Positions 1 through 64,000 of a stretch of DNA of 64,000 nucleotides are shown piece by piece. Within the stretch, counting starts at the first letter, position 1. Every line of letters begins with the position of its first letter. The DNA is from Pseudisothecium myosuroides (Eukaryota; Streptophyta; Bryopsida; Hypnales; Lembophyllaceae): positions 436,501 to 500,500 of the forward strand of contig OX637290.1 in the NCBI GenBank assembly GCA_951799445.1, written 5' to 3'. The position numbers were made by a program, and so were the translations under genes. The notes under the pieces were generated by a model that searched no databases, had not been told where the DNA came from, and saw only the letters and a list, made by a program, of their open reading frames with translations.

Positions 1-858
1 TTGATGGGTTGCCGGGGGTTGATAGATAAACCCTGGGGATTTAAAGAGGAACGGATGGTGAGAGAGTTACTAGGAAAGTTGTCGAACCAGTTCGACAACA
101 CCATCCGGGGGCTTCCGACCCTTTGGACGGAAGAGATGTGGAGAACGGTCTACGACTTCCGGGTAGGAGGTTTAGGGATGGCAAGTCGGAAAGATGAGTA
201 CATCCGAGGGAAGTTTCGGGGAGTAGTGGACTCAAAAGATGGATACGCGGTCTTAGATTGTTTAGACGACCGGCACCGCAACCTTCTCCAGTTCTTGATT
301 CCGATCCTCCACCCGGAGAAGCCGACGAGGGTGACAATAACCCTCGGCAACCTTATTTTTGGAGCCCTGAGCAAGAACTGGAGAGCGCATTGGGCCCGGA
401 TCTTTTCCGATCTGGTGTCCCAACTTGTTACTAGGGTTGGAAAGAGTAGGGCCACTCCCCTGTGTCCCTATCTCTTCCATCTCTACAAGCACAACCAACT
501 CCTAACTGACACAGAGGAGAAGGTATAGAAGACTCAGGAAGTTCTCCTGAAGTATGGAGAGTCGGAAACGGATGATGAACCCGAGGACGGATCCGGATCT
601 GACCTAGAGGAGGAGGAGCTACAGATGCCGCCGCCCAAGCGACAAAAGACGACGCCTCCTCACGGAAGAGGAACACCTCCGGGCGACAAATCCGCTCTTG
701 AGAAAGGACCGGACGTTGAAAAGACGGTCTCCGAGGAAATGGATCCCGATGATCGATTCAATCAGTTGATTTCCATCCTCTGCAACGTACGAGCGGATTG
801 GGAGGCCAAGAGAATAATCCTCTCCAAGATCGAAAAGCTGGTGGATGCGCTTGCGGAC
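1..858 (+). pseudogene. LTR-encoded protein, old copy, 5' part
   Basis: This is the left part of a diverged copy of the protein encoded inside the long LTRs of this window. It enters from the left edge in frame 1 and keeps the family's conserved block: MGCRGLIDKPWGF, the VDSKDGYAV segment, the HPEKPTRVT segment and the LYKHNQLLTDTEEK segment. A TAG at 526-528 stands where intact copies have a Trp codon. The frame then resumes through an acidic stretch and the PKRQKTTPPH basic motif. It is cut at 858 by the insertion at 859-4362 and resumes at about 4368. Its function is unknown. It is dead as it stands. Confidence 0.8.
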
Positions 859-3800
859 TGTCGTACGCGCAATCTAGGCGTAAGTATCCTTAACACCAAA
901 ATGATGATAAGATAACATGAAATATCGTCCCAGGAGATTCTAGTATGTTTCAGCAAGCTAAGGAGTTTCCGGATTGTAATCCAAACAACAAAACCCCCAA
1001 GCAACACCTCTTTCTTTTCCTATTTCTGACACAATGGTTTTCCGGATCCCAATCCGGATCTATCTCTTTCCGGTTTCCGATTTGATCCGGATTCCGGGTC
1101 TCACTTCTCAACTTCAGCTGGTTTTCTATTCCCCTATTTTACCCTCAGGGTGTCCGTATTTGATCTTTTAGAGGGGTCGGAACACACCACTCATAGACAC
1201 CTATCTCTCTGCACAAAACTTCACACAAAACAATCCTAACCGAGTTTTTATTGTAGAATAGAGAAAGTAATAATCCTCACAATTCCCCGGGTAGCTTGCT
1301 CGGAAAACAGATCACTCAGGATTGCATCCTTCCGCTTCTACTACAACGACAGATCCAGACAGCCGGAATTGGAAAAGATTCGTGCATCTATCTACCAGAC
1401 TGATCCTATGGTTGGCAGACCTTCCGGTAAGTGGGGATTTTCCGCTGGCGGTCGCTTATCTCCGCTCGGAACCCTCCTTGGATTCCGGACTTGCATCCGC
1501 ACCACCCTTGGAACCGGATCACCGTTACGGCAATTTAAAGGTACCACGCACAAGTCCTTACTCACAAGTCTAGTAAAGTTTCCTCACAAACTTACTCGCT
1601 CAAAATAGGTCTGACTAATTCTCAACCCGGATTCCCCCTCATCCGCCCTCTCTCACACTTTCACCATTCATAAACGACTCAAGAAGACGCACACATAGCC
1701 AGAAATCCGAATGTCCACTTAGTGGCTCAGATTAGAGAAAAGAAAATATGAACATAAACTAATGCACACAAAATGGGCAAGGCTGGAATGAAAGGGCAAC
1801 AAGCTGCCCTCCCCTTAAAACCCAAACAAAAAGCCAAAAAAAGAACACCTGAAAATCCAGGTGACCAATCAGTAATCAACCGTAATATCCGGAAAGTTCA
1901 CAGTCAACTACTCCTAAGAATCCGGAACCGGGCCCCACGCACGGAAAATCCGCTCCAGATTAAAAATCCTAAAACTGCAAGCATACTAACTACTTTCCCC
2001 ACTTTGATTTCTTCGCGCTGCTACTTGGCCCTACAGGTGGTTTCCTGCTCCCTTTCGGTGGAGTGGACTTCGTTGTAGCCCGGGTCGGAATCTTCCGCTA
2101 GATCGGCGGCGGGTCGTCATCCGATTCCGTCTCATTGCCGGAAGTGAATTCCCCCTTCTCGGACTCTTGGATCATCTCCACTCTGGTCTCTTTCTCTGGC
2201 GAATCGTCTAGCTGAATCGGTGTTGTATTCCTCTTGGGCGATGCCTTCTGCATGTGAGTAAAGTCGACCGGATTGGTCCAAGCCGGGTTTGCCAAGGCCC
2301 CCATCCGTTGGATTAAATCGCTCCGGACGGATGTTCCGGATGCCGGAATGGAACTCCCTTCTCCTACCAGAATCGACTGGACACTCCTCGTCTGGCCGAA
2401 TTTAGTGGTCTTTGTCTGGATTTGTGCCTGTCCTGGAGTAGGTCTTGGGGATGCAGGTAAACTCATCCCTGACCCCGGCTTCTAGGGCGTCTTCAACAAG
2501 TCGACGTTGGGCAGCTCCGAAAAGTGGGTGAAGTCCAAGGGCTTGTTCGGGTCGAGGTGCCCCAACAGTTGCACCATCTCCTTCAAAATCCCTTCCATCC
2601 GGGCCTGGAAGTCCACCAAAATAGTTACCACCTTGGACCTGGATAAGTGGCCTATGCCACTCAGCTGATTGGTGAAGAGTCGGGATTTGACCACAGCTTC
2701 CGCGGGCTGCTCCACCAACGCGGTCAAATTGTGGACGAGTTGGAGAGCTTTTGCCTCCTTCTGCCGTGCAACTGCGGCATCCGTATCCACCCAGTTCACC
2801 CGACCTAACAGGTCATCCTTTTCCTTGTCCAAGCTCTTGATCCGCTCGTCCTTCTCACGAAGCAGATCCGGGCTCGATAGTTTCCGGATCTGATTTATGA
2901 TATCTTCCGGCTCCACCTTCAGCTCTGCAGCAATCCCCAAGACCATATCCAACATGCCGAAATACATGTGCTTGGCCTCCTCCATCCACTGTATTCCGGC
3001 GTCGAAGAAGTCCGACTGCATTTCCGGTTCCGGGGGTTGACTCGGCTCTCCTTTTTCCGGGGTCAGCTGTTCCACCCTCGAGTTTGGATTGGTCGACTTC
3101 CTTCTCTTCTCCCACTTGTCGACTAGGTCCTGCTGCTGCGGTTCTTCCTCCTCTTCGTCGTCTTCTTCTTCTTCCTCCTCCTCTCCCTCGATCGGAGTAT
3201 CCGGTGGAATCTCGTGCGTGAGAGCGTACTTCACGATTTCCAACTCGGTGTTGTAAATCACCATCTCTTCATTGGTCAGCACCTCCTGATGGTGATACAG
3301 GTGAAACAGGTATGGACTGAGAAGACTCGGCTTCCCCTTCCCTACGTGCGACACGAGCTTCTTTACTATCTCGGCTAGAATTTTCCCCCAGTGAACTACC
3401 TTATCTTCTAAAGCCCCAAAGATAGTGTTGGCCATCGTAACCGTAACTCGGGTGGATTTTTCCGGATACATGATCGGAATCAAAAATTCCAACACCCGTT
3501 TCTGCCTAGCGTCCTTACAGTCACTCACTGGGTATCCGTCCTTAGTGGTAACCGGATTGCGGAACTTCCCAATCCCGTACGTCTCTACCCGAGAACCTAA
3601 TCCGGATTTGTCCTTCCCAAACCCGTATACATCAGCCCATACATCCGCCGTCCATGCTCCGGGTTGGCCTCTCACAGTCAACTCGAACTGATTCGGAACT
3701 CCCGAGATCAGCTGCTCCAGCATCTCCGCGTTCTTAACATTCCACGGTCGGTGGATCAAACCTACGCACCCCATCCGGGTCAGATCCGTCTCTAACTCCT

Positions 3801-4362
3801 TTCGGTGCGTTGGGTCGGCGGGAATGGCCGGTCTAACTATCCAAGCTGTGACAGAAGGTCGGCGCGCTACCGGTTTGCTGGACTCCGCCATAGTTTACCG
3901 ACAACGGCTACTAAATGTGGTGCAATCGGCACCGACCTCACCCGTCTCTCCCTGTCGCGATCGCTAACTCACCACTCTTTCTCTCAGCTAAGTGCGCAAG
4001 ACAATCAGCAAAGTGAAGAATGAGGAAGATTAGGTCTGACGAAGGTTTAAGTACTAATCAAGCTGCCGACCGTTCCCCTCGGCGAACGGAAAGAGGTCCG
4101 TTCCCGTAACGGTTCCCTAGTGGCGTAGGTTGGATACCTATTCTGTAGCTCATTCCGATCCGACCTAACTCGGATTTAAGATCCGTTCCTGTTCTCGAAA
4201 AAACCCGGTTTACGGGATCTGTAATCTCGGATTCTGACTATCCAGAATCTATCTGTATCCGAATCTAATTTCCTACTTCTTACCAAAGTTTTGAAATTTT
4301 TAACTAACTCCTAACCTATTTCTATGCTATCTTCCTTTATTCTAACTTTCCGTGCTCCCACA
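859..4362 (-). mobile_element. Solo LTR, second subfamily, 3504 bp
   Basis: The element is bounded by the direct repeat CGGAC at 854-858 and 4363-4367. On the plus strand it begins TGTCGTACG and ends CCCACA, so it has the TG...CA outline of an LTR. Removing it rejoins the host frame (858 to 4368), which confirms both borders. Its internal ORF on the minus strand is a clear but diverged relative of the ORF in the other LTRs. No internal retroelement region remains, so it is a solo LTR, presumably left by LTR-LTR recombination. Confidence 0.88.
2098..3891 (-). pseudogene. LTR-encoded protein, subfamily 2
   Basis: One frame of 598 codons runs from ATG at 3891 to the stop at 2098 and is interrupted once by TAG at 2482-2484. 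The N-terminal third shares the family block: MGCVGLIHRPWN, the TTKDGYPVSD segment, YPEKSTRVTVT and SPYLFHLYHHQ. A long Glu/Asp-rich tract follows near residues 225-255, then a Lys/Arg stretch and a coiled-coil region rich in Lys and Glu. It resembles the domain style of 'putative plant transposon protein' families, but I cannot assign a Pfam family without a search. Its function is unknown. The downstream 122 codons are separated only by the single TAG. Confidence 0.75.
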
Positions 4363-4367
4363 CGGAC

Positions 4368-4874
4368 AGTGAGCTACCGGTGAGGGTGGCAGATTGCATC
4401 ACCAGTCCGGTCGAAACCCGGAAGCAAGAAGTAGAGATTTGCCGACTTTAGGAGGAGGTCGATATGTTGAAGGTAGAGATTGTCGCCTTTAAGGAAAACG
4501 TGACCGTCACTCGGGAGATGGCGAAAGAGACTCAGAAGATAGTGGAGATGGTGAAGGCCACTTTCGGAGAAGCCGAAACAGCCGTCGCCAAGGCAAAACT
4601 ATTTGACAAGGGAGTGCTTGGGGAGAAGAAGCTATCCGGTTCCCAGATGGTTCGGATCTTGATTGACTTTATCGAGCAGGTGGAAACGGCAATGGTGGGA
4701 GCACGAGAGGCAGCAAACCGGATGGAGGTAAGTAGCCAAAAGGTGACCGGATCAATGTACTCCAAGAAAATCCATCTTTCGGATATCTCGCTACCGGAGT
4801 CATTTCCGGTTGGGGCTGATCCAAGGGAAGGTAAGGATCAGACCAGGATTGTCATACTGGACGGGTCGGAGTGA
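4368..4874 (+). pseudogene. LTR-encoded protein, old copy, 3' part
   Basis: This continues the frame broken at 858. The first codons match the VADFISS...RKQEVEI region of intact copies. TAG at 4449-4451 replaces a CAG that is present in the 26.3-kb copy. The rest encodes the coiled-coil region (REMAKETQKIVEMVKATFG, then KLFDKGVLGEKKLSGSQMV) and the HLSDISLPESFP motif. It ends early, at 4874. The typical 3' part of the LTR was not recognised beyond this point, so the old copy appears truncated or badly decayed. Confidence 0.75.
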
Positions 4875-6058
4875 TCGGACAGGACGGACGGATGGGCAAA
4901 CCAAACCAGACGGACGGATAGTTTGGACAGCCCAAACACCTTTCATGAAATTTTCCAATTCGCAAGTTGATTCCACGTTGGCGGTCCACGTTGGAATTAG
5001 AACGCGGACGTAAAAGTCAGGGCGAGGACGTCAGTGCAGGGCAAAGCTTGTATTGGGCGCGGACGTTTCTGTCAGGGCGTGGACGTAGGGGCGGGGACGT
5101 CTTGGAGGGGTGCGGACATTCCACTCCTCAGTCATAGTGTAGGGGGAAGTCAAATTTGCATTGAACTTGGTCATGGGATTCTTCTTTCCCATGGAGAGGA
5201 GGAACCCATTAATGCAGCCAGCCCTTCATTTGAGTTTGGGGAATAATCTGTACGTCAATGGCTGCATTAAGAGGTCCAACCACTTTTTCAGTTCAAAGAT
5301 AATGTATGGAAACATGACGCTCCCTTCTTGGGGCCGAACTTCTCCTTGCCTTTCCCAAGAACTTAAGAACTAGTCCCCACCCAAAAAAAAAGGAGATTTC
5401 AGAAAATGAAAATTAACTTCCAAACAAGGACAAAATTTGTGTGAGTAGAATCCCAAAGGTTTTGGAGTCCTAATGAAAGACAAGGTACATATTTGTTTAT
5501 ATTCGAGTTCAAAGATTCATTTTTTATTCTTCTAAATAGAACCTATTTGGAATTTAGGGTTTAGAGTTTACAAATCAAATCATAACCAACTTATACTTTT
5601 TTGGTTTTTTGTTCAAGGCTTTATTTTTGAAATAAATAGCTACAAGGGTTTGGATTGAAATCAAATACAAATTATAATGCATTGAAATATACTTAAAGGG
5701 TTTGTTTTCGAAAAAAGAGGCTACAAGGGTTTGGGCCTTCAAAACTTCAATGCTATATTCTTATAATGGGGATACCAAAAAGGGTTGATAATGAAATGAA
5801 ATGCCAACTACGTTATTTTGGAATTCAAGTTCAATGGTTTATTTTTGTAATAGAGATACCAAACCGGTTTGGGATTGAAATGAAATACTAGTCAAGTTTT
5901 ATTGGAATTCAAATATTCAATCATTCAACTAGAAACTTTTATGTGTGTAATGGGATCCTAGAAGGGATTGGTATTGAAATCAAATATTACTTAAGTTATT
6001 TTTTAATTTAAGTTCAACGGTACATTTTTGTAATGGGGATACTATGAGCACTTGTTTA
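4875..6058. repeat. Non-coding; degenerate tandem repeat
   Basis: No gene was seen here. Positions 4870-5110 contain many GGACG/CGGAC words. From about 5480 to 6050 the sequence is AT-rich and repeats a degenerate unit of roughly 85-100 bp, with recurring words such as GTAATGGGGATAC, AAGGGTTTGG and GAATTCAAGTTCAA. The left target duplication of the next LTR, CCCAC, is at 6059-6063. Confidence 0.5.
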
Positions 6059-6294
6059 CCCACTGTCGCAATGTGCATTTTTGTTTTTTTGTAAGTTATC
6101 TAAATCTTGGAACGGAAATCGTGATCTGGTATCCGGATTCGAGCAAGAGATAACGGAAAACCGGAAATTAACTACGAAACGGAAGAGGTGACAATCCGGA
6201 TTCGATCTGAATCTAAACCGGATTAGAGTTGGAGCGGATCTGAGTTGGAACGGATTGGGTCAGGAACGGATTTGGTCATGATGACGGATCAGAC

Positions 6295-6302
6295 TATAAA
6301 TA
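6295..6302 (+). promoter_or_regulatory. TATA box of the LTR
   Basis: TATAAATA sits in the context CTATAAATAGG, about 231 bp inside the LTR and 270 bp upstream of the LTR ORF. Equivalent TATATAT boxes occur at the same relative position in the other copies: 26516-26522 (+), 35869-35876 (-) and about 18709-18714 (-). Conservation of position across copies supports a real core promoter. Confidence 0.65.
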
Positions 6303-6569
6303 GGCTGACCAATCCAGTTGCCACTCTTTTTCAAACTTTGTTTGCGGAAATCGCGCTCCAGCACGTACTTAGCTTCCCTCCCAGCGCTTTGCTTTCTTGT
6401 TTTGTAAGTGTGTGTATGCGTGTTAGTGTGTTAGAGCGCGCAGCGCTTTAGTTTGTGTTGCAGGTTTAGAGGTATTCCGGTTGAGATCGGAAGAGCGAAG
6501 GTGAGAAACAAGACGTGCGGCTAGGAGAGGGAAAGGTAGCCTCAGTGAGAATCCGGTTTAGCACAGCTC

Positions 6570-8336
6570 GTGTCTCAGCTCCGCAAGAGTAGAGCAGGGC
6601 CGTCCAGTTCCTCCGCAGTAGAAGTTAAACTCTGGAAGGTGTGTCCGATTATTCCAGCATACAAGAAGGAAAAGGACCACCTGATAGAGGATCTTGCCAA
6701 GATGGGTTGCGGAGGACTGATCGATAAACCCTGGGGGTTTAGGGAGGAACGGATGATTCGAGAGTTGTTGGGAAGACTCTCAAATCAGTTCGACAAGACC
6801 ATCCGCGGAATTCCGGGCAGTTGGACGGAAGAGATGTAGAAGGCCGTGTACGAATTCCGGTCAGGAGGTCGAGGGATGGCCACCTCGAAGGAGGGTTACA
6901 CTTGGGGGAAGTTCCGGTGCACGGTGGACTCGAAGGATGGGCATGCAGTCGCAGATTGTCTGGACGACTGGCATCGCAACCTGTTGCAGTTCCTAGTTCC
7001 GATCATCCACCCGGAGAAGCCGACGAGGGTGACCATCGCCATCGGGAACCTGATTTTCGGAGCCCTGAGCGGGGAACAGAAAGTAGACTGGGCCAGGATC
7101 TTTTCCGATCTGGTCAACCGTCTAATTCCGAAGATCGGAGGAAGTAGGCCGACTTCGTTGAGTCCCTACATCTTCCATCTTTACAAGCATAACCAACTCC
7201 TCACAGATACGGAGGAGAAGGAGTGGAAGACTCATGAGTCACTCCTAAAGTATGGGGAATCGGAATCGGAAGAAGAAGAACAGGAGGAAGTATCCGGTTC
7301 CGATGAAGAAGAAGAAGAGGAGGAGCAATACCGGCCGCAGCACAAACGGCAGAAGACGACGCCTCCTCACCGGAGAGGAACCCCAACCCCTCCGAGTGAG
7401 ACCTCCAACCCAGGGAAGAAACCGGTTTGTGGAGAACCGGGTCCTTCCGGATCGGATCCGACGGATCCGTTCAACCAGTTGAGCAACATCCTAAGCGATG
7501 TGCGAGCAGACTGGACGGTAAAGAAGCTGATTCTGAATCAGATCAACGAGCTGGTGGGAGCACCAACAGATAGCAACCTTGCAAGAGTGGTTGCAGAATT
7601 CATCTCCAGCTCGGATGAGATCCGGAAGCAAGAAGCGGAGATACGACAACTCCAAGAGGAGAATGAGTCGTTGAAGACGGAATTGTTGCTCCTCAAGGAG
7701 GACATGGCCACCACACGAGAGATGGCAGAGGCTACCTGGAAAGTAGCCGAGGACGTGAAGGCCACATTTGGAGCAACCGAAGAGGCCATCACCAAGTCCA
7801 AACTGTTTGACGAGGGAGTCCTCAAGGAGAAGAAGATATCCGGAACCAGGTTGGTCCGGATCTTGACGGACTACTCCGAGAAAGTGGAATTGGTGATGAT
7901 GGAAGCGCGAGAAGTTGCAAACCGGATGGAGGAGAGCAGCCGAAAGCTGAACGGAGTGACGCTGTCACGGTTGTTCCATCTGTCCGATCTATCAATGTCC
8001 GGGTCTTTTCCGAACGTGGGCATTCAGATGGAAGGAAAGGAAGGAACTCCCCAGTCAAAGAAGAGTGGGAGGAAACTTGCGCACACCATCAACTTGGATT
8101 TGTCACCGGATCTCCCAGATCGTGAAACCGGGGAGCGGAACCGGAACCTGACGGACGTCTTCGAGCAGCTTGGAACGGAACCACCTAGAAGTCCCACACT
8201 GAACCCGGGGCAGGATCAAGGTATGGATCTGACCCCAGGTTAGGGTGCGGATCAAGATCAGAGCGTGGACCAAGGCGAAGACGAAGTTATGAACGAAGGA
8301 ACGGATCAAGGAGTAGATCCGGTTATGATAGGGTAG
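6570..8336 (+). pseudogene. LTR-encoded protein, broken copy
   Basis: This is the same reading frame as the intact ORF at 26799-28568. The ATG of intact copies is missing because the bases around it are deleted, leaving GTG at 6570. TAG at 6837-6839 replaces a Trp codon (TGG in the intact copy). TAG at 8241-8243 replaces CAG. Between these stops the frame is open for 465 codons and keeps every family segment: the N-terminal block, the acidic tract, the HKRQKTTPPH basic motif and the coiled coil. It is probably non-functional. Confidence 0.82.
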
Positions 8337-9548
8337 ATAGGATTAGTTTTGTAAATATTTGTTAGTTAGGACCGGACCGGATTTGATCCGGTGTGTCTGG
8401 TCTGGATCGGATGTTTTTCGGTTTGGCCGGCTTGGCAGGGACCGAAAGTTCCGCGCGGACTTTCTGGGGCCCTTTATGTTGACTTTGAGTTTTAAAGTGT
8501 ATATTAGTCAGTCTCTGCGAAGGAGACTGGGAGTCTTTTCCCTTGAGTTTGTGTGCATTTTCTATTGATTTCTTGTTGTACGTCTCTCCCGCGTGTGGCA
8601 GAGCTGTTTTGGTGAGGAGTTAGAAAAATGTGTGCAGATTCTAGAGAGATTTCTCCCCTTAGTGTGTTTGTTTTGCTCTTATGTGCATGTGAGTGGGTAT
8701 TCTAAGTGTTGGGAGCGGATTTCAGTTCCTCAGCACCTCTACAGTTCACGATTCCGGGCGAGAAAGCCGTTGTTAGGCTAGGCGGATAGGGAAGGAGTCC
8801 TTAGTCACGCTAGAACTCCTGGATAGGAAATCCGGTTGAGTGCCCGATCTCCCGTGAGGTCTCGCTGCCCTAGTTGGTAAACGGAAGGACTTTAGTTGAT
8901 GTTGAAACGGACGAGTTCGCTTGTAACCACCTAACTTTGCACGGAGGGAACTTGGCATCAAGGTCGTTGTAGTATGAGAAGATCGTACGGGGGGTCTTTG
9001 TGTGACCTGCAAACCGGATCGTTGTCCGGGTAGCTGTGAGAGATCAAACCGGATCCGCGCTAGTGTAGGAAGTAGTGGATTAGAGAAGTGGGTCTTCAGC
9101 CACTATAAGTTACGGAAGGAGTGGCGGGCCTGCCACTCTCAAAAGCAAGCGGCGAACCCTCTGATGGTGAAACAGAGGCAAAACTAAACCGGAGTGGAGT
9201 GAGAATATGTGTGAGAGGACCGGATCGGATCGGTCCAGAGGAGTTCCAGGATCTGAAGTTGTAGGATTCTGGGATGTGGAAGTTTTACAGGACCGAATAG
9301 CTTGACAGGCCGGAAGAGAGAGAGAGAGGTCTGGTCGTTGTTTTCGGTGTGTTGTTGTTTCCGGTTTTAGATCTAGGACCGGAAAGTAGAAATTGGATAC
9401 TGACAGGAGCTTAAGTTGGGAATAGAGCTAGACACTTCACAGAATCTCGTGGGTTCGATCTTTAGAGTCATTTTGTTATGCTTTAGAGTGGTTTTTGGGA
9501 GTATAACAGGGAATTCACTTATTCTGTGCTGCGACATGCAAAAAAATC

Positions 9549-9565
9549 TGGTGCCGCTGCCGAGG
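9549..9565 (+). other. Primer-binding-like site (tRNA-Asp type)
   Basis: The sequence TGGTGCCGCTGCCGAGG lies 12 bp downstream of the 5' LTR. From memory, the complement of the plant tRNA-Asp 3' end, used by many Ty3/gypsy elements, is TGGCGCCGTTGCCGGGG. The two agree at 14 of 17 positions. The position right after the LTR and the TGG start support the call. The 12-bp spacing and the mismatches are the weak points. Confidence 0.6.
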
Positions 9566-9646
9566 ATTCTAAAGCTGTCAGTGTTTATTCCTAGTAGTGA
9601 AGTCAGTAGTTGTTTTATTTTCTGTCTTGTCTTTTCGGATTGAGAT

Positions 9647-10114
9647 TTGGTTTTTGACGAGAAACCGGATTTCGCATTCATGAGAAGAAATACAGGGAGT
9701 GAAAGAAGGTCTGAACGATTGAAGAAGAATCTAGTAGAATCGTCTGGACCTGGTTTTAGTGATCCGGATAACTCTGATCTGGGTGACCAACCGATCTTTG
9801 TACCTGCGCCTGGAGAGCAGATTGAAAGTCCGAGATCGGGAAATACTCCGTCAACTTCTGAACGAGGATCGGAACCGGAAGGGGAAGAACCGGATTTGGA
9901 AGAAGAAGAAGTCATGACCCGGTTAAGGTACAAACGATACAAGGGCGACGATAGCCAAGATGCGAATGAATGGCTGTGCGAGTTTGAATCGACTGCACTT
10001 GCCAACCAAGAGAATGAGGCGGCCCAGCGAAGAATCTTTCAAGGATTGCTGAAGGGGGAAGCTCTCAAATGGTGCCAAGATGTTCCGGATCTGATCCGAA
10101 ATAACTGGGATTAG
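9647..10114 (+). pseudogene. gag: gag polyprotein, N-terminal fragment
   Basis: The frame is open for 155 codons after the primer site. The start is uncertain: the first ATG in frame is near 9680 (FMRRNTGSERR). The first half is disordered and acidic. From about residue 93 the sequence has the pattern of a retrotransposon capsid segment: YKGDDSQDANEWL, then ENEAAQRRIFQGLLKGEALKW. TAG at 10112-10114 ends the frame, but translation past it continues as LRTDFLQAFRE, the usual capsid continuation. The reading is lost at 10149, where the 3' LTR remnant begins. Gag would form the virus-like particle. This copy is truncated. Confidence 0.7.
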
Positions 10115-10297
10115 CTAAGAACGGACTTTCTGCAAGCTTTCCGAGAAGTTGGATACTGACAGGAGCTTAAGTTGGGAATAGAGCTAGACACTTCACAGAA
10201 TCTCGTGGGTTCGATCTTTAGAGTCATTTTGTTATGCTTTAGAGTGATTTTTGGGAGTATAACAGGGAATTCACTTACTCTGTGCTGCGACACCCAC

Positions 10298-12180
10298 CTT
10301 GGTAAATAAGCGAGCACAACCAGATTCTCGATAAATAACCGTTCTGACTCGATCTATGGGTGTCTAGCGCCAATCCATTGTGCCTTCCAAGCAATGGATC
10401 TTTTTTATGCTCCTATTATTTGCTAATTCAGATGAAGAAAACAGAACCCTAGTTGGACTTACTATGATTGCTAAGCTTGAATCAAAACCTAAGAGGGCTT
10501 GATGATTTAGGAGAAGAGGTAATCTTAGTTTAAACTTATCTATCCTAAATGAAAGAGTACCTTATGCCATTTCTAAAAGTATAAAGTTTGGTTGATTTGG
10601 ACTCTCCTAGAGAAAGTTATGGACGGATGGAGTTTGACTGCTACTCGGTTCTTCAAACTTCATCCATTCTTTCCTATGGAATCCGGATTTCAATTTGACT
10701 TGAAATTTGAACTACGGGCCTGACTTCCTAAGGTTAAACAAATTCTCAAGTCTTGACTCAAATGGATGAAATCCTCAAGGGTTCATCCATTACTTGTTCC
10801 AGACTTCATCCCTCCTTAACTACTTTGGGTTCAAATATCTTCTTAAGCTGGGTTTAGTTTTGAGTTACCTTAAGCTTGTTCTAAGAGGTTCTAAATCTCT
10901 ACTTAACCTGAACTTAATCCTAAAAGTTCCTAATCCACTTTCTCGTTTTACCTAAGGGGCTTAATTACGCTTGATAAGTTACTAATTTTAGAAGTTTTGA
11001 GTCTTGTTCCTTGTAAACCCTAATTTTAACTTTCTACTATGACTAGTTACCCAAGATTTGGTACTTCGAAGCCAAAGCTATCCATGGATGAAGTTTGACC
11101 GCTACTCAGTTCCTCAAACTTCATCTACTGATTACGGTCAATCCTAAATTCAAAACTAATTTCTATTTTTCACTTTTGGCTTTTAAATTATGCCTACTTC
11201 CTAGATCATATTCCTTGTTCCCTTCGGATGGATTTTTGTTAAGGTTCATCCAACGTGACTCCCTAACTTCATCCGCTTATAACTTCTTTGTTTTGACTCG
11301 GATTTTTATGTGTTTTAGGTTTTTGGAAACCTCTGAACTTCTACTTTCAGATTCTTAATTCAATTCTAAACTGACTTTGCCTCTTGCCTACCCTAGCTCT
11401 CGGCCTCCCTAGTAAGTGCTAGTTTGGAAACTTAAACAAATTGCAAAGGGGGAATTTAGTGACCCACCTCGTAGTGGAGATCGCGAATTAGGTTGCTTAG
11501 GTTCCCCTTGTGTGCCATTGTATCCTTGGTCTCATGGGAATGTAGCCCCTTTGTATTTATGGAAATGTCACTTGCCTTTCCTTAGTGGTCTCCTTCCTAT
11601 TCCTATCTTTTCCTTTTACTTCTATCTTTCCTTTCCGCACTATTCCTCTATGTGGCCTTAATGTCTACCAACCACCTCTAATAATGTGAATGATGCATCT
11701 CCTTTTTCCCTCTTACGCTTGAGGCAATCGATGGCTCACAACGGTTTGTAGGATTTTTGCTAATCTACATCCTATTCATCTAATTCCCTATTAGAACCTC
11801 CTTCTTGGTGGTCTTCCACACGTCTTGTTTTTGTTTTAGGAGTGTGTGAGTGCTTGGGAGGAATTGTGATTGAGTGGTGGTGGAATGGTGAGAATGCAGG
11901 TGGCGTCTGATTGTTTGATTTGCACTATGCTTTCCCTTCTCTCTAATTGGCCTCCTATTCCTAATCAATTGCTTCCTAAATCCTATTGTTCCTTCCTTCT
12001 CCTCCTAATCCTACTTTACCTCCTTTGAACCTTGGCTTCCCCTCCCCTTTTAGTTTGATCACTATTCCCTTAATTCTTAGATTACCCCCTAATGTTAATG
12101 ATAACCCCTAACCCCTATTTTCCTTTCCCACCTTTGTTTTAGTTTAGTTTAGACTTAAAAAAAAGGGAAAAAAATCAATT
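10298..12180. other. Intergenic sequence, no gene recognised
   Basis: No convincing coding region is present. A short sequence containing GAAGTTTGACCGCTACTC and TCAAACTTCATC-like words occurs twice (about 10623-10668 and 11085-11128), which suggests old local duplication. The remainder is pyrimidine-rich or AT-rich decayed repeat DNA. Confidence 0.4.
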
Positions 12181-12184
12181 TTTT

Positions 12185-12500
12185 GGCCGTGTGCTTGGCC
12201 TGCGAGCTGGGCCTGTGGGCTGCCTGCGAGCTGCCTACGAGTTGGGCCTGCGGGCTTGGCCGGGCTGGCCATTGGACTGGTCCTACGGGCTGGCCTACTG
12301 GGCTAGTCTTTCGAGCTAGCTTGCAGGCCGGCCTTCCGTAATTTTGTTGGACTTGCTGGCCTTGTGGGCTGGTCTTGCGAGCTGGCTTGCAAGCCGGCCT
12401 TGCGGGCTGGTCTTGCGAGCTGGCTTGCAGGCCGGCCTTCCATAATTTTGTTGGACTTACTGGCCTTGCGGGCTGGCCTCGGGCTTAACTCCTTTGGGAG
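12185..12500. repeat. GC-rich tandem repeat (GCGGGCTGG/GCCGGCC words)
   Basis: A compact GC-rich island lies in AT-rich surroundings. Words such as TTGCGAGCTGGCTTGC and GGCCGGCCTTCC recur. The segment GCAGGCCGGCCTTCC plus the following AATTTTGTTGGACTT occurs near 12322 and again near 12427, giving a period of about 105 bp. The short ORFs on both strands here are low-complexity by-products. Confidence 0.6.
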
Positions 12501-12559
12501 GAATTTCTTAGAGAGAAAAAATGACAATTTATGTTCTCCTTTTTTTAGGGAGCACTAGG

Positions 12560-13640
12560 GGTGGTCTCCTAGGGTAGGGAGCCTCATAATATTGGATAAA
12601 TGCTAGGGATGGTGCTTGCCTAAACCAATGTACACCTACCCTAGGTACTATAGCCTATCCTACGGCTATGTACCTAATTTTGGACGCTAAACTTTGGTAG
12701 TTTCCAAACTCCTTTTGGAAACTAAACTTGTGGGTTTTTAAACCCCGGGGGGTACAAAGCTTTGCCGTTCGATGAGAAGGGGATAACTAGCTACTTGCGA
12801 GAGGTTCAAAGCTTCGCCGTTTAGTGACAAAACTAAAGAACCTTGTAGCTAAGAAGGCCAAAGCTCTGCCGTGTGGTGACAAAAAATAGACAAAGAAACA
12901 AGGTAGACAAAGACATAAATCACCACATTAGCACCATGTGACTCACGCTAAGACACTAGAGGTCCCCCTAAGCGGCATCGCCAAGGTACAAAGAGGGGGG
13001 CTCTAGGGTTAATACAAAACATAACTCAATATAACAAATACCAACGATGACCTCAAGAGTTGCAAAAGTGGCTCTCTCTCCAAGGGCAACAAAGAGGGAA
13101 CTTGAGAGCTTGAAATAATAACAACAATGGGGCAACAAAGGCCCTACAAACACCGCTAGGGTTTTTGGCTAAAATGCCAAAATATCCAACATTACGTGAA
13201 CCCAAAAGAAGAATGGGGGGTGGCTTTGGAGAGAAATGAAGGCCCTTTTATAGGTTTCCCAAGGCCCTCACCTCCCCTCTTTTAACCTAGGTAATCCTAT
13301 CTTTCCGGATTTTCATCCTTATCTTTTAGGATTTTCACTTATTTTGGGATTTACACTGGTCCAAAACTCTAACTATTGGAGATCAACTCCAAATTGAAAA
13401 CCGATTGCCCCATTGGCTTCAGAAGGCCATTTTAAATCTTGGAGTCTTTCTACCCCTATTCCAACACCAAAATCCCACCGTAAACGATTGCCAATTGAAG
13501 TTAATAAAAGAGGTAAAAATCTACTTTTTGGAGGTTATTTTTTCTGACAAGGGTGACTAGCCAGGGTGGTCTAAGAGGTCTTAGGGAGTAAGAAAAGACC
13601 CTTTGTTGACTTTGTTCCAATTTCGTGTGCTCCCGGGACC
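12560..13640 (-). mobile_element. Diverged LTR, family 3, inverted copy
   Basis: On the minus strand this matches 21880-23420 in order. Shared landmarks are the GGCGATGCCGCTT word (complement at 12968-12990), a TATA box in GGAAACCTATAAAAGGGCC (plus positions about 13244-13262), repeated GGCAAAGCTTTG words (12750-12870) and the GTTGACTTTGTT region near 13605. It carries no ORF of note. Borders were not resolved. The inner end stops where a GGACG-rich segment begins. Confidence 0.55.
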
Positions 13641-13800
13641 AGGGTTGTCCCGGACGTTTATTTTTTGGGAAATCGCGTCCGAAAACAGGACGTCCAGATG
13701 ACCAGAAGACCGGTTACAATAGACGCTGTGGACGTGGGCGGACGGTGTCCAGTCGCCGTCCGGGAGTCAGGCGGACGGGCGGGTAGGCGGCCGAGCGATT
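13640..13800. repeat. GGACG/CGGAC-rich cluster
   Basis: There is a dense run of CGGACG-type words, for example GTGGACGTGGGCGGACGG near 13730 and further copies to 13795. Similar clusters are found at 4870-5110, 30420-30475 and 38340-38510, each adjacent to a multi-ORF minus-strand element. They could be subterminal repeats of a DNA transposon family, but no terminal inverted repeat was identified. Confidence 0.45.
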
Positions 13801-14160
13801 TTAGTATTTTATAGTTGAGTACTTTGAGTTATATTCGTATAAATACATTTTTATTTTGTTGCAAGTAGTAGGTTATTTTTTGATGTTTTTGAGGTATGTT
13901 GCTTTCAAAAATATGTTGTTGAATACTTGAAAATAAAAAATCAAAGAATACACAAGGAACATTTTTTAAATTTCACTTTCAATGGAATGTAATAAACTTA
14001 AAGATTTCAATACATTTTCAAACATAAACATGCAAACTAGTTCTGAACTTCTAGAGTTCTAGTTTACTTACTTTACTACTCTACTAGGGATCAATGCTTG
14101 CACACAATAGTTGAAGTCTTGTCTCTTCAACTTTTTGCCTTTAAACACTTTCTTTATGAA

Positions 14161-14793
14161 CTACCCTTCGTTTGAGCCTTTTCTACGATTGGATTTCACA
14201 GGGTAGTAATCAATGTCTCCTTTCACCTCTGCCCTGCTACTATATTCATTTGATTGAAGTCCGTCGTCTTCACTGTTAAACGTGTCATCTTCGTCGTCTG
14301 AAGCAGATAATTGACTTCCACCCCTATTTTTAAGCATTTTCTTAGATGTAGAAGCTCTCTTTGACTTGCCCATCTTCTTCTCTTTTTTCACTTGTATTAA
14401 AATTTTCCCTATGCGTTGTCGAAGACAATCAACCGCTTCTGGTTTTGTGAGGGGAAGTACCGCATTTCGCTCACATCTATCAAGAGGAGGTTTTCCTACG
14501 TTTACTTTCTTCTTCGGGGATATAACCAACAGCTCCATCACTTGTTTTCTCTTCGCTTCAATAGATTCCTCCAACATTGTTTTTCTTGTTTGTTGCCCCT
14601 CGGTGCTGCATCCATGTACTTCATTCAAAGATTTCAATTTCACGTTTGATGGCTTCATAGATGATTGAAGTGGGAAACCTCTTTTCTTGAACACGGCATC
14701 CAATGTCACATTATCTTTATGAATACGGCTTGAAGATATGTTGGAAGTCCGCATTTCAGATTCAGAACTTCTTCAACCTAACACAGTGGTACT
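14161..14793 (-). pseudogene. Unknown lysine/serine-rich protein, C-terminal part
   Basis: This is the 3' half of a minus-strand gene split by the LINE at 14794-20669. The first half is at 20670-21004. Joining the two sides at the 14-bp duplication restores one frame apart from TGA at 14773-14775. The frame ends at 14161. The product is basic and probably disordered, with KKEKKMGKSKRAS-like clusters and an acidic patch (SASDDEDDTFNSEDD). I recognise no domain. Its position next to a GGACG cluster suggests an accessory ORF of a transposon, but that is inference. Confidence 0.5.
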
Positions 14794-15461
14794 CATCTGT
14801 AAGATTGCCTCCATAAAAGGCTAAGATATACAAGATCTGTTCGCCAAAGGTGCCCACTAGCACCCTTTCTCTTTGTGGTCATTCTGGACGCGTTGGGATA
14901 TATGTTGGAGGAAGAGAGATATGGCAATAAAGGGTTGAAGTTACCAAGAGGATTAGAGCTATTGGATGCTTACTACGCAGATGATGCGGCACTGTATCTT
15001 GAGGGCACAGAACTCAATCTTACAAATGCATATGGGGCACTCTCGACCTTTTGCTTAGCCTCGGGCTCGAAAATCAATTGGGACAAGTCTGCTGCCATAT
15101 GGGCATCAACTAATGCTAAGGCAATTACATGGGGGGCAGAGATTGGACTGATTTGGGTAGAAGAGGGAACAAGAGTGAGGTACTTAAGACCACTCATAGG
15201 CTTCCACCTACCTCCAGATACCAATACTATCCTACTAATAGCTTCTCTTAAGAAAAAGTTGGGTAGCTGGGCTGCTAAGAATATCTCTCTTGCGGGACGC
15301 ATACTTGTGTGCAACCAAGTTCTTTTGGCTACGTGTTGGTACACAGCAGCATGTTGTGGGATATCAGTTAAGAATTACGATTTGATTCAAAGCCTTGTGA
15401 GGACTTACACATGGACAGGACGCGATGAAGGGGGATGTGCAGCTAGAGTCCAGTGGGACGC

Positions 15462-18400
15462 TGTCGCAGCACAGAGTAAGCGAATTCCCTGTTATACTCC
15501 CAAAAACCACTTTAAAGCATAACAAAATGACTCTAAAGATCGAACCCACGAGATTCTGTGAAGTGTCTAGCATTATTTCCAACTTAAGCTTAGCTAGTAT
15601 CCAATTCCTACATTCCGGTCCTAGATCTAAAACCGGAAACAACAACACATTGAAAACAACGACCAGACCTCTCTCTATTTCTTCCGGTCTGTCAAGCTAT
15701 TCGGTCCCGTAAAACTTCCACAACCCAGGATCCTAACACTTCTGATCCTGGAACTCCTCTGGACCGATCCGATCCGGTCCTCACACACTTACTCTCACTC
15801 CACTCCGGTTTAGTTTAGCCTTTGTTTCACCATCAGAGGGTTCGCCGCTTGCTTTTGAGAGTGGCAGGCCCGCCACTCCTTCCGTGACTTATAGTGGCTA
15901 AAGACCCACTTCTCTAATCCACTACTTCCTACACTAGCGCGGATCCGGTTTGATCTCTCACAGCCCCCCGGACAGCGATCCGGTTTGCAGGTCACACAAA
16001 GACCCCCCGTACATCCTCTCATACTACAACGACCTTGATGCCAAGTTCCCTCCGTGCGGAGCTAGGTGGTTACAAGTGAACTCGTCCGTTCCCACATCAA
16101 CTAAAGCTCTTCTGTTTACCAACTAGGGCAGCGAGACCTCACGGGAGATCGGGCACTCAACCGGATTTCCTATCCAGGAGTTCTAGCGCGTTTAAGGACT
16201 CCTTCCCTATCCGCCTAGCCTAACAACGGTTTTCTCGCCCGGAATTGTGAACTGTAGAGGTGCTGAGGAACTGAAATCCGCTCCCAACACTTAGAAAATC
16301 CACTCACATGCACATAAGAGCAAAACAAACACACCAAGGGGAGAAATCTCTCTAGAATCTGCATACATTTTCCTAACTCCTCACCAAAACAGCCCTGCCA
16401 CGTGCGGGAGAGACGTACAACAAGAAATCAATAGAAAATGCATGAAAACTCAAGGGAAAAGACTCCCAGTCTCCTTTGCAGAGACTGACTATATACATTT
16501 TAAAACTCAAAAAGTCAACATAAAGCGGCCCGGAAAGTCCGCGCGGAACTTTCGGTCCCCGCCGAGCCGGCCAAACCGGAAAACATCCGATCCAGACCAG
16601 GCACATCCGGATCAAATCCGATCCGGTCCTAACTAACAAATATTTACAACTAAAATCCTAACTACCCTACCATAATCGGATCTACTCCTTGATCCGTTCC
16701 TTCGTCCATGACTTCGTCTTTGCCTTGGTGCACGCTCTGTTCTTGATCCTCACCCTGATCTGGGGTCAGATCCATACTTTGATCTTTCCCCGGGTTCAGT
16801 ATGGGACTTCTGGGCGGTTCCGTTCCAAGCTGCTCGAAAACGTCCGTCAGGTTCCGGTTCCGCTCCCCTGTTTCTCGTTCTGGGAGATCCGGTGACAAAT
16901 CCAGGTTGATGGTGTGCGCGAGTTTCCTCCCACTCTTTTTGGACTGGGGAGTCCGATCCTTTCCTTCCGTTGGAATGCCCACGTTCGGAAAAGACCCGGG
17001 CATTGAAAGGTCGGACAGATGGAACGACCGTGACAACGTCACTCCGTTCAGCTTCCTGCTGCTCTCTTCCATCCGGTTTGCAGCTTCTCGCGCGTCCATC
17101 ATGACTAACTCCACCTTTTCGGAGTAGTCTGTCAAAATCCGGACCAACCTGGTCCCGGATATCTTATTCTCCTTGAGGACTCCCTCGTCAAACAACTTTG
17201 ACTTGGTGATGGCCTCTCCGGTTGCTCCGAATGTGGCCTTCATGTCCTCCGCTACTTTCCGGGTAGCCTCTGCCATCTCCCGGGTGGTAGCCATGTCCTC
17301 CTTGAGGAGCAACATTTCCGTCTTCAACGACTCGTTCTCCTCCTGGAGTCGTCGGATCTCCACCTCTTGCTTCCGGATCTCATCCGGGCTGGAGATAAAA
17401 TCTGCAACCACTCCCGCCAGGTTGCTGTCTGCTGGTGCTCCCACCAGCTCGCTGATCTGATTCAGAATCAGCTTCTTCACCGTCCAGTCTGCTCGCACAT
17501 CACTCAGAATGTTGACCAGCTGGTTGAACGGATCCGTCGGATCCGATCCGGAAGGACCCGGTTCTTCAGAAACCGGTTTCTTCCCTGGGTTGGAGGTCTC
17601 AGCCGGAGGGGTTGGGGTTCCTCTCCGGTGAGGAGGCGTCGTCTTCTGCCGCTTGTGCTGCGGCCGGTGTAGCTCCTCCTCTTCCTCTTCTTCCTCCTCG
17701 GAACCGGATACTTCTTCCTGTTCTTCTTCTTCCGATTCCGATTCCCCATATTTCAGGAGTGACTCATGCATCTTCCACTCCTTCTCCTCCGTATCCGTGA
17801 GGAGTTGATTGTGCTTGTACAGATGGACGAGGTAGGGACTCAACGGAGTCGGTCTACTTCCTCCGATCTTTGGAATTAGCCGGTTGACCAGGTCGAACAA
17901 AATCCTAGCCCAGTCCACTTTCCGTTCCCCGCTCAGGGCTCCGAAATTGAGGTTCCCGATGGCGATGGTCACCCTCGTCGGCTTCTCCGGGTGGATGATC
18001 GGAACTAGGAATTGGAGAAGGTTCCAATGCCGGTCGTCTAGACAATCTGCCACCGCGTGCCCATCCTTGGAGTCCACGTTGCACCGGAATTTCCCCCGAG
18101 TATAACCCTCCTTCGAGGAGGCCATCCCTCGACCTCCAGACCGGAATTCATACACGGCCTTCCACATCTCCTCCATCCAGTTGCCCGGACTTCCGCGGAG
18201 AGTTCTCTCAAACTGGTTGGAGAGCTTTCCGAGTAACTCTCGAATCATCTGCTCCTCCCTAAACCCCCAGGGTTTATCGATCAGTCCTCCGCAGCCCATT
18301 TTGGCCAAATCCTCTATCAGGTTGTCCTTTTCCTTCTCGTCCGTTGGAATAACCGGACACACCTTCCGGAGTTTTACTTCTGCTGCGGAGGAACTGGACG

Positions 18401-18946
18401 GCCCTGCTCTACTCTTACGGAGCTGAGGCATGGACACGAACTGTGCTAACCGGATCCTGACTGTGGCTACCTTTCCCTCTCCTGGCCGCACGTCCCGTTT
18501 CTCACCTTCGCTCTTCCGATTTCAACCGGAATACCTCTAAACCTGCAACGCACACTAAAGCGCTGCGCGCCCTAACACTCTAACACGCACACACAAACCA
18601 ACTCAAAACAAGAAAGCAAAACGCTGGGAAGAGAGGCTAAGTACGCGCTGGAGCGAGATTTTCGCAAATGAAGATTGAAAAAGAGTGGCCATTGGATTGG
18701 TCAGCCCATATATAGTCTAATCTGTCATCATGACCAAATCCGTTCCTGACCCATTCCGATCCAACTCAGATCCGTTCTAACTCTAATCCGGTTCAGATTC
18801 AGATCAAATCCGGATTGTCATCTATTCCGTTCCATTAGTTAATTTTGGGTTATCGGTTACCTCCTACTTGAATCCGGATCCCAGATCACGGTTTTCGTTC
18901 CAAGATTTAGATAACTTACAAAAAACCAAAAATTTACCTTGCGACA
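15462..18946 (-). mobile_element. Solo LTR, 3485 bp, family 1
   Basis: Flanked by GACGC at 15457-15461 and 18947-18951. Plus-strand ends are TGTCGCAGCACAG and TTGCGACA. The sequence is nearly identical in reverse complement to the 26284-29769 copy. It is inserted in the coding part of the LINE. Deleting it together with one duplication restores the LINE reading frame exactly. With no internal domain it is a solo LTR. It retains an intact internal ORF. Confidence 0.92.
16662..18431 (-). CDS. LTR-encoded protein, intact copy A (589 aa)
   Basis: The frame is uninterrupted from ATG at 18431 to the stop at 16662. I chose this ATG because the upstream extension has no ATG. Layout: residues ~1-225 form the conserved block (MGCGGLIDKPWGF, VDSKDGHAVADCLDD, HPEKPTRVTIAIGN, SPYLVHLYKHNQLLTD). 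Residues ~235-262 are Glu-rich, followed by HKRQKTTPPH. Residues ~350-425 are a coiled coil (EIRRLQEENESLKTE). The C-terminal tail is disordered and rich in D, Q and E. It differs from copy B at nine residues by my count, so both are young. It has no protease, RT, integrase or zinc-knuckle motif. The N-terminal block is reminiscent of plant transposon-protein domains, but the function is unknown. Confidence 0.8.
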   Translation of the reverse strand: MPQLRKSRAGPSSSSAAEVKLRKVCPVIPTDEKEKDNLIEDLAKMGCGGLIDKPWGFREEQMIRELLGKLSNQFERTLRGSPGNWMEEMWKAVYEFRSGGRGMASSKEGYTRGKFRCNVDSKDGHAVADCLDDRHWNLLQFLVPIIHPEKPTRVTIAIGNLNFGALSGERKVDWARILFDLVNRLIPKIGGSRPTPLSPYLVHLYKHNQLLTDTEEKEWKMHESLLKYGESESEEEEQEEVSGSEEEEEEEEELHRPQHKRQKTTPPHRRGTPTPPAETSNPGKKPVSEEPGPSGSDPTDPFNQLVNILSDVRADWTVKKLILNQISELVGAPADSNLAGVVADFISSPDEIRKQEVEIRRLQEENESLKTEMLLLKEDMATTREMAEATRKVAEDMKATFGATGEAITKSKLFDEGVLKENKISGTRLVRILTDYSEKVELVMMDAREAANRMEESSRKLNGVTLSRSFHLSDLSMPGSFPNVGIPTEGKDRTPQSKKSGRKLAHTINLDLSPDLPERETGERNRNLTDVFEQLGTEPPRSPILNPGKDQSMDLTPDQGEDQEQSVHQGKDEVMDEGTDQGVDPIMVG

Positions 18947-20669
18947 GACGCTTGCATATTCTCGCTTTTTGAAGGAGGCGTGAAATTTATTGATTCACAA
19001 CTACAAATTCAGGCATTGTTGGCAGAGATGGTGGTTAGGGGACTTTCCCCTGGCAATGAACCATGGAAAATCTTATTACGATATAAGATAAACACTGCCA
19101 AGCCTTTGAGGGATGCAAAATGGCATGATTCTCCCAACTGGTTGTTTTATAGTAAAGGGGTACGGAAAAACAACCACTCTCCACTTACAGATGCTTGCTT
19201 GAAGGCCTTCATAGCTATTAGGGGTAACATTGCCATCTTAGAGCCTCAAGGGTCTCAAAGTATTCTCAGACAACCTCTATTTGGCAATCCAATGTTACTA
19301 GAAGAAGATGGTACACCTTTAGGGATGGGGGAGAATCATGGACTGCACTTATGGGCTTGTAAAGGCATCACAAGGGTTACAGACGTATGGGATAAGGAGC
19401 AAGAGGATTGGCTCTCAGCTAGACAAATTCAAGCCTTACTTCCACGAAAAGGAGCAGTGACAGAAAAAGGGAGGATTCGAAGACTTAAGCTTCTTTCCCA
19501 CATCCCGTGGGATCCAAGGGATAGAGAAAATAATTGGAACCAAGGAGAGTGGCTTTTTGCACCCGGGACTAATTACTTTTATTTCATCTCAAATCCGGAC
19601 CAGCAAGATGCTCCAATATCCAGGTATCTGTGGCATCACGACACAGGAATCCTTTTAGAAGCAGGAGTGACAGCTTTACCCCAGACAAAACTTAGTAGGG
19701 CCAGAGTAGTCCTCTGGGATATTCAAGCCCGATCCTTCTCAGAATGCAACCCAAAAGAGCCTCCAAAACACCCTAACAAGGTGTGGGCTCTTGGGCACCA
19801 AGCCATTGAAGACCTGCCATGGGACCCAGGGGATTGGAAGTGGAAAAAAATTGGGATGTTCAAGGAGGTGCCTTTTTACTCATACACCTCAAAAAGAGGA
19901 TACAAGCATAGACTGTCAATTGTGGGAAAGACACCGGCGGGAGTTAGGACACTCAAGGATAGAAGCTTCACCAATCAGCAAATCAAACAAGTCTTTCAGC
20001 TCATGTGGCACAACGCAAGGCCGCAAAAGCAAGCTACATTTACATGGCAAATACTGAACCGTGGCATTATTACCGACGAGTGGCTAAGCTGGAGAATTCC
20101 TTATGCTTTCTTGGGTTGTTCAATGTGTTTGTGCCCCAAAGAGACCATCATACATCTCTTCTGGGAGTGTCTTCACACCCAGGAGTTATAGAGGAGAGTT
20201 GATTGTTTGGCGACTAGTGTTGGTTTTCCAACTTTTTAGAGCTTCGAACAAGCCTTATTAGGTTGGAGTGACGTTAATTGTACCGGTAAGATAGAGAAAT
20301 TTGTCTACGAAGGTCAACCCTGGGATATTCTTAGGAGCTTTCTAATTTGGCATATATGGACAGATCGTTGTAGCAAGAGATATGCAGATCAAGCGGTCAA
20401 TAGGGAAAGAGTGCTAACCTTGACTTGGACTTCAATTCTCCATGCGGGTGTTGCTGTTTGGCGCCACATTCACACTGTCATTAGAGATCATGAATCACTC
20501 AATGTGCTAGAGAATGCCTTCCATCAGGAATGGGCTCCTCTTTTTTGTAACACCGGTGGTGGGAGGTGGAACTATACGGTTCCCCCCTTCTTCCAGGACT
20601 CACACTCGTAATTTTTTAATGTGAAGGGGGGCTTTCACCCCCCTCTCTCAGCCTCTTTTGGCTTTCACA

Positions 20670-21004
20670 AACACAGTGGTACTTTTCGTATTGAATAGTA
20701 CTCGTGGAGGTGCTGGATGATTCCTACGTGGCGATTTTAGGGTGCTTGGCATGCTTTCTTTCATGCCTTCACCAGTGTGTAGCATGTTCGGGCTTCCGCT
20801 TTCTATCAATTGTGAAACTACATTGTTCACCGGTAGTTGCGTGGTAGGATCCACGGTACTTTGTTCCTCAGTACGATTGCTCCTCAATCTTCCTCCAGAC
20901 TCCAACATTGTATTGTCCACATTCACTTGGTCTTCATCATTTCGTTCGTCATTTTCTTCTAAATGAGCCACTGCCGCCAATGGTGACTTTTCCGTACTAA
21001 GCAC
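20670..21004 (-). pseudogene. Unknown protein, N-terminal part, split by LINE
   Basis: The ORF starts with ATG at or near 21004 and reads MLSTEKSPLAAVAHLEEND. It passes through a low-complexity acidic region to NTKSTTV, where the LINE begins. The frame continues at 14793 after the LINE is removed. The short apparent C-terminus (FVKAKRG) is LINE sequence. No domain was recognised. Confidence 0.5.
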
Positions 21005-21124
21005 TTGTGAGCTCCTAATTTGTCACTTGGGACTTATAGAATTATTTTTTTGGAAATTTGCAATTTAAAGTTGATAAAAGTATACAAAATCCCATAAAAA
21101 GAGTGTAGAATCAAAATAGGGTTG

Positions 21125-23440
21125 TGTCATACCCATTATAGTATTTGGTCTAGATTTGTGTTTTATTTAGAATCCCCCCTAAACCTGGCCTAAAAATAGT
21201 ACAAAAATAACGGAAAGGTTAGATTTGGAGGATTCGAGTTACACAGCCCCAAAAGGGCTAAATTCCACCATGAATGTGGCAATTCATGGCTAGGTCAGTC
21301 CGAGGGATCCATAGCGAGGCCACTAGGTCGGGTCCTAGGGTTAGATTTAGAATTCCCCATTAGATCGACGAATTCCCAAAATCCCGATTGTTAGCATGCA
21401 GGAGCCACTCACGCAAGACCGGGCCCGTGGAGGAATCTACACCCCAAGGATGGTGTTCTAGGATGAATCCCATTCCAGGAATCCAACGACGAAATCGGTT
21501 CGCCAAGATTCTTCCACCTGCAGAAGATTCCTGCACCATCGCTAATTCGAGAAGATGGTCAGTTTTAATCTCCATGACCAATCGTGCCAGGTACGGAAAC
21601 ACACCCGCACGTCTTTCATGCGACTCCCTGAGAGGTCACGTGAAAAATCTCGGCATCTTCCGACTTGCAGAAGAACCTTTTTCCGGATGGTCAACCCTCC
21701 TAACCTCCGACAGGAATTTCATGGAAATTACCCAGGTTACAATAAAATCTCACTAAAAATTAGACTAGCTTGTTTTATGTTAATAATGCGCTCCGTGAAG
21801 TTTCACAACATTCCGATAGCAACAAGTACCCAAACCGGCAAGATTCCTCGGGAATTAACCACGTGGCGGGGTCCCCGCCGCGTTGACCGGCATTCCGGGA
21901 CCATATGATGGCGAAACAAAGTCAACCAAAAGTCCTTCACGACTCTCTCGCATCTACCGAAGACCCTAGGCTATTCACATTTCTCAAAATAGGAGACCCC
22001 CAAGATCTAGGATTTTACCACGATTTGGTTTTTAAACTAAATTAGCCTACGATGGGTTTTTGGCCTCGGTACGGGAGATAAGGGGATCTAAGACAAAATA
22101 CGGCGATCTGGATCCAACGGCGCAATCCGTTTGGCGATTGAAACCAATCTCCAAAAGTTAGGATGTTGGTCCAACATAGATGGTAGAAGTAGAAATTTAG
22201 GATGTAAGTTGAAAATCTTTGAGGATGAGGATGAAAATCCCTGTTGATAAGGTTACCTTAGAGCTTTAGAGAGAAAGGTGAGCCCTTGGGAAACCTATAT
22301 AAGGGCCCCATTTCTCTCTGTAGAACACCCCCAATTCTTGTTTTGGGTCCGTGGATCCAAGTTATTTTGGATAATTTGGCGTTTTAAGCCAAAAACCTCT
22401 ACGGTGTTTTTGGAGCACTTTTGGCTCCATTGTTGCTTATTTTCAAGCTTTGAAGGTCCTTGGGGGTCTTCCTATCTTGCCTTGTTTATTCTTCGTGTAC
22501 TCTTAGTGTTCTTGTTTTGAGTTGAGAGACCCTCTCTTTCTATGTGTATCTTTGTTTGTGTCCTTGAGAGCTAGTTTGTGTGGTTTAGAGGCTTTGTGGT
22601 GTCTTACACTAATCCTAAAGCAACCCCCCACCGTACCTTGGCGATGCCGCTTTGGGGGGCCTTTAGCGTGTGAGATTGTTGTATTGTCACGTGTTCCTAA
22701 CTTGTGAGGTCTCTAAGTGCGCTCTTACCCTTGATTTAACGTTTTCCTTGTTGAGTGGACCCCCCCCCTTGTGGAACGGCAAAGCTTTGACTTTGTGGTG
22801 TGGGTTTCTCTTAAGTATTGGTCTACCTTCTTCTAACTTCTCTCTTGTCGAGTGGACCCCCCTCCGGGACGGCGAAGCTTTGACCCTATGTACGTTTCCG
22901 TTTAAAAGTTTTGTCTTTACCCTCTTCTAAAGTCCCTCCCATTGTGTGGGCCCCCCTTGGAAACGGTAAAGCTTTGAACTTGTGACAAGGTCAAAGTCCT
23001 AAAGTGTGTGTTAAAAGTTTAGGCGGCGGAGCTTTGAACCCCCGGAGTGCTATCAAGTCCTAAAGTTGGTGTTAAACCCAACTTGATGGCAAAGCTTTGA
23101 ACCTCCCCCGTGTTTAGTTCCAAAGTCTAGTTTCCAAGACCTTTGTGGAAACGTCCAGAGTTTAGCTTCCAAGATATGTAGGTTTTCTTTGTGTTTGGCA
23201 AGTCCCATAGTTCCAAGTTTTAGTTAGGCTAGGGTTCCCCAAGTTCTAGTTTCCCCCAAGATAGTGAGTCTAAGTGTCCCCAAGGTTTAGTTTTTTCCCT
23301 AGTTTTTTTAGTCTAAGTGTCCCCAAGGTTTAGTTTTCCCCCTAGTATTTTTTAGTCTAAGTGTCCCCAAGGTTTAGTTTTCCCCCTAGTTGTTTTTTTC
23401 CTTTGTGTTATTTTTTTTTGCCTAGCCTATCCAAAGTTTG
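21125..23440 (+). mobile_element. Diverged LTR, family 3, plus copy
   Basis: TGTCATACCC at 21125 looks like a plant LTR start, but no matching end or duplication was found. A TATA box (TATATAAGG, 22296-22304) is followed by GGCCCC. The GGCGATGCCGC word (22640-22650) and at least four AACGGCAAAGCTTTG-type words (22770-23100) match the inverted copy at 12560-13640. Three near-identical GTCTAAGTGTCCCCAAGG words lie at 23267-23370. There is no coding content. Confidence 0.5.
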
Positions 23441-23447
23441 CAAGAAA

Positions 23448-23660
23448 AAAACCAGTCCAAGTTCACAGTTCAAGTTCACAGTCCAGTTCACAGTCCAGTT
23501 CACGGTCTAGTTCACAGCCAGTTCACAGCCAGTTCACAGCCAATTCACAGTCCAGTTCACGGTCCAGTTCACAGCCAATTCACAGTCCAGTTCACAGCCA
23601 GTCGCAGTCTAGTTCACAGCCAGTTACAGTCCAGTCACAGCCAGTCACAAGTCTAGTTCA
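23448..23660. repeat. Minisatellite, AGTTCACAGCC-type units
   Basis: About twenty imperfect units of 9-12 bp built on AGTTCACAGCC and AGTTCACAGTCC lie head to tail. The plus-strand ORF over it (VHSPVH repeats) is a translation of the repeat and not a gene. Confidence 0.8.
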
Positions 23661-24743
23661 GAAAAACAGAACGTAACAAAAAAAAAATATATATATAATT
23701 AATTAATTAAAAAATTAATTATTGAACCAATCCCCCTCTAGCCAGCAAGAGGCCGGCCAGCAGGAGGTCGGCTTGGCTCGGTAGGCTTGGTTCAGGGCTT
23801 AGGCTCCACATTCTCCTTGTTTTTTTTGAATCTTTCTTTTCCTAAACAAAAAAGAGGTGTTGGATTAGATGGGCTAGGGGTAGAGTAGGGAGTAGGAACT
23901 AGGGAAAAGAGTCTAAAAAGGGAAGAGGGGGAAGAGAAGTAGCACCTCCACGCACACACCTGCAAACAAGCCCTCCTAACTCTCTTACCACCAACACAAC
24001 ACAAGCAAGAATGGAAGGAGATTAGTGAGAAGAAGTTGAAATAGGTGGAGAAGGTGAGAGACGATAAATAGTGACCTAGGCTTAGGCTTAGGTAGGCTTA
24101 GAAAAGAAATTTTGAGAATTTGTGGTGACCGTTGGGAGGAGGATTAGGATGACACAAAGGCAAAGTTGTGTAAGAGGGTAGGAGGAACCTTTAAACCCTT
24201 CTTGAAATTTGAAACTATAGTGTAAGACTCATAAAAGCTTAGGTGGAATAGTCCTAGTGTAGAAGAAAGAGGAAGAAAGAAAAGAAAGGAGGAAGGGAAA
24301 GAGGGAGTTTAGATCATCAAAAATTGTAATATTTTCTCAATAAGCGGTGAGCTCGGAAAAAATTCAAAACAAAGCTAAAGACTACCATGGAGAGTGAGGA
24401 TGTACACGTGGACTTGGGCCAAGTCATTTCCGACACCGGTAGTGAAGAGGTGAGTTTTTAATTTAATCTTTGATGTTTCCCCCTAATTAGCATTTATTTT
24501 CCTAATCAGCCCTTAGAGCGTGATTAGCACCCGAGATTAGTGCAAATCAGAAGTTTAGATTCAAAAAGTTATAGATTAGTGATAGAGGTTTCCAAAAACA
24601 TATTACACTTAAGATTCGACCGTAAACTGACCGCGTTAGGCTAAGTTAAGCGGTAGAGGGTAGAATGGAGGAATATTAATTAAATTTGATCCACAAGGAA
24701 CAATGGACGGAAATTAGGATTAGATTAGAAGGAGAGTTTAGGA
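23661..24743. other. Intergenic, AT-rich and purine-rich
   Basis: An AT run at 23685-23720 is followed by purine-rich sequence. No reliable gene is present. A short open stretch from ATG at 24387, ending at a GTGAGT-like splice donor near 24451, could be a first exon, but nothing downstream supports it. Confidence 0.35.
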
Positions 24744-26283
24744 TTAAAAATTAAAGATCAAATAATAACTACTCCAATTGCGTTCATATGCAGATGAAGA
24801 TACAGGTTGCCCCAATATTCTCCTTGCAATTGGAGCAATGAGTTTCCCGCATACTCCTTCAAAATCTAACCAAGCGTGCGCTGATAATTTGGACTCACTT
24901 GGATCTAACATGTTGTGAAAAGGAGGCTCACGATGTCGAAAAGCCATTAACTCCTTAACAACGTCAGCGTACTCTCCAGATTTACATATTCGCCTGAATA
25001 CGTTCTTGCATGCGTCAATTGTATGATCATCGTCGGCTAATTCTGTGTCGTAGAGAAGGTATGGGTTTAAAAGAGCCCCAGCATACATGAGATCATTCTC
25101 CACTAATTCCCATTGATTCTGGAATGCCTGCTGCAGTGGTTTCACTTCTTCCTTGGTCAAGCGAAAAGGTGGATTATCTATATCCAATACATGTTTCCGC
25201 ATTTGCCGCATAATATGTAGAACCTTGCCCATGCATGTTGTTTTTGCATCTAGATCACGGAGGCCATAAACAACAGGGCCCAGCAATTCAACCAAATTTT
25301 TGCAATTCATCCAGAATTCAGAGCTGTTCAGTATCCTTTTCACAAGTCGAGACTTTGTACGACTATTGTCTTTCTTGTCCGACAAGGTCCTCATGTATGT
25401 ATCCCAACGCGGGTCAGTCACACTTTGATTTAATGCACTCTTCACCTTCAGTAAGCGCTTCAATGCAGTGAAATTGGAGGCAAATCTTATTTCCCCCGAC
25501 ATCAACAAGCTCAATTCCTTTTCGTAAGTACAAAATAGTGCAAGCGGCATGTGTCGCTTTCTAAAAAATTTAAGCACCATCTGTGCTTCATTAACCAAAT
25601 TCCCTATCCATCCTTCGTTGCCCCAATCTTTGAGCAACAAATTCAAGGCATGGACCACGCACCCTTGGAAAATAATGTGCGGATACTTCTTCGTTATAAT
25701 TTGCACGGCTTTAGGATTCACAAGAGCATTATCCGAGGTTATTTGCACCACATTTTCAAGCCCTACCTTCTATATAAATGTGTCCAAAATAGTTGCCAAA
25801 TACTCTGCATTTTTTTCAAACCCACTTGTGTCCACTGATCCCAAGAATTGTTCTCCCGCGGAAGACACGAGCATCACATTTATCAATGGCTGATTTGTAA
25901 CTGAGCTCCATTCATCAGTAGACAATGTTGCACCAAATTTTCGGATACTATTTTCTGTCCGCTTGTGCAATTTCACCTCAATATCTCCCTTCACTTGGTT
26001 TAATAATTTTGTTCGTAAAGCGTTATACGAAGGAGGGCTGTATGGCCTTTTGAACTCAGCCGTTCTCTTCACTGCCTCTTTGAATACTTCACTTCTCGCT
26101 ACTGCGAACGGTATGTTTGCTGAATAGAAAAAATTAGCCCACAACGTATTCAAATTGCGTCTACCAGCTTCTTCAAAACCATCTATTAGCTGGCATTGTC
26201 TACGAGGCCTACTGATGGAAGAAGGTGGAGTTTCTTGTTGGCTCCTGGATTCTATGTTTTGGTTCATTCCCGAAGCTGAATGA
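24744..26283 (-). pseudogene. hAT transposase, C-terminal part
   Basis: Read on the minus strand from the LTR border at 26283. Recognisable hAT segments are FGATLSTDEWSSVTNQPLIN (the first catalytic Asp region), NVVQITSDNALVNPKAVQII with KYPHIIFQGCVVHALNLLL (the C..H region), the large insertion domain, and the C-terminal dimerisation motif (PVSSSAYERNWSSY). TAG at 25770-25772 interrupts the frame just before the DNA-contact region. The last exon probably continues past a splice site after 24760. The transposase would cut and paste its element via terminal inverted repeats. Here it is doubly broken, by the TAG and by the LTR. Confidence 0.82.
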
Positions 26284-29200
26284 TGTCGCAAGGTAAATGT
26301 TTGGTTTTTTGTAAGTTATCTAAATCTTGGAACGAAAACCGTGATCTGGGATCCGGATTCAAGTAGGAGGTAACCGATAACCCAAAATTAACTAATGGAA
26401 CGGAATAGATGACAATCCGGATTTGATCTGAATCTGAACCGGATTAGAGTTAGAACGGATCTGAGTTGGATCGGAATGGGTCAGGAACGGATTTGGTCAT
26501 GATGACAGATTAGACTATATATGGGCTGACCAATCCAATGGCCACTCTTTTTCAATCTTCATTTGCGAAAATCTCGCTCCAGCGCGTACTTAGCCTCTCT
26601 TCCCAGCGTTTTGCTTTCTTGTTTTGAGTTGGTTTGTGTGTGCGTGTTAGAGTGTTAGGGCGCGCAGCGCTTTAGTGTGCGTTGCAGGTTTAGAGGTATT
26701 CCGGTTGAAATCGGAAGAGCGAAGGTGAGAAACGGGACGTGCGGCCAGGAGAGGGAAAGGTAGCCACAGTCAGGATCCGATTAGCGCAGTTCGTGTCCAT
26801 GCCTCAGCTCCGTAAGAGTAGAGTAGGGCCGTCCAGTTCCTCCGTAGCAGAAGTAAAACTCCGGAAGGTGTGTCCGGTTATTCCAACGGACGAGAAGGAA
26901 AAGGACAACCTGATAGAGGATTTGGCCAAAATGGGCTGCGGAGGACTGATCGATAAACCCTGGGGGTTTAGGGAGGAGCAGATGATTCGAGAGTTACTCG
27001 GAAAGCTCTCCAACCAGTTTGAGAGAACTCTCCGCGGAAGTCCGGGCAACTGGACGGAGGAGATGTGGAAGGCCGTGTATGAATTCCGGTCTGGAGGTCG
27101 AGGGATGGCCTCCTCGAAGGAGGGTTATACTCGGGGGAAATTCCGGTGCAACGTGGACTCCAAGGATGGGCACGCGGTGGCAGATTGTCTAGACGACCGG
27201 CATTGGAACCTTCTCCAATTCCTGGTTCCGATCATCCACCCGGAGAAGCCGACGAGGGTGACCATCGCCATCGGGAACCTCATTTTCGGAGCCCTGAGCG
27301 GAGAACGGAAAGTGGACTGGGCTAGGATTTTGTTCGACCTGGTCAACCGGCTAATTCCGAAGATCGGAGGAAGTAGACCGACTCCGTTGAGTCCCTACCT
27401 CGTCCATCTGTACAAGCACAATCAACTCCTCACGGATACGGAGGAGAAGGAGTGGAAGATGCATGAGTCACTCCTGAAATATGGGGAATCGGAATCGGAA
27501 GAAGAAGAACAGGAAGAAGTATCCGGTTCCGAGGAGGAAGAAGAGGAAGAGGAGGAGCTACACCGGCCGCAGCACAAGCGGCAGAAGACGACGCCTCCTC
27601 ACCGGAGAGGAACCTCAACCCCTCCGGCTGAGACCTCCAACCCAGGGAAGAAACCGGTTTCTGAAGAACCGGGTCCTTCCGGATCGGATCCGACGGATCC
27701 GTTCAACCAGCTGGTCAACATTCTGAGTGATGTGCGAGCAGACTGGACGGTGAAGAAGCTGATTCTGAATCAGATCAGCGAGCTGGTGGGAGCACCAGCA
27801 GACAGCAACCTGGCGGGAGTGGTTGCAGATTTTATCTCCAGCCCGGATGAGATCCGGAAGCAAGAGGTGGAGATCCGACGACTCCAGGAGGAGAACGAGT
27901 CGTTGAAGACGGAAATGTTGCTCCTCAAGGAGGACATGGCTACCACCCGGGAGATGGCAGAGGCTACCCGGAAAGTAGCGGAGGACGTGAAGGCCACATT
28001 CGGAGCAACCGGAGAGGCCATCACCAAGTCAAAGTTGTTTGACGAGGGAGTCCTCAAGGAGAATAAGATATCCGGGACCAGGTTGGTCCGGATTTTGACA
28101 GACTACTCCGAAAAGGTGGAGTTAGTCATGATGGACGCGCGAGAGGCTGCAAACCGGATGGAGGAGAGCAGCAGGAAGCTGAACGGAGTGACGTTGTCAC
28201 GGTCGTTCCATCTGTCCGACCTTTCAATGCCCGGATCTTTTCCGAACGTGGGCATTCCAACGGAAGGAAAGGATCGGACTCCCCAGTCCAAAAAGAGTGG
28301 GAGGAAACTCGCGCACACCATCAACCTGGATTTGTCACCGGATCTCCCAGAACGTGAAACAGGGGAGCGGAACCGGAACCTGACGGACGTTTTCGAGCAG
28401 CTTGGAACGGAACCGCCCAGAAGTCCCACACTGAACCCGGGGAAAGATCAAAGTATGGATCTGACCCCAGATCAGGGTGAGGATCAAGAACAGAGCGTGC
28501 ACCAAGGCGAAGACGAAGTCATGGACGAAGGAACGGATCAAGGAGTAGATCCGGTTATGGTAGGGTAGTTAGGATTTTAGTTGTAAATATTTGTTAGTTA
28601 GGACCGGACCGGATTTGATCCGGATGTGCCTGGTCTGGATCGGATGTTTTCCGGTCTGGCCGGCTCGGCGGGGACCGAAAGTTCCGCGCGGACTTTCCGG
28701 GCCGCTTTATGTTGACTTTTTGAGTTTTAAAATGTATATAGTCAGTCTCTGCGAAGGAGACTGGGAGTCTTTCCCCTTGAGTTTTCATGCATTTTCTATT
28801 GATTTCTTGTTGTACGTCTCTCCCGCGCGTGGCAGGGCTGTTTTGGTGAGGAGTTAGGAAAATGTATGCAGATTCTAGAGAGATTTCTCCCCTTGGTGTG
28901 TTTGTTTTGCTCTTATGTGCATGTGAGTGGGTTTTCTAAGTGTTGGGAGCGGATTTCAGTTCCTCAGCACCTCTACAGTTCACGATTCCGGGCGAGAAAA
29001 CCGTTGTTAGGCTAGGCGGATAGGGAAGGAGTCCTTAAACGCGCTAGAACTCCTGGATAGGAAATCCGGTTGAGTGCCCGATCTCCCGTGAGGTCTCGCT
29101 GCCCTAGTTGGTAAACAGAAGAGCTTTAGTTGATGTTGGAACGGACGAGTTCACTTGTAACCACCTAGCTCCGCACGGAGGGAACTTGGCATCAAGGTCG

Positions 29201-29769
29201 TTGTAGTATGAGAGGATCGTACGGGGGGTCTTTGTGTGACCTGCAAACCGGATCGCTGTCCGGGGGGCTGTGAGAGATCAAACCGGATCCGTGCTAGTGT
29301 AGGAAATAGTGGATTAGAGAAGTGGGTCTTTAGCCACTATAAGTCACGGAAGGAGTGGCGGGCCTGCCACTCTCAAAAGCAAGCGGCGAACCCTCTGATG
29401 GTGAAACAAAGGCTAAACTAAACCGGAGTGGAGTGAGAGTAAGTGTGTGAGGACCGGATCGGATCGGTCCAGAGGAGTTCCAGGATCAGAAGTGTTAGGA
29501 TCCTGGGTTGTGGAAGTTTTACGGGACCGAATAGCTTGACAGACCGGAAGAAATAGAGAGAGGTCTGGTCGTTGTTTTCGGTGTGTTGTTGTTTCCGGTT
29601 TTAGATCTAGGACCGGAATGTAGGAATTGGATACTAGCTGAGCTTAAGTTGGAAATAATGCTAGACACTTCACAGAATCTCGTGGGTTCGATCTTTAGAG
29701 TCATTTTGTTATGCTTTAAAGTGGTTTTTGGGAGTATAACAGGGAATTCGCTTACTCTGTGCTGCGACA
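26284..29769 (+). mobile_element. Solo LTR, 3486 bp, family 1
   Basis: Flanked by AATGA at 26279-26283 and 29770-29774. It begins TGTCGCAAGG and ends GTGCTGCGACA. It contains a TATA box (26516-26522), an intact ORF (26799-28568) and about 1.2 kb of 3' sequence shared by all family-1 copies. It splits the hAT transposase gene. It is the best reference copy in the window. Confidence 0.93.
26799..28568 (+). CDS. LTR-encoded protein, intact copy B (589 aa)
   Basis: ATG at 26799 is chosen over an upstream in-frame GTG. The leader from the TATA box to this ATG is about 280 bp. The domain order is as in copy A: an N-terminal globular block to residue ~225, a Glu-rich tract, a basic HKRQKTTPPH motif that could act in nuclear import, a short Pro/Ser linker, a coiled coil near residues 350-425, a second conserved stretch (KLFDEGVLKENKISGTRLV, then HLSDLSMPGSFPNV) and a repetitive acidic tail. 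Frame preservation in two independent solo LTRs, while others decay, suggests recent spread of a coding-competent LTR. Its biochemical role is unknown. Confidence 0.82.
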   Translation: MPQLRKSRVGPSSSSVAEVKLRKVCPVIPTDEKEKDNLIEDLAKMGCGGLIDKPWGFREEQMIRELLGKLSNQFERTLRGSPGNWTEEMWKAVYEFRSGGRGMASSKEGYTRGKFRCNVDSKDGHAVADCLDDRHWNLLQFLVPIIHPEKPTRVTIAIGNLIFGALSGERKVDWARILFDLVNRLIPKIGGSRPTPLSPYLVHLYKHNQLLTDTEEKEWKMHESLLKYGESESEEEEQEEVSGSEEEEEEEEELHRPQHKRQKTTPPHRRGTSTPPAETSNPGKKPVSEEPGPSGSDPTDPFNQLVNILSDVRADWTVKKLILNQISELVGAPADSNLAGVVADFISSPDEIRKQEVEIRRLQEENESLKTEMLLLKEDMATTREMAEATRKVAEDVKATFGATGEAITKSKLFDEGVLKENKISGTRLVRILTDYSEKVELVMMDAREAANRMEESSRKLNGVTLSRSFHLSDLSMPGSFPNVGIPTEGKDRTPQSKKSGRKLAHTINLDLSPDLPERETGERNRNLTDVFEQLGTEPPRSPTLNPGKDQSMDLTPDQGEDQEQSVHQGEDEVMDEGTDQGVDPVMVG

Positions 29770-29774
29770 AATGA

Positions 29775-30115
29775 GTTGTTTGAATGGAAGCTGTGCACGA
29801 GTCCTTTTGAGTTTAACGGTCTGAATCTTTTCCATTTGGCGTACTATTTGTGACTATTGGAAGATGTTGGCCATCTACATTCTCAAGATCCAATCTCCGT
29901 GGGAATGATCCATCACACCAAAAAAAAAGAGCTCAAACTCCAGATGTCAATCGCGTATATAGGCTTATTCCTGTGTCACGAGTACCATTCTTCCCTTCAT
30001 ATCCAAAATGACTCAACATGCGGCACTTTTGATTCGCAAATTCCAAGCTGCATGCTTTGCACTTCACTTTACCACTTGATGTAACAATATACCATTCTGA
30101 GAAATCCTTCCTCAT
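29775..30115 (-). pseudogene. hAT transposase, N-terminal BED-finger part
   Basis: Upstream of the LTR on the minus strand, residues from 30115 read DFSEWYIVTSSGKVKCKAC, then LSHFGYEGKNGTRDTGI. This is the pattern of a BED-type zinc finger (aromatic residue, CxxC, later His) found at the N-terminus of hAT transposases. The frame stops at 29933. The sequence next to the LTR reads TASIQTTH and joins in frame to HSASGMNQ on the other side, so the LTR lies in the same gene. The intervening break is an intron or a frameshift. Confidence 0.65.
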
Positions 30116-30838
30116 TGTGAAAAGCTTCTTCCAATTTCCACTTTGAAATTACCAATATTCGCTCAGACTTTAAAATACATATGCATTCAAATCATCAAAT
30201 CATCATGTATCACTGTATCATATATCAAATAAAAGTATTGCATGAAGCCTTGGAAACCAAAGCCCCCCTATTCACTGAACTATGCATTACTAAGCAAGAG
30301 ACACAAGAAATGTAGCTCTAGCCCTTGGAAATCTTAGCATTCAGGTTAACAGGAGTGATTTCAACTACCTTTTTCCTTGCTCTTATACGTTTGAGTTGCT
30401 GAAATCAAACTAACCGTTAGAAAAAGCCCCAACGGACAAGCGAGCGGGCGGACAGGCGGACGGACAGATAGGATTCATTTTTTTTTTTTTCATAAAACCA
30501 TGTCAGTGAACACAGGAGAAACACAGTATTATACTATTATACAAACCAAAAAATCGTTGTGCCAAACACAACACAAATGAAGAGAACATCATCAACAAAG
30601 AAGGCCAAAAAATACATAAAAATATATATATTAATATATGAATAAGACAATAAAAACATTTTTTTGGGGGGCAAACCGATACAAATTATAAAGAAGTTAT
30701 GATATGCGCAATTCAAAAACGACAAAAATTGAAAAAGTGCCATACAAAGTGCAAACAAAAGTAATAAAGCCTATACTACTTAGTAATCTTCTATTAGTAC
30801 TAATGTAGATTTATAGTCAGAAATGAAACATTTTTCTA
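30116..30838. other. Intergenic; CGGAC cluster and AT-rich DNA
   Basis: No gene was seen. CGGACAAGCGAGCGGGCGG-like sequence at 30432-30472 forms a small cluster of CGGAC words, followed by a poly(T) run. The rest is AT-rich. Confidence 0.4.
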
Positions 30839-32626
30839 TTACATTTTGGCACCATTATTGTCTTCCGTATCACGAGATGTCCCCTCCCTCTCCATGAATC
30901 TTCTACTTGTTCGACGAGGTATTGGTTGAGGACTCCCTTGTTGAAGGCAATTCTGAAGTTCACAAGAAGCTCCTACTTCCGTATCAACCCTCTCAAATTG
31001 TCTTTTTGTTTTTGGAGAGTAGTCATCGTCTTCTGTAATCTTCCGTTTGTTTTTGCGCTTCGGAGACAACTCTACTTCATGCGCCTTCAAAGTTCGGACA
31101 GCATAATCTACTTCTTGCAGAAGTTTTTGAATTTCCTCGTCCTTGTTTCTTACATAGAATTGATTGAGATCGCCACTTGCATTTTTCCCCCCTAAATAAT
31201 TCCTCCACTTCGCGATAATATCATCCATCCTCCTATCGAATGCTCAAGCAACATCTTCCATTTTATGGTCTTGCGTTAATATTTGATCCAAATCCACTCT
31301 GGAATGCACCTTTGCTACTTCTTCCAACTTTGATAAAATGAGGGCCCGTCCTATCAAATCATGGTTGTACCCCTAATATTGCACAATGACTTCAGGGTCA
31401 CGTTCTACCTTTACCAAACGGTCATCGGTCTCATCTTTCTTCCATTCCGCCTCGGGAAATTGAAAGAATTTATTGTGTTCGATGCTCCAATGTCCTCCTA
31501 TGCTACGGCAGAATAATTCTCGAGACTCAAGCATCGGAATTCCAAAGGCACGCAACTCCACTTCCACGTCCCGCGTCATCCAAAAATACTTATCCACTGG
31601 AGTAACCTCGGGGTTAATCAACCCATGTATGCTTAGGGTAGAATTCCAATCAATTGTTTTTTTCCAATGCAAATAGTTTTGGAATTTGTATGGCGCTTGG
31701 TTAAGGGGAAGGTTCCATTGATTGTACTCGTGACCCGGTGGCATCAGAATTGAAATCCCTAGCATTTCAAAAAATCTTGTAGCCAAAGGAATACGGCACA
31801 TGGGACAACAAGCGGCATACATTGCGGCCCTTTGGATACAAAGAATATGGAAAGAATGGCCACATTGGCCCAAAGTTAAACATCCTTCGGGCCCAAAACC
31901 ATTCTGGCAAAGACAATACTTCCCTTTTAACAGGAAATCATTAGGATTACTGCCAAGCAGAAGTGTCTTTTCCTCATCAAATATGTGAGCAGACAATGTG
32001 TTGTGAACTACCCATCCTTCTTCCACTTCTCTGGCCCAATTGATGTCCTCGGAATGATAGGATTTGCCGTGGTTTAGGCGCTCAAACATTCAATCCATGT
32101 CTCCCCGAACCGTAACCTACACATCAGGATTTGCTCTTTCATCCTCCATCTTCCTCTTGAGACGCAAATTAGAGCTCTCCACGTGATTGTATGTTTTGTC
32201 CGACTCCATTGCATACGTGAGGAGCCCACTCATGAGTCGAGAGGACACACGTGCATTATCTTGTAGTTGCTTCGTCCAAAACATTCAACGCAAGTCCCCT
32301 AAACCCTTTAGAAGGATATTACTTAGAACTCCTACTTTTTCCATTCATCTCATTCAAGACTCCGCCTCATTCTTCTCTTGAACTGCCAAGTCCAATTGTT
32401 GCTTTAAGTCGTCGACCATAGGGGCGACCGATTGCATGGGTTTAGAGCCTTTTAGTAAGAGAAGAGGCTCAGGTTGCAAGCTTTTAACAGCCACTTTAAC
32501 TTCTGTGCTCTCGTCCACGGCTTTGCCCTTCTCAACAATGTCAAGGGCAAGAGAGAGAGGAGGGATAGCGTGATGGCTCTCAATGACCTCTGCAACTTTT
32601 GTTGTCTCATCCACGGCTTTGCCCTT
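30839..32626 (-). pseudogene. RING-finger/coiled-coil protein, C-terminal part
   Basis: The minus-strand frame is essentially continuous from 32626 to 30839, broken only by TGA (32354, 32345, 32285, 32090, 31244) and TAG (32117, 31373). Near 32020-31780 it encodes a RING-like zinc cluster: CLCQNGFGPEGC, then CGHSFHILC and CCPMC. That cysteine/histidine spacing fits RING domains, which bind E2 enzymes in ubiquitin transfer. Upstream are two copies of an EKGKAVDE motif, in TTKVAEV and STEVKVA contexts. The tail is lysine-rich (PKRKNKRKITEDDD). It joins in frame to 36108-36580 once the LTR is removed. It is dead as it stands. Confidence 0.62.
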
Positions 32627-35600
32627 TGTCGCAGCACAGAGTAAGTGAATTCCCTGTTATACTCCCAAAAACCACTTTAAAGCATAACAAAATGACTCTA
32701 AAGATCGAACCCACGAGATTCTGTGAAGTGTCTAGCACTATTCCCAACTTAAGCTCAGCCAGTATCCAATTTCTACATTCCGGTCCTAGATCTAAAACCA
32801 GAAACAACAACGCACCGAAAACAACGACCAGACCTCTCTCTATTTCTTCCGGTCTGTCAAGCTATTCGATCCCGTAAAACTTCCACAACCCAGGATCCTA
32901 ACACTTCTGATCCTGGAACTCCTCTGGACCGATCCGATCCGGTCCTCACACACTTACTCTCACTCTACTCCGGTTTAGTTTAGCCTCTGTTTCACCATCA
33001 GAGGGTTCGCCGCTTGCTTTTGAGAGTGGCAGGCCCGCCACTCCTTCCGTGACTTATAGTGGCTGAAGACCCACTTCTCTAATCCACTACTTCCTACACT
33101 AGCGCGGATCCGGTTTGATCTCTCACAGCCCCCCGGACAGCAATCCGGTTTGCAGGTCACACAAAGACCCCCCGTACGATCCTCTCATACTACAACGACC
33201 TTGATGCCAAGTTCCCTCCGTGCGAAGTTAGGTGGTTACAAGCGAACTCGTCCGTTCCAACATCAATTAAAGTCCTTCCGTTTACCAACTAGGGCAGCGA
33301 GACCTCACGGGAGATCGGGCACTCAACCGGATTTCCTATCCAGGAGTTCTAGCGCGACTAAGGACTCCTTCCCTATCCGCCTAGCCTAACAACGGTTTTC
33401 TCGCCCGGAATCGTGAACTGTAGAGGTGCTGAGGAACTGAAATCCGCTCCCAACACTTAGAAAACCCACTCACATGCACATAAGAGCAAAAACACACCAA
33501 GAGGAGAAGTCTCTCTAGAATCTGCACACATCTTCCTAACTCCTCACCAAAACAGCTCTGCCACGCACGAGAGAGACGTACAACAAGAAATCAATAGAAA
33601 ATGCATGAAAACTCAAGGGAAAAGACTCCCAGTCTCCTTCGCAGAGACTGACTATACACATTTTAAAACTCAAAAAGTCAACACAAAGCGGCCCGGAAAG
33701 TCCGCGCGGAACTTTCGGTCCCCGCCGAGCCGGCCTGACCGGAAAACATCCAATCCAGTCCAGACACATCCGGATCAAATACGGTCCGATCCTAACTAAC
33801 AAATATTTACAACTAAAATCCTAACTATCCTACTATAACCGGATCTACTCTTTGATCCATTCCTTCGTCCATGACTTTGTCTTCGCCTTGGTGCACGCTC
33901 TGTTCTTGATCCTCAACCTGATCTGGGGTCAGATCCATACTTTGATCTTTCCCCGGGTTCAGTGTGGGACTTCTGGGCGGGTCCGTTCCAAGCTGCTTGA
34001 AAACGTCCGTCAGGTTCCGGTTCCGCTCCCCTGTTTCACGTTCTGGGAGATCCGGTGACGAATCCAAGTTGATGGTGTGCGCGAGCTTCCTCCCACTCTT
34101 CTTGGACTGGGGAGTCCGATCCTTTCCTTCTGTTGGAATGCCCACGTTCGGAAAAGACCCGGGCATTGAAAGGTCGGACAGATGGAACGACCGTGACAAC
34201 GTCACTCCGTTCAGCTTCCTGCTGCTCTCCTCCATCCGGTTTGCAGCCTCTCGCGCTTCCATCATGACTAACTCCACCTTCTCGGAGTAGTCTGTCAAAA
34301 TCCGGACCAACCTGGTCCCGGATATTTATTCTCCTTGAGGACTCCCTCGTCAAACAACTTTGACTTGGTGACGGCCTCTCTGGTTGCTCCGAATGTGGCC
34401 TTTACGTCCTCCGCTATTTTCCGGGTGGCCTCTGCCATCTCTCGGGTGGTAGCCCTGTCCTCCTTGAGGAGCAACATTTCCGTCTTCAACGACTCATTCT
34501 CCTCTTGGAGTCGTCGGATCTCCGCTTCTTGCTTCCGGATCTCATCCCGGTTGGAGATAAAATCTGCAACCACTCCCGCTAGGTTGCTATCTACTGGTGC
34601 TCCCACCAGCTTGCTGATCTGGTTCAGAATCAGCTTCTTCACTGTCCAGTCTGCTTGCACATCACTCAGGATGTTGATCAGCTGGTTGAACGGATCCATC
34701 GGATCCGATCCGGAAGGACCCGGTTCTCCACAAACCGGTTTCTTCCTTGGGTTGGAGGTCTCACCCGGAGGGGTTGGGGTTCCTCTTCAGTGAGGAGGCG
34801 TCGTCTTCTGCCGCTTGTGCTGCGGCCGGTGTTGCTCCTCCTCTTCTTCTTCTTCCTCCTCGGAACCGGATACTTCTTCCTGTTCTTCTTCTTCCGATTC
34901 CGATTCCCCATACTTCAGGAGCGACTCCTGCATCTTCCACTCCTTCTCCTCCGTATCCGTGAGGAGTTGATTGTGCTTGTACAGATGGACGAGGTAGGGA
35001 CTCAACGGAGTCGGTCTACTTCCTCCGATCTTCGGAATCAGACGGTTCACCAGGTCGAATAAAATCCTGGCCCAGTCTATTTTCCGTTCCCCGCTCAGGG
35101 CTCCAAAAATCAGGTTTCCGATGGCGATGGTCACCCTCGTTGGCTTGTCCAGGTGGATGATCGGAACCAGGAACTGTAGGAGATTCCGATGCCGGTCGTC
35201 CAGGCAATCCGCGACCGCATGCCCATCCTTGGAGTCCACGTTGCACCGGAACTTCCCCCGAGTGTAACCCTCCTTCGAGGAGGCCATCCCTCGACCTCCT
35301 GACCGGAATTCATACACGGCCTTCCACATCTCCTCCGTCCAACTGCCCGGACTTCCGCGGATGGTCTTGTCGAATTGATTCGAGAGTCTACCCAACAACT
35401 CTCGGATCATCTGTTCCTCCCTAAACCCCCAGGGTTTATCGATCAGTCCTCCGCAGCCCATCTTGGCCAGATCCTCTATCAGGTTGTCCTTTTCCTTCTC
35501 GTTTGTTGGAATGACCGGACACACCTTCCGGAGTTTCACTTCTGCTATTGAGGAACTGGACGGCCCTGCTCTACTCTTGCGGAGCTGAGGCATGGACACG

Positions 35601-36107
35601 AACTGTGCTAACCGGATTCTGACTGAGGCTACCTTTCCCTCTCCTAGCCGCACGTCCCGTTTCTCACCTTCGCTCTTCCGATCTCAACTGGAATACCTCT
35701 AAACCTGCAACGCACACTAAAGCGCTGCGCGCTCTAACACACTAACACACACACACACACAAACTCAAAACAAGAAAGCAAAGTGCTGGGAAGAAAAGCT
35801 AAGTACAAGCTGGAGCGACATTTCCGCAAAAGAAATTTGAAAAAGAGTGGCAACTAGATTGGTCAGCCTATATATAGTCTGATCTGTCATCATGACCAAA
35901 TCCGTTCTTGACCCAATCCGTTCCAACTCAGATCCGCTCCAACTCTAATCCGGTTTAGATTCAGATCCAATCCGGATTGTCACCTATTCCGTTCCGTAGT
36001 TAATTTCCGGTTATCGGTTATCTTCTGCTTAATTCCGGATACCAGATCACGGTTTCCGTTCCAAGATTTAGATAACTTACAAAAAACCAAAAATTCACAT
36101 TGCGACA
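32627..36107 (-). mobile_element. Solo LTR, 3481 bp, family 1
   Basis: Flanked by CCCTT at 32622-32626 and 36108-36112. Plus-strand ends are TGTCGCAGCACAG and ATTGCGACA. The TATA box is at 35869-35876 (minus). It interrupts the coiled-coil/RING gene. Removing it with one duplication gives a continuous frame, LPLEKG then KAVDETTK. Its own ORF is broken. Confidence 0.92.
33825..35593 (-). pseudogene. LTR-encoded protein, broken copy C
   Basis: ATG at 35593 corresponds to the start of copies A and B. TGA at 34787-34789 replaces the Arg codon after TTPPH. A one-base deletion near 34325 (ENKYPGPG instead of ENKISGTR) shifts the frame, and the last part runs from about 34310 to 33825. Outside these lesions the sequence is close to copies A and B, so decay is recent. 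Confidence 0.85.
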
Positions 36108-36580
36108 CCCTTCTCGAGCGGAAGAGAAAGTCGATCACTATCTTCAGTCCGTTCACTTTCCTCCCATGAACCCTTGCAATGTTCACATGTCTTCTCGTTT
36201 TGTAATTTCTGTAACATCTCCCGGTGCTCACGTAACGTCCCCTCAAATGTCTTGCAGTTCTTTGTCAACTGCAAATTTTGGACCTTCAATTTCTTGTTTC
36301 TGAGCCGCTCCCTCTCATATTGTTGCTTACGTTCCTCATGTTCTTTCTGCAATGCCGTATACTTTTCCTTCAACTCGTCATGGTCTTCCTTTGCATAAGA
36401 CACTTTCGTAAGCTCTATAATCTTCTTTTCAAAATCACATAAGTTGTTTAGGTCTTTCACCCTATTATCCTGCAGTTTGTTTGCGAAATCAACAAACTTC
36501 CTGAAAGCCAATGCATCATGCATAATCTGTGGCGTGATTTGAGAGAAGGAATCCACGATTGCCTCAAGGCAGGTGTGCAT
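36108..36580 (-). pseudogene. Coiled-coil part of the RING gene
   Basis: The first ATG at 36580 begins MHTCLEAIVDSFSQITPQ. Most of the product is a predicted coiled coil (EKYTALQKEHEERKQQYERE, then RLRNKKLKVQNLQL) followed by CEHCKGSWEESE. At 36108 the frame meets the LTR and resumes at 32621. An exon or gene upstream is possible, since the ORF at 36766-37998 has the same strand and lies 186 bp away. Confidence 0.55.
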
Positions 36581-36765
36581 TCACAAATCTAGCTGTACAT
36601 GATAGAGATAAAGCGCTTTTAAACATGTCTTTGAAGTCTATTTTAGAAAAGCGTGACTTGGAGTGCCCTTCTCCCCCCTCCATTGTACTGTCCCTTTCCT
36701 CTTCAGTACAAGTTTCATTTGAAGGGCCCCCTTCATTTAAAACGGCGAAACCGGCTGGGCCAATT

Positions 36766-37998
36766 TTAATTTTTTGCCATCGAAGAGTACACTAAGAAGT
36801 TCTCCATTTCTCGTATTGGAGGAATCTGGCGTAATCTCTCAAGATCTTCACGATCCGACAAATTCAACACTAGATGAAAGAATGGAGAAGGTATCCCTTC
36901 CTCATTATTGACAACGATATGAATGGGTGGCTCTTTCGAAGGCAACATTGTATGCATTTGCCTCGGGGATGGGCTCTGTCTTTGGTTCCCGTCCTCATAA
37001 TCATCTCTGGTAGTAATGTCCCCCAGGACATTGCTCTCTAGAAGATTAGTGATTGTATTGGTTGCCCTCTCCAGTTCTTCGACGGGAACCTCTTCCTCGG
37101 ACTTGTCAAAAGGCACCGTTGAATCCTCTTCATTTGGAAGACGAGTCGCCTTAAATACACAAGTTTCCTGCACTGGATTTGATACGTTTGGTACAAGATT
37201 CATAGATGATGCTGGAGCATCCGCTACAACTCCTTTCGCATATACAACCCTAAACGCGTTGTCCGTAGTAAAATTTTGGTTGGTTTCACCTTTAGCGTTA
37301 CCTTTTCCTCCAATGCCTTTCATACTATTCACTTCGGTTTGAAGTGGAATGTCTTGCCCTTTTGCTAGATCATTTGACTTGGCCTTCGCTTCATTGGATG
37401 GAAGCAATGGCTCCTTTTTTTTTCCCTTTGTAACTTCTACATTCTCCTTTTCCGTTTGGACGGCACTAGGTACTTGTTCCGTTTCATTCTTTGATGTACC
37501 ACGAGCTTCAGGAAGTTTGACATTTGATACAAACGTATCCAGAATATCTTTTTGATAGAAGGACAATTGAACTGGTGCTGCCGATGTCCTAGGATACGTG
37601 TTCCACTCCACTTTGCGAGGCAACACAAGTTCAGCATAAACCGTGCATGCCAAACTGTAGTTTATTTTGCCCTTGCTCATACCCTTGTCTCCAAAAAGAG
37701 CACGCCATACCTCCATCGAGCGATGCACGAAATAATCATTCAAGCAACTTCCTGGTTTAAAACAGTACTCCTTAGTGTGAAGAGCATGACACTCTTTAGG
37801 CCATAACTTCCCAATGTGATACATCTTCACATATTTCTTGTACAATTTAAAAGACCAGTACTCTGCAGCCTCCTTCTCCCAACCGTCCTCCGCCTTAATA
37901 TTTTCATTCACCAAAATATCATACCGCAACTGCTGACTAACCCCTTTAGGTTTGGATTTCTTGCTACTTTCAGCTGCACCAGTATTTTCTGTTGCCAT
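36766..37998 (-). CDS. Unknown protein, 410 aa, transposon-associated
   Basis: The frame is intact from ATG at 37998 to the stop at 36766. The N-terminal ~150 residues look globular: AAEYWSFKLYKKYVKMYHIG, CHALHTKEYCFKPGSCLND and MEVWRALFGDKGMSKGKIN. The rest is low-complexity, Lys/Glu-rich and Ser/Pro-rich. I do not recognise the fold. It lies head-to-tail upstream of the RING gene, and a CGGAC cluster lies just beyond, so it may be one of several ORFs of a DNA transposon spanning about 30.4-38.5 kb. That grouping is inference. Confidence 0.5.
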   Translation of the reverse strand: MATENTGAAESSKKSKPKGVSQQLRYDILVNENIKAEDGWEKEAAEYWSFKLYKKYVKMYHIGKLWPKECHALHTKEYCFKPGSCLNDYFVHRSMEVWRALFGDKGMSKGKINYSLACTVYAELVLPRKVEWNTYPRTSAAPVQLSFYQKDILDTFVSNVKLPEARGTSKNETEQVPSAVQTEKENVEVTKGKKKEPLLPSNEAKAKSNDLAKGQDIPLQTEVNSMKGIGGKGNAKGETNQNFTTDNAFRVVYAKGVVADAPASSMNLVPNVSNPVQETCVFKATRLPNEEDSTVPFDKSEEEVPVEELERATNTITNLLESNVLGDITTRDDYEDGNQRQSPSPRQMHTMLPSKEPPIHIVVNNEEGIPSPFFHLVLNLSDREDLERLRQIPPIREMENFLVYSSMAKN

Positions 37999-38339
37999 AA
38001 CTACTGAATGTTTTTATTGTCGAGTGATGACTGTCAACTATGAAATTGAAATTGTAATTGTCAAAGTCTTGAAGTCTTGATATGTTCACCAAATACTAAG
38101 AACGCGTGTCGATATCTTCGAGCGTGTCAAAGTGATGAAGTCCCAAAGGCCAAACCCTGTATCGGAAAAAGATAATTGATCCCAACTCTCCACCACATAG
38201 GAGCGACTAGCGCGGTGAAGCAATAGTAGTACATCCAATGTGGCTTGTTTCCTCAATGGGAGAGTGATAGTGAGGAGAAAGATATTGGCCATCCGCTCAT
38301 ATAGCCGTCCGCTCCCAAACCTAAAAAGTACCCTCCTCC

Positions 38340-38510
38340 GAAGCTAATCCGGACGACGCGGACCTAGCCCGAACCGGCGGACGGACCTCCGCAGCGGACG
38401 GGCGGACGGCCCGAACCATGGGCGGACGGCGGGCGGACGGGCCGGACCCGCGGACAGACCAACGGATGGGCGGACGGGTGGGTGGACGGGCGGACAGGCC
38501 AGATCGCTTT
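38340..38510. repeat. CGGAC/GGGCGGACGG cluster
   Basis: About twenty CGGAC words are packed into 170 bp, in the same orientation as the smaller cluster at 30432-30472. If the two mark the ends of one element, the ORFs between them (36766-37998 and the split RING gene) would be its cargo. Terminal inverted repeats were not found. Confidence 0.55.
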
Positions 38511-38539
38511 GGATTCCAATTTCAATTAAGGTCGCCTAG

Positions 38540-40801
38540 GATTCCATTGTTCTTATCAAACTTGTGAGGTTCAGAATCTAAGCCCTAAACCCTAAACCCT
38601 AACAATTTCAGTCCTAAGTATTTTTTCAGAATTCATTAGTTCTCTTCTTTGATTGAAGTTTAGATTGAAAGGTAATGGAAGAAAAATGAAATGCGTTGTG
38701 CAGTACAATTTCATTTAAAATATGTATTACATTCCATTTTTATTGAAATTGATTCCAGAAATTGATAATCTTAATTTAAATGAAAGTTACATTCAATTAA
38801 GAATTACGAAATTAAATTACATTCACATTCATATTCTATTTCATTTTACGGCCGCAAAATTGCACATGCAATTTAATTTGAATGCAAGGCAAATTGTATT
38901 GCAATTCAAGTGAATTTCCAATTCAATTTCGATTGAATTCCAATTTCTATGGAAATTCAATTCATGGACAATTCATTGAATTCAAGTTAAAAACTTAAAA
39001 TTCATGAAAGCATCAGATTTATTTTGAATTTTAATTGGAATGACTTTGTAAAATCAATTATACTTTGAATGGGTCAACAATGCAATTCAAATTGAAGTGG
39101 AATTAGAAAATGAATGATAAACCATTATTAGGTAACACTATTTGTACCATAATGAATGAAATATATATGAAATTATGAATCAATCATTTGTCTAAGGGAA
39201 GATTCAACAATAATATGAAATATGAACGTGGGATTTTATTTTTCTAAAGGAAAAATAAAACCAAACTAAAAGATATTGTATTTTTTTTTTTTATGAAAGA
39301 AAGATTTAAGTACTAGTAATTGATATCAAATTTTTTGTTTCTGTTAAAAATAATCTTCAATGGTAATGCATATTCTATTTCATGTATACAATTATATTTA
39401 ATGATTAATAACCAACAACTAATTATTGAATTGCCATTGTTCTCCATAATGAAGATGCATCTATGGTATTAACGTCTGAACGACTTTTAGAAATGAGCCT
39501 CAAATAGAATGGACCTTGGAATCAAATATACATTAATGATTCATTTCATCATATAGTAGAATACATTTGAAGAAGCCACAAATCGCTTAGCCCATGACAT
39601 GATGACAAATCCGTTGTAGAGAAATAAGAGTTCACGTCCATAACCAACTTGCACACTCACTGGATTGAGCTTCAGGAGGATTGTGACTTCTAAGCTTTGG
39701 ACAATTCTACGTGGAATTTAGAAGAAAGCGTCGATTTCCATTACTTGAATATTTACTTAGAATAATTACCCTAAACCCACTACAATAATGATGGTATTCA
39801 GTGTTATGGTACAAATAGTGTTACCTAATTTTTACCATATCCATTTAGAGTTTTACTTCCTAGCTCTTATGAGCTCATTTCTAATATGAAATTATCTTTA
39901 ACACTAATATGAAATTATCTTTAGACAAATGATTGATTCATAATTTCATATATATTTCATTCATTATGGTACAAATAGTGTTACCTAATAATGGTTTATC
40001 ATTCATTTTCTAATTCCACTTCAATTTGAATTGCATTGTTGACCCATTTGAAGTATAATTGATTTTACAAAGTCATTCCAATTAAAATTCAAAATAAATC
40101 TGATGCTTTCATGAATTTTAAGTTTTTAACTTGAATTCAATGAATTGTCCATGAATTGAATTTCCATAGAAATTGGAATTCAATCGAAATTGAATTGGAA
40201 ATTCACTTGATTTGCAATACAATTTGCCTTCCATTCAAATTAAATTGCATGTGCAATTTTGCGGCCGTAAAATGAAATAGAATATGAATGTGAATGTAAT
40301 TTAATTTCGTAATTCTTAATTGAATGTAACTTTCATTTAAATTAAGATTATCAATTTCTGGAATCAATTTCAATAAAAATGGAATGTAATACATATTTTA
40401 AATGAAATTGTACTGCACAACGCATTTCATTTTTTCAAATGATAGGAAAGTACAGATCCAAATTCATGAAAAGTTTTTACAACTTATTTCTATTGAATTA
40501 GAAGTGAATGTGATTTAAATTTGAATTGTATGTGCATTGCATTACATTTCAATTCAATTCAAATAGGATTGTAGGTTGTATTTGCATTTGAAATTTAAAA
40601 TTTATTGAAATTCACAAATTTCAATTGCATTTGAGTTTCAATTGTAATTTTTCTTCCATTACCTTTCAATCTAAACTTCAATCAAAGAAGAGAACTAATG
40701 AATTCTGAAAAAATACTTAGGACTGAAATTGTTAGGGTTTAGGGTTTAGGATTTAGGACTTAGATTCTGAACCTCACAAGTTTGATAAGAACAATGGAAT
40801 C
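38540..40801. mobile_element. Fold-back element, 2.26 kb, long inverted arms
   Basis: The left end GATTCCATTGTTCTTATC and the right end GATAAGAACAATGGAATC are exact complements. Complementarity continues inward for several hundred bp (left arm to about 39200, right arm from about 39925), including TTTAGGG repeats near each end. The right arm has about 210 bp (roughly 40437-40650) that is absent from the left arm. The two ~63-codon ORFs (38722-38913 +, 40203-40394 -) are the two arms of the palindrome and not genes. No transposase is present and no clear target duplication was found. Confidence 0.85.
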
Positions 40802-41281
40802 ATGCCATATTTAACTACTTCTGGAATTTACGGGGAATTCTGGACTTTGTGAAGGTCCTGTCCATCGGGAGATCTTCCCGATGGTATGTACAATGAGTCC
40901 GTAATGCCGTTCAAAGGAGATTTAAATCGCTTTGGGATGCTAAGTGGTCTGGAGATTTCCCGATGCAAGGAAATATACTCCTTCGGGATAGAGTGTTCGA
41001 ACAAATCAATGAATTTGAGATGATGTCAACTCTGACATTTGCTGTAAGCGGTACATTTGTATCCGGGGTTGCATTAATATGCGACATCACAGATCGGGAG
41101 AGCTCAGAAGATACTTCCCAAAGTATCACATAACACAAAAGAATGGATGAAGCAACATAATGCAATTACAGACATTTGGTAAGGTGTAATCACAGTCAGA
41201 TAGAAAAGGTGGATTCGCCACTTATATAATCATTTGGATGCAACAAACAGGTGATATATAACCCAGCTAGTCCACTTCCAA

Positions 41282-41764
41282 CTACATGTTTTTTGGGGCC
41301 CAAGACCAATCAAAAGGCGGTGCTATAATGTGCGGACGATCTAACTCTACAGTATCTACATCATCCCTCACATGCAACGCCGGTCGAAGCAAGTGCGGAC
41401 GTTCCCAATCAAGAGGATCTAGGACAAGCATTACAACATTGTTATTCAAGAGTACCCTACGCGTCCGAGGAATGTTCAAGACAGTCTCCAGTATTGCACG
41501 ACGATGGGGATACACCTGGTTCTTCCATGGATTGTCAGACCCGGCAAAAAATAGAAACCTTGACAGAATTTTCGGCGATAGAATACGTCGAAGAAGAGCG
41601 GCCAGTGTTGAAGGTTGCATTGCGGACCACAAACCACAGTGAGTTTCTTGAACGAAATGTCGGAGAAGACCACGGAAGCCGGGCCGAATTTCGATATTCT
41701 GTGGGAGATCCGCCACACCGCCCTTCACGCAGAGATCCCCTGTTAGTACTAAGAGCATCGCCTT
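41282..41764 (-). pseudogene. Degenerate FCP1-like HAD exon
   Basis: A splice acceptor (CTTTGCAG) precedes 41764, and the frame runs to a stop at 41282. The layout resembles the FCP1-like domain at 42943-43595: a hydrophobic strand at the site of the catalytic DxD motif, RPGFRGLLRHFVQ, the LWSAM motif (WSSM in the other two), and a strand before the last Asp cluster. The catalytic Asp motif reads LTGDLC instead of DLNGVL, and the VDDDP motif is not preserved. It would be a pseudo-phosphatase or a decaying paralogue. Upstream exons were not found. Confidence 0.45.
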
Positions 41765-41823
41765 CTGCAAAGACCAAGTAAGCCTCAGTACGCAGACATG
41801 TACATACAAAAACGACGTCAATT

Positions 41824-42914
41824 GATCGTGAGATCCCCCGACCAATATGCAATACAACAGAACCACTAATTGAAAATACGCATGGGTAGTTATTTGAAGA
41901 ACAGCGACTGAATGTCTTATTTGCTGCATAGTGCAAGGAAATTAGCAATACTTCTACGGTGTCACTGCAGCCCAGAATACAGCACTAACAAGGGATGCAG
42001 ATTTAGAATTCGCGTCAAATACAAAAAAAGGTTTAGGGTGACATACTAGAAGACCAAAAATACTTGAGCAAACTAAGGAAGTTACGCAGCAGAAATTCAA
42101 TTGCATTCGATTGAAGCAACAAAAATGGACATTACATAATCCGCCTAAGACTAATAATTCCATGCAAGGGAAAATGATCGTGAGATCTTCCGATCAAGTC
42201 GAAGAGAGAGGTCAAAATTATCAATTTCAAATCCGTACTTCACCAAACCGGAACTGCAAGAGAACTTCCAAACAAACAGTAGAAGCACAACTACAACTTC
42301 ACTGTCATCCACAAGTACAAAAACAATATCACGAGACAATACAAGGACGGAAACGACATTTCAATGTTCACACGTCACGTCGTATCGTGCGATCTCCTGA
42401 TAAAGCTTGCCGCGCAAGATGATGACGCCCAGTGTTAAAATCTAATGAGGTGTTCAAAAAATTCCACTCTTTCGAGTAATATGATAAACAATTTCAGAAC
42501 CAAATTTAGATTAATGCTGCGAACAAAGAGTAAGAAAACAATTCTAAGTGAGGGTCATGCACCGGAAATGCATTCACATTAGATTTAAAAGACAAGGATA
42601 AATGCCCAGAATAGTCCGATCTACCGATAGAATCCACTTCAATCCACGATATACCAATAGATCTCTAGATGTGCATGCACGCGGATTAATAGTCAAGGTC
42701 GAGGTGATCCCTTCGAACTCATAATTATCTTAATCAAAGGCATTTAGGAAAAAAATTTATTTTCACATTTACTACGAGGCAGAATCAATGCCTCCTACAA
42801 ACAAAGAATGTCCAGAATTTCGAAAATGCATTTACAATATTTACAGTATGTTCAAGAGTTTTAAGCTACAAGCAATAATATGCACGCCAAAAGGAGATCG
42901 TGAGATATCACGAT
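41824..42914. repeat. GATC-palindrome cluster 1
   Basis: Copies of the island's palindrome lie at 41824-41842, 42176-42195, 42384-42401 and 42896-42914, with a related copy at 40862-40884 (ATCGGGAGATCTTCCCGAT). The shared form is (A/G)TCG(T/G)G(A/G)GAT(C/A)(C/T)C(A/C)CGA(T/C). All lie downstream of the big minus-strand gene or around the degenerate HAD exon. Confidence 0.75.
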
Positions 42915-42942
42915 GAAGTCCGTCGAGGAAGAAAAACCAAAA

Positions 42943-43595
42943 CTAAACTACTGCCCTCAAAATGTCAGAGCCCGGTCTGGTCAACGGGACCGCCGGTGCC
43001 AGACCATTGTGGAGCGGATGCTTCTTGACATACGCCGGCATAGCTTCCTGTGACTTAAACAGACCTCCGAGCCAAGGACTGAGCACCCCCACAAGGTACT
43101 GGTCCCTCCAGTCCCCTTCAAATTTGTGGGGGAAAATGGCGCTATGACAATTGTTCAGGAGGTTCTTAAGTGGATCGTCATCAACGAAGAGAACATTCTC
43201 GGTTGTCCTCAAACCCAGCTTAGTGGCGAAATGATTTAGATCCTTCAGGAAGTAGGGCCTGTCCGGGTGTTTGGGGTCTCTGTAGGACGACTTTGTGCAG
43301 TCTTCTTGCGTGAGAACAGGCACGTCCTTCGCCTTAACAGACGTCCCCGGCAGCATTTGATTCAATACCTTCGTCACATTTGCCGGTGTCATACTGCTCC
43401 AGAATGCAATGTTTGCATGTCTGTGCACAAAGTCAAGTAACTGACCAACATTCGTTCGAAGTGTTACGACGCGTCTGTTCAAATCATTGAATGACCTGTG
43501 AACAAGAACTCCATTAAGGTCAAAGACCACATAATACCGCTGCCTTTCTACCTGATTCGATGACTTCGCCACCGGTTCAGCAGGCACTCGAAAAA
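42943..43595 (-). other. FCP1-like HAD domain exon
   Basis: This is the last exon of the fusion gene. Motif I is YYVVFDLNGVL, with Asn where FCP1/SCP phosphatases have the second Asp (DLDET). The WSSM(T)PANV segment matches the WSS/TA region. FLKDLNHFATKLG and NVLFVDDDPLKN follow, the latter corresponding to the conserved DD(x)P of this superfamily. Family knowledge: the first Asp forms the phospho-intermediate and the second is the acid/base, so the Asn predicts weakened or altered catalysis. The same DLNGV occurs in the gene at 61569-62486, so it is a lineage feature and not a random loss. Confidence 0.75.
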
Positions 43596-44420
43596 CTGCA
43601 GAATACAAGAGAAGCACAGAGTCAGTGACCGGCCAATTCAAGATTCGTTATCTCGTATGTACATTGACAATAATGTAGGCATGTTACCTGCGGGAGCTCG
43701 GACGCTACAAGCTGGCGCCCCTTCCGCCCTCCTTTTGTCGCCCAATCGTCCTCTTTCCCTCTCGCAACCGCTCACTGATCCTTCCCCCCTCCTCTCGACG
43801 AGCATTTGCCCCTTTCCTCTCTCGTCGGCACTCACTGGTCCTCTTTCCCCCTGGTCACCACTGAAAGATCCCGGCTCAAGGTCGTCGTCGCTCAAAGGCA
43901 CCACCACCCTCCTCCCTCTAACGCCGCCTTCCACTGCCTCCCACTCTTCGTCTGCATCAGGTGGATCCCCTCCATCATACACTGCACGCGGACCATCCTG
44001 AAATATCCATTTAAAGACGGGCTTGTAAAGGAAACGGTTCGCTCGCCTTACGGATTCCAAATGAATTTCCTTGTTGGTATCGAGACGCTTCTTCCCATAA
44101 TGGTTTAGACTCGGTAAATGACCAAATGCTCTCATACGATCAACAAGACAGAACTTCATTATTTCTTCGGCCTCATAAGGTATGGCCTCTAGCACTTTGT
44201 TAGAATTGCACTCACCGTCATCAGGAACCACCTCTCCTGCAACCTCCAGTGGAACACTGGAGGCCAGTGAAGCAATGTCGACAATCCTCGCCCGCCCTAT
44301 CACAGGTATACTCTTCCTTCCAGGAACAGGTTTGGGACTCAGGGGGACCAAGTCAACAAGGGTGTCGTTCAGTACAGCAACCGTGATGCCCATCGGCGGG
44401 AGCAATCGCTCTGGCACAGT

Positions 44421-44760
44421 CATGGGATCCCCCGACGAAGACAATGCAACCACTCCTTCCTGATGTTCACCCCCCTCGCTCTCTGCCGGATCGCCATGAT
44501 GAATTGAGACCACTGACTCTTCAACGATCGTGGGATCCCCAGATCCTTCAGGTCCCGGTGTTCGGCCTTGGTCATCCTTCCCTGCACCACATCGAGAGAC
44601 AGCTAACACAGTCTCCACAGGTAATGCATGGCCCGTCGTGGGATCCCCCGATCCGAGGTGGTCATCATCCCCCTTCGACTCATTCCTCCCCTCGCTGAGG
44701 TCGGCAGCATCCTCCCCGCTCTTGACCAGTGACTCGTTCGTCATCGTGGGATCCCCCGAT
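44421..44760 (-). repeat. Palindrome copies translated as SGDPT
   Basis: Four palindrome copies (44421-44438, 44526-44545, 44635-44653, 44743-44760) lie in exon 5, about 105-110 bp apart, all in the same phase. On the coding strand each reads TCG GGG GAT CCC ACG or close to it, giving ASGDPT, GSGDPT, GSGDPT and SSGDPM. They define a degenerate repeat of about 36 residues in the disordered linker. Confidence 0.8.
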
Positions 44761-47257
44761 GCTGGTCGGTGAGTGTCTTCCAGGGTTAATAATTCGAGGT
44801 CCAGAAGCTGTCTGTCAGCTCCTGAAGCACGAGATGCCTGCGCATCCTCCTGTTGCGGCTGATTCGACTTGTTAGGCCTCGATGGTAACGGTCCCAAGGC
44901 ACAAGTCAGAAGCGCTTCTGCCGCGACTGATGCTTCGGGATTGGGACTCCCAGTCGGCTTCGCTGGCGACTGTTTGCGCTGCACCAACGACTTACTTGGA
45001 GTCCACTTGGAGGACCCCCCCTTCCGATTCTCGAGTGCTGTCTTCCGCGCTCGCTTGACCGCCTTTGTGCTCCCAGTATCCATTGCGGTGTCGGGTTCCT
45101 TGACCGGCGTCTTAAGCGGCTTCCTCTTGGATATCCTTGGGTCCGTTAATTGGATACCTAAATTCACTTTGCCTGACGACCCGCTCGATATTGGAATTAC
45201 AATTCGTTCAGCTGGTGACGGCTCTGGAGTACTCTCATGCTCCTCTGCCAGATCTGCCAGCTCCGCCTGCGCCGAATGAAGTTCGGGAACATCGTCTGCA
45301 TCCTCTGCTCCACTTGGCGCATCCATCAACTGCTCTCGCCGGGGGGAGGGAGTTGGAGATTTCGCCTGCGAGAAAGGCAATATCCCACCACAATTGAGCT
45401 CAGTTTGCCCTCCCAGATTAGCATGCGAGAGAAATACGCTGCCCAACGTCTGGAGATATCACGATGGTTCAGCAAATAATGTACACTAACCTTAGGGTGC
45501 TCAACCGACCTTGTTCCTAAACCCGGTCTGTGTTGGGTGATGTCTTCGAGTACAGCATCTTCATCATCACTCTCAACTTCCTCGTCCTTGTGTTCGGCCT
45601 CCGGATGAGGAAGGGGTGCCGCCTGCGCATGTTTGTCGTCCCAAATCTGCTTGGCGAAGACCTCACTTAACGTCTTCGCTTCCGCTGAATCGACAACTTC
45701 CAGCACTTTACCACCTTCCGAATACTGAAATACAACAACCGGAAATTAATGACATTCAAATCCCTGAAATCGAAATTGAAATTATCAGAAGAACAAAAGA
45801 AAAGACAATCGTTGTAGTGCATACCAAGCCCAGATATGTGAACTCCGGACCCCCGTTGACATTCACAAAGACATAGTCGCTGCAAGCTAGCCCCTCGAAT
45901 AGAATCAACGCACTGCTGATCTTCAGATACGGCATTTGCTGCCGACGCCAGTAAGGGTAGTCGTCCGGCATATCTTCCGCCTTGTACACCTGAGTGAGGC
46001 GGTCCAATCCCGGGAAGAAGCTTTTGAAGCAAGTCCGCCTCTCGTGCTCTTTGCTGTGCCCAAAAATGAAGACAACAAAGACATTGTACCCGTCTCCGGC
46101 CGGAGCTTGAGGGAAGAAGCCTTCGGGCCCTGCCATGCAGTTCACAACGTGCCAGTCCCACAACCTAGCTTTGACTTCCATCCTTCGTTTCTCTATGTGA
46201 GCCACAATCACGTGGAACCCTTCGGCATCTGTGAGAAGAACGGCGCCAGAGCGGGCTACGATTGTCTGGTCCTGCGGGTCATAGTACTCCAGAGCGTCAA
46301 AGAGTCTCTTCAACTTCCGCTCTTCAAGAATTTTGGCGCAACACCCGCAGGACGTTGACTCGAACATGAACCAGATGTAGAGGTGCTGCTTCTTCTTTCC
46401 CCTCCACGCTATGACGTCCCCTGCTGCCAAGGTGGCGCTGATGTCCCAGCTGCTTTCGTCCATGGTTATACAAAGATAGTGCTCTGAAAAATCACGTTCA
46501 TTTGCCTGCACCGATTCCTCCTCCGCCGTCAGCTTGAAATACAACTCCCACATTTGGATCACGGACTGCGGAAGGTCAGCTGGGTCGGACGTCCTGTTGA
46601 GATTTTTCGTCCGATCCTGCAACCACTTCTTTCCAGCAGGAGTTTCCATTGCCTTGTTCACCCACATCTCCACATCCTCGTGCTCAATGTTCCTTTCCGT
46701 CGCAAACTCGACCCACAAAGAGTCCAGGTAAGGCTCGTACTCCACCCTCCTCGCCGGCAGCAGATGACCCTTGTAGTGTGACAAGAGTTCGTTCTTCATC
46801 GCCCTGACCAACCGAATTTTGGCGTCGGCGTCTGCAAGAGAGATAATGCGTTTTCCACCTCTCTGTGATTTCGACTTTGCGACGGAGGTCTTCATGCTAA
46901 TAACTTGGGCTTCGACTTGATCCGCAAGGAAATTGATGTCCTCCGGTCTAAGTCCGTAAAGGGGCTTGAAGTCGTTTGCCGCCAACGGTTTGCGATCCGT
47001 ACTCCCCGATACATCGACCAGCCCCGCCGCGTCGGGAAGGAGACCTGCCATGAATTTCTCCTCTATCTTGATCCATCTCTGAACATCAGCGTCGTTCTCC
47101 AGGAAGAGTAGAGGGATTCTCAGTTCGGCGATGTCTTTCGCCTTTGCTCCCGCAAATATTGATGCCACCGACGGCTGAAACGCCTGCCAACCAAAGGAGT
47201 AACAGTCAGTACGCGATCCGTAGACAGACCACGTGAACACAAGAAGTCCAATAAACA

Positions 47258-47577
47258 GTCGTGCGATCCCACGATCAGTCAATTACCACGAGGAAGTCGT
47301 TTAAGCAACAAGCAGTCGTGAGATATCACAATGAGCCACTATCTTCTACATGCACAATTTGAAAACACCACGCACTGAACCCCCAGCACAAAAGACTAAA
47401 CTAGCGACATCTGGTATTTCATAACTTAACGTCGTGGGATATCACGATCTCCTCATTCTAACGTAGAACTACCCCGTATCTCAAAGCCAGGACTTAGTCA
47501 TGGGATCCCACGATGAGGAGGTTCTAACGTAATGAAGGTCTGAGGTGTAGTGCAGGACCATCGGGAGATCCCACAAT
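47258..47577. repeat. GATC-palindrome cluster 2 (intron)
   Basis: Five copies lie at 47258-47276, 47315-47333, 47431-47449, 47497-47514 and 47560-47577, all inside the intron between 47184 and 47642. They alternate GGATCC and GATATC centres. Spacing is 55-115 bp. Confidence 0.8.
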
Positions 47578-49068
47578 GGTTAGATAGAGCGCACTCTGAT
47601 GACCCCCAAAAACAAATATGTCAACTCCAGCAGCATTCTTACATTGTACTCTACTGACTGTGATCTGCCCAATAGTGCTGGCTGTGGACTTCCCATACTC
47701 CGCCACTTGATTCTTGCGTTCAGCAGCTGCTTCGTGAAGTTCTGCTCCTTCTGTTCGCCAACGACATCTTGGTTCAGCGCCCGCGAGAAGTGCATTAGGT
47801 CTCCGTGGTGATCTTTGTCCGTCCACAGAGGTAAAATATTGAAGGTGGAGGCGAGCTTCTTGTCCTTCTCGGGAATCACACCAAGCCTAATCAGGTCCTT
47901 GAATGCCTGGACAGTGTGTTGGCCCCCTATAATGTAGTAGTGCGTCTTGGGGTTTTCAAAAATCTCCTTCTTCGGCGCTTGCTTCTCATAGTACGACACT
48001 ACCTTCGCCGGGCCATAGGGTCCCACTTTAAGGGGGAGCACTGTTATGACTTTGTTCTCCTAGTCATAATCAGGTGTGATTCGTGCCTTCCTCAACAGCT
48101 CATCAAGCCGCTCTGCCTGAATTCCCCTATACACGAGCAGTGCTACAGGTGCCTGGTGCAGATAGTCATAGTGCACGCGGATGAGCTCTCCTTTGCTGTC
48201 ACAGACTGGTTTCCTGCCCCATTTGTATAGGCCACCGAAAGAGTTCTCGTACAGGGTCTTCATCTTATTCATCTCTTCCGGTGTCATCTTCTTCACGTCT
48301 GCCTCCCCTAGAGCCACAGCCCTGTGAAGCGGAAGCGGGGTATTCGGTTTCTTCTTTTTTCCGGATGTCCCAGCTGCGGCTTCAACTTCGTCCCCGGGAG
48401 CACCAACTGCAGACTTCCTCTTCCTGGTCTTCTTTTTGGGGGATGGCGTGGGAGCAACCGCTGTCACGGCTTGGGGGGGAGCATTCGTATCTCGTAAGTC
48501 TTCCATGATTATGTCCCACTGGTTCTTCAGCTCCTTAGGCTTCCACCGAGGCTTAGACGTGTCTTTGCACATCAGATGTGACCTTGCAGTCACAGACTCG
48601 CACAGAGTGAGGCTGAACTTCGCGTAGTCAAGGATCAGCCCAAACGTTATGATCTCCCCGGAAAGGGGAACCTTCTCCTCTACAACTAGGAGCACTGTGT
48701 CGTCGTCAAGCCCCTTCATTTCAAGTACCTTCAGTCCGGCAGTTGGGTGCCCCATTGTCCCATTCACCAACGTGGGAAGAATAGTGGCGGAGCCGTCACT
48801 CTCTGCTTTCCAGGCGATTCCCCAATGCGTAATCTGCTCGTCGCATCGGAAAAAGGCTTGTGGTGGATGTGGACCTGTGTACTCCAAAGACGTAATGTAG
48901 CAGTCGATGAAGGGACCAAGCTTCCTGGGTGTCAGTTCTTCTGGACCTTCAACGACTTGCATTTCACTGCAGCATGGTAGAAAGAGATGTTAGTTTCCAC
49001 ATTGTCCGATAGAGCAGAATGATGGTGGTGCGATATTATTCCCGTTCTAACTTTAATTTTTATCCTTA

Positions 49069-49740
49069 GTCGTGGGATCCCACGACGGATGTTATGAAAG
49101 AGAAGGAATGGTTTCGTGATCATTTTGATGACCTGGTTTCACAAATTACCGTTGTCGTGGGATATCACGATCGGTTACATTCACGGACAGTAGTGGGCAG
49201 GAGGTTACTGCATCTCAACTCACTAACTGAAGGCGTCCCGGAATATGACGACGGCACCAAATAACATAGAATGGATATTGGAATATCTTAGAAGGTGATC
49301 GGTGATGATTTGTGAAACTACTGTCTGTCGTGGGATCCCACGATTGATTGTTCACATAATCAACGCTATTTGTTAACCTGCCTGCATCTCAATTTCTCTA
49401 CCCACGCTAGACTTTCTCGTCGTGATTTCCCACGACGGTTTAGTACTTGAATGCTCTATGTAGGTGGCCTTCTAATTGTTAAGTCTGGGTCAGGCGCGGT
49501 CTTTACTATCCTCCATCGGGGGATCCCACGATGGGTTACTAATCCGCTGCCTGGTCTATGCTTAATATGTGGTCTGGGTTCAGATTGCGTCTTCACATCT
49601 TATCATCGGGGGATCCCACGATGGGCCACAAACCCTAAATCTCGTGTGGCCGCGCAGTGGTGGGCGGCTAGGGTTTCAAGTCAGGGATCCTACGATGCTC
49701 GAATCTACACAGGGACTGCCCTGTCGTGGGATCCCATGAT
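49069..49740. repeat. GATC-palindrome cluster 3 (intron)
   Basis: Eight copies lie at 49069-49086, 49154-49172, 49327-49344, 49417-49434, 49515-49532, 49605-49622, 49679-49696 (weak) and 49723-49740, in the intron 48967-49999 of the fusion gene. Several are perfect 18-bp palindromes or one base off. The plus-strand ORF over them (RGIPRW repeats) is a by-product. Confidence 0.85.
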
Positions 49741-50802
49741 GCACGGTTTTAGGGTCACTATCCGCGGTAACAGAGTCACGTACTCATTACCGTGTGTTCT
49801 TCTCGGCATATGTACTACCGTATTTCTCGTCCATGTTTATAACAGCGACTATGACAGAGGCTCTACTACCCTCGTTTTCAGCAAAGTGCGTACCAATGCA
49901 ATTGCAAACAGCCATACCCTAATTATTAGCATTGTTTATAACGTAGACATTGCAAGCAAGAAACGGAAAGTAATGAGAATACAATTCAAAGTAACTTACG
50001 GGTCCTTCCAAACTGGGAGGTCTGCTGTACGCTGGGATGGAGCTGCTGCCATCGTAGCTTCCGCTTGCACGGGTCCGGCCTTGTTTTCAGCTACTACAAA
50101 AATGCCCTTCCGCTCTTTGAAAGACTGTTGCATGAAATTCAAATGCAGAAGAAATTGTAGCTTCAATCATTCACTGAGAATCACAAACTCGTAACTTGTT
50201 TCTTCATGACTAGCCAAGTGAATTTAATTGAAGAGAAGGTAAACTTAAATCTAAAGTGACGAACTAAGTAGCCTATCGCACAGAAAACAAGCGTGTCTGA
50301 TCATAGTCATAAAATCCCTGCACAAACCATGTTCTTAATATCATTCACAAACGAGTACTGTCTAACTAAATAATATACAATGAACTCTTCGCTCCATTCC
50401 TCTTTGGGAGCAACATTCCCGTTCCTTACTTCACTTTGCTTCAATTCAAACACTCACAGCAGTCCATACACATTGAACTCTAGTTCGTGAACTACATCAA
50501 GGTTACTTAGCATTTTAGGGTCTACAGTTCATATGAACCGAGAACTACGATGCGTAAGGAGAGCCTACAGCTGCAAGGAAGGCGAGTGCTAAACATTCAT
50601 TGTATCCATGTACTAGAATGATGCAATCTACAAGCTTGAATGGGATCATCAATTCTTTCCAAGCCTAGAAGCTAAAATCCAGAGCAAACGCGCAGCTCTA
50701 TGCAATCAGAAATCCACAACAAAAAAGTAAATCAACCTCACAGATGGAGTCAGAACTACAAAATCAAAATGCTGCTTTGGAGGCTTGACTACGACAAACT
50801 AA

Positions 50803-51193
50803 CCTGTTGGATGAGCCGAGTGAAATCCAACACCCTGTCCTTCTCGCGCAATAGATCCAGAAGCTTGCACACCGCCTCTGCCAGGAAATGCTCCGAACAC
50901 TCCACCACGAGATAGCAGTGTCGTTCTCCGCGCAGCTCGACACAGACTCCGCCAGCGAAATTTGAACACGCTCCTTCAATGTCCCCCGACGCACTCAGCT
51001 CCGCGCACAAATGTTGAACCAAGCAGAGAACCTCCAAACAACCAAACTCACTCGAAATGCAAACCTTCAGACACTGACCCAAACTCACGGACTGCAGCAA
51101 CTGAGAATGAACGCACAAGGAAAGCGGAGAAGCGCACGACTGAGCAAAACGGAGAACGGAGAAGCACACGACGTCAGGAGAAAAACACAGCAA
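50803..51193 (-). other. Possible 5' exon of the fusion gene
   Basis: An open stretch ends KDRVLDFTRLIQQ at a donor (CAACAG, then GTTAGT) and would join in phase 0 to the acceptor at 50124 (SFKERKGIFVV). No ATG occurs in this frame, so it may be 5' untranslated sequence or part of a longer exon with a missed start. This is why the coding start is placed at the ATG at 50052. Confidence 0.35.
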
Positions 51194-51629
51194 GCAGACA
51201 TTGTGAGGAGGAAAGGAAACCAGGAGGAGAGGAAACCGGCGGGGGGAAATGCTGACGTGGCGCTGTCAGGTGCAAGACGGCGGAGGTCATGACTGCCCAC
51301 CCTCCTCATGATTACTGACATCATGAGGAGGGCTTGACTAGAAGTCTTAAGCTAAATAATCACTCATTACACAAAATGCTGAAATTAGGTCGCACACTTG
51401 CACCTCACTAATTTCGTGACATTCGATAATTACCACATACATTTTTTTTGTTTCTCTATAAGAATGCACTATTTGTTATTTAAATATTGTTGCTATTGGA
51501 ACTCTCGAAACTCCATGTCTACAAATAAAAATAATTGTAGAAACGTTTATTTACTTTGATGGCTTGTAAAGTAACTTTGTTGAAATAAGGCAACCTAGTT
51601 ATACTATTTTAAATGTCAGTATGGGAAAA

Positions 51630-52805
51630 AAATGTACAAGTTGTAAATACTCCGCTCATGAAGTGAAGAGTCATGAGCGGAAAAAGTCCATGCTACGTTT
51701 TCCCAAACTTACCACGTAACCTAAAAAAAAAACCTCGGTCTTGCGGTTCAAAGACCCTTCATTCCATAAATCATGCATGATGTTGTACGAGTTAATTTTA
51801 ACAAAAAAAATGTAGTTTTACTATTTTAAATACTCTGCCCATGCAAACATTTGTTACGAATCATGAGCGGTTTAATTTCATAGATTGCTACTAACATTGA
51901 TTTCTAGGTTTAACCTTTGGTTTCGATGATTATTATTTTTTTACAAGCCGCTAAATATGCCTTTAACATAATGAACTTTGATTTCTAGTTTGCACTTGTG
52001 TCATTTTTCTAGAAAATGATTAGTCCAAATTATTTAATTAAATAGAAATGACTGTAACGATTACATAAGTACAGGGAACATTGTTGATGATTCTCCTATA
52101 TAATTCTTTCTCATTCATCTCCTAGGCAATCATTTTCATGTATACAATCAACATGATTGGCAAATGTGTAATGAAGAAATAATATCTAAATTATCTTATT
52201 GTCTTCTATATTAATTGTCTTGCAATGATCATTGAATAGATGTGGACAAGAGCGTGATTGCCCGCGGTTTTAGGGGCATACTAGGTGTTAATCTATTTAA
52301 TTTACTTGTGTTTTGGAGCATATCTGAAGACAATTCTCCAAAGTACGTGACCAAGCCCAGCCGCCCATGATCTTGGAATTACTTGCAAAAAATGGAAATT
52401 AAAAAAAAATGTCAAACAAAGGACGTTTAGAAATGATCTTCAATTTATGAAAAAAAAAGTAATATTAAGTTACAACTTCAATTTTTTGTTTTTAAATCGA
52501 CATGTAATATGTATCACAATTTTGGAAAACGTACCATGGACTTTTCTTGCTCATGACTTCATGAGCGGAAGATTAAGAACTTATATATTCTTTTTTTGAT
52601 ACCGACATGTACTGTTTTATGTATGATTTATGGAATGAGAGTTCTTTGAATGAACCGCAGGCGGAGGAGGACCTTTTTAGGTTACGTGGTAAGTTCGGAA
52701 AAACGTAGCATGGACTTCTCCCGCTCATGCCTCTTCACTTCATGAGCGGAGTATTTTGAACTTGTACCTTTTTTTCTATATCGACATGCATTGTCTTATG
52801 CATGA
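51630..52805. mobile_element. Non-coding element with inverted ends, ~1.2 kb
   Basis: The segment at about 51636-51795 is complementary to about 52610-52775. Shared words include GTAAATACTCCGCTCATGAAG versus CTTCATGAGCGGAGTATTT, and CTTACCACGTAACCT versus AGGTTACGTGGTAAG. Internal CATGAGCGG words form further small hairpins. There is no ORF. This is probably a non-autonomous DNA element; exact ends and target duplication are not resolved. Confidence 0.6.
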
Positions 52806-52809
52806 AATT

Positions 52810-54330
52810 GCCAGACATTTTTAAAACGAAACCATTCCATGGCAGGGCCCGTTTCATTCCCAATTTTTTTTACTTCACGTGAATTAGAATTTTGCAATGG
52901 GCAAGAAGTGAATAATTATAGTGGTGGAATCTAAATCCTAAGAGGAAATCCAACTTCCACGATAGAATTTTATGCATGCATGTATGAACCATCCATGACA
53001 TTTTTAAAATGAAGCCATTTCATGGCAGGGCCCAATATTTTTATTCCCCATTTTTTTTAATTCACGTTAAGATGGATTTTTCAACGGGCAAGAAGTAAAA
53101 ATAGTGGTGGAATCTAAATCCTGAGAGCAATTCCAACTTCCACGATAGAATTTTATGCATGCATGTATGAACCATCCATGACATTTTTAAAATGAAGCCA
53201 TTCCATGGCAGGGCCCGTTTCATTCCCAATTTTTTTTACTTCACGTGAATTAGAATTTTGCAATGGGCAAGAAGTGAATAATTATAGTGGTGGAATCTAA
53301 ATCCTAAGAGGAATTCCAACTTCCACGATAGAATTTTATGCATGCATGTATGAACCATCCATGACATTTTTAAAATGAAGCCATTCCATGGCAGGGCCTG
53401 ACTGTTTCATTCCCAATTTTTTTTACTTCACGTGAATTAGAATTTTGCAATGGGCAAGAAGTGAATATAGTGGTGGAATCTAAATCCTGAGAGGAAATCC
53501 AACTTCCACGATAGAATTTTATGCATGCATGTATGAACCATCCATGACGTTTTTAAAATGAAGCCATTCCATGGCAGGGCCTCACTGTTTCATTCCCAAT
53601 TTTTTTTACTTCACGTGAATTAGAATTTTGCAATGGGCAAGAAGTGAATATAGTGGTGGAATCTAAATCCTTAGAGCAATCCCAACTTCCACGATAGAAT
53701 TTTATGCATGCATGTATGAACCATCCATGACATTTTTAAAATGAAGCCATTCCATGGCAGGGCCCGTTTCATTCCCAATTTTTTTTACTTCACGTGAATT
53801 AGAATTTTGCAATGGGCAAGAAGTGAATAATTATAGTGGTGGAATCTAAATCCTAAGAGCAATTCCAACTTCCACGATAGAATTTTATGCATGCATGTAT
53901 GAACCATCCATGACGTTTTTAAAATGAAGCCATTCCATGGCAGGGCCTGACTGTTTCATTCCCAATTTTTTTTTCTTCACGTGAATTAGAATTTTGCAAT
54001 GGGCAAGAAGTGAATATAGTGGTGGAATCTAAAACCTGAGAGCAATTCCAACTTCCACTGTAGAATTTTATGCATGCACGTGTGAAATTCCATGACATTT
54101 TCAAAATGAAGCCATAGTTCAATGGCAGGGCCCGTTTCATTCCCAATTTTTTTATTTTCATGTGAATTAGAATTTTTCAATGGGCAAGACTAGAAAATAG
54201 TGGTGGAATCTAAGGCTGGAGCAATTACATTTTTCTAAATTAAATTTTATGCATGCATGTATGAAATTTCATGACTTTTTAAATATTATTTAAGCCATTT
54301 CAAGCCATCACGCATTTCATTCCCGATTTT
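52810..54330. repeat. Tandem satellite, 182-184 bp unit, ~9 copies
   Basis: The word CCATTCCATGGCAGGGCC or a close variant recurs at about 52832, 53015, 53199, 53381, 53563, 53747, 53930, 54112 and (decayed) 54294, giving a period of 182-184 bp. Each unit also holds TTTATGCATGCATGTATGA, a run of T, TTCACGTGAATTAGAATTT and ATAGTGGTGGAATCTAAA. The outer units are more diverged than the inner ones, as expected for unequal exchange. The small ORFs here are by-products. Confidence 0.9.
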
Positions 54331-54645
54331 TTGTTTTACATCGGTGGAGATTGTTCAAATAACAATAACAAATAACAATATTACGTACATCGTTGTCAAA
54401 TAATGATGTAGATGTATACCACGTTCGATCATTTCAAAAATCCAGATGAAGATTACATGACCTACAATATTCTCATGAATGACATGATTCCAGGTTTAAG
54501 CATTCATCACTCGTCAAAGTGCATTAACAAATTTGAAAGCATTTAACTCATTAAATCATTCAGACTGAGATTTAAAATACAAAATAAATAAATGGTTCAG
54601 TTTGTTCTTTGTTCCATCATGATTGCACATCCAAAGTCCTTCACA

Positions 54646-54798
54646 AGGGGCTTTTTTGCGTTTCCCTCTCTCACTTTCCCCTATGTAAACAACAATCTTA
54701 TGACTTTTCATTGTGTCAACGGATTGTGACACAAGGAGAAGTCATGGATTGCCGTTTACGCAGGAAAAAATGAGAGAGGGAAACGCAAAAAAGCCCCT
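54646..54798. mobile_element. MITE-like hairpin, 153 bp
   Basis: The left end AGGGGCTTTTTTGCGTTTCC is the complement of the right end GGAAACGCAAAAAAGCCCCT. The arms extend about 30 bp (CTCTCTC/GAGAGAG) around a short centre. No coding sequence and no clear target duplication were found. Confidence 0.75.
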
Positions 54799-55059
54799 GG
54801 TGCTTTATTTAAAAATTCGTAGATGAAATAAAAATTGTGTCAATCATTGTTTAATCCGTAAAGTCCCATATTAAACCATAGGATGTTGTACTACATAACA
54901 AGAATTATATATGAAATCAATCTGTTAACTGACATTTTTAATTAGCAATATTGAGTTAGATTGAATTTTAAGTTCATATGTTCCCAGTCTGAGATGACGT
55001 AAACTTAATTGAGGAAAAAATTGGAAACAAATAATCAACGTCATTTTCATTTTCCATAA

Positions 55060-55285
55060 TACCCTAAACCCTAAAAGCCGTAAACCATGAACTGCAGACC
55101 CTGAAAACGTTAATGTAAAGCGCTGCCACTGTATAAACTAAACCCTATTAAACCCTGAAACCCTGAACCCTGAAACCAAGAACCATGACCTTGAAACCGT
55201 GAACACTACACTACAACATGTACCCTAAACCCTATGACCGTGGACTGTAGACCCTATGACTGTGGACCCTAGACCCTAAGATTGC
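55060..55285. repeat. Degenerate telomere-like CCCTAAA repeats
   Basis: Scattered CCCTAAACCCTAAA, AAACCCTGAAACC and related heptamer variants cover about 220 bp. They resemble an interstitial plant-type telomeric tract in decay. Confidence 0.55.
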
Positions 55286-56614
55286 ATTCATTGGAATAGA
55301 AAATAACAAATATGAACATTCGAGAGTTCAAAATTTTTGTTGATTCTTTTTGTAAGTGAGGTGTTCCACATGTTTCAGGTGCTCAAGTTTTTGGGTTCAC
55401 GAGATTTTGTACAGTTCGTTTTTGTAGGATACGTATGATCAGGTCGTGTAGGGGAAGAATTCTGAGTATTGATCGGGGAAGCGTGTGACATTCTGTGAAG
55501 TGATAGTCTTCAGAGTTTGATCCGCTTTGGTCAAAGCATCATTGACTCCTAGAAAACGGTGCAACGATACCATCCTTGAATGCGGCGAATTTCAAAATGT
55601 CAGTGAAGAATCGGAATTTCAGTGAAGCCTGGATTTGCGAAGTTCCAGTCAGAAAGTCAAGAGCCCCACGCCCTCCCTCCTTGTAGTCGGAGATGCGCGG
55701 AATTCGAGAATGCAATCAACTTCCGAAGTGAAGGACCGCACGTACCCCCCAGCCGTTGTTGATTGTGGCACGGCATTCAAGAACGCATCTAACATTCGAA
55801 ATCAAGGATCGCTTGGTGATTTCAAAATTCGCGGCGGGAATTCAGAGCTGAAGAATTCCAACCAGCCACCTGGTTCATAACCCGAAAAGAACCTGGAGCT
55901 TGCTCTTTTCGATTGCACACGTGAACAGGCGGAGCAGGCTGCGGAGTGGCGAGTGGATGTCTGCCGGTGTTGGCGATAGAGTGGGCGTGGAGGCGCACGA
56001 AGTTCTGACCGAGCCAGTTGCTGCAAGGTAAGAATGCATCCCTTGCAAGTGTTATGCGATTCCGAATGTTGAGGATTTTGTAGTCGAATTGACGCCACTG
56101 CACTCTGTCACAAACTGAGGATGTCGTAGATTGAAAGTGAAACGGAGTCTGCGATAATTTTCTTCGTGCATTGGTATCATTTTGCGAAAAACTCACGTGC
56201 TTAAGGGATCACCATGATGTGGTGACATCAAGGTTCCTTTTGAATCGCGGGACGGCACTGCCCTGAGGGCAAGTTGATATGAGAACCTTGTACGTGGATG
56301 ACAACCGGTCAGAACGTCTTCACAAAGTAGTGAAATTAGGTTGCGTTAGGAATTAGGCGGACTTACATGAGGAAAACCCAGCCATCAAATTCAACTACTT
56401 CTAAGAACGTTTCTTATTGTACCCATGGAGGTTCAGGAGTCTGAATTACAACAAAATCCACTTTAAAAGTAGAGAATTTTTGTACAGTAACTGAGAATAG
56501 TTATAGAGTGTCGAATGTCATGAAAACAGTGACAGGAAACCTAATTTCACGATCTTTGGTAAATACGTCGGTCTACGACAGTAGAATATGTGTATATATC
56601 CAACATACGTAAGC
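55286..56614. other. Intergenic, no gene recognised
   Basis: Several overlapping short ORFs on both strands (55635-56196) have no splice or domain support. No repeat structure stood out. Confidence 0.35.
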
Positions 56615-57296
56615 ATCGTGGGATCCCACGATCTCCGCTTATTGAGCGTGGGCGAGACCTCTCAGTCTTGGAGTAGAGAGATATCGCGGTCTGGTAGTCG
56701 AGGGATGTTCTATCATTTCGTCGTGGGATCCCACGATCGATTGAACCTTGGCTGTGGCCTTCCTGGTGTACGTCTAGGTGCCTTACTTTTCGATGACCGT
56801 CATACTCCTTATCGATCTTGTATAAGCATCGTGGGATCTCACGATCACATTTTCAGTTGGCACCAGGTTCTCCTACTCGGGGGGGTTCACAAACACTCTT
56901 CCGGATTTTACAGGATACCGAACTCGTGGGATCCCACGATTGATTGATAATATGTCGGGGACTCATCAGAGTGATTCAGTTTGACCCACTACTTCATTTG
57001 TATTTCTGTAGCGGTCTATGTGATCCCTTAGGAGGATCTTGGAATACCGCGATCTCTGGTTTAAGTGATTGAGCGCCAGAAGTGTCGTGGGATCCCACGA
57101 TGTATTGATCGTTCTTTGGTTAATGTCTTCTAAACTTCTGCGACGTTTTCCTGGATGCCTTGGCTTCTTCCCAGTGGTTCTGGGACGGCCTTCTTGAGAT
57201 CGCACTATCGCATCTGGGCTTTCGAACTTCTTGTTGACAGTAACTAGATTCACTTGTTCATGTTGCGTTGCCGTGTGATCGTGAGTTCCCACGACT
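56615..57296. repeat. GATC-palindrome cluster 4 (upstream of DUF7869 gene)
   Basis: Copies lie at 56615-56632, 56720-56738, 56828-56845, 56923-56940, 57084-57101 and 57278-57296. Four of them hold the 16-bp TCGTGGGATCCCACGA palindrome without mismatch. Spacing is about 95-195 bp. They end 160 bp before the first ATG of the plus-strand gene. Confidence 0.85.
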
Positions 57297-57455
57297 GTAC
57301 AGACGTTGATGCTTCTGTCCTTCATGTCGTGAGGTTACAATGTCATGAATGCAACGCTCTTCTGTAGACATGCCTAACTCCTTGAATGTATGATGTACAG
57401 GTTTTACAGATCGTTTTAATCTCGTCCAAGGGATTCGATAGAGCTCACTCTAACA

Positions 57456-59936
57456 ATGGATTCATTCTGTGAGTCTGCTGCTGACGCGATAGTTCCATAT
57501 GTGGACAGAACGCATGTAGAGGGTGAATCATAGGATTCCACCGGTGGATGTGAAGCGTTTGTGAATGGTGATTGGATTAAGCTGTTTGTGACTGGATTCG
57601 GTGAAGTTGGTTCAGGAATCGTTAAAGAGGTTCGTCCCCAGGACCAGTGGCTGGGTGTGCCCATACCTATTGAGCCTTGGATTTACATTCTGGTGCGACC
57701 TCATTCTATCAAATTAGAATTCCAGGATTTGAAATGCTTTCCTTGTTAGAGGGGTATGAACACATTAGAGGATGTTCTAGAGAATGTAGTGTTGTGGAGA
57801 GCCGCCGACGTTGTTAGAGCGTCGGGGGATCCCCCGATGGATCCATGTCCGTATATTCGTCAAGGAACCTGGTTTGGACTTGATGTGCATCGGAAGGACG
57901 CCGACGGACTCCTCGTTTTCTCGGGTCGTATCATTTGTTGGAGTCCGGAGGATCATTTCCAAGAGGAGACACTTGTTGAAGGTTTCCTAGGTGTGACAGT
58001 CCTCGATGTTTTTGTGGGTGACACCGAAGCCATAATGTCTCACGACAGGTGGCCAATTTCGGAGTGCTGGTTTCCCAACGGTCGTTTGTTGAAGGAGACA
58101 GTGGATCATTTTGCCGCCATTCCCAATATGGACGACCCTCTCGCTTACCTCGGAGGTAGAATGAAAGCACCATATTGGTTTATAGTTCGCAAACCCAATC
58201 TGGAACTGAAGGAATCGCAGTACTCCCGCAAAACGGCAGACGAGGAGATTCGGAAAGTCAGCTCGGAGAAGTGCTGCAGACGTCTGTGTTGTCAGCATTA
58301 TAACCAGGAGTTCACGCTGTTAGTAAGGCAAAAGTACTACTTGAAGTCGTTTGACGAGCGCCGTGAATATGGGATTGGAGTGGGAGGACAACTACACGAA
58401 AGGTACGGGGAGCGGAAGCGGAAATACGTCACGCTAGAGGGAGTTGATGTTTGTGGCAAGGCGTGGCACATAATTCACGGCATCTCGAAGTCCACTTACC
58501 ACAGTTACATCGAGATGTACAACGATGGCGTTGTATCAGGGACGCACGGAAACACAGGGGTTAAGCGCCCGCGGGCTCGGACTGTTCAGGTCGCTGGGAC
58601 TATGAAAGCCATTATTGACGAGAATGCTGATCAAATGCCCCACCAAATGCGCGGCATCGGGAACGGGCGAACGGACACTCTAAAATTCCTTTGTCCCGGA
58701 AGAAATTGGAAACAAGTCCGAGCAGACGCCAACGAGGTAGTGCCCCTTATCTCCTGTCACTGCTTTATTGATCGTGAGAACTCCCGACGAGATCAATGAT
58801 CGTGAGATATCACAATCACTGTTCTGGTGCATTGCTTGTCATTTGCATTCCTTCCCCTTTGCTCGTACCGATGCTTAAGCGTACCAATTCTGGATGTGCA
58901 GTTGAATGCCGACTACGGTCTGCCGCCCATGAGCCAGTCGACTATTAGTAGACTCAAGCGGGAGTACTTCAACAACGTCTCCATTAAGCCTGTCGGAAGT
59001 TCGTTTGCAAAATGTACTACGTGCAACAACCTACAGCAGTTTATTCTGAAGTCTCCAAAAGGAAGCCCCGAGTACGTGGAGTTCGTGAAGCAGCGGACTC
59101 ATCATCTGAATCACCAAGCTTCTTGCCGTCGTTTGTATGCGTCTTGGCGTGAGGAATCCAAACGAGATCCTCGAAGAATTTTATGTATAATTCACGACAA
59201 GATGGATACATCCAAGACGGCTCTACCCAGACTCCGGGTGACAACGAAGGCCACGGCCGGTTTGGGGCAGCTTCCGATGAGCGTTACTGGAATGGTAGCT
59301 CATGGCCATGGTGACGGTGCTTACGCCCATTATGCTCCATCTTGCTGGCCGGCGGACTCCAACTTCACCATTTCGTCTTTGGCGAGGTTGTTGCGCCGGC
59401 TGGAGGGTCCACCTATTCGAGAGGCAGGCGACCTCTTTCCATATCCGCCGGCTAACTCATTGTTCGAAGCACTGCTTAGAGGAAAGTCTAGATGTATGGA
59501 CAGCCTAACCCTCACCGAACCTGGAGCTCGGGTTGGAAATACCCCTCTTCCTGAAAATTTATATCTTCAGCTTGACAACTCTGCCAAGGATAACAAGAAC
59601 AAATATCTGATGGCGTTCTTATCCTTGCTCACTGCACGAGGTGTATTCAAGGAAATTCAGGTTGGGTTTCTACTAGTCGGACACACACACGAGGACATCG
59701 ATGCATATTTTAGCCACCTTTCCAAGGCCCTGAAGACCAAGAACACTTTTGTCGTCGCTAACCTCATGAAAGCCTTCATGCAGTCCCAAGAACTGTCATT
59801 TATGCCGGAGTTCATACAGGAGGTGGGGGATTTCAAGTCGTTCGTGGAGGGTTACCAATGCGATCGCGGGGAAAAATTAATTGGATTAACATCATATTCA
59901 TTAAAATGGGAGTTTTCCAGGGAAATGGGAGTATAG
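57456..59936 (+). pseudogene. DUF7869-like transposase-type protein
   Basis: Exon 1 runs 57456-58736 and exon 2 58902-59936, with GT-AG ends and phase 0. TAG at 57531-57533 and 57747-57749 interrupt the first exon. From ATG at 57756 the frame is clean to 59936. The middle has CCRRLCCQHYNQEFTLLVRQ, then CGKAWHIIHGISKSTYH. Exon 2 has SFAKCTTCNN, then IHDKMDTSKTALPR, YLQLDNSAKDNKNKY and LVGHTHEDIDAYFSHLSK. I recognise these as the DUF7869-type family found in many eukaryotic repeats. The three acidic positions resemble a DDE/D nuclease triad, but that is my inference. The C-terminus is short for the family. It shares the palindrome with the fusion gene and may be its mobilising enzyme. Confidence 0.65.
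58770..58817. repeat. Palindrome pair in the DUF7869 intron
   Basis: Two copies (58770-58788 with centre GAGAACTC, and 58798-58817 with centre GATATC) lie 10 bp apart within the 165-bp intron. A further copy at 57821-57838 is translated as ASGDPP in exon 1. Confidence 0.75.
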
Positions 59937-60255
59937 GGAACCCTACAAATCATAAATTCAAGAGAATTAGATTTCTATATATACAGAACTTGCAATGCAG
60001 TGACAGAGGAAGCATGCATATAGGAACAAAATTTGTACATACCAAAGATTACTTACAAAATACACTGCAATTTCATGAAAGTAATCATTGAATGTATATA
60101 TCACTGAATGTACAATCACACTGACATGTGACTTTGTTAAAGCAACTAAGCTCCTATACTGATGCATTACTAGTAGTTAACTGTTTATGCTAAACACGTG
60201 CGCACCCTTCCAAAGAAAATGATACATTGTTGACAATAAATGTTTATAAAAAAGA

Positions 60256-60553
60256 TACCTCAGTATTTGAAGGATGAAATTCATTGCAAGCTATATGTAG
60301 CAACTATAACCATAGCGGATATGAAGTCAAGATCGAAACTTAGAAAAGTATAGAAACAAGCTATATCACTCTCCTTGACAAGTACTCTTACACACCGGAG
60401 TGTGTAAACTGCAGTCTATAAGAGTATTTGTGAAGAAGAATGACATAGTTTGATTCTAGAATTTTCTAAGTTCCAGTCTTGAGTTCATATCCTCTGTGGA
60501 AATAGTTGCTACCTACACTTTGCAGTTCATTTCATCCTTCAAACACTGTGGTA
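60256..60553. mobile_element. MITE-like imperfect hairpin, ~300 bp
   Basis: The left end TACCTCAGTATTTGAAGG pairs with the right end CCTTCAAACACTGTGGTA with two mismatches. Further pairing runs inward through GATGAAAT/ATTTCATC and a central TACACACCGGAGTGTGTA palindrome. It is non-coding. Confidence 0.65.
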
Positions 60554-60722
60554 CTTTCCTTACAAATTCTCACTTATCACACCGTGGCACCTTCTCTACT
60601 CTATAATAGTCTTCAACCCTATCCACATTTACATTCTTTGTAAGAGAGCTATCCTATCTTATGTACAATTCCTATGACTCGGACATTTCCATCTTTTTCA
60701 TAGCTTCAAATATCTCAGGTCC

Positions 60723-61323
60723 TCAACTATATCCAGTAAATTTGGTCGATCTTTGACTCGATGCCTCTCGTCTTTGTTTCTTCAAGGACCTCAACTTCCA
60801 AGCGTCCCATGGACGACGGCTTGGATGCTCCAATACAGGATTAACTTCACGAGGCTTTTGTTCACACCATCGTACGCCTATTGAATTGCATTTAGGCAAA
60901 TCACATTGAAGAACATTACGTAATACAGTTTGCTCTCGACCATTGAATCTAGGAGACGTTGAATCTCGAGAATCCGTGACGCGATAGCCAATAGACTCAT
61001 GGCCTACGTGGTCACCCTGAAAAAACAAATGAAATCAAACCTTACACAAACATCTTAAAACATAAAATACACAGTAACAAATATTGGGTGGATTATCAAC
61101 TACAAGGATTCCATCCCGTTACCTGAATGGCAGGCCTTATAGCCATTTCGTCATCATAGAGCTTCCTTTGTTTCACTACATTCCGACTTGAATAATCCCG
61201 TGGAGAGTTTGATAGTGGACAACATTTGAGTGAAGAAGGCGAGCTCATAGGGTGAGCTCGCTTTCTTCGCTTAGGTGGACTATCGACAACCCCATCATCG
61301 ATAGGCATCATTGAGAAATCCAT
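60723..61323 (-). CDS. Small two-exon gene, unknown (164 aa)
   Basis: Exons are 61323-61123 and 61016-60723 (minus strand). The donor follows ATTCAG and the acceptor is TTTTTTCAG, phase 0. The predicted protein begins MDFSMMPIDDGVVDSPPKRR, has basic clusters (PPKRRKRAH, KKQRRE) and a CDLPKCNSIGVRWCEQKP segment that could hold a metal or form disulphides. No domain was recognised. It may be the tail of a larger transposon gene because the upstream frame is also open to 61476. Confidence 0.42.
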
Positions 61324-61568
61324 TGTTGATTGCGCAGTTAGCTCTGAATACAAGACATGCTTCAATCCACGATAGGATACGATCAATTGTCCACGGCAAG
61401 AAATGAAGACATTAGAAGTAGTACAAAATACAGACATACCCACACAGAAAAAATCATAAGGACAAAAGAAAAACAATATTCATATGAACACAATACAATA
61501 ACAAATCCCAGAACAACCAATACGTTACTGCATATGGACTATTACATGGAGATTCCAAGGAGTTCAAG

Positions 61569-64000
61569 TCATAGTGATTCCGATACGTGATAGTACAAGA
61601 GACAAAAATCATCGACTTTGACCTCTCTATGCTGGGGTCTCCTGGATTCCTCAAACGCCGACGAGTAATTAGGATTCTCGACACTACACTGAAGGAAAAA
61701 ACTATTGGAGTACTCCACTGCCTCTGTGAGTTCTTTGAACTCGGTTTGATCCTCTTCATAAAAAAGATGCAAACGCCCAAATATATTGTCTCTCCGGAAG
61801 GGATACAATTCAATAGGCCTAGCTGCATGCAAGCGTTGAATATAAGGAAGCAGATGGTCAACGAGAATTCCATCCAGCGCTCCGTACCCCCTGTAAGACC
61901 ACGACTCGAAGAGAATCACATTCTTTGGGTGATTCGTCACGTGCTTCGCAGGATTGTCGTCCACTATAAGTGTATTTTCAGTCGTGAACCCGGAATCACT
62001 CATCCGGAACAACCTCTCCAACGGTTTTAGGAACAAGTCCTTGCTTGTTCCCTTCACCTTGTAGGTACTTGGCCTTCCATTTTTTAGCTTGCACTTCAAG
62101 ATGTTGCATTGCTCTTGTCCAAAGACATGCAAGGGGGGGTCTAAACCTTTAAACAAGTACCCGCATACATCCCTAACTGTCGACCTCTTCATGGAGCTCC
62201 AGACGGAGAGGTTAACGATCTTGGATAACTCTCGTAGAACAGCTAGACAGTGAGGTCGAATTATGACCTTCTTGACCCCAACAATGAATGTGTCTAAACC
62301 CGGATAAATTTCCTCGGGTTCGGTGTATCTGCTCTCCCTGATATTACACTTCTTATCTTCACATACGCAGAGTACCCCATTCAGATCCACGACGACATTG
62401 AGCCATTTTCTTGCCTCCCCGGACGTGAATGGAGGGAGGACTTGGTCCTCCACCTCACCACTTGGAACGATGGCCTCACTGCTAGCCTGTCCACGAATTA
62501 CAACAAAATGTGCAGACAGTTAAACCGATGCACTGTCTAGCACATTCTGCGTACGAAAATAAAATGAAAGTGCACCGATAATCCCAAAAGGAAGAAAACA
62601 TGTCAAGGCAGAAGACACCATTACACAAACCTAGGAGAGAAACCAAGAAACAAAACTTACGGGATTCACCTCCTCAGTCTTAGGGGAAGGACTGATTGCA
62701 TTGACCAATGATTCGGAAGCAGGGATGTGCAACTCTAGAAGTGCTTCGTCTGGAATATCATCTGCACCTTCTTTGGGGAACATTGATGGATTTGTTTGAA
62801 GCGTGCCTAAAAGGGATTCACCATGTGGATACAATGGATCGGTGCAGACATGCTCAGGACATAACGGGGGAGCATCATTCACACCAGAGTTTGACAAAAT
62901 TGGAACGCATTCTGTCCCTGTTACAAGATCTGCAAATTCAAGGTGGGAAAAAAAACTGTAAGATAGTAGTATATTAGAAAAACCCTCCAACTGAGGAGTA
63001 TATACAAATATACATAACTTGAGTTCTACTCGAACTATCCCTGTCTAAGTACATGACAAACTACATCAAGTGAACGGAAGGAGATTTCAACTCGAATCGA
63101 GTTGAAATAGAGGCAGAGAGTCACAAGGATCAACCTGGAGGATTACCAGTCACAGGGTCCTGTGACTGCTCGGCCTCTACTCCTTCCGAGTCACAAGTGA
63201 CATCGATCTCCTGCTGCGTGTCAACACGAAGAGGTTGTGCTGGCGCCGCGTCCACCACCACTGTCACAAGCGGATCCACCTGCATGTGCTCGCCTAAGCC
63301 TTCTTCTTGGACAAGGACCGATTCTGCCTTGTTCGAAGCAGAATCTGGAGACTGCTGAACCACAACCCGATCCGGCACCGTCTGCCTACCAGAAACTGTC
63401 CCAGATCCAGTTTCTTCCTGCCTCTTGCTGCCAGCTGACCCGTGAGCGTGATCGGCTATCTGTAAGGGTGCAGAATCCGATGGAGGCTCAATCGCCAGCA
63501 CAGGTTTCACCGTGAGCATTGTGGTGGCCACCACGGCGGGAAGTGACCTCAGGAACTCATTCATCATTTCCTTCGTGTCCAGCCGAGCCCTCTTGTTCTC
63601 CTCCCTTTGCTCCTCCCTCAACTTGGCATTCTCGTCCATTTGCTGCTGCACGAGGTCAATCACCCATTGCTTAGGCTTCTCAGGTGAATCCCTCCTTGCG
63701 GCTGGCGCCTTTCTCTTCTGTGAGACACGACGGTTGGATACCGGTGTTTGCCCACGTTGTGCCGAGGACCCAGATGAACCACGCATGTCGCTAATCTCCA
63801 AAATGGCTGCCAAGCCCTGACCAGTTGTTGGTGTTAGCTCCACAACTGCATCCACTGCATCTACCCCCTCTTTCCCTTCCTCCTGTGCCTGTGAGGACAC
63901 ATTCACAGTGGTGTCTACGAGAGAGGCCTCCTCGACATCTTCCTCCTCAACGTCAGCGGGCTCCTTCCCTTTCCTAGAGGACGATGACGCTCTGCCCTGT
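61569..64000 (-). CDS. Disordered/FCP1-like HAD gene, 5' end beyond window
   Basis: Exons (minus strand): from the right edge 64000 to 63135, 62929-62661 and 62486-61569, all with GT-AG ends and matching phase. The first exon is low-complexity and basic/acidic (GRASSSSRKGKEP, KQWVIDLVQQQMDENAKLRE) with a short helix-rich stretch. The last exon is an FCP1-like HAD domain: NVVVDLNGVLCV, IRPHCLAVLRELSK, LSVWSSMKRSTV and TLIVDDNPAKHV. As in the fusion gene, motif I has Asn at the second Asp position. No premature stop was seen, so it could be functional. No palindrome copies were noticed here. Confidence 0.68.

Follow-up and report, generated by a model that had tools for sequence, protein, structure and literature searches.

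The transposase TnpA of En/Spm elements has arrays of subterminal binding sites. For the moss element described here, the closest known case is VANC in the VANDAL elements of Arabidopsis. VANDAL21 and VANDAL6, with their VANC proteins, have a family-specific short motif which is dense upstream of genes and in introns, differs between related families and is spread by tandem repeats (PMC5735166). We analysed a window of 64,000 nucleotides from Pseudisothecium myosuroides (assembly GCA_951799445.1, contig OX637290.1, positions 436,501 to 500,500), for which the original prediction had placed about 30 copies of an 18-bp palindrome in a single island, and had suggested that they may be subterminal binding sites of one large composite transposon. 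The features of the island are collected in Table 1.

Table 1. Features of the transposon copy in the window, numbered from the first letter of the window
Feature	Position	Strand	Remarks
DNA transposon copy, ~21-kb family	40802..59887	+	Alignment to other copies; left end intact, right ~2.4 kb and right terminal inverted repeat missing
Left terminal inverted repeat, 24 bp	40802..40825	+	ATGCCATATTTAACTACTTCTGGA
Left-end palindromes	40862..40964		23-bp CCATCGGGAGATCTTCCCGATGG at 40862; second at 40947
Palindromes at 41825, 42177, 42384, 42897	41825..42914		Counted as intergenic
Five-exon gene	42943..48962	-	GT/AG read by eye; exons about 48962-47643, 47183-45825, 45724-45491, 45365-43688, 43595-42943
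Four palindromes at 44419, 44527, 44635, 44743	44419..44760		Coding exon 4 of minus-strand gene
Palindrome	45448..45465		Intron 3 of minus-strand gene
Five palindromes at 47258, 47315, 47431, 47497, 47560	47258..47577		Intron 1 of minus-strand gene
Seven palindromes at 49069, 49154, 49327, 49419, 49515, 49605, 49723	49069..49740		Upstream of minus-strand gene
183-bp tandem array, 8.1 units	52814..54283	+	Part of the element
Six palindromes at 56615, 56720, 56828, 56923, 57084, 57278	56615..57295		Upstream of DUF7869 gene
DUF7869 gene (likely transposase)	57455..59887	+	First exon up to 58736; second starts at 58902 after an intron (58737-58901) and is cut off at 59887
Palindrome	57821..57838		Coding exon 1 of DUF7869 gene; S-G-D-P-P in copy B
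Two palindromes at 58771, 58799	58771..58816		Intron of DUF7869 gene

The island is a copy of a DNA transposon, probably of the cut-and-paste type, whose complete copies are bounded by terminal inverted repeats (TIRs). Five clusters of sites on contig 1, spaced like those of the window, were taken as copies A, B, C, D and E. Copies A, B, D and E start aligning at exactly 40802, copy C is without both ends, and the match of all five to the window extends as far as 59887; past this point A, B, D and E run together for ~2.4 kb to the TIR, and C for ~1.8 kb. The right ends of A, B, D and E are the complement of ATGCCATATTTAACTACTTCTGGA, and the search for TIRs proposed with the original prediction thus found them, 24 bp long, in 4/4 copies with both ends. 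The same four copies have 4-bp target site duplications (TSDs; ACAA, ACCT, CCTT and ATGA, read by eye). Copies A and B are complete (21,155 and 21,506 bp), copy D measures about 21.7 kb, and copy E, with insertions, 27.2 kb. The window copy is truncated on the right and has premature stops in both of its genes. One large transposon does join the fusion gene and the DUF7869 gene, as had been suggested; but it is not composite, and a composite of two elements was rejected, because what recurs is one and the same element, with a single TIR pair. A genome search with the left end returned 196 first-look candidates, and the 40 that were scored were all 99-100% identical over 499 bp; the family is therefore young and numerous. 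CACTA/EnSpm TIRs begin CACTA/G; ends of this type were not found, the ends of the element beginning ATGCCATA. The target duplication of piggyBac is TTAA, which was not seen among the duplications (ACAA, ACCT, CCTT, ATGA and others). A MULE domain was absent among the Pfam matches of the scanned element ORFs at E<=1.

The surrounding window holds further repeats. A ~3.5-kb repeat occurs in four copies of alternating orientation (6064-9536, 15462-18946, 26281-29769 and 32627-36109), which are 91-97% identical to one in the flank of copy C (L013); two of the four hold a 609-aa ORF with no Pfam match over the cut-off. There are also a reverse-transcriptase zinc-finger (zf-RVT) remnant at 18980-20191, a hAT-like remnant at 24744-25751 (DUF659, just under its cut-off) and a foldback-like inverted repeat at 60243-60566 (159-nt arms, 78% complementary, 6 nt apart). 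Just outside the element, a second NLI/FCP1-type phosphatase gene (61569-62453, minus strand) has 29% protein identity to the element's own, with no palindrome and no DNA match to the element.

The last exon of the minus-strand gene of the element encodes an NLI/FCP1-type HAD phosphatase, and a search with its exon-1/2 protein, in which 7995 protein candidates were scored, yielded no relative at E<=1e-3; in the window copy the premature stop lies in exon 1. The premature stops of the DUF7869 gene are likewise in exon 1 (by eye against copy B). The closest named relatives of the DUF7869 protein are proteins of two mosses, Physcomitrium patens (52%) and Ceratodon purpureus (51%), matches without a name reaching 80%. 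The predicted structure of a DUF7869 relative resembles DDE-type transposases with modest scores, and comprises an RNase-H-like core with three invariant acidic residues, a helix-turn-helix (HTH)-like region before the core, a KOW-like N-terminal part and a chromo/PWWP-like C-terminal part. The DUF7869 protein is, on this modelled fold, a likely transposase, putatively of the DDE type. In viral contigs 70 stretches fit a peptide pattern, none of which was confirmed as a relative. Among 5.39 million papers none mentions DUF7869, and among the papers listed no title or opening of an abstract describes such elements; PMC7466625 names other DNA transposons of P. patens.

Within 3 mismatches of ATCGTGGGATCCCACGAT the window has 22 sites (41825-57838), compared with a mean of 0.02 in shuffled sequence. 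A symmetric position weight matrix (PWM) trained on copy A gave 32 matches, one of them doubtful (57036, 11.2 bits); removing this one and adding the 23-bp variant at 40862, which the matrix missed, leaves a total of 32. All ~32 sites are inside 40802-59887, the matrix having no match in 1-40801 or in 59888-64000, and 20 Markov shuffles of copy A gave 0 or 1 match apiece. Both the single island and the cluster positions of the original prediction were thereby recovered. The complete copies hold 38 (A) and 40 (B) PWM sites. An exon model drawn by eye places 5 of the 32 window sites in coding exons, 8 in introns and the other 19 between genes or in UTRs; among these 19, site 41825 falls in an unassigned 215-aa ORF (41282-41929, minus strand). 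Contrary to what had been supposed, the sites are not subterminal, because they are present throughout the element, including, in copies A and B, the right-hand part missing from the window copy. The four palindromes of exon 4 are spaced by exactly 108 bp and lie in one frame, reading S-G-D-P-T in copy A, where the 18-bp cores of the 108-bp coding units are 93.5% identical and the remainder of the unit 32%. All five coding palindromes share one reading frame, S-G-D-P (copies A and B), though other frames are possible. The window family, family I, showed no helical phasing of its sites (at 10.5 bp, R 0.15 with P=0.56), and the phase signal in families II-IV stems from their repeat units, which are not independent. 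Compared with copy A, the window sites 44419, 47315, 47497, 47560 and 58799 show changes from TCG to TCA or from CGA to CAA, as would be expected of methylated-CpG decay after insertion.

The symmetry of the sites is less strict than had been proposed. That variants stay palindromic is weakly true, since among the 38 sites of copy A the inner 16 positions are perfect in 8, but the full 18 bp in just 2. Over the 342 positions compared in 38 sites, the two halves match at 271, where re-pairing them gives 262 +/- 5 (P=0.055), and they are coupled only at position 7 (G/A; P=0.013); this covariation test gives no support to compensated change, the halves varying largely independently. Each half-site alone fits RTCGKGRGA. 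As a repeated symmetric site the palindrome would fit binding by a dimer, as originally suggested, and the half-site statistics would neither prove nor exclude it.

Divergence from copy A (39 sites) was pooled over five others, namely copies B to E and that of the window. Within sites, 2.2% of positions in CpG-type context differed versus 4.2% elsewhere in the element (P=9e-5), and 1.8% versus 2.8% in other context (P=0.008), a rate 0.5-0.6 times that of the remainder; the five comparisons share their reference, are hence not independent, and owe the effect mainly to copies D and E. Copy B showed no slowing at non-CpG positions of the sites (1.5 v 1.1%), and the window copy hardly any at CpG-type positions (3.1 v 3.3%). 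Between array units of other families, sites were more alike than their flanks (family IV 78 v 54%, family II 84 v 66%).

A scan of the genome (388 Mb) at up to 3 mismatches found 5276 sites versus 542 for a reversed control; the confinement to one island thus holds within the window but not in the genome. Uniform distribution was not seen among the contig-1 sites listed, which form clusters with the spacing of the element or lie inside its MITEs. Exact 16-mer sites of the window type (type I) number at least 51, those listed being all on contig 1. Eight non-clustered exact sites were treated as isolated, a set which excludes a cluster at C1:18.12-18.14 Mb as well as C1:52578067 and 52585609, which are 7.5 kb apart, as within the element. 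Among those listed on contig 1, all eight isolated sites are element-derived: seven belong to short MITEs and one to a full-element relative (L033, 93%). Six of the MITEs (L031, L032, L034, L036, L037 and L038) are ~200-250 bp long and have the element TIRs (82-87% where aligned); the seventh (L035) had no blastn match and is, by eye, a decayed MITE of the same kind. The six carry one or two palindromes adjoining the left TIR, except that L036, one MITE nested in another, carries four. By eye, 4-bp TSDs were present in 6/7 MITE loci (L031, L032, L034, the inner element of L036, L037 and L038) and not clear in L035. When the genome was searched with one of the MITEs, 553 first-look candidates came up, and the 40 scored were full or near-full length and 83-100% identical. 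Apart from the ends and the palindromes, the MITEs examined retain little.

The PF25273 profile gave 1223 first-look candidates and 153 reported matches in this genome, about 150 of which were listed and used for the upstream counts below. Twelve DUF7869 loci outside the window family were examined. The palindrome of L026 is AGGTTCAGRGTGGCCRCYCTGAACCT, and a 95-97% copy of this locus, L029, aligns with it through the array; L027, L028, L040, L042 and L043 carry TTATCTTCGASTCGAAGATAA or close variants, L030 being a 98.9% copy of L028. The weakest type, TTAACTCGAAGCGAGTTAA in L039, has 3-5 sites depending on the method, versus up to 2 in shuffles, and no palindrome was seen in L025, L041 and L044, the most divergent clade. 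Genome counts at up to 3 mismatches were 449 versus 0 in the reversed control for type II and 1590 versus 10 for type IV. Exact sites lie 2.1-3.5 kb upstream of a listed DUF7869 match in 36/48 cases for type II and in 28/52 for type IV, and none of either type lies downstream of one within 4.5 kb. Seven loci are marked by type II, 20 by type IV and none by both; of the 36 type II sites, 32 stand at matches that have the 634-aa frame seen in L026, and the other 4 at one match whose frame is 548 aa. Of the window type, whose loci are few among the listed matches, 4/50 sites are upstream of one. The counts omit one type I site (C1:52585609, 1/51 listed) and two type II sites (C3:4238319 and 4238578, 2/50 listed). 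In families II-IV the sites form tandem repeats with units of 54-67 or ~105 bp; a spacing near 105-108 bp recurs across clades, in the arrays of L042, L027, L028 and the window element. The predicted recognition helix KATFYRYK is common to L027 and L028, which share a palindrome, and families I and II differ in both helix and palindrome (by eye, four sequences in all). The family II element (~6.2 kb, its boundaries taken from two copies, with no clear TSD) has an array, yet its only ORFs over 200 aa are the two DUF7869 exons, an argument for the palindrome being read by the DUF7869 protein itself. Family IV elements may be larger, with companion genes possible there, because some of their sites are 10 kb or more from the gene. 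The differing palindromes that some related elements have beside their own transposase genes suggest self-recognition in which every kind of element uses a DNA word of its own.

We propose, with rather better than even confidence, that the palindromes are family-specific recognition sites of a transposon-encoded protein, most likely the DUF7869 DDE-type transposase, a dimer of which would bind them through the predicted HTH. Sites near the ends, which MITEs retain along with the TIRs, would bring in the transposase to excise and insert the element; at internal sites, upstream of and inside the element genes, the same protein would mark the element and would control or un-silence its genes. The sites are thus probably used in cis in transposition, and the internal ones probably in gene control or anti-silencing. 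More tentatively, DUF7869 elements may be a group of plant transposons whose clades each have their own long-palindrome word for self-recognition, arrayed upstream of the transposase gene and in-frame in coding exons, co-diverging with the DNA-binding helix of the transposase, and serving both mobilisation and release from silencing.

A rather improbable alternative is that the sites are bound by the companion protein (orphan exons 1-4 fused to the FCP1-type phosphatase) instead of the transposase, and that this protein clears silencing marks from the whole element, as VANC would. The sites are placed upstream of genes, in introns and, in families II-IV, in tandem repeats, as is described for the targets of VANC (PMC5735166, PMC10398659), and the companion protein is without relatives in the protein search. 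However, the family II array is accompanied by no ORF of over 200 aa other than the DUF7869 exons, some sites of the window family are in coding exons, and minimal MITEs retain sites with no gene to un-silence. The same MITEs, together with the retention of sites while flanks diverge in families I, II and IV and the pooled slowing of change at sites, make it very unlikely that the palindromes have no function and simply arose as tandem units duplicated and copies recently spread, even though the copies are young, the arrays of families II, III and IV consist of short repeat units, and the non-CpG positions of copy B are not slowed.

Capture of sites for a host transcription factor or chromatin protein seems quite unlikely. 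Plant factors exist that read GTGGG/CCCAC, and the clustering of sites upstream of both element genes would suit such readers; but the isolated exact matches listed on contig 1 are element-derived without exception, and unrelated palindromes occupy the same place in other clades. Segregation or anchoring sites of the ParB/parS kind, read by the fusion protein, are barely credible. The sites are palindromic and multicopy, and a stretch of the protein had given a ParB-like impression in the original prediction; the ParB identity found no support in searches, with no Pfam match at E<=1 and no PDB sequence match, and the single-sequence model (pLDDT 35) was too poor for use. The element is, moreover, chromosomal, and the family II element has an array but shows no such gene.

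The reading we prefer, in which the transposase recognises the palindromes, ties the unnamed domain DUF7869 to a likely transposase whose elements have TIRs, target duplications and MITEs. Within one genome, related proteins with differing palindromes make up a natural series, on which two questions could be tested directly: how the DNA target of a transposase changes, and whether plant elements other than VANDALs escape silencing by sequence-specific self-recognition. The predicted DUF7869 core with its preceding HTH-like region is like that of IS630/mariner and integrase-type DDE enzymes (SETMAR, Mos1, IstA and retroviral integrases), a likeness from predicted structure alone; unlike these, DUF7869 has predicted KOW-like and chromo/PWWP-like parts, and its element is much larger. 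With the TnpA system of En/Spm the moss element shares many copies per element of one likely binding motif, likely needed in cis, but its sites are palindromic and run through all 21 kb, its ends begin ATGCC and not CACTA, and its TSD is 4 bp. It is not a VANDAL: its Pfam matches include no MULE domain, its TSDs are 4 bp long and its motif is a palindrome. The VANDAL motif is a 9-bp one arrayed in one orientation, where the moss element has long palindromes; the moss sites are also found in coding exons and MITEs, the likely transposase is a DUF7869 protein, and no VANC homologue was seen. Both systems have a family-specific motif that differs between related families, is placed in upstream regions and introns and is spread by tandem repeats.
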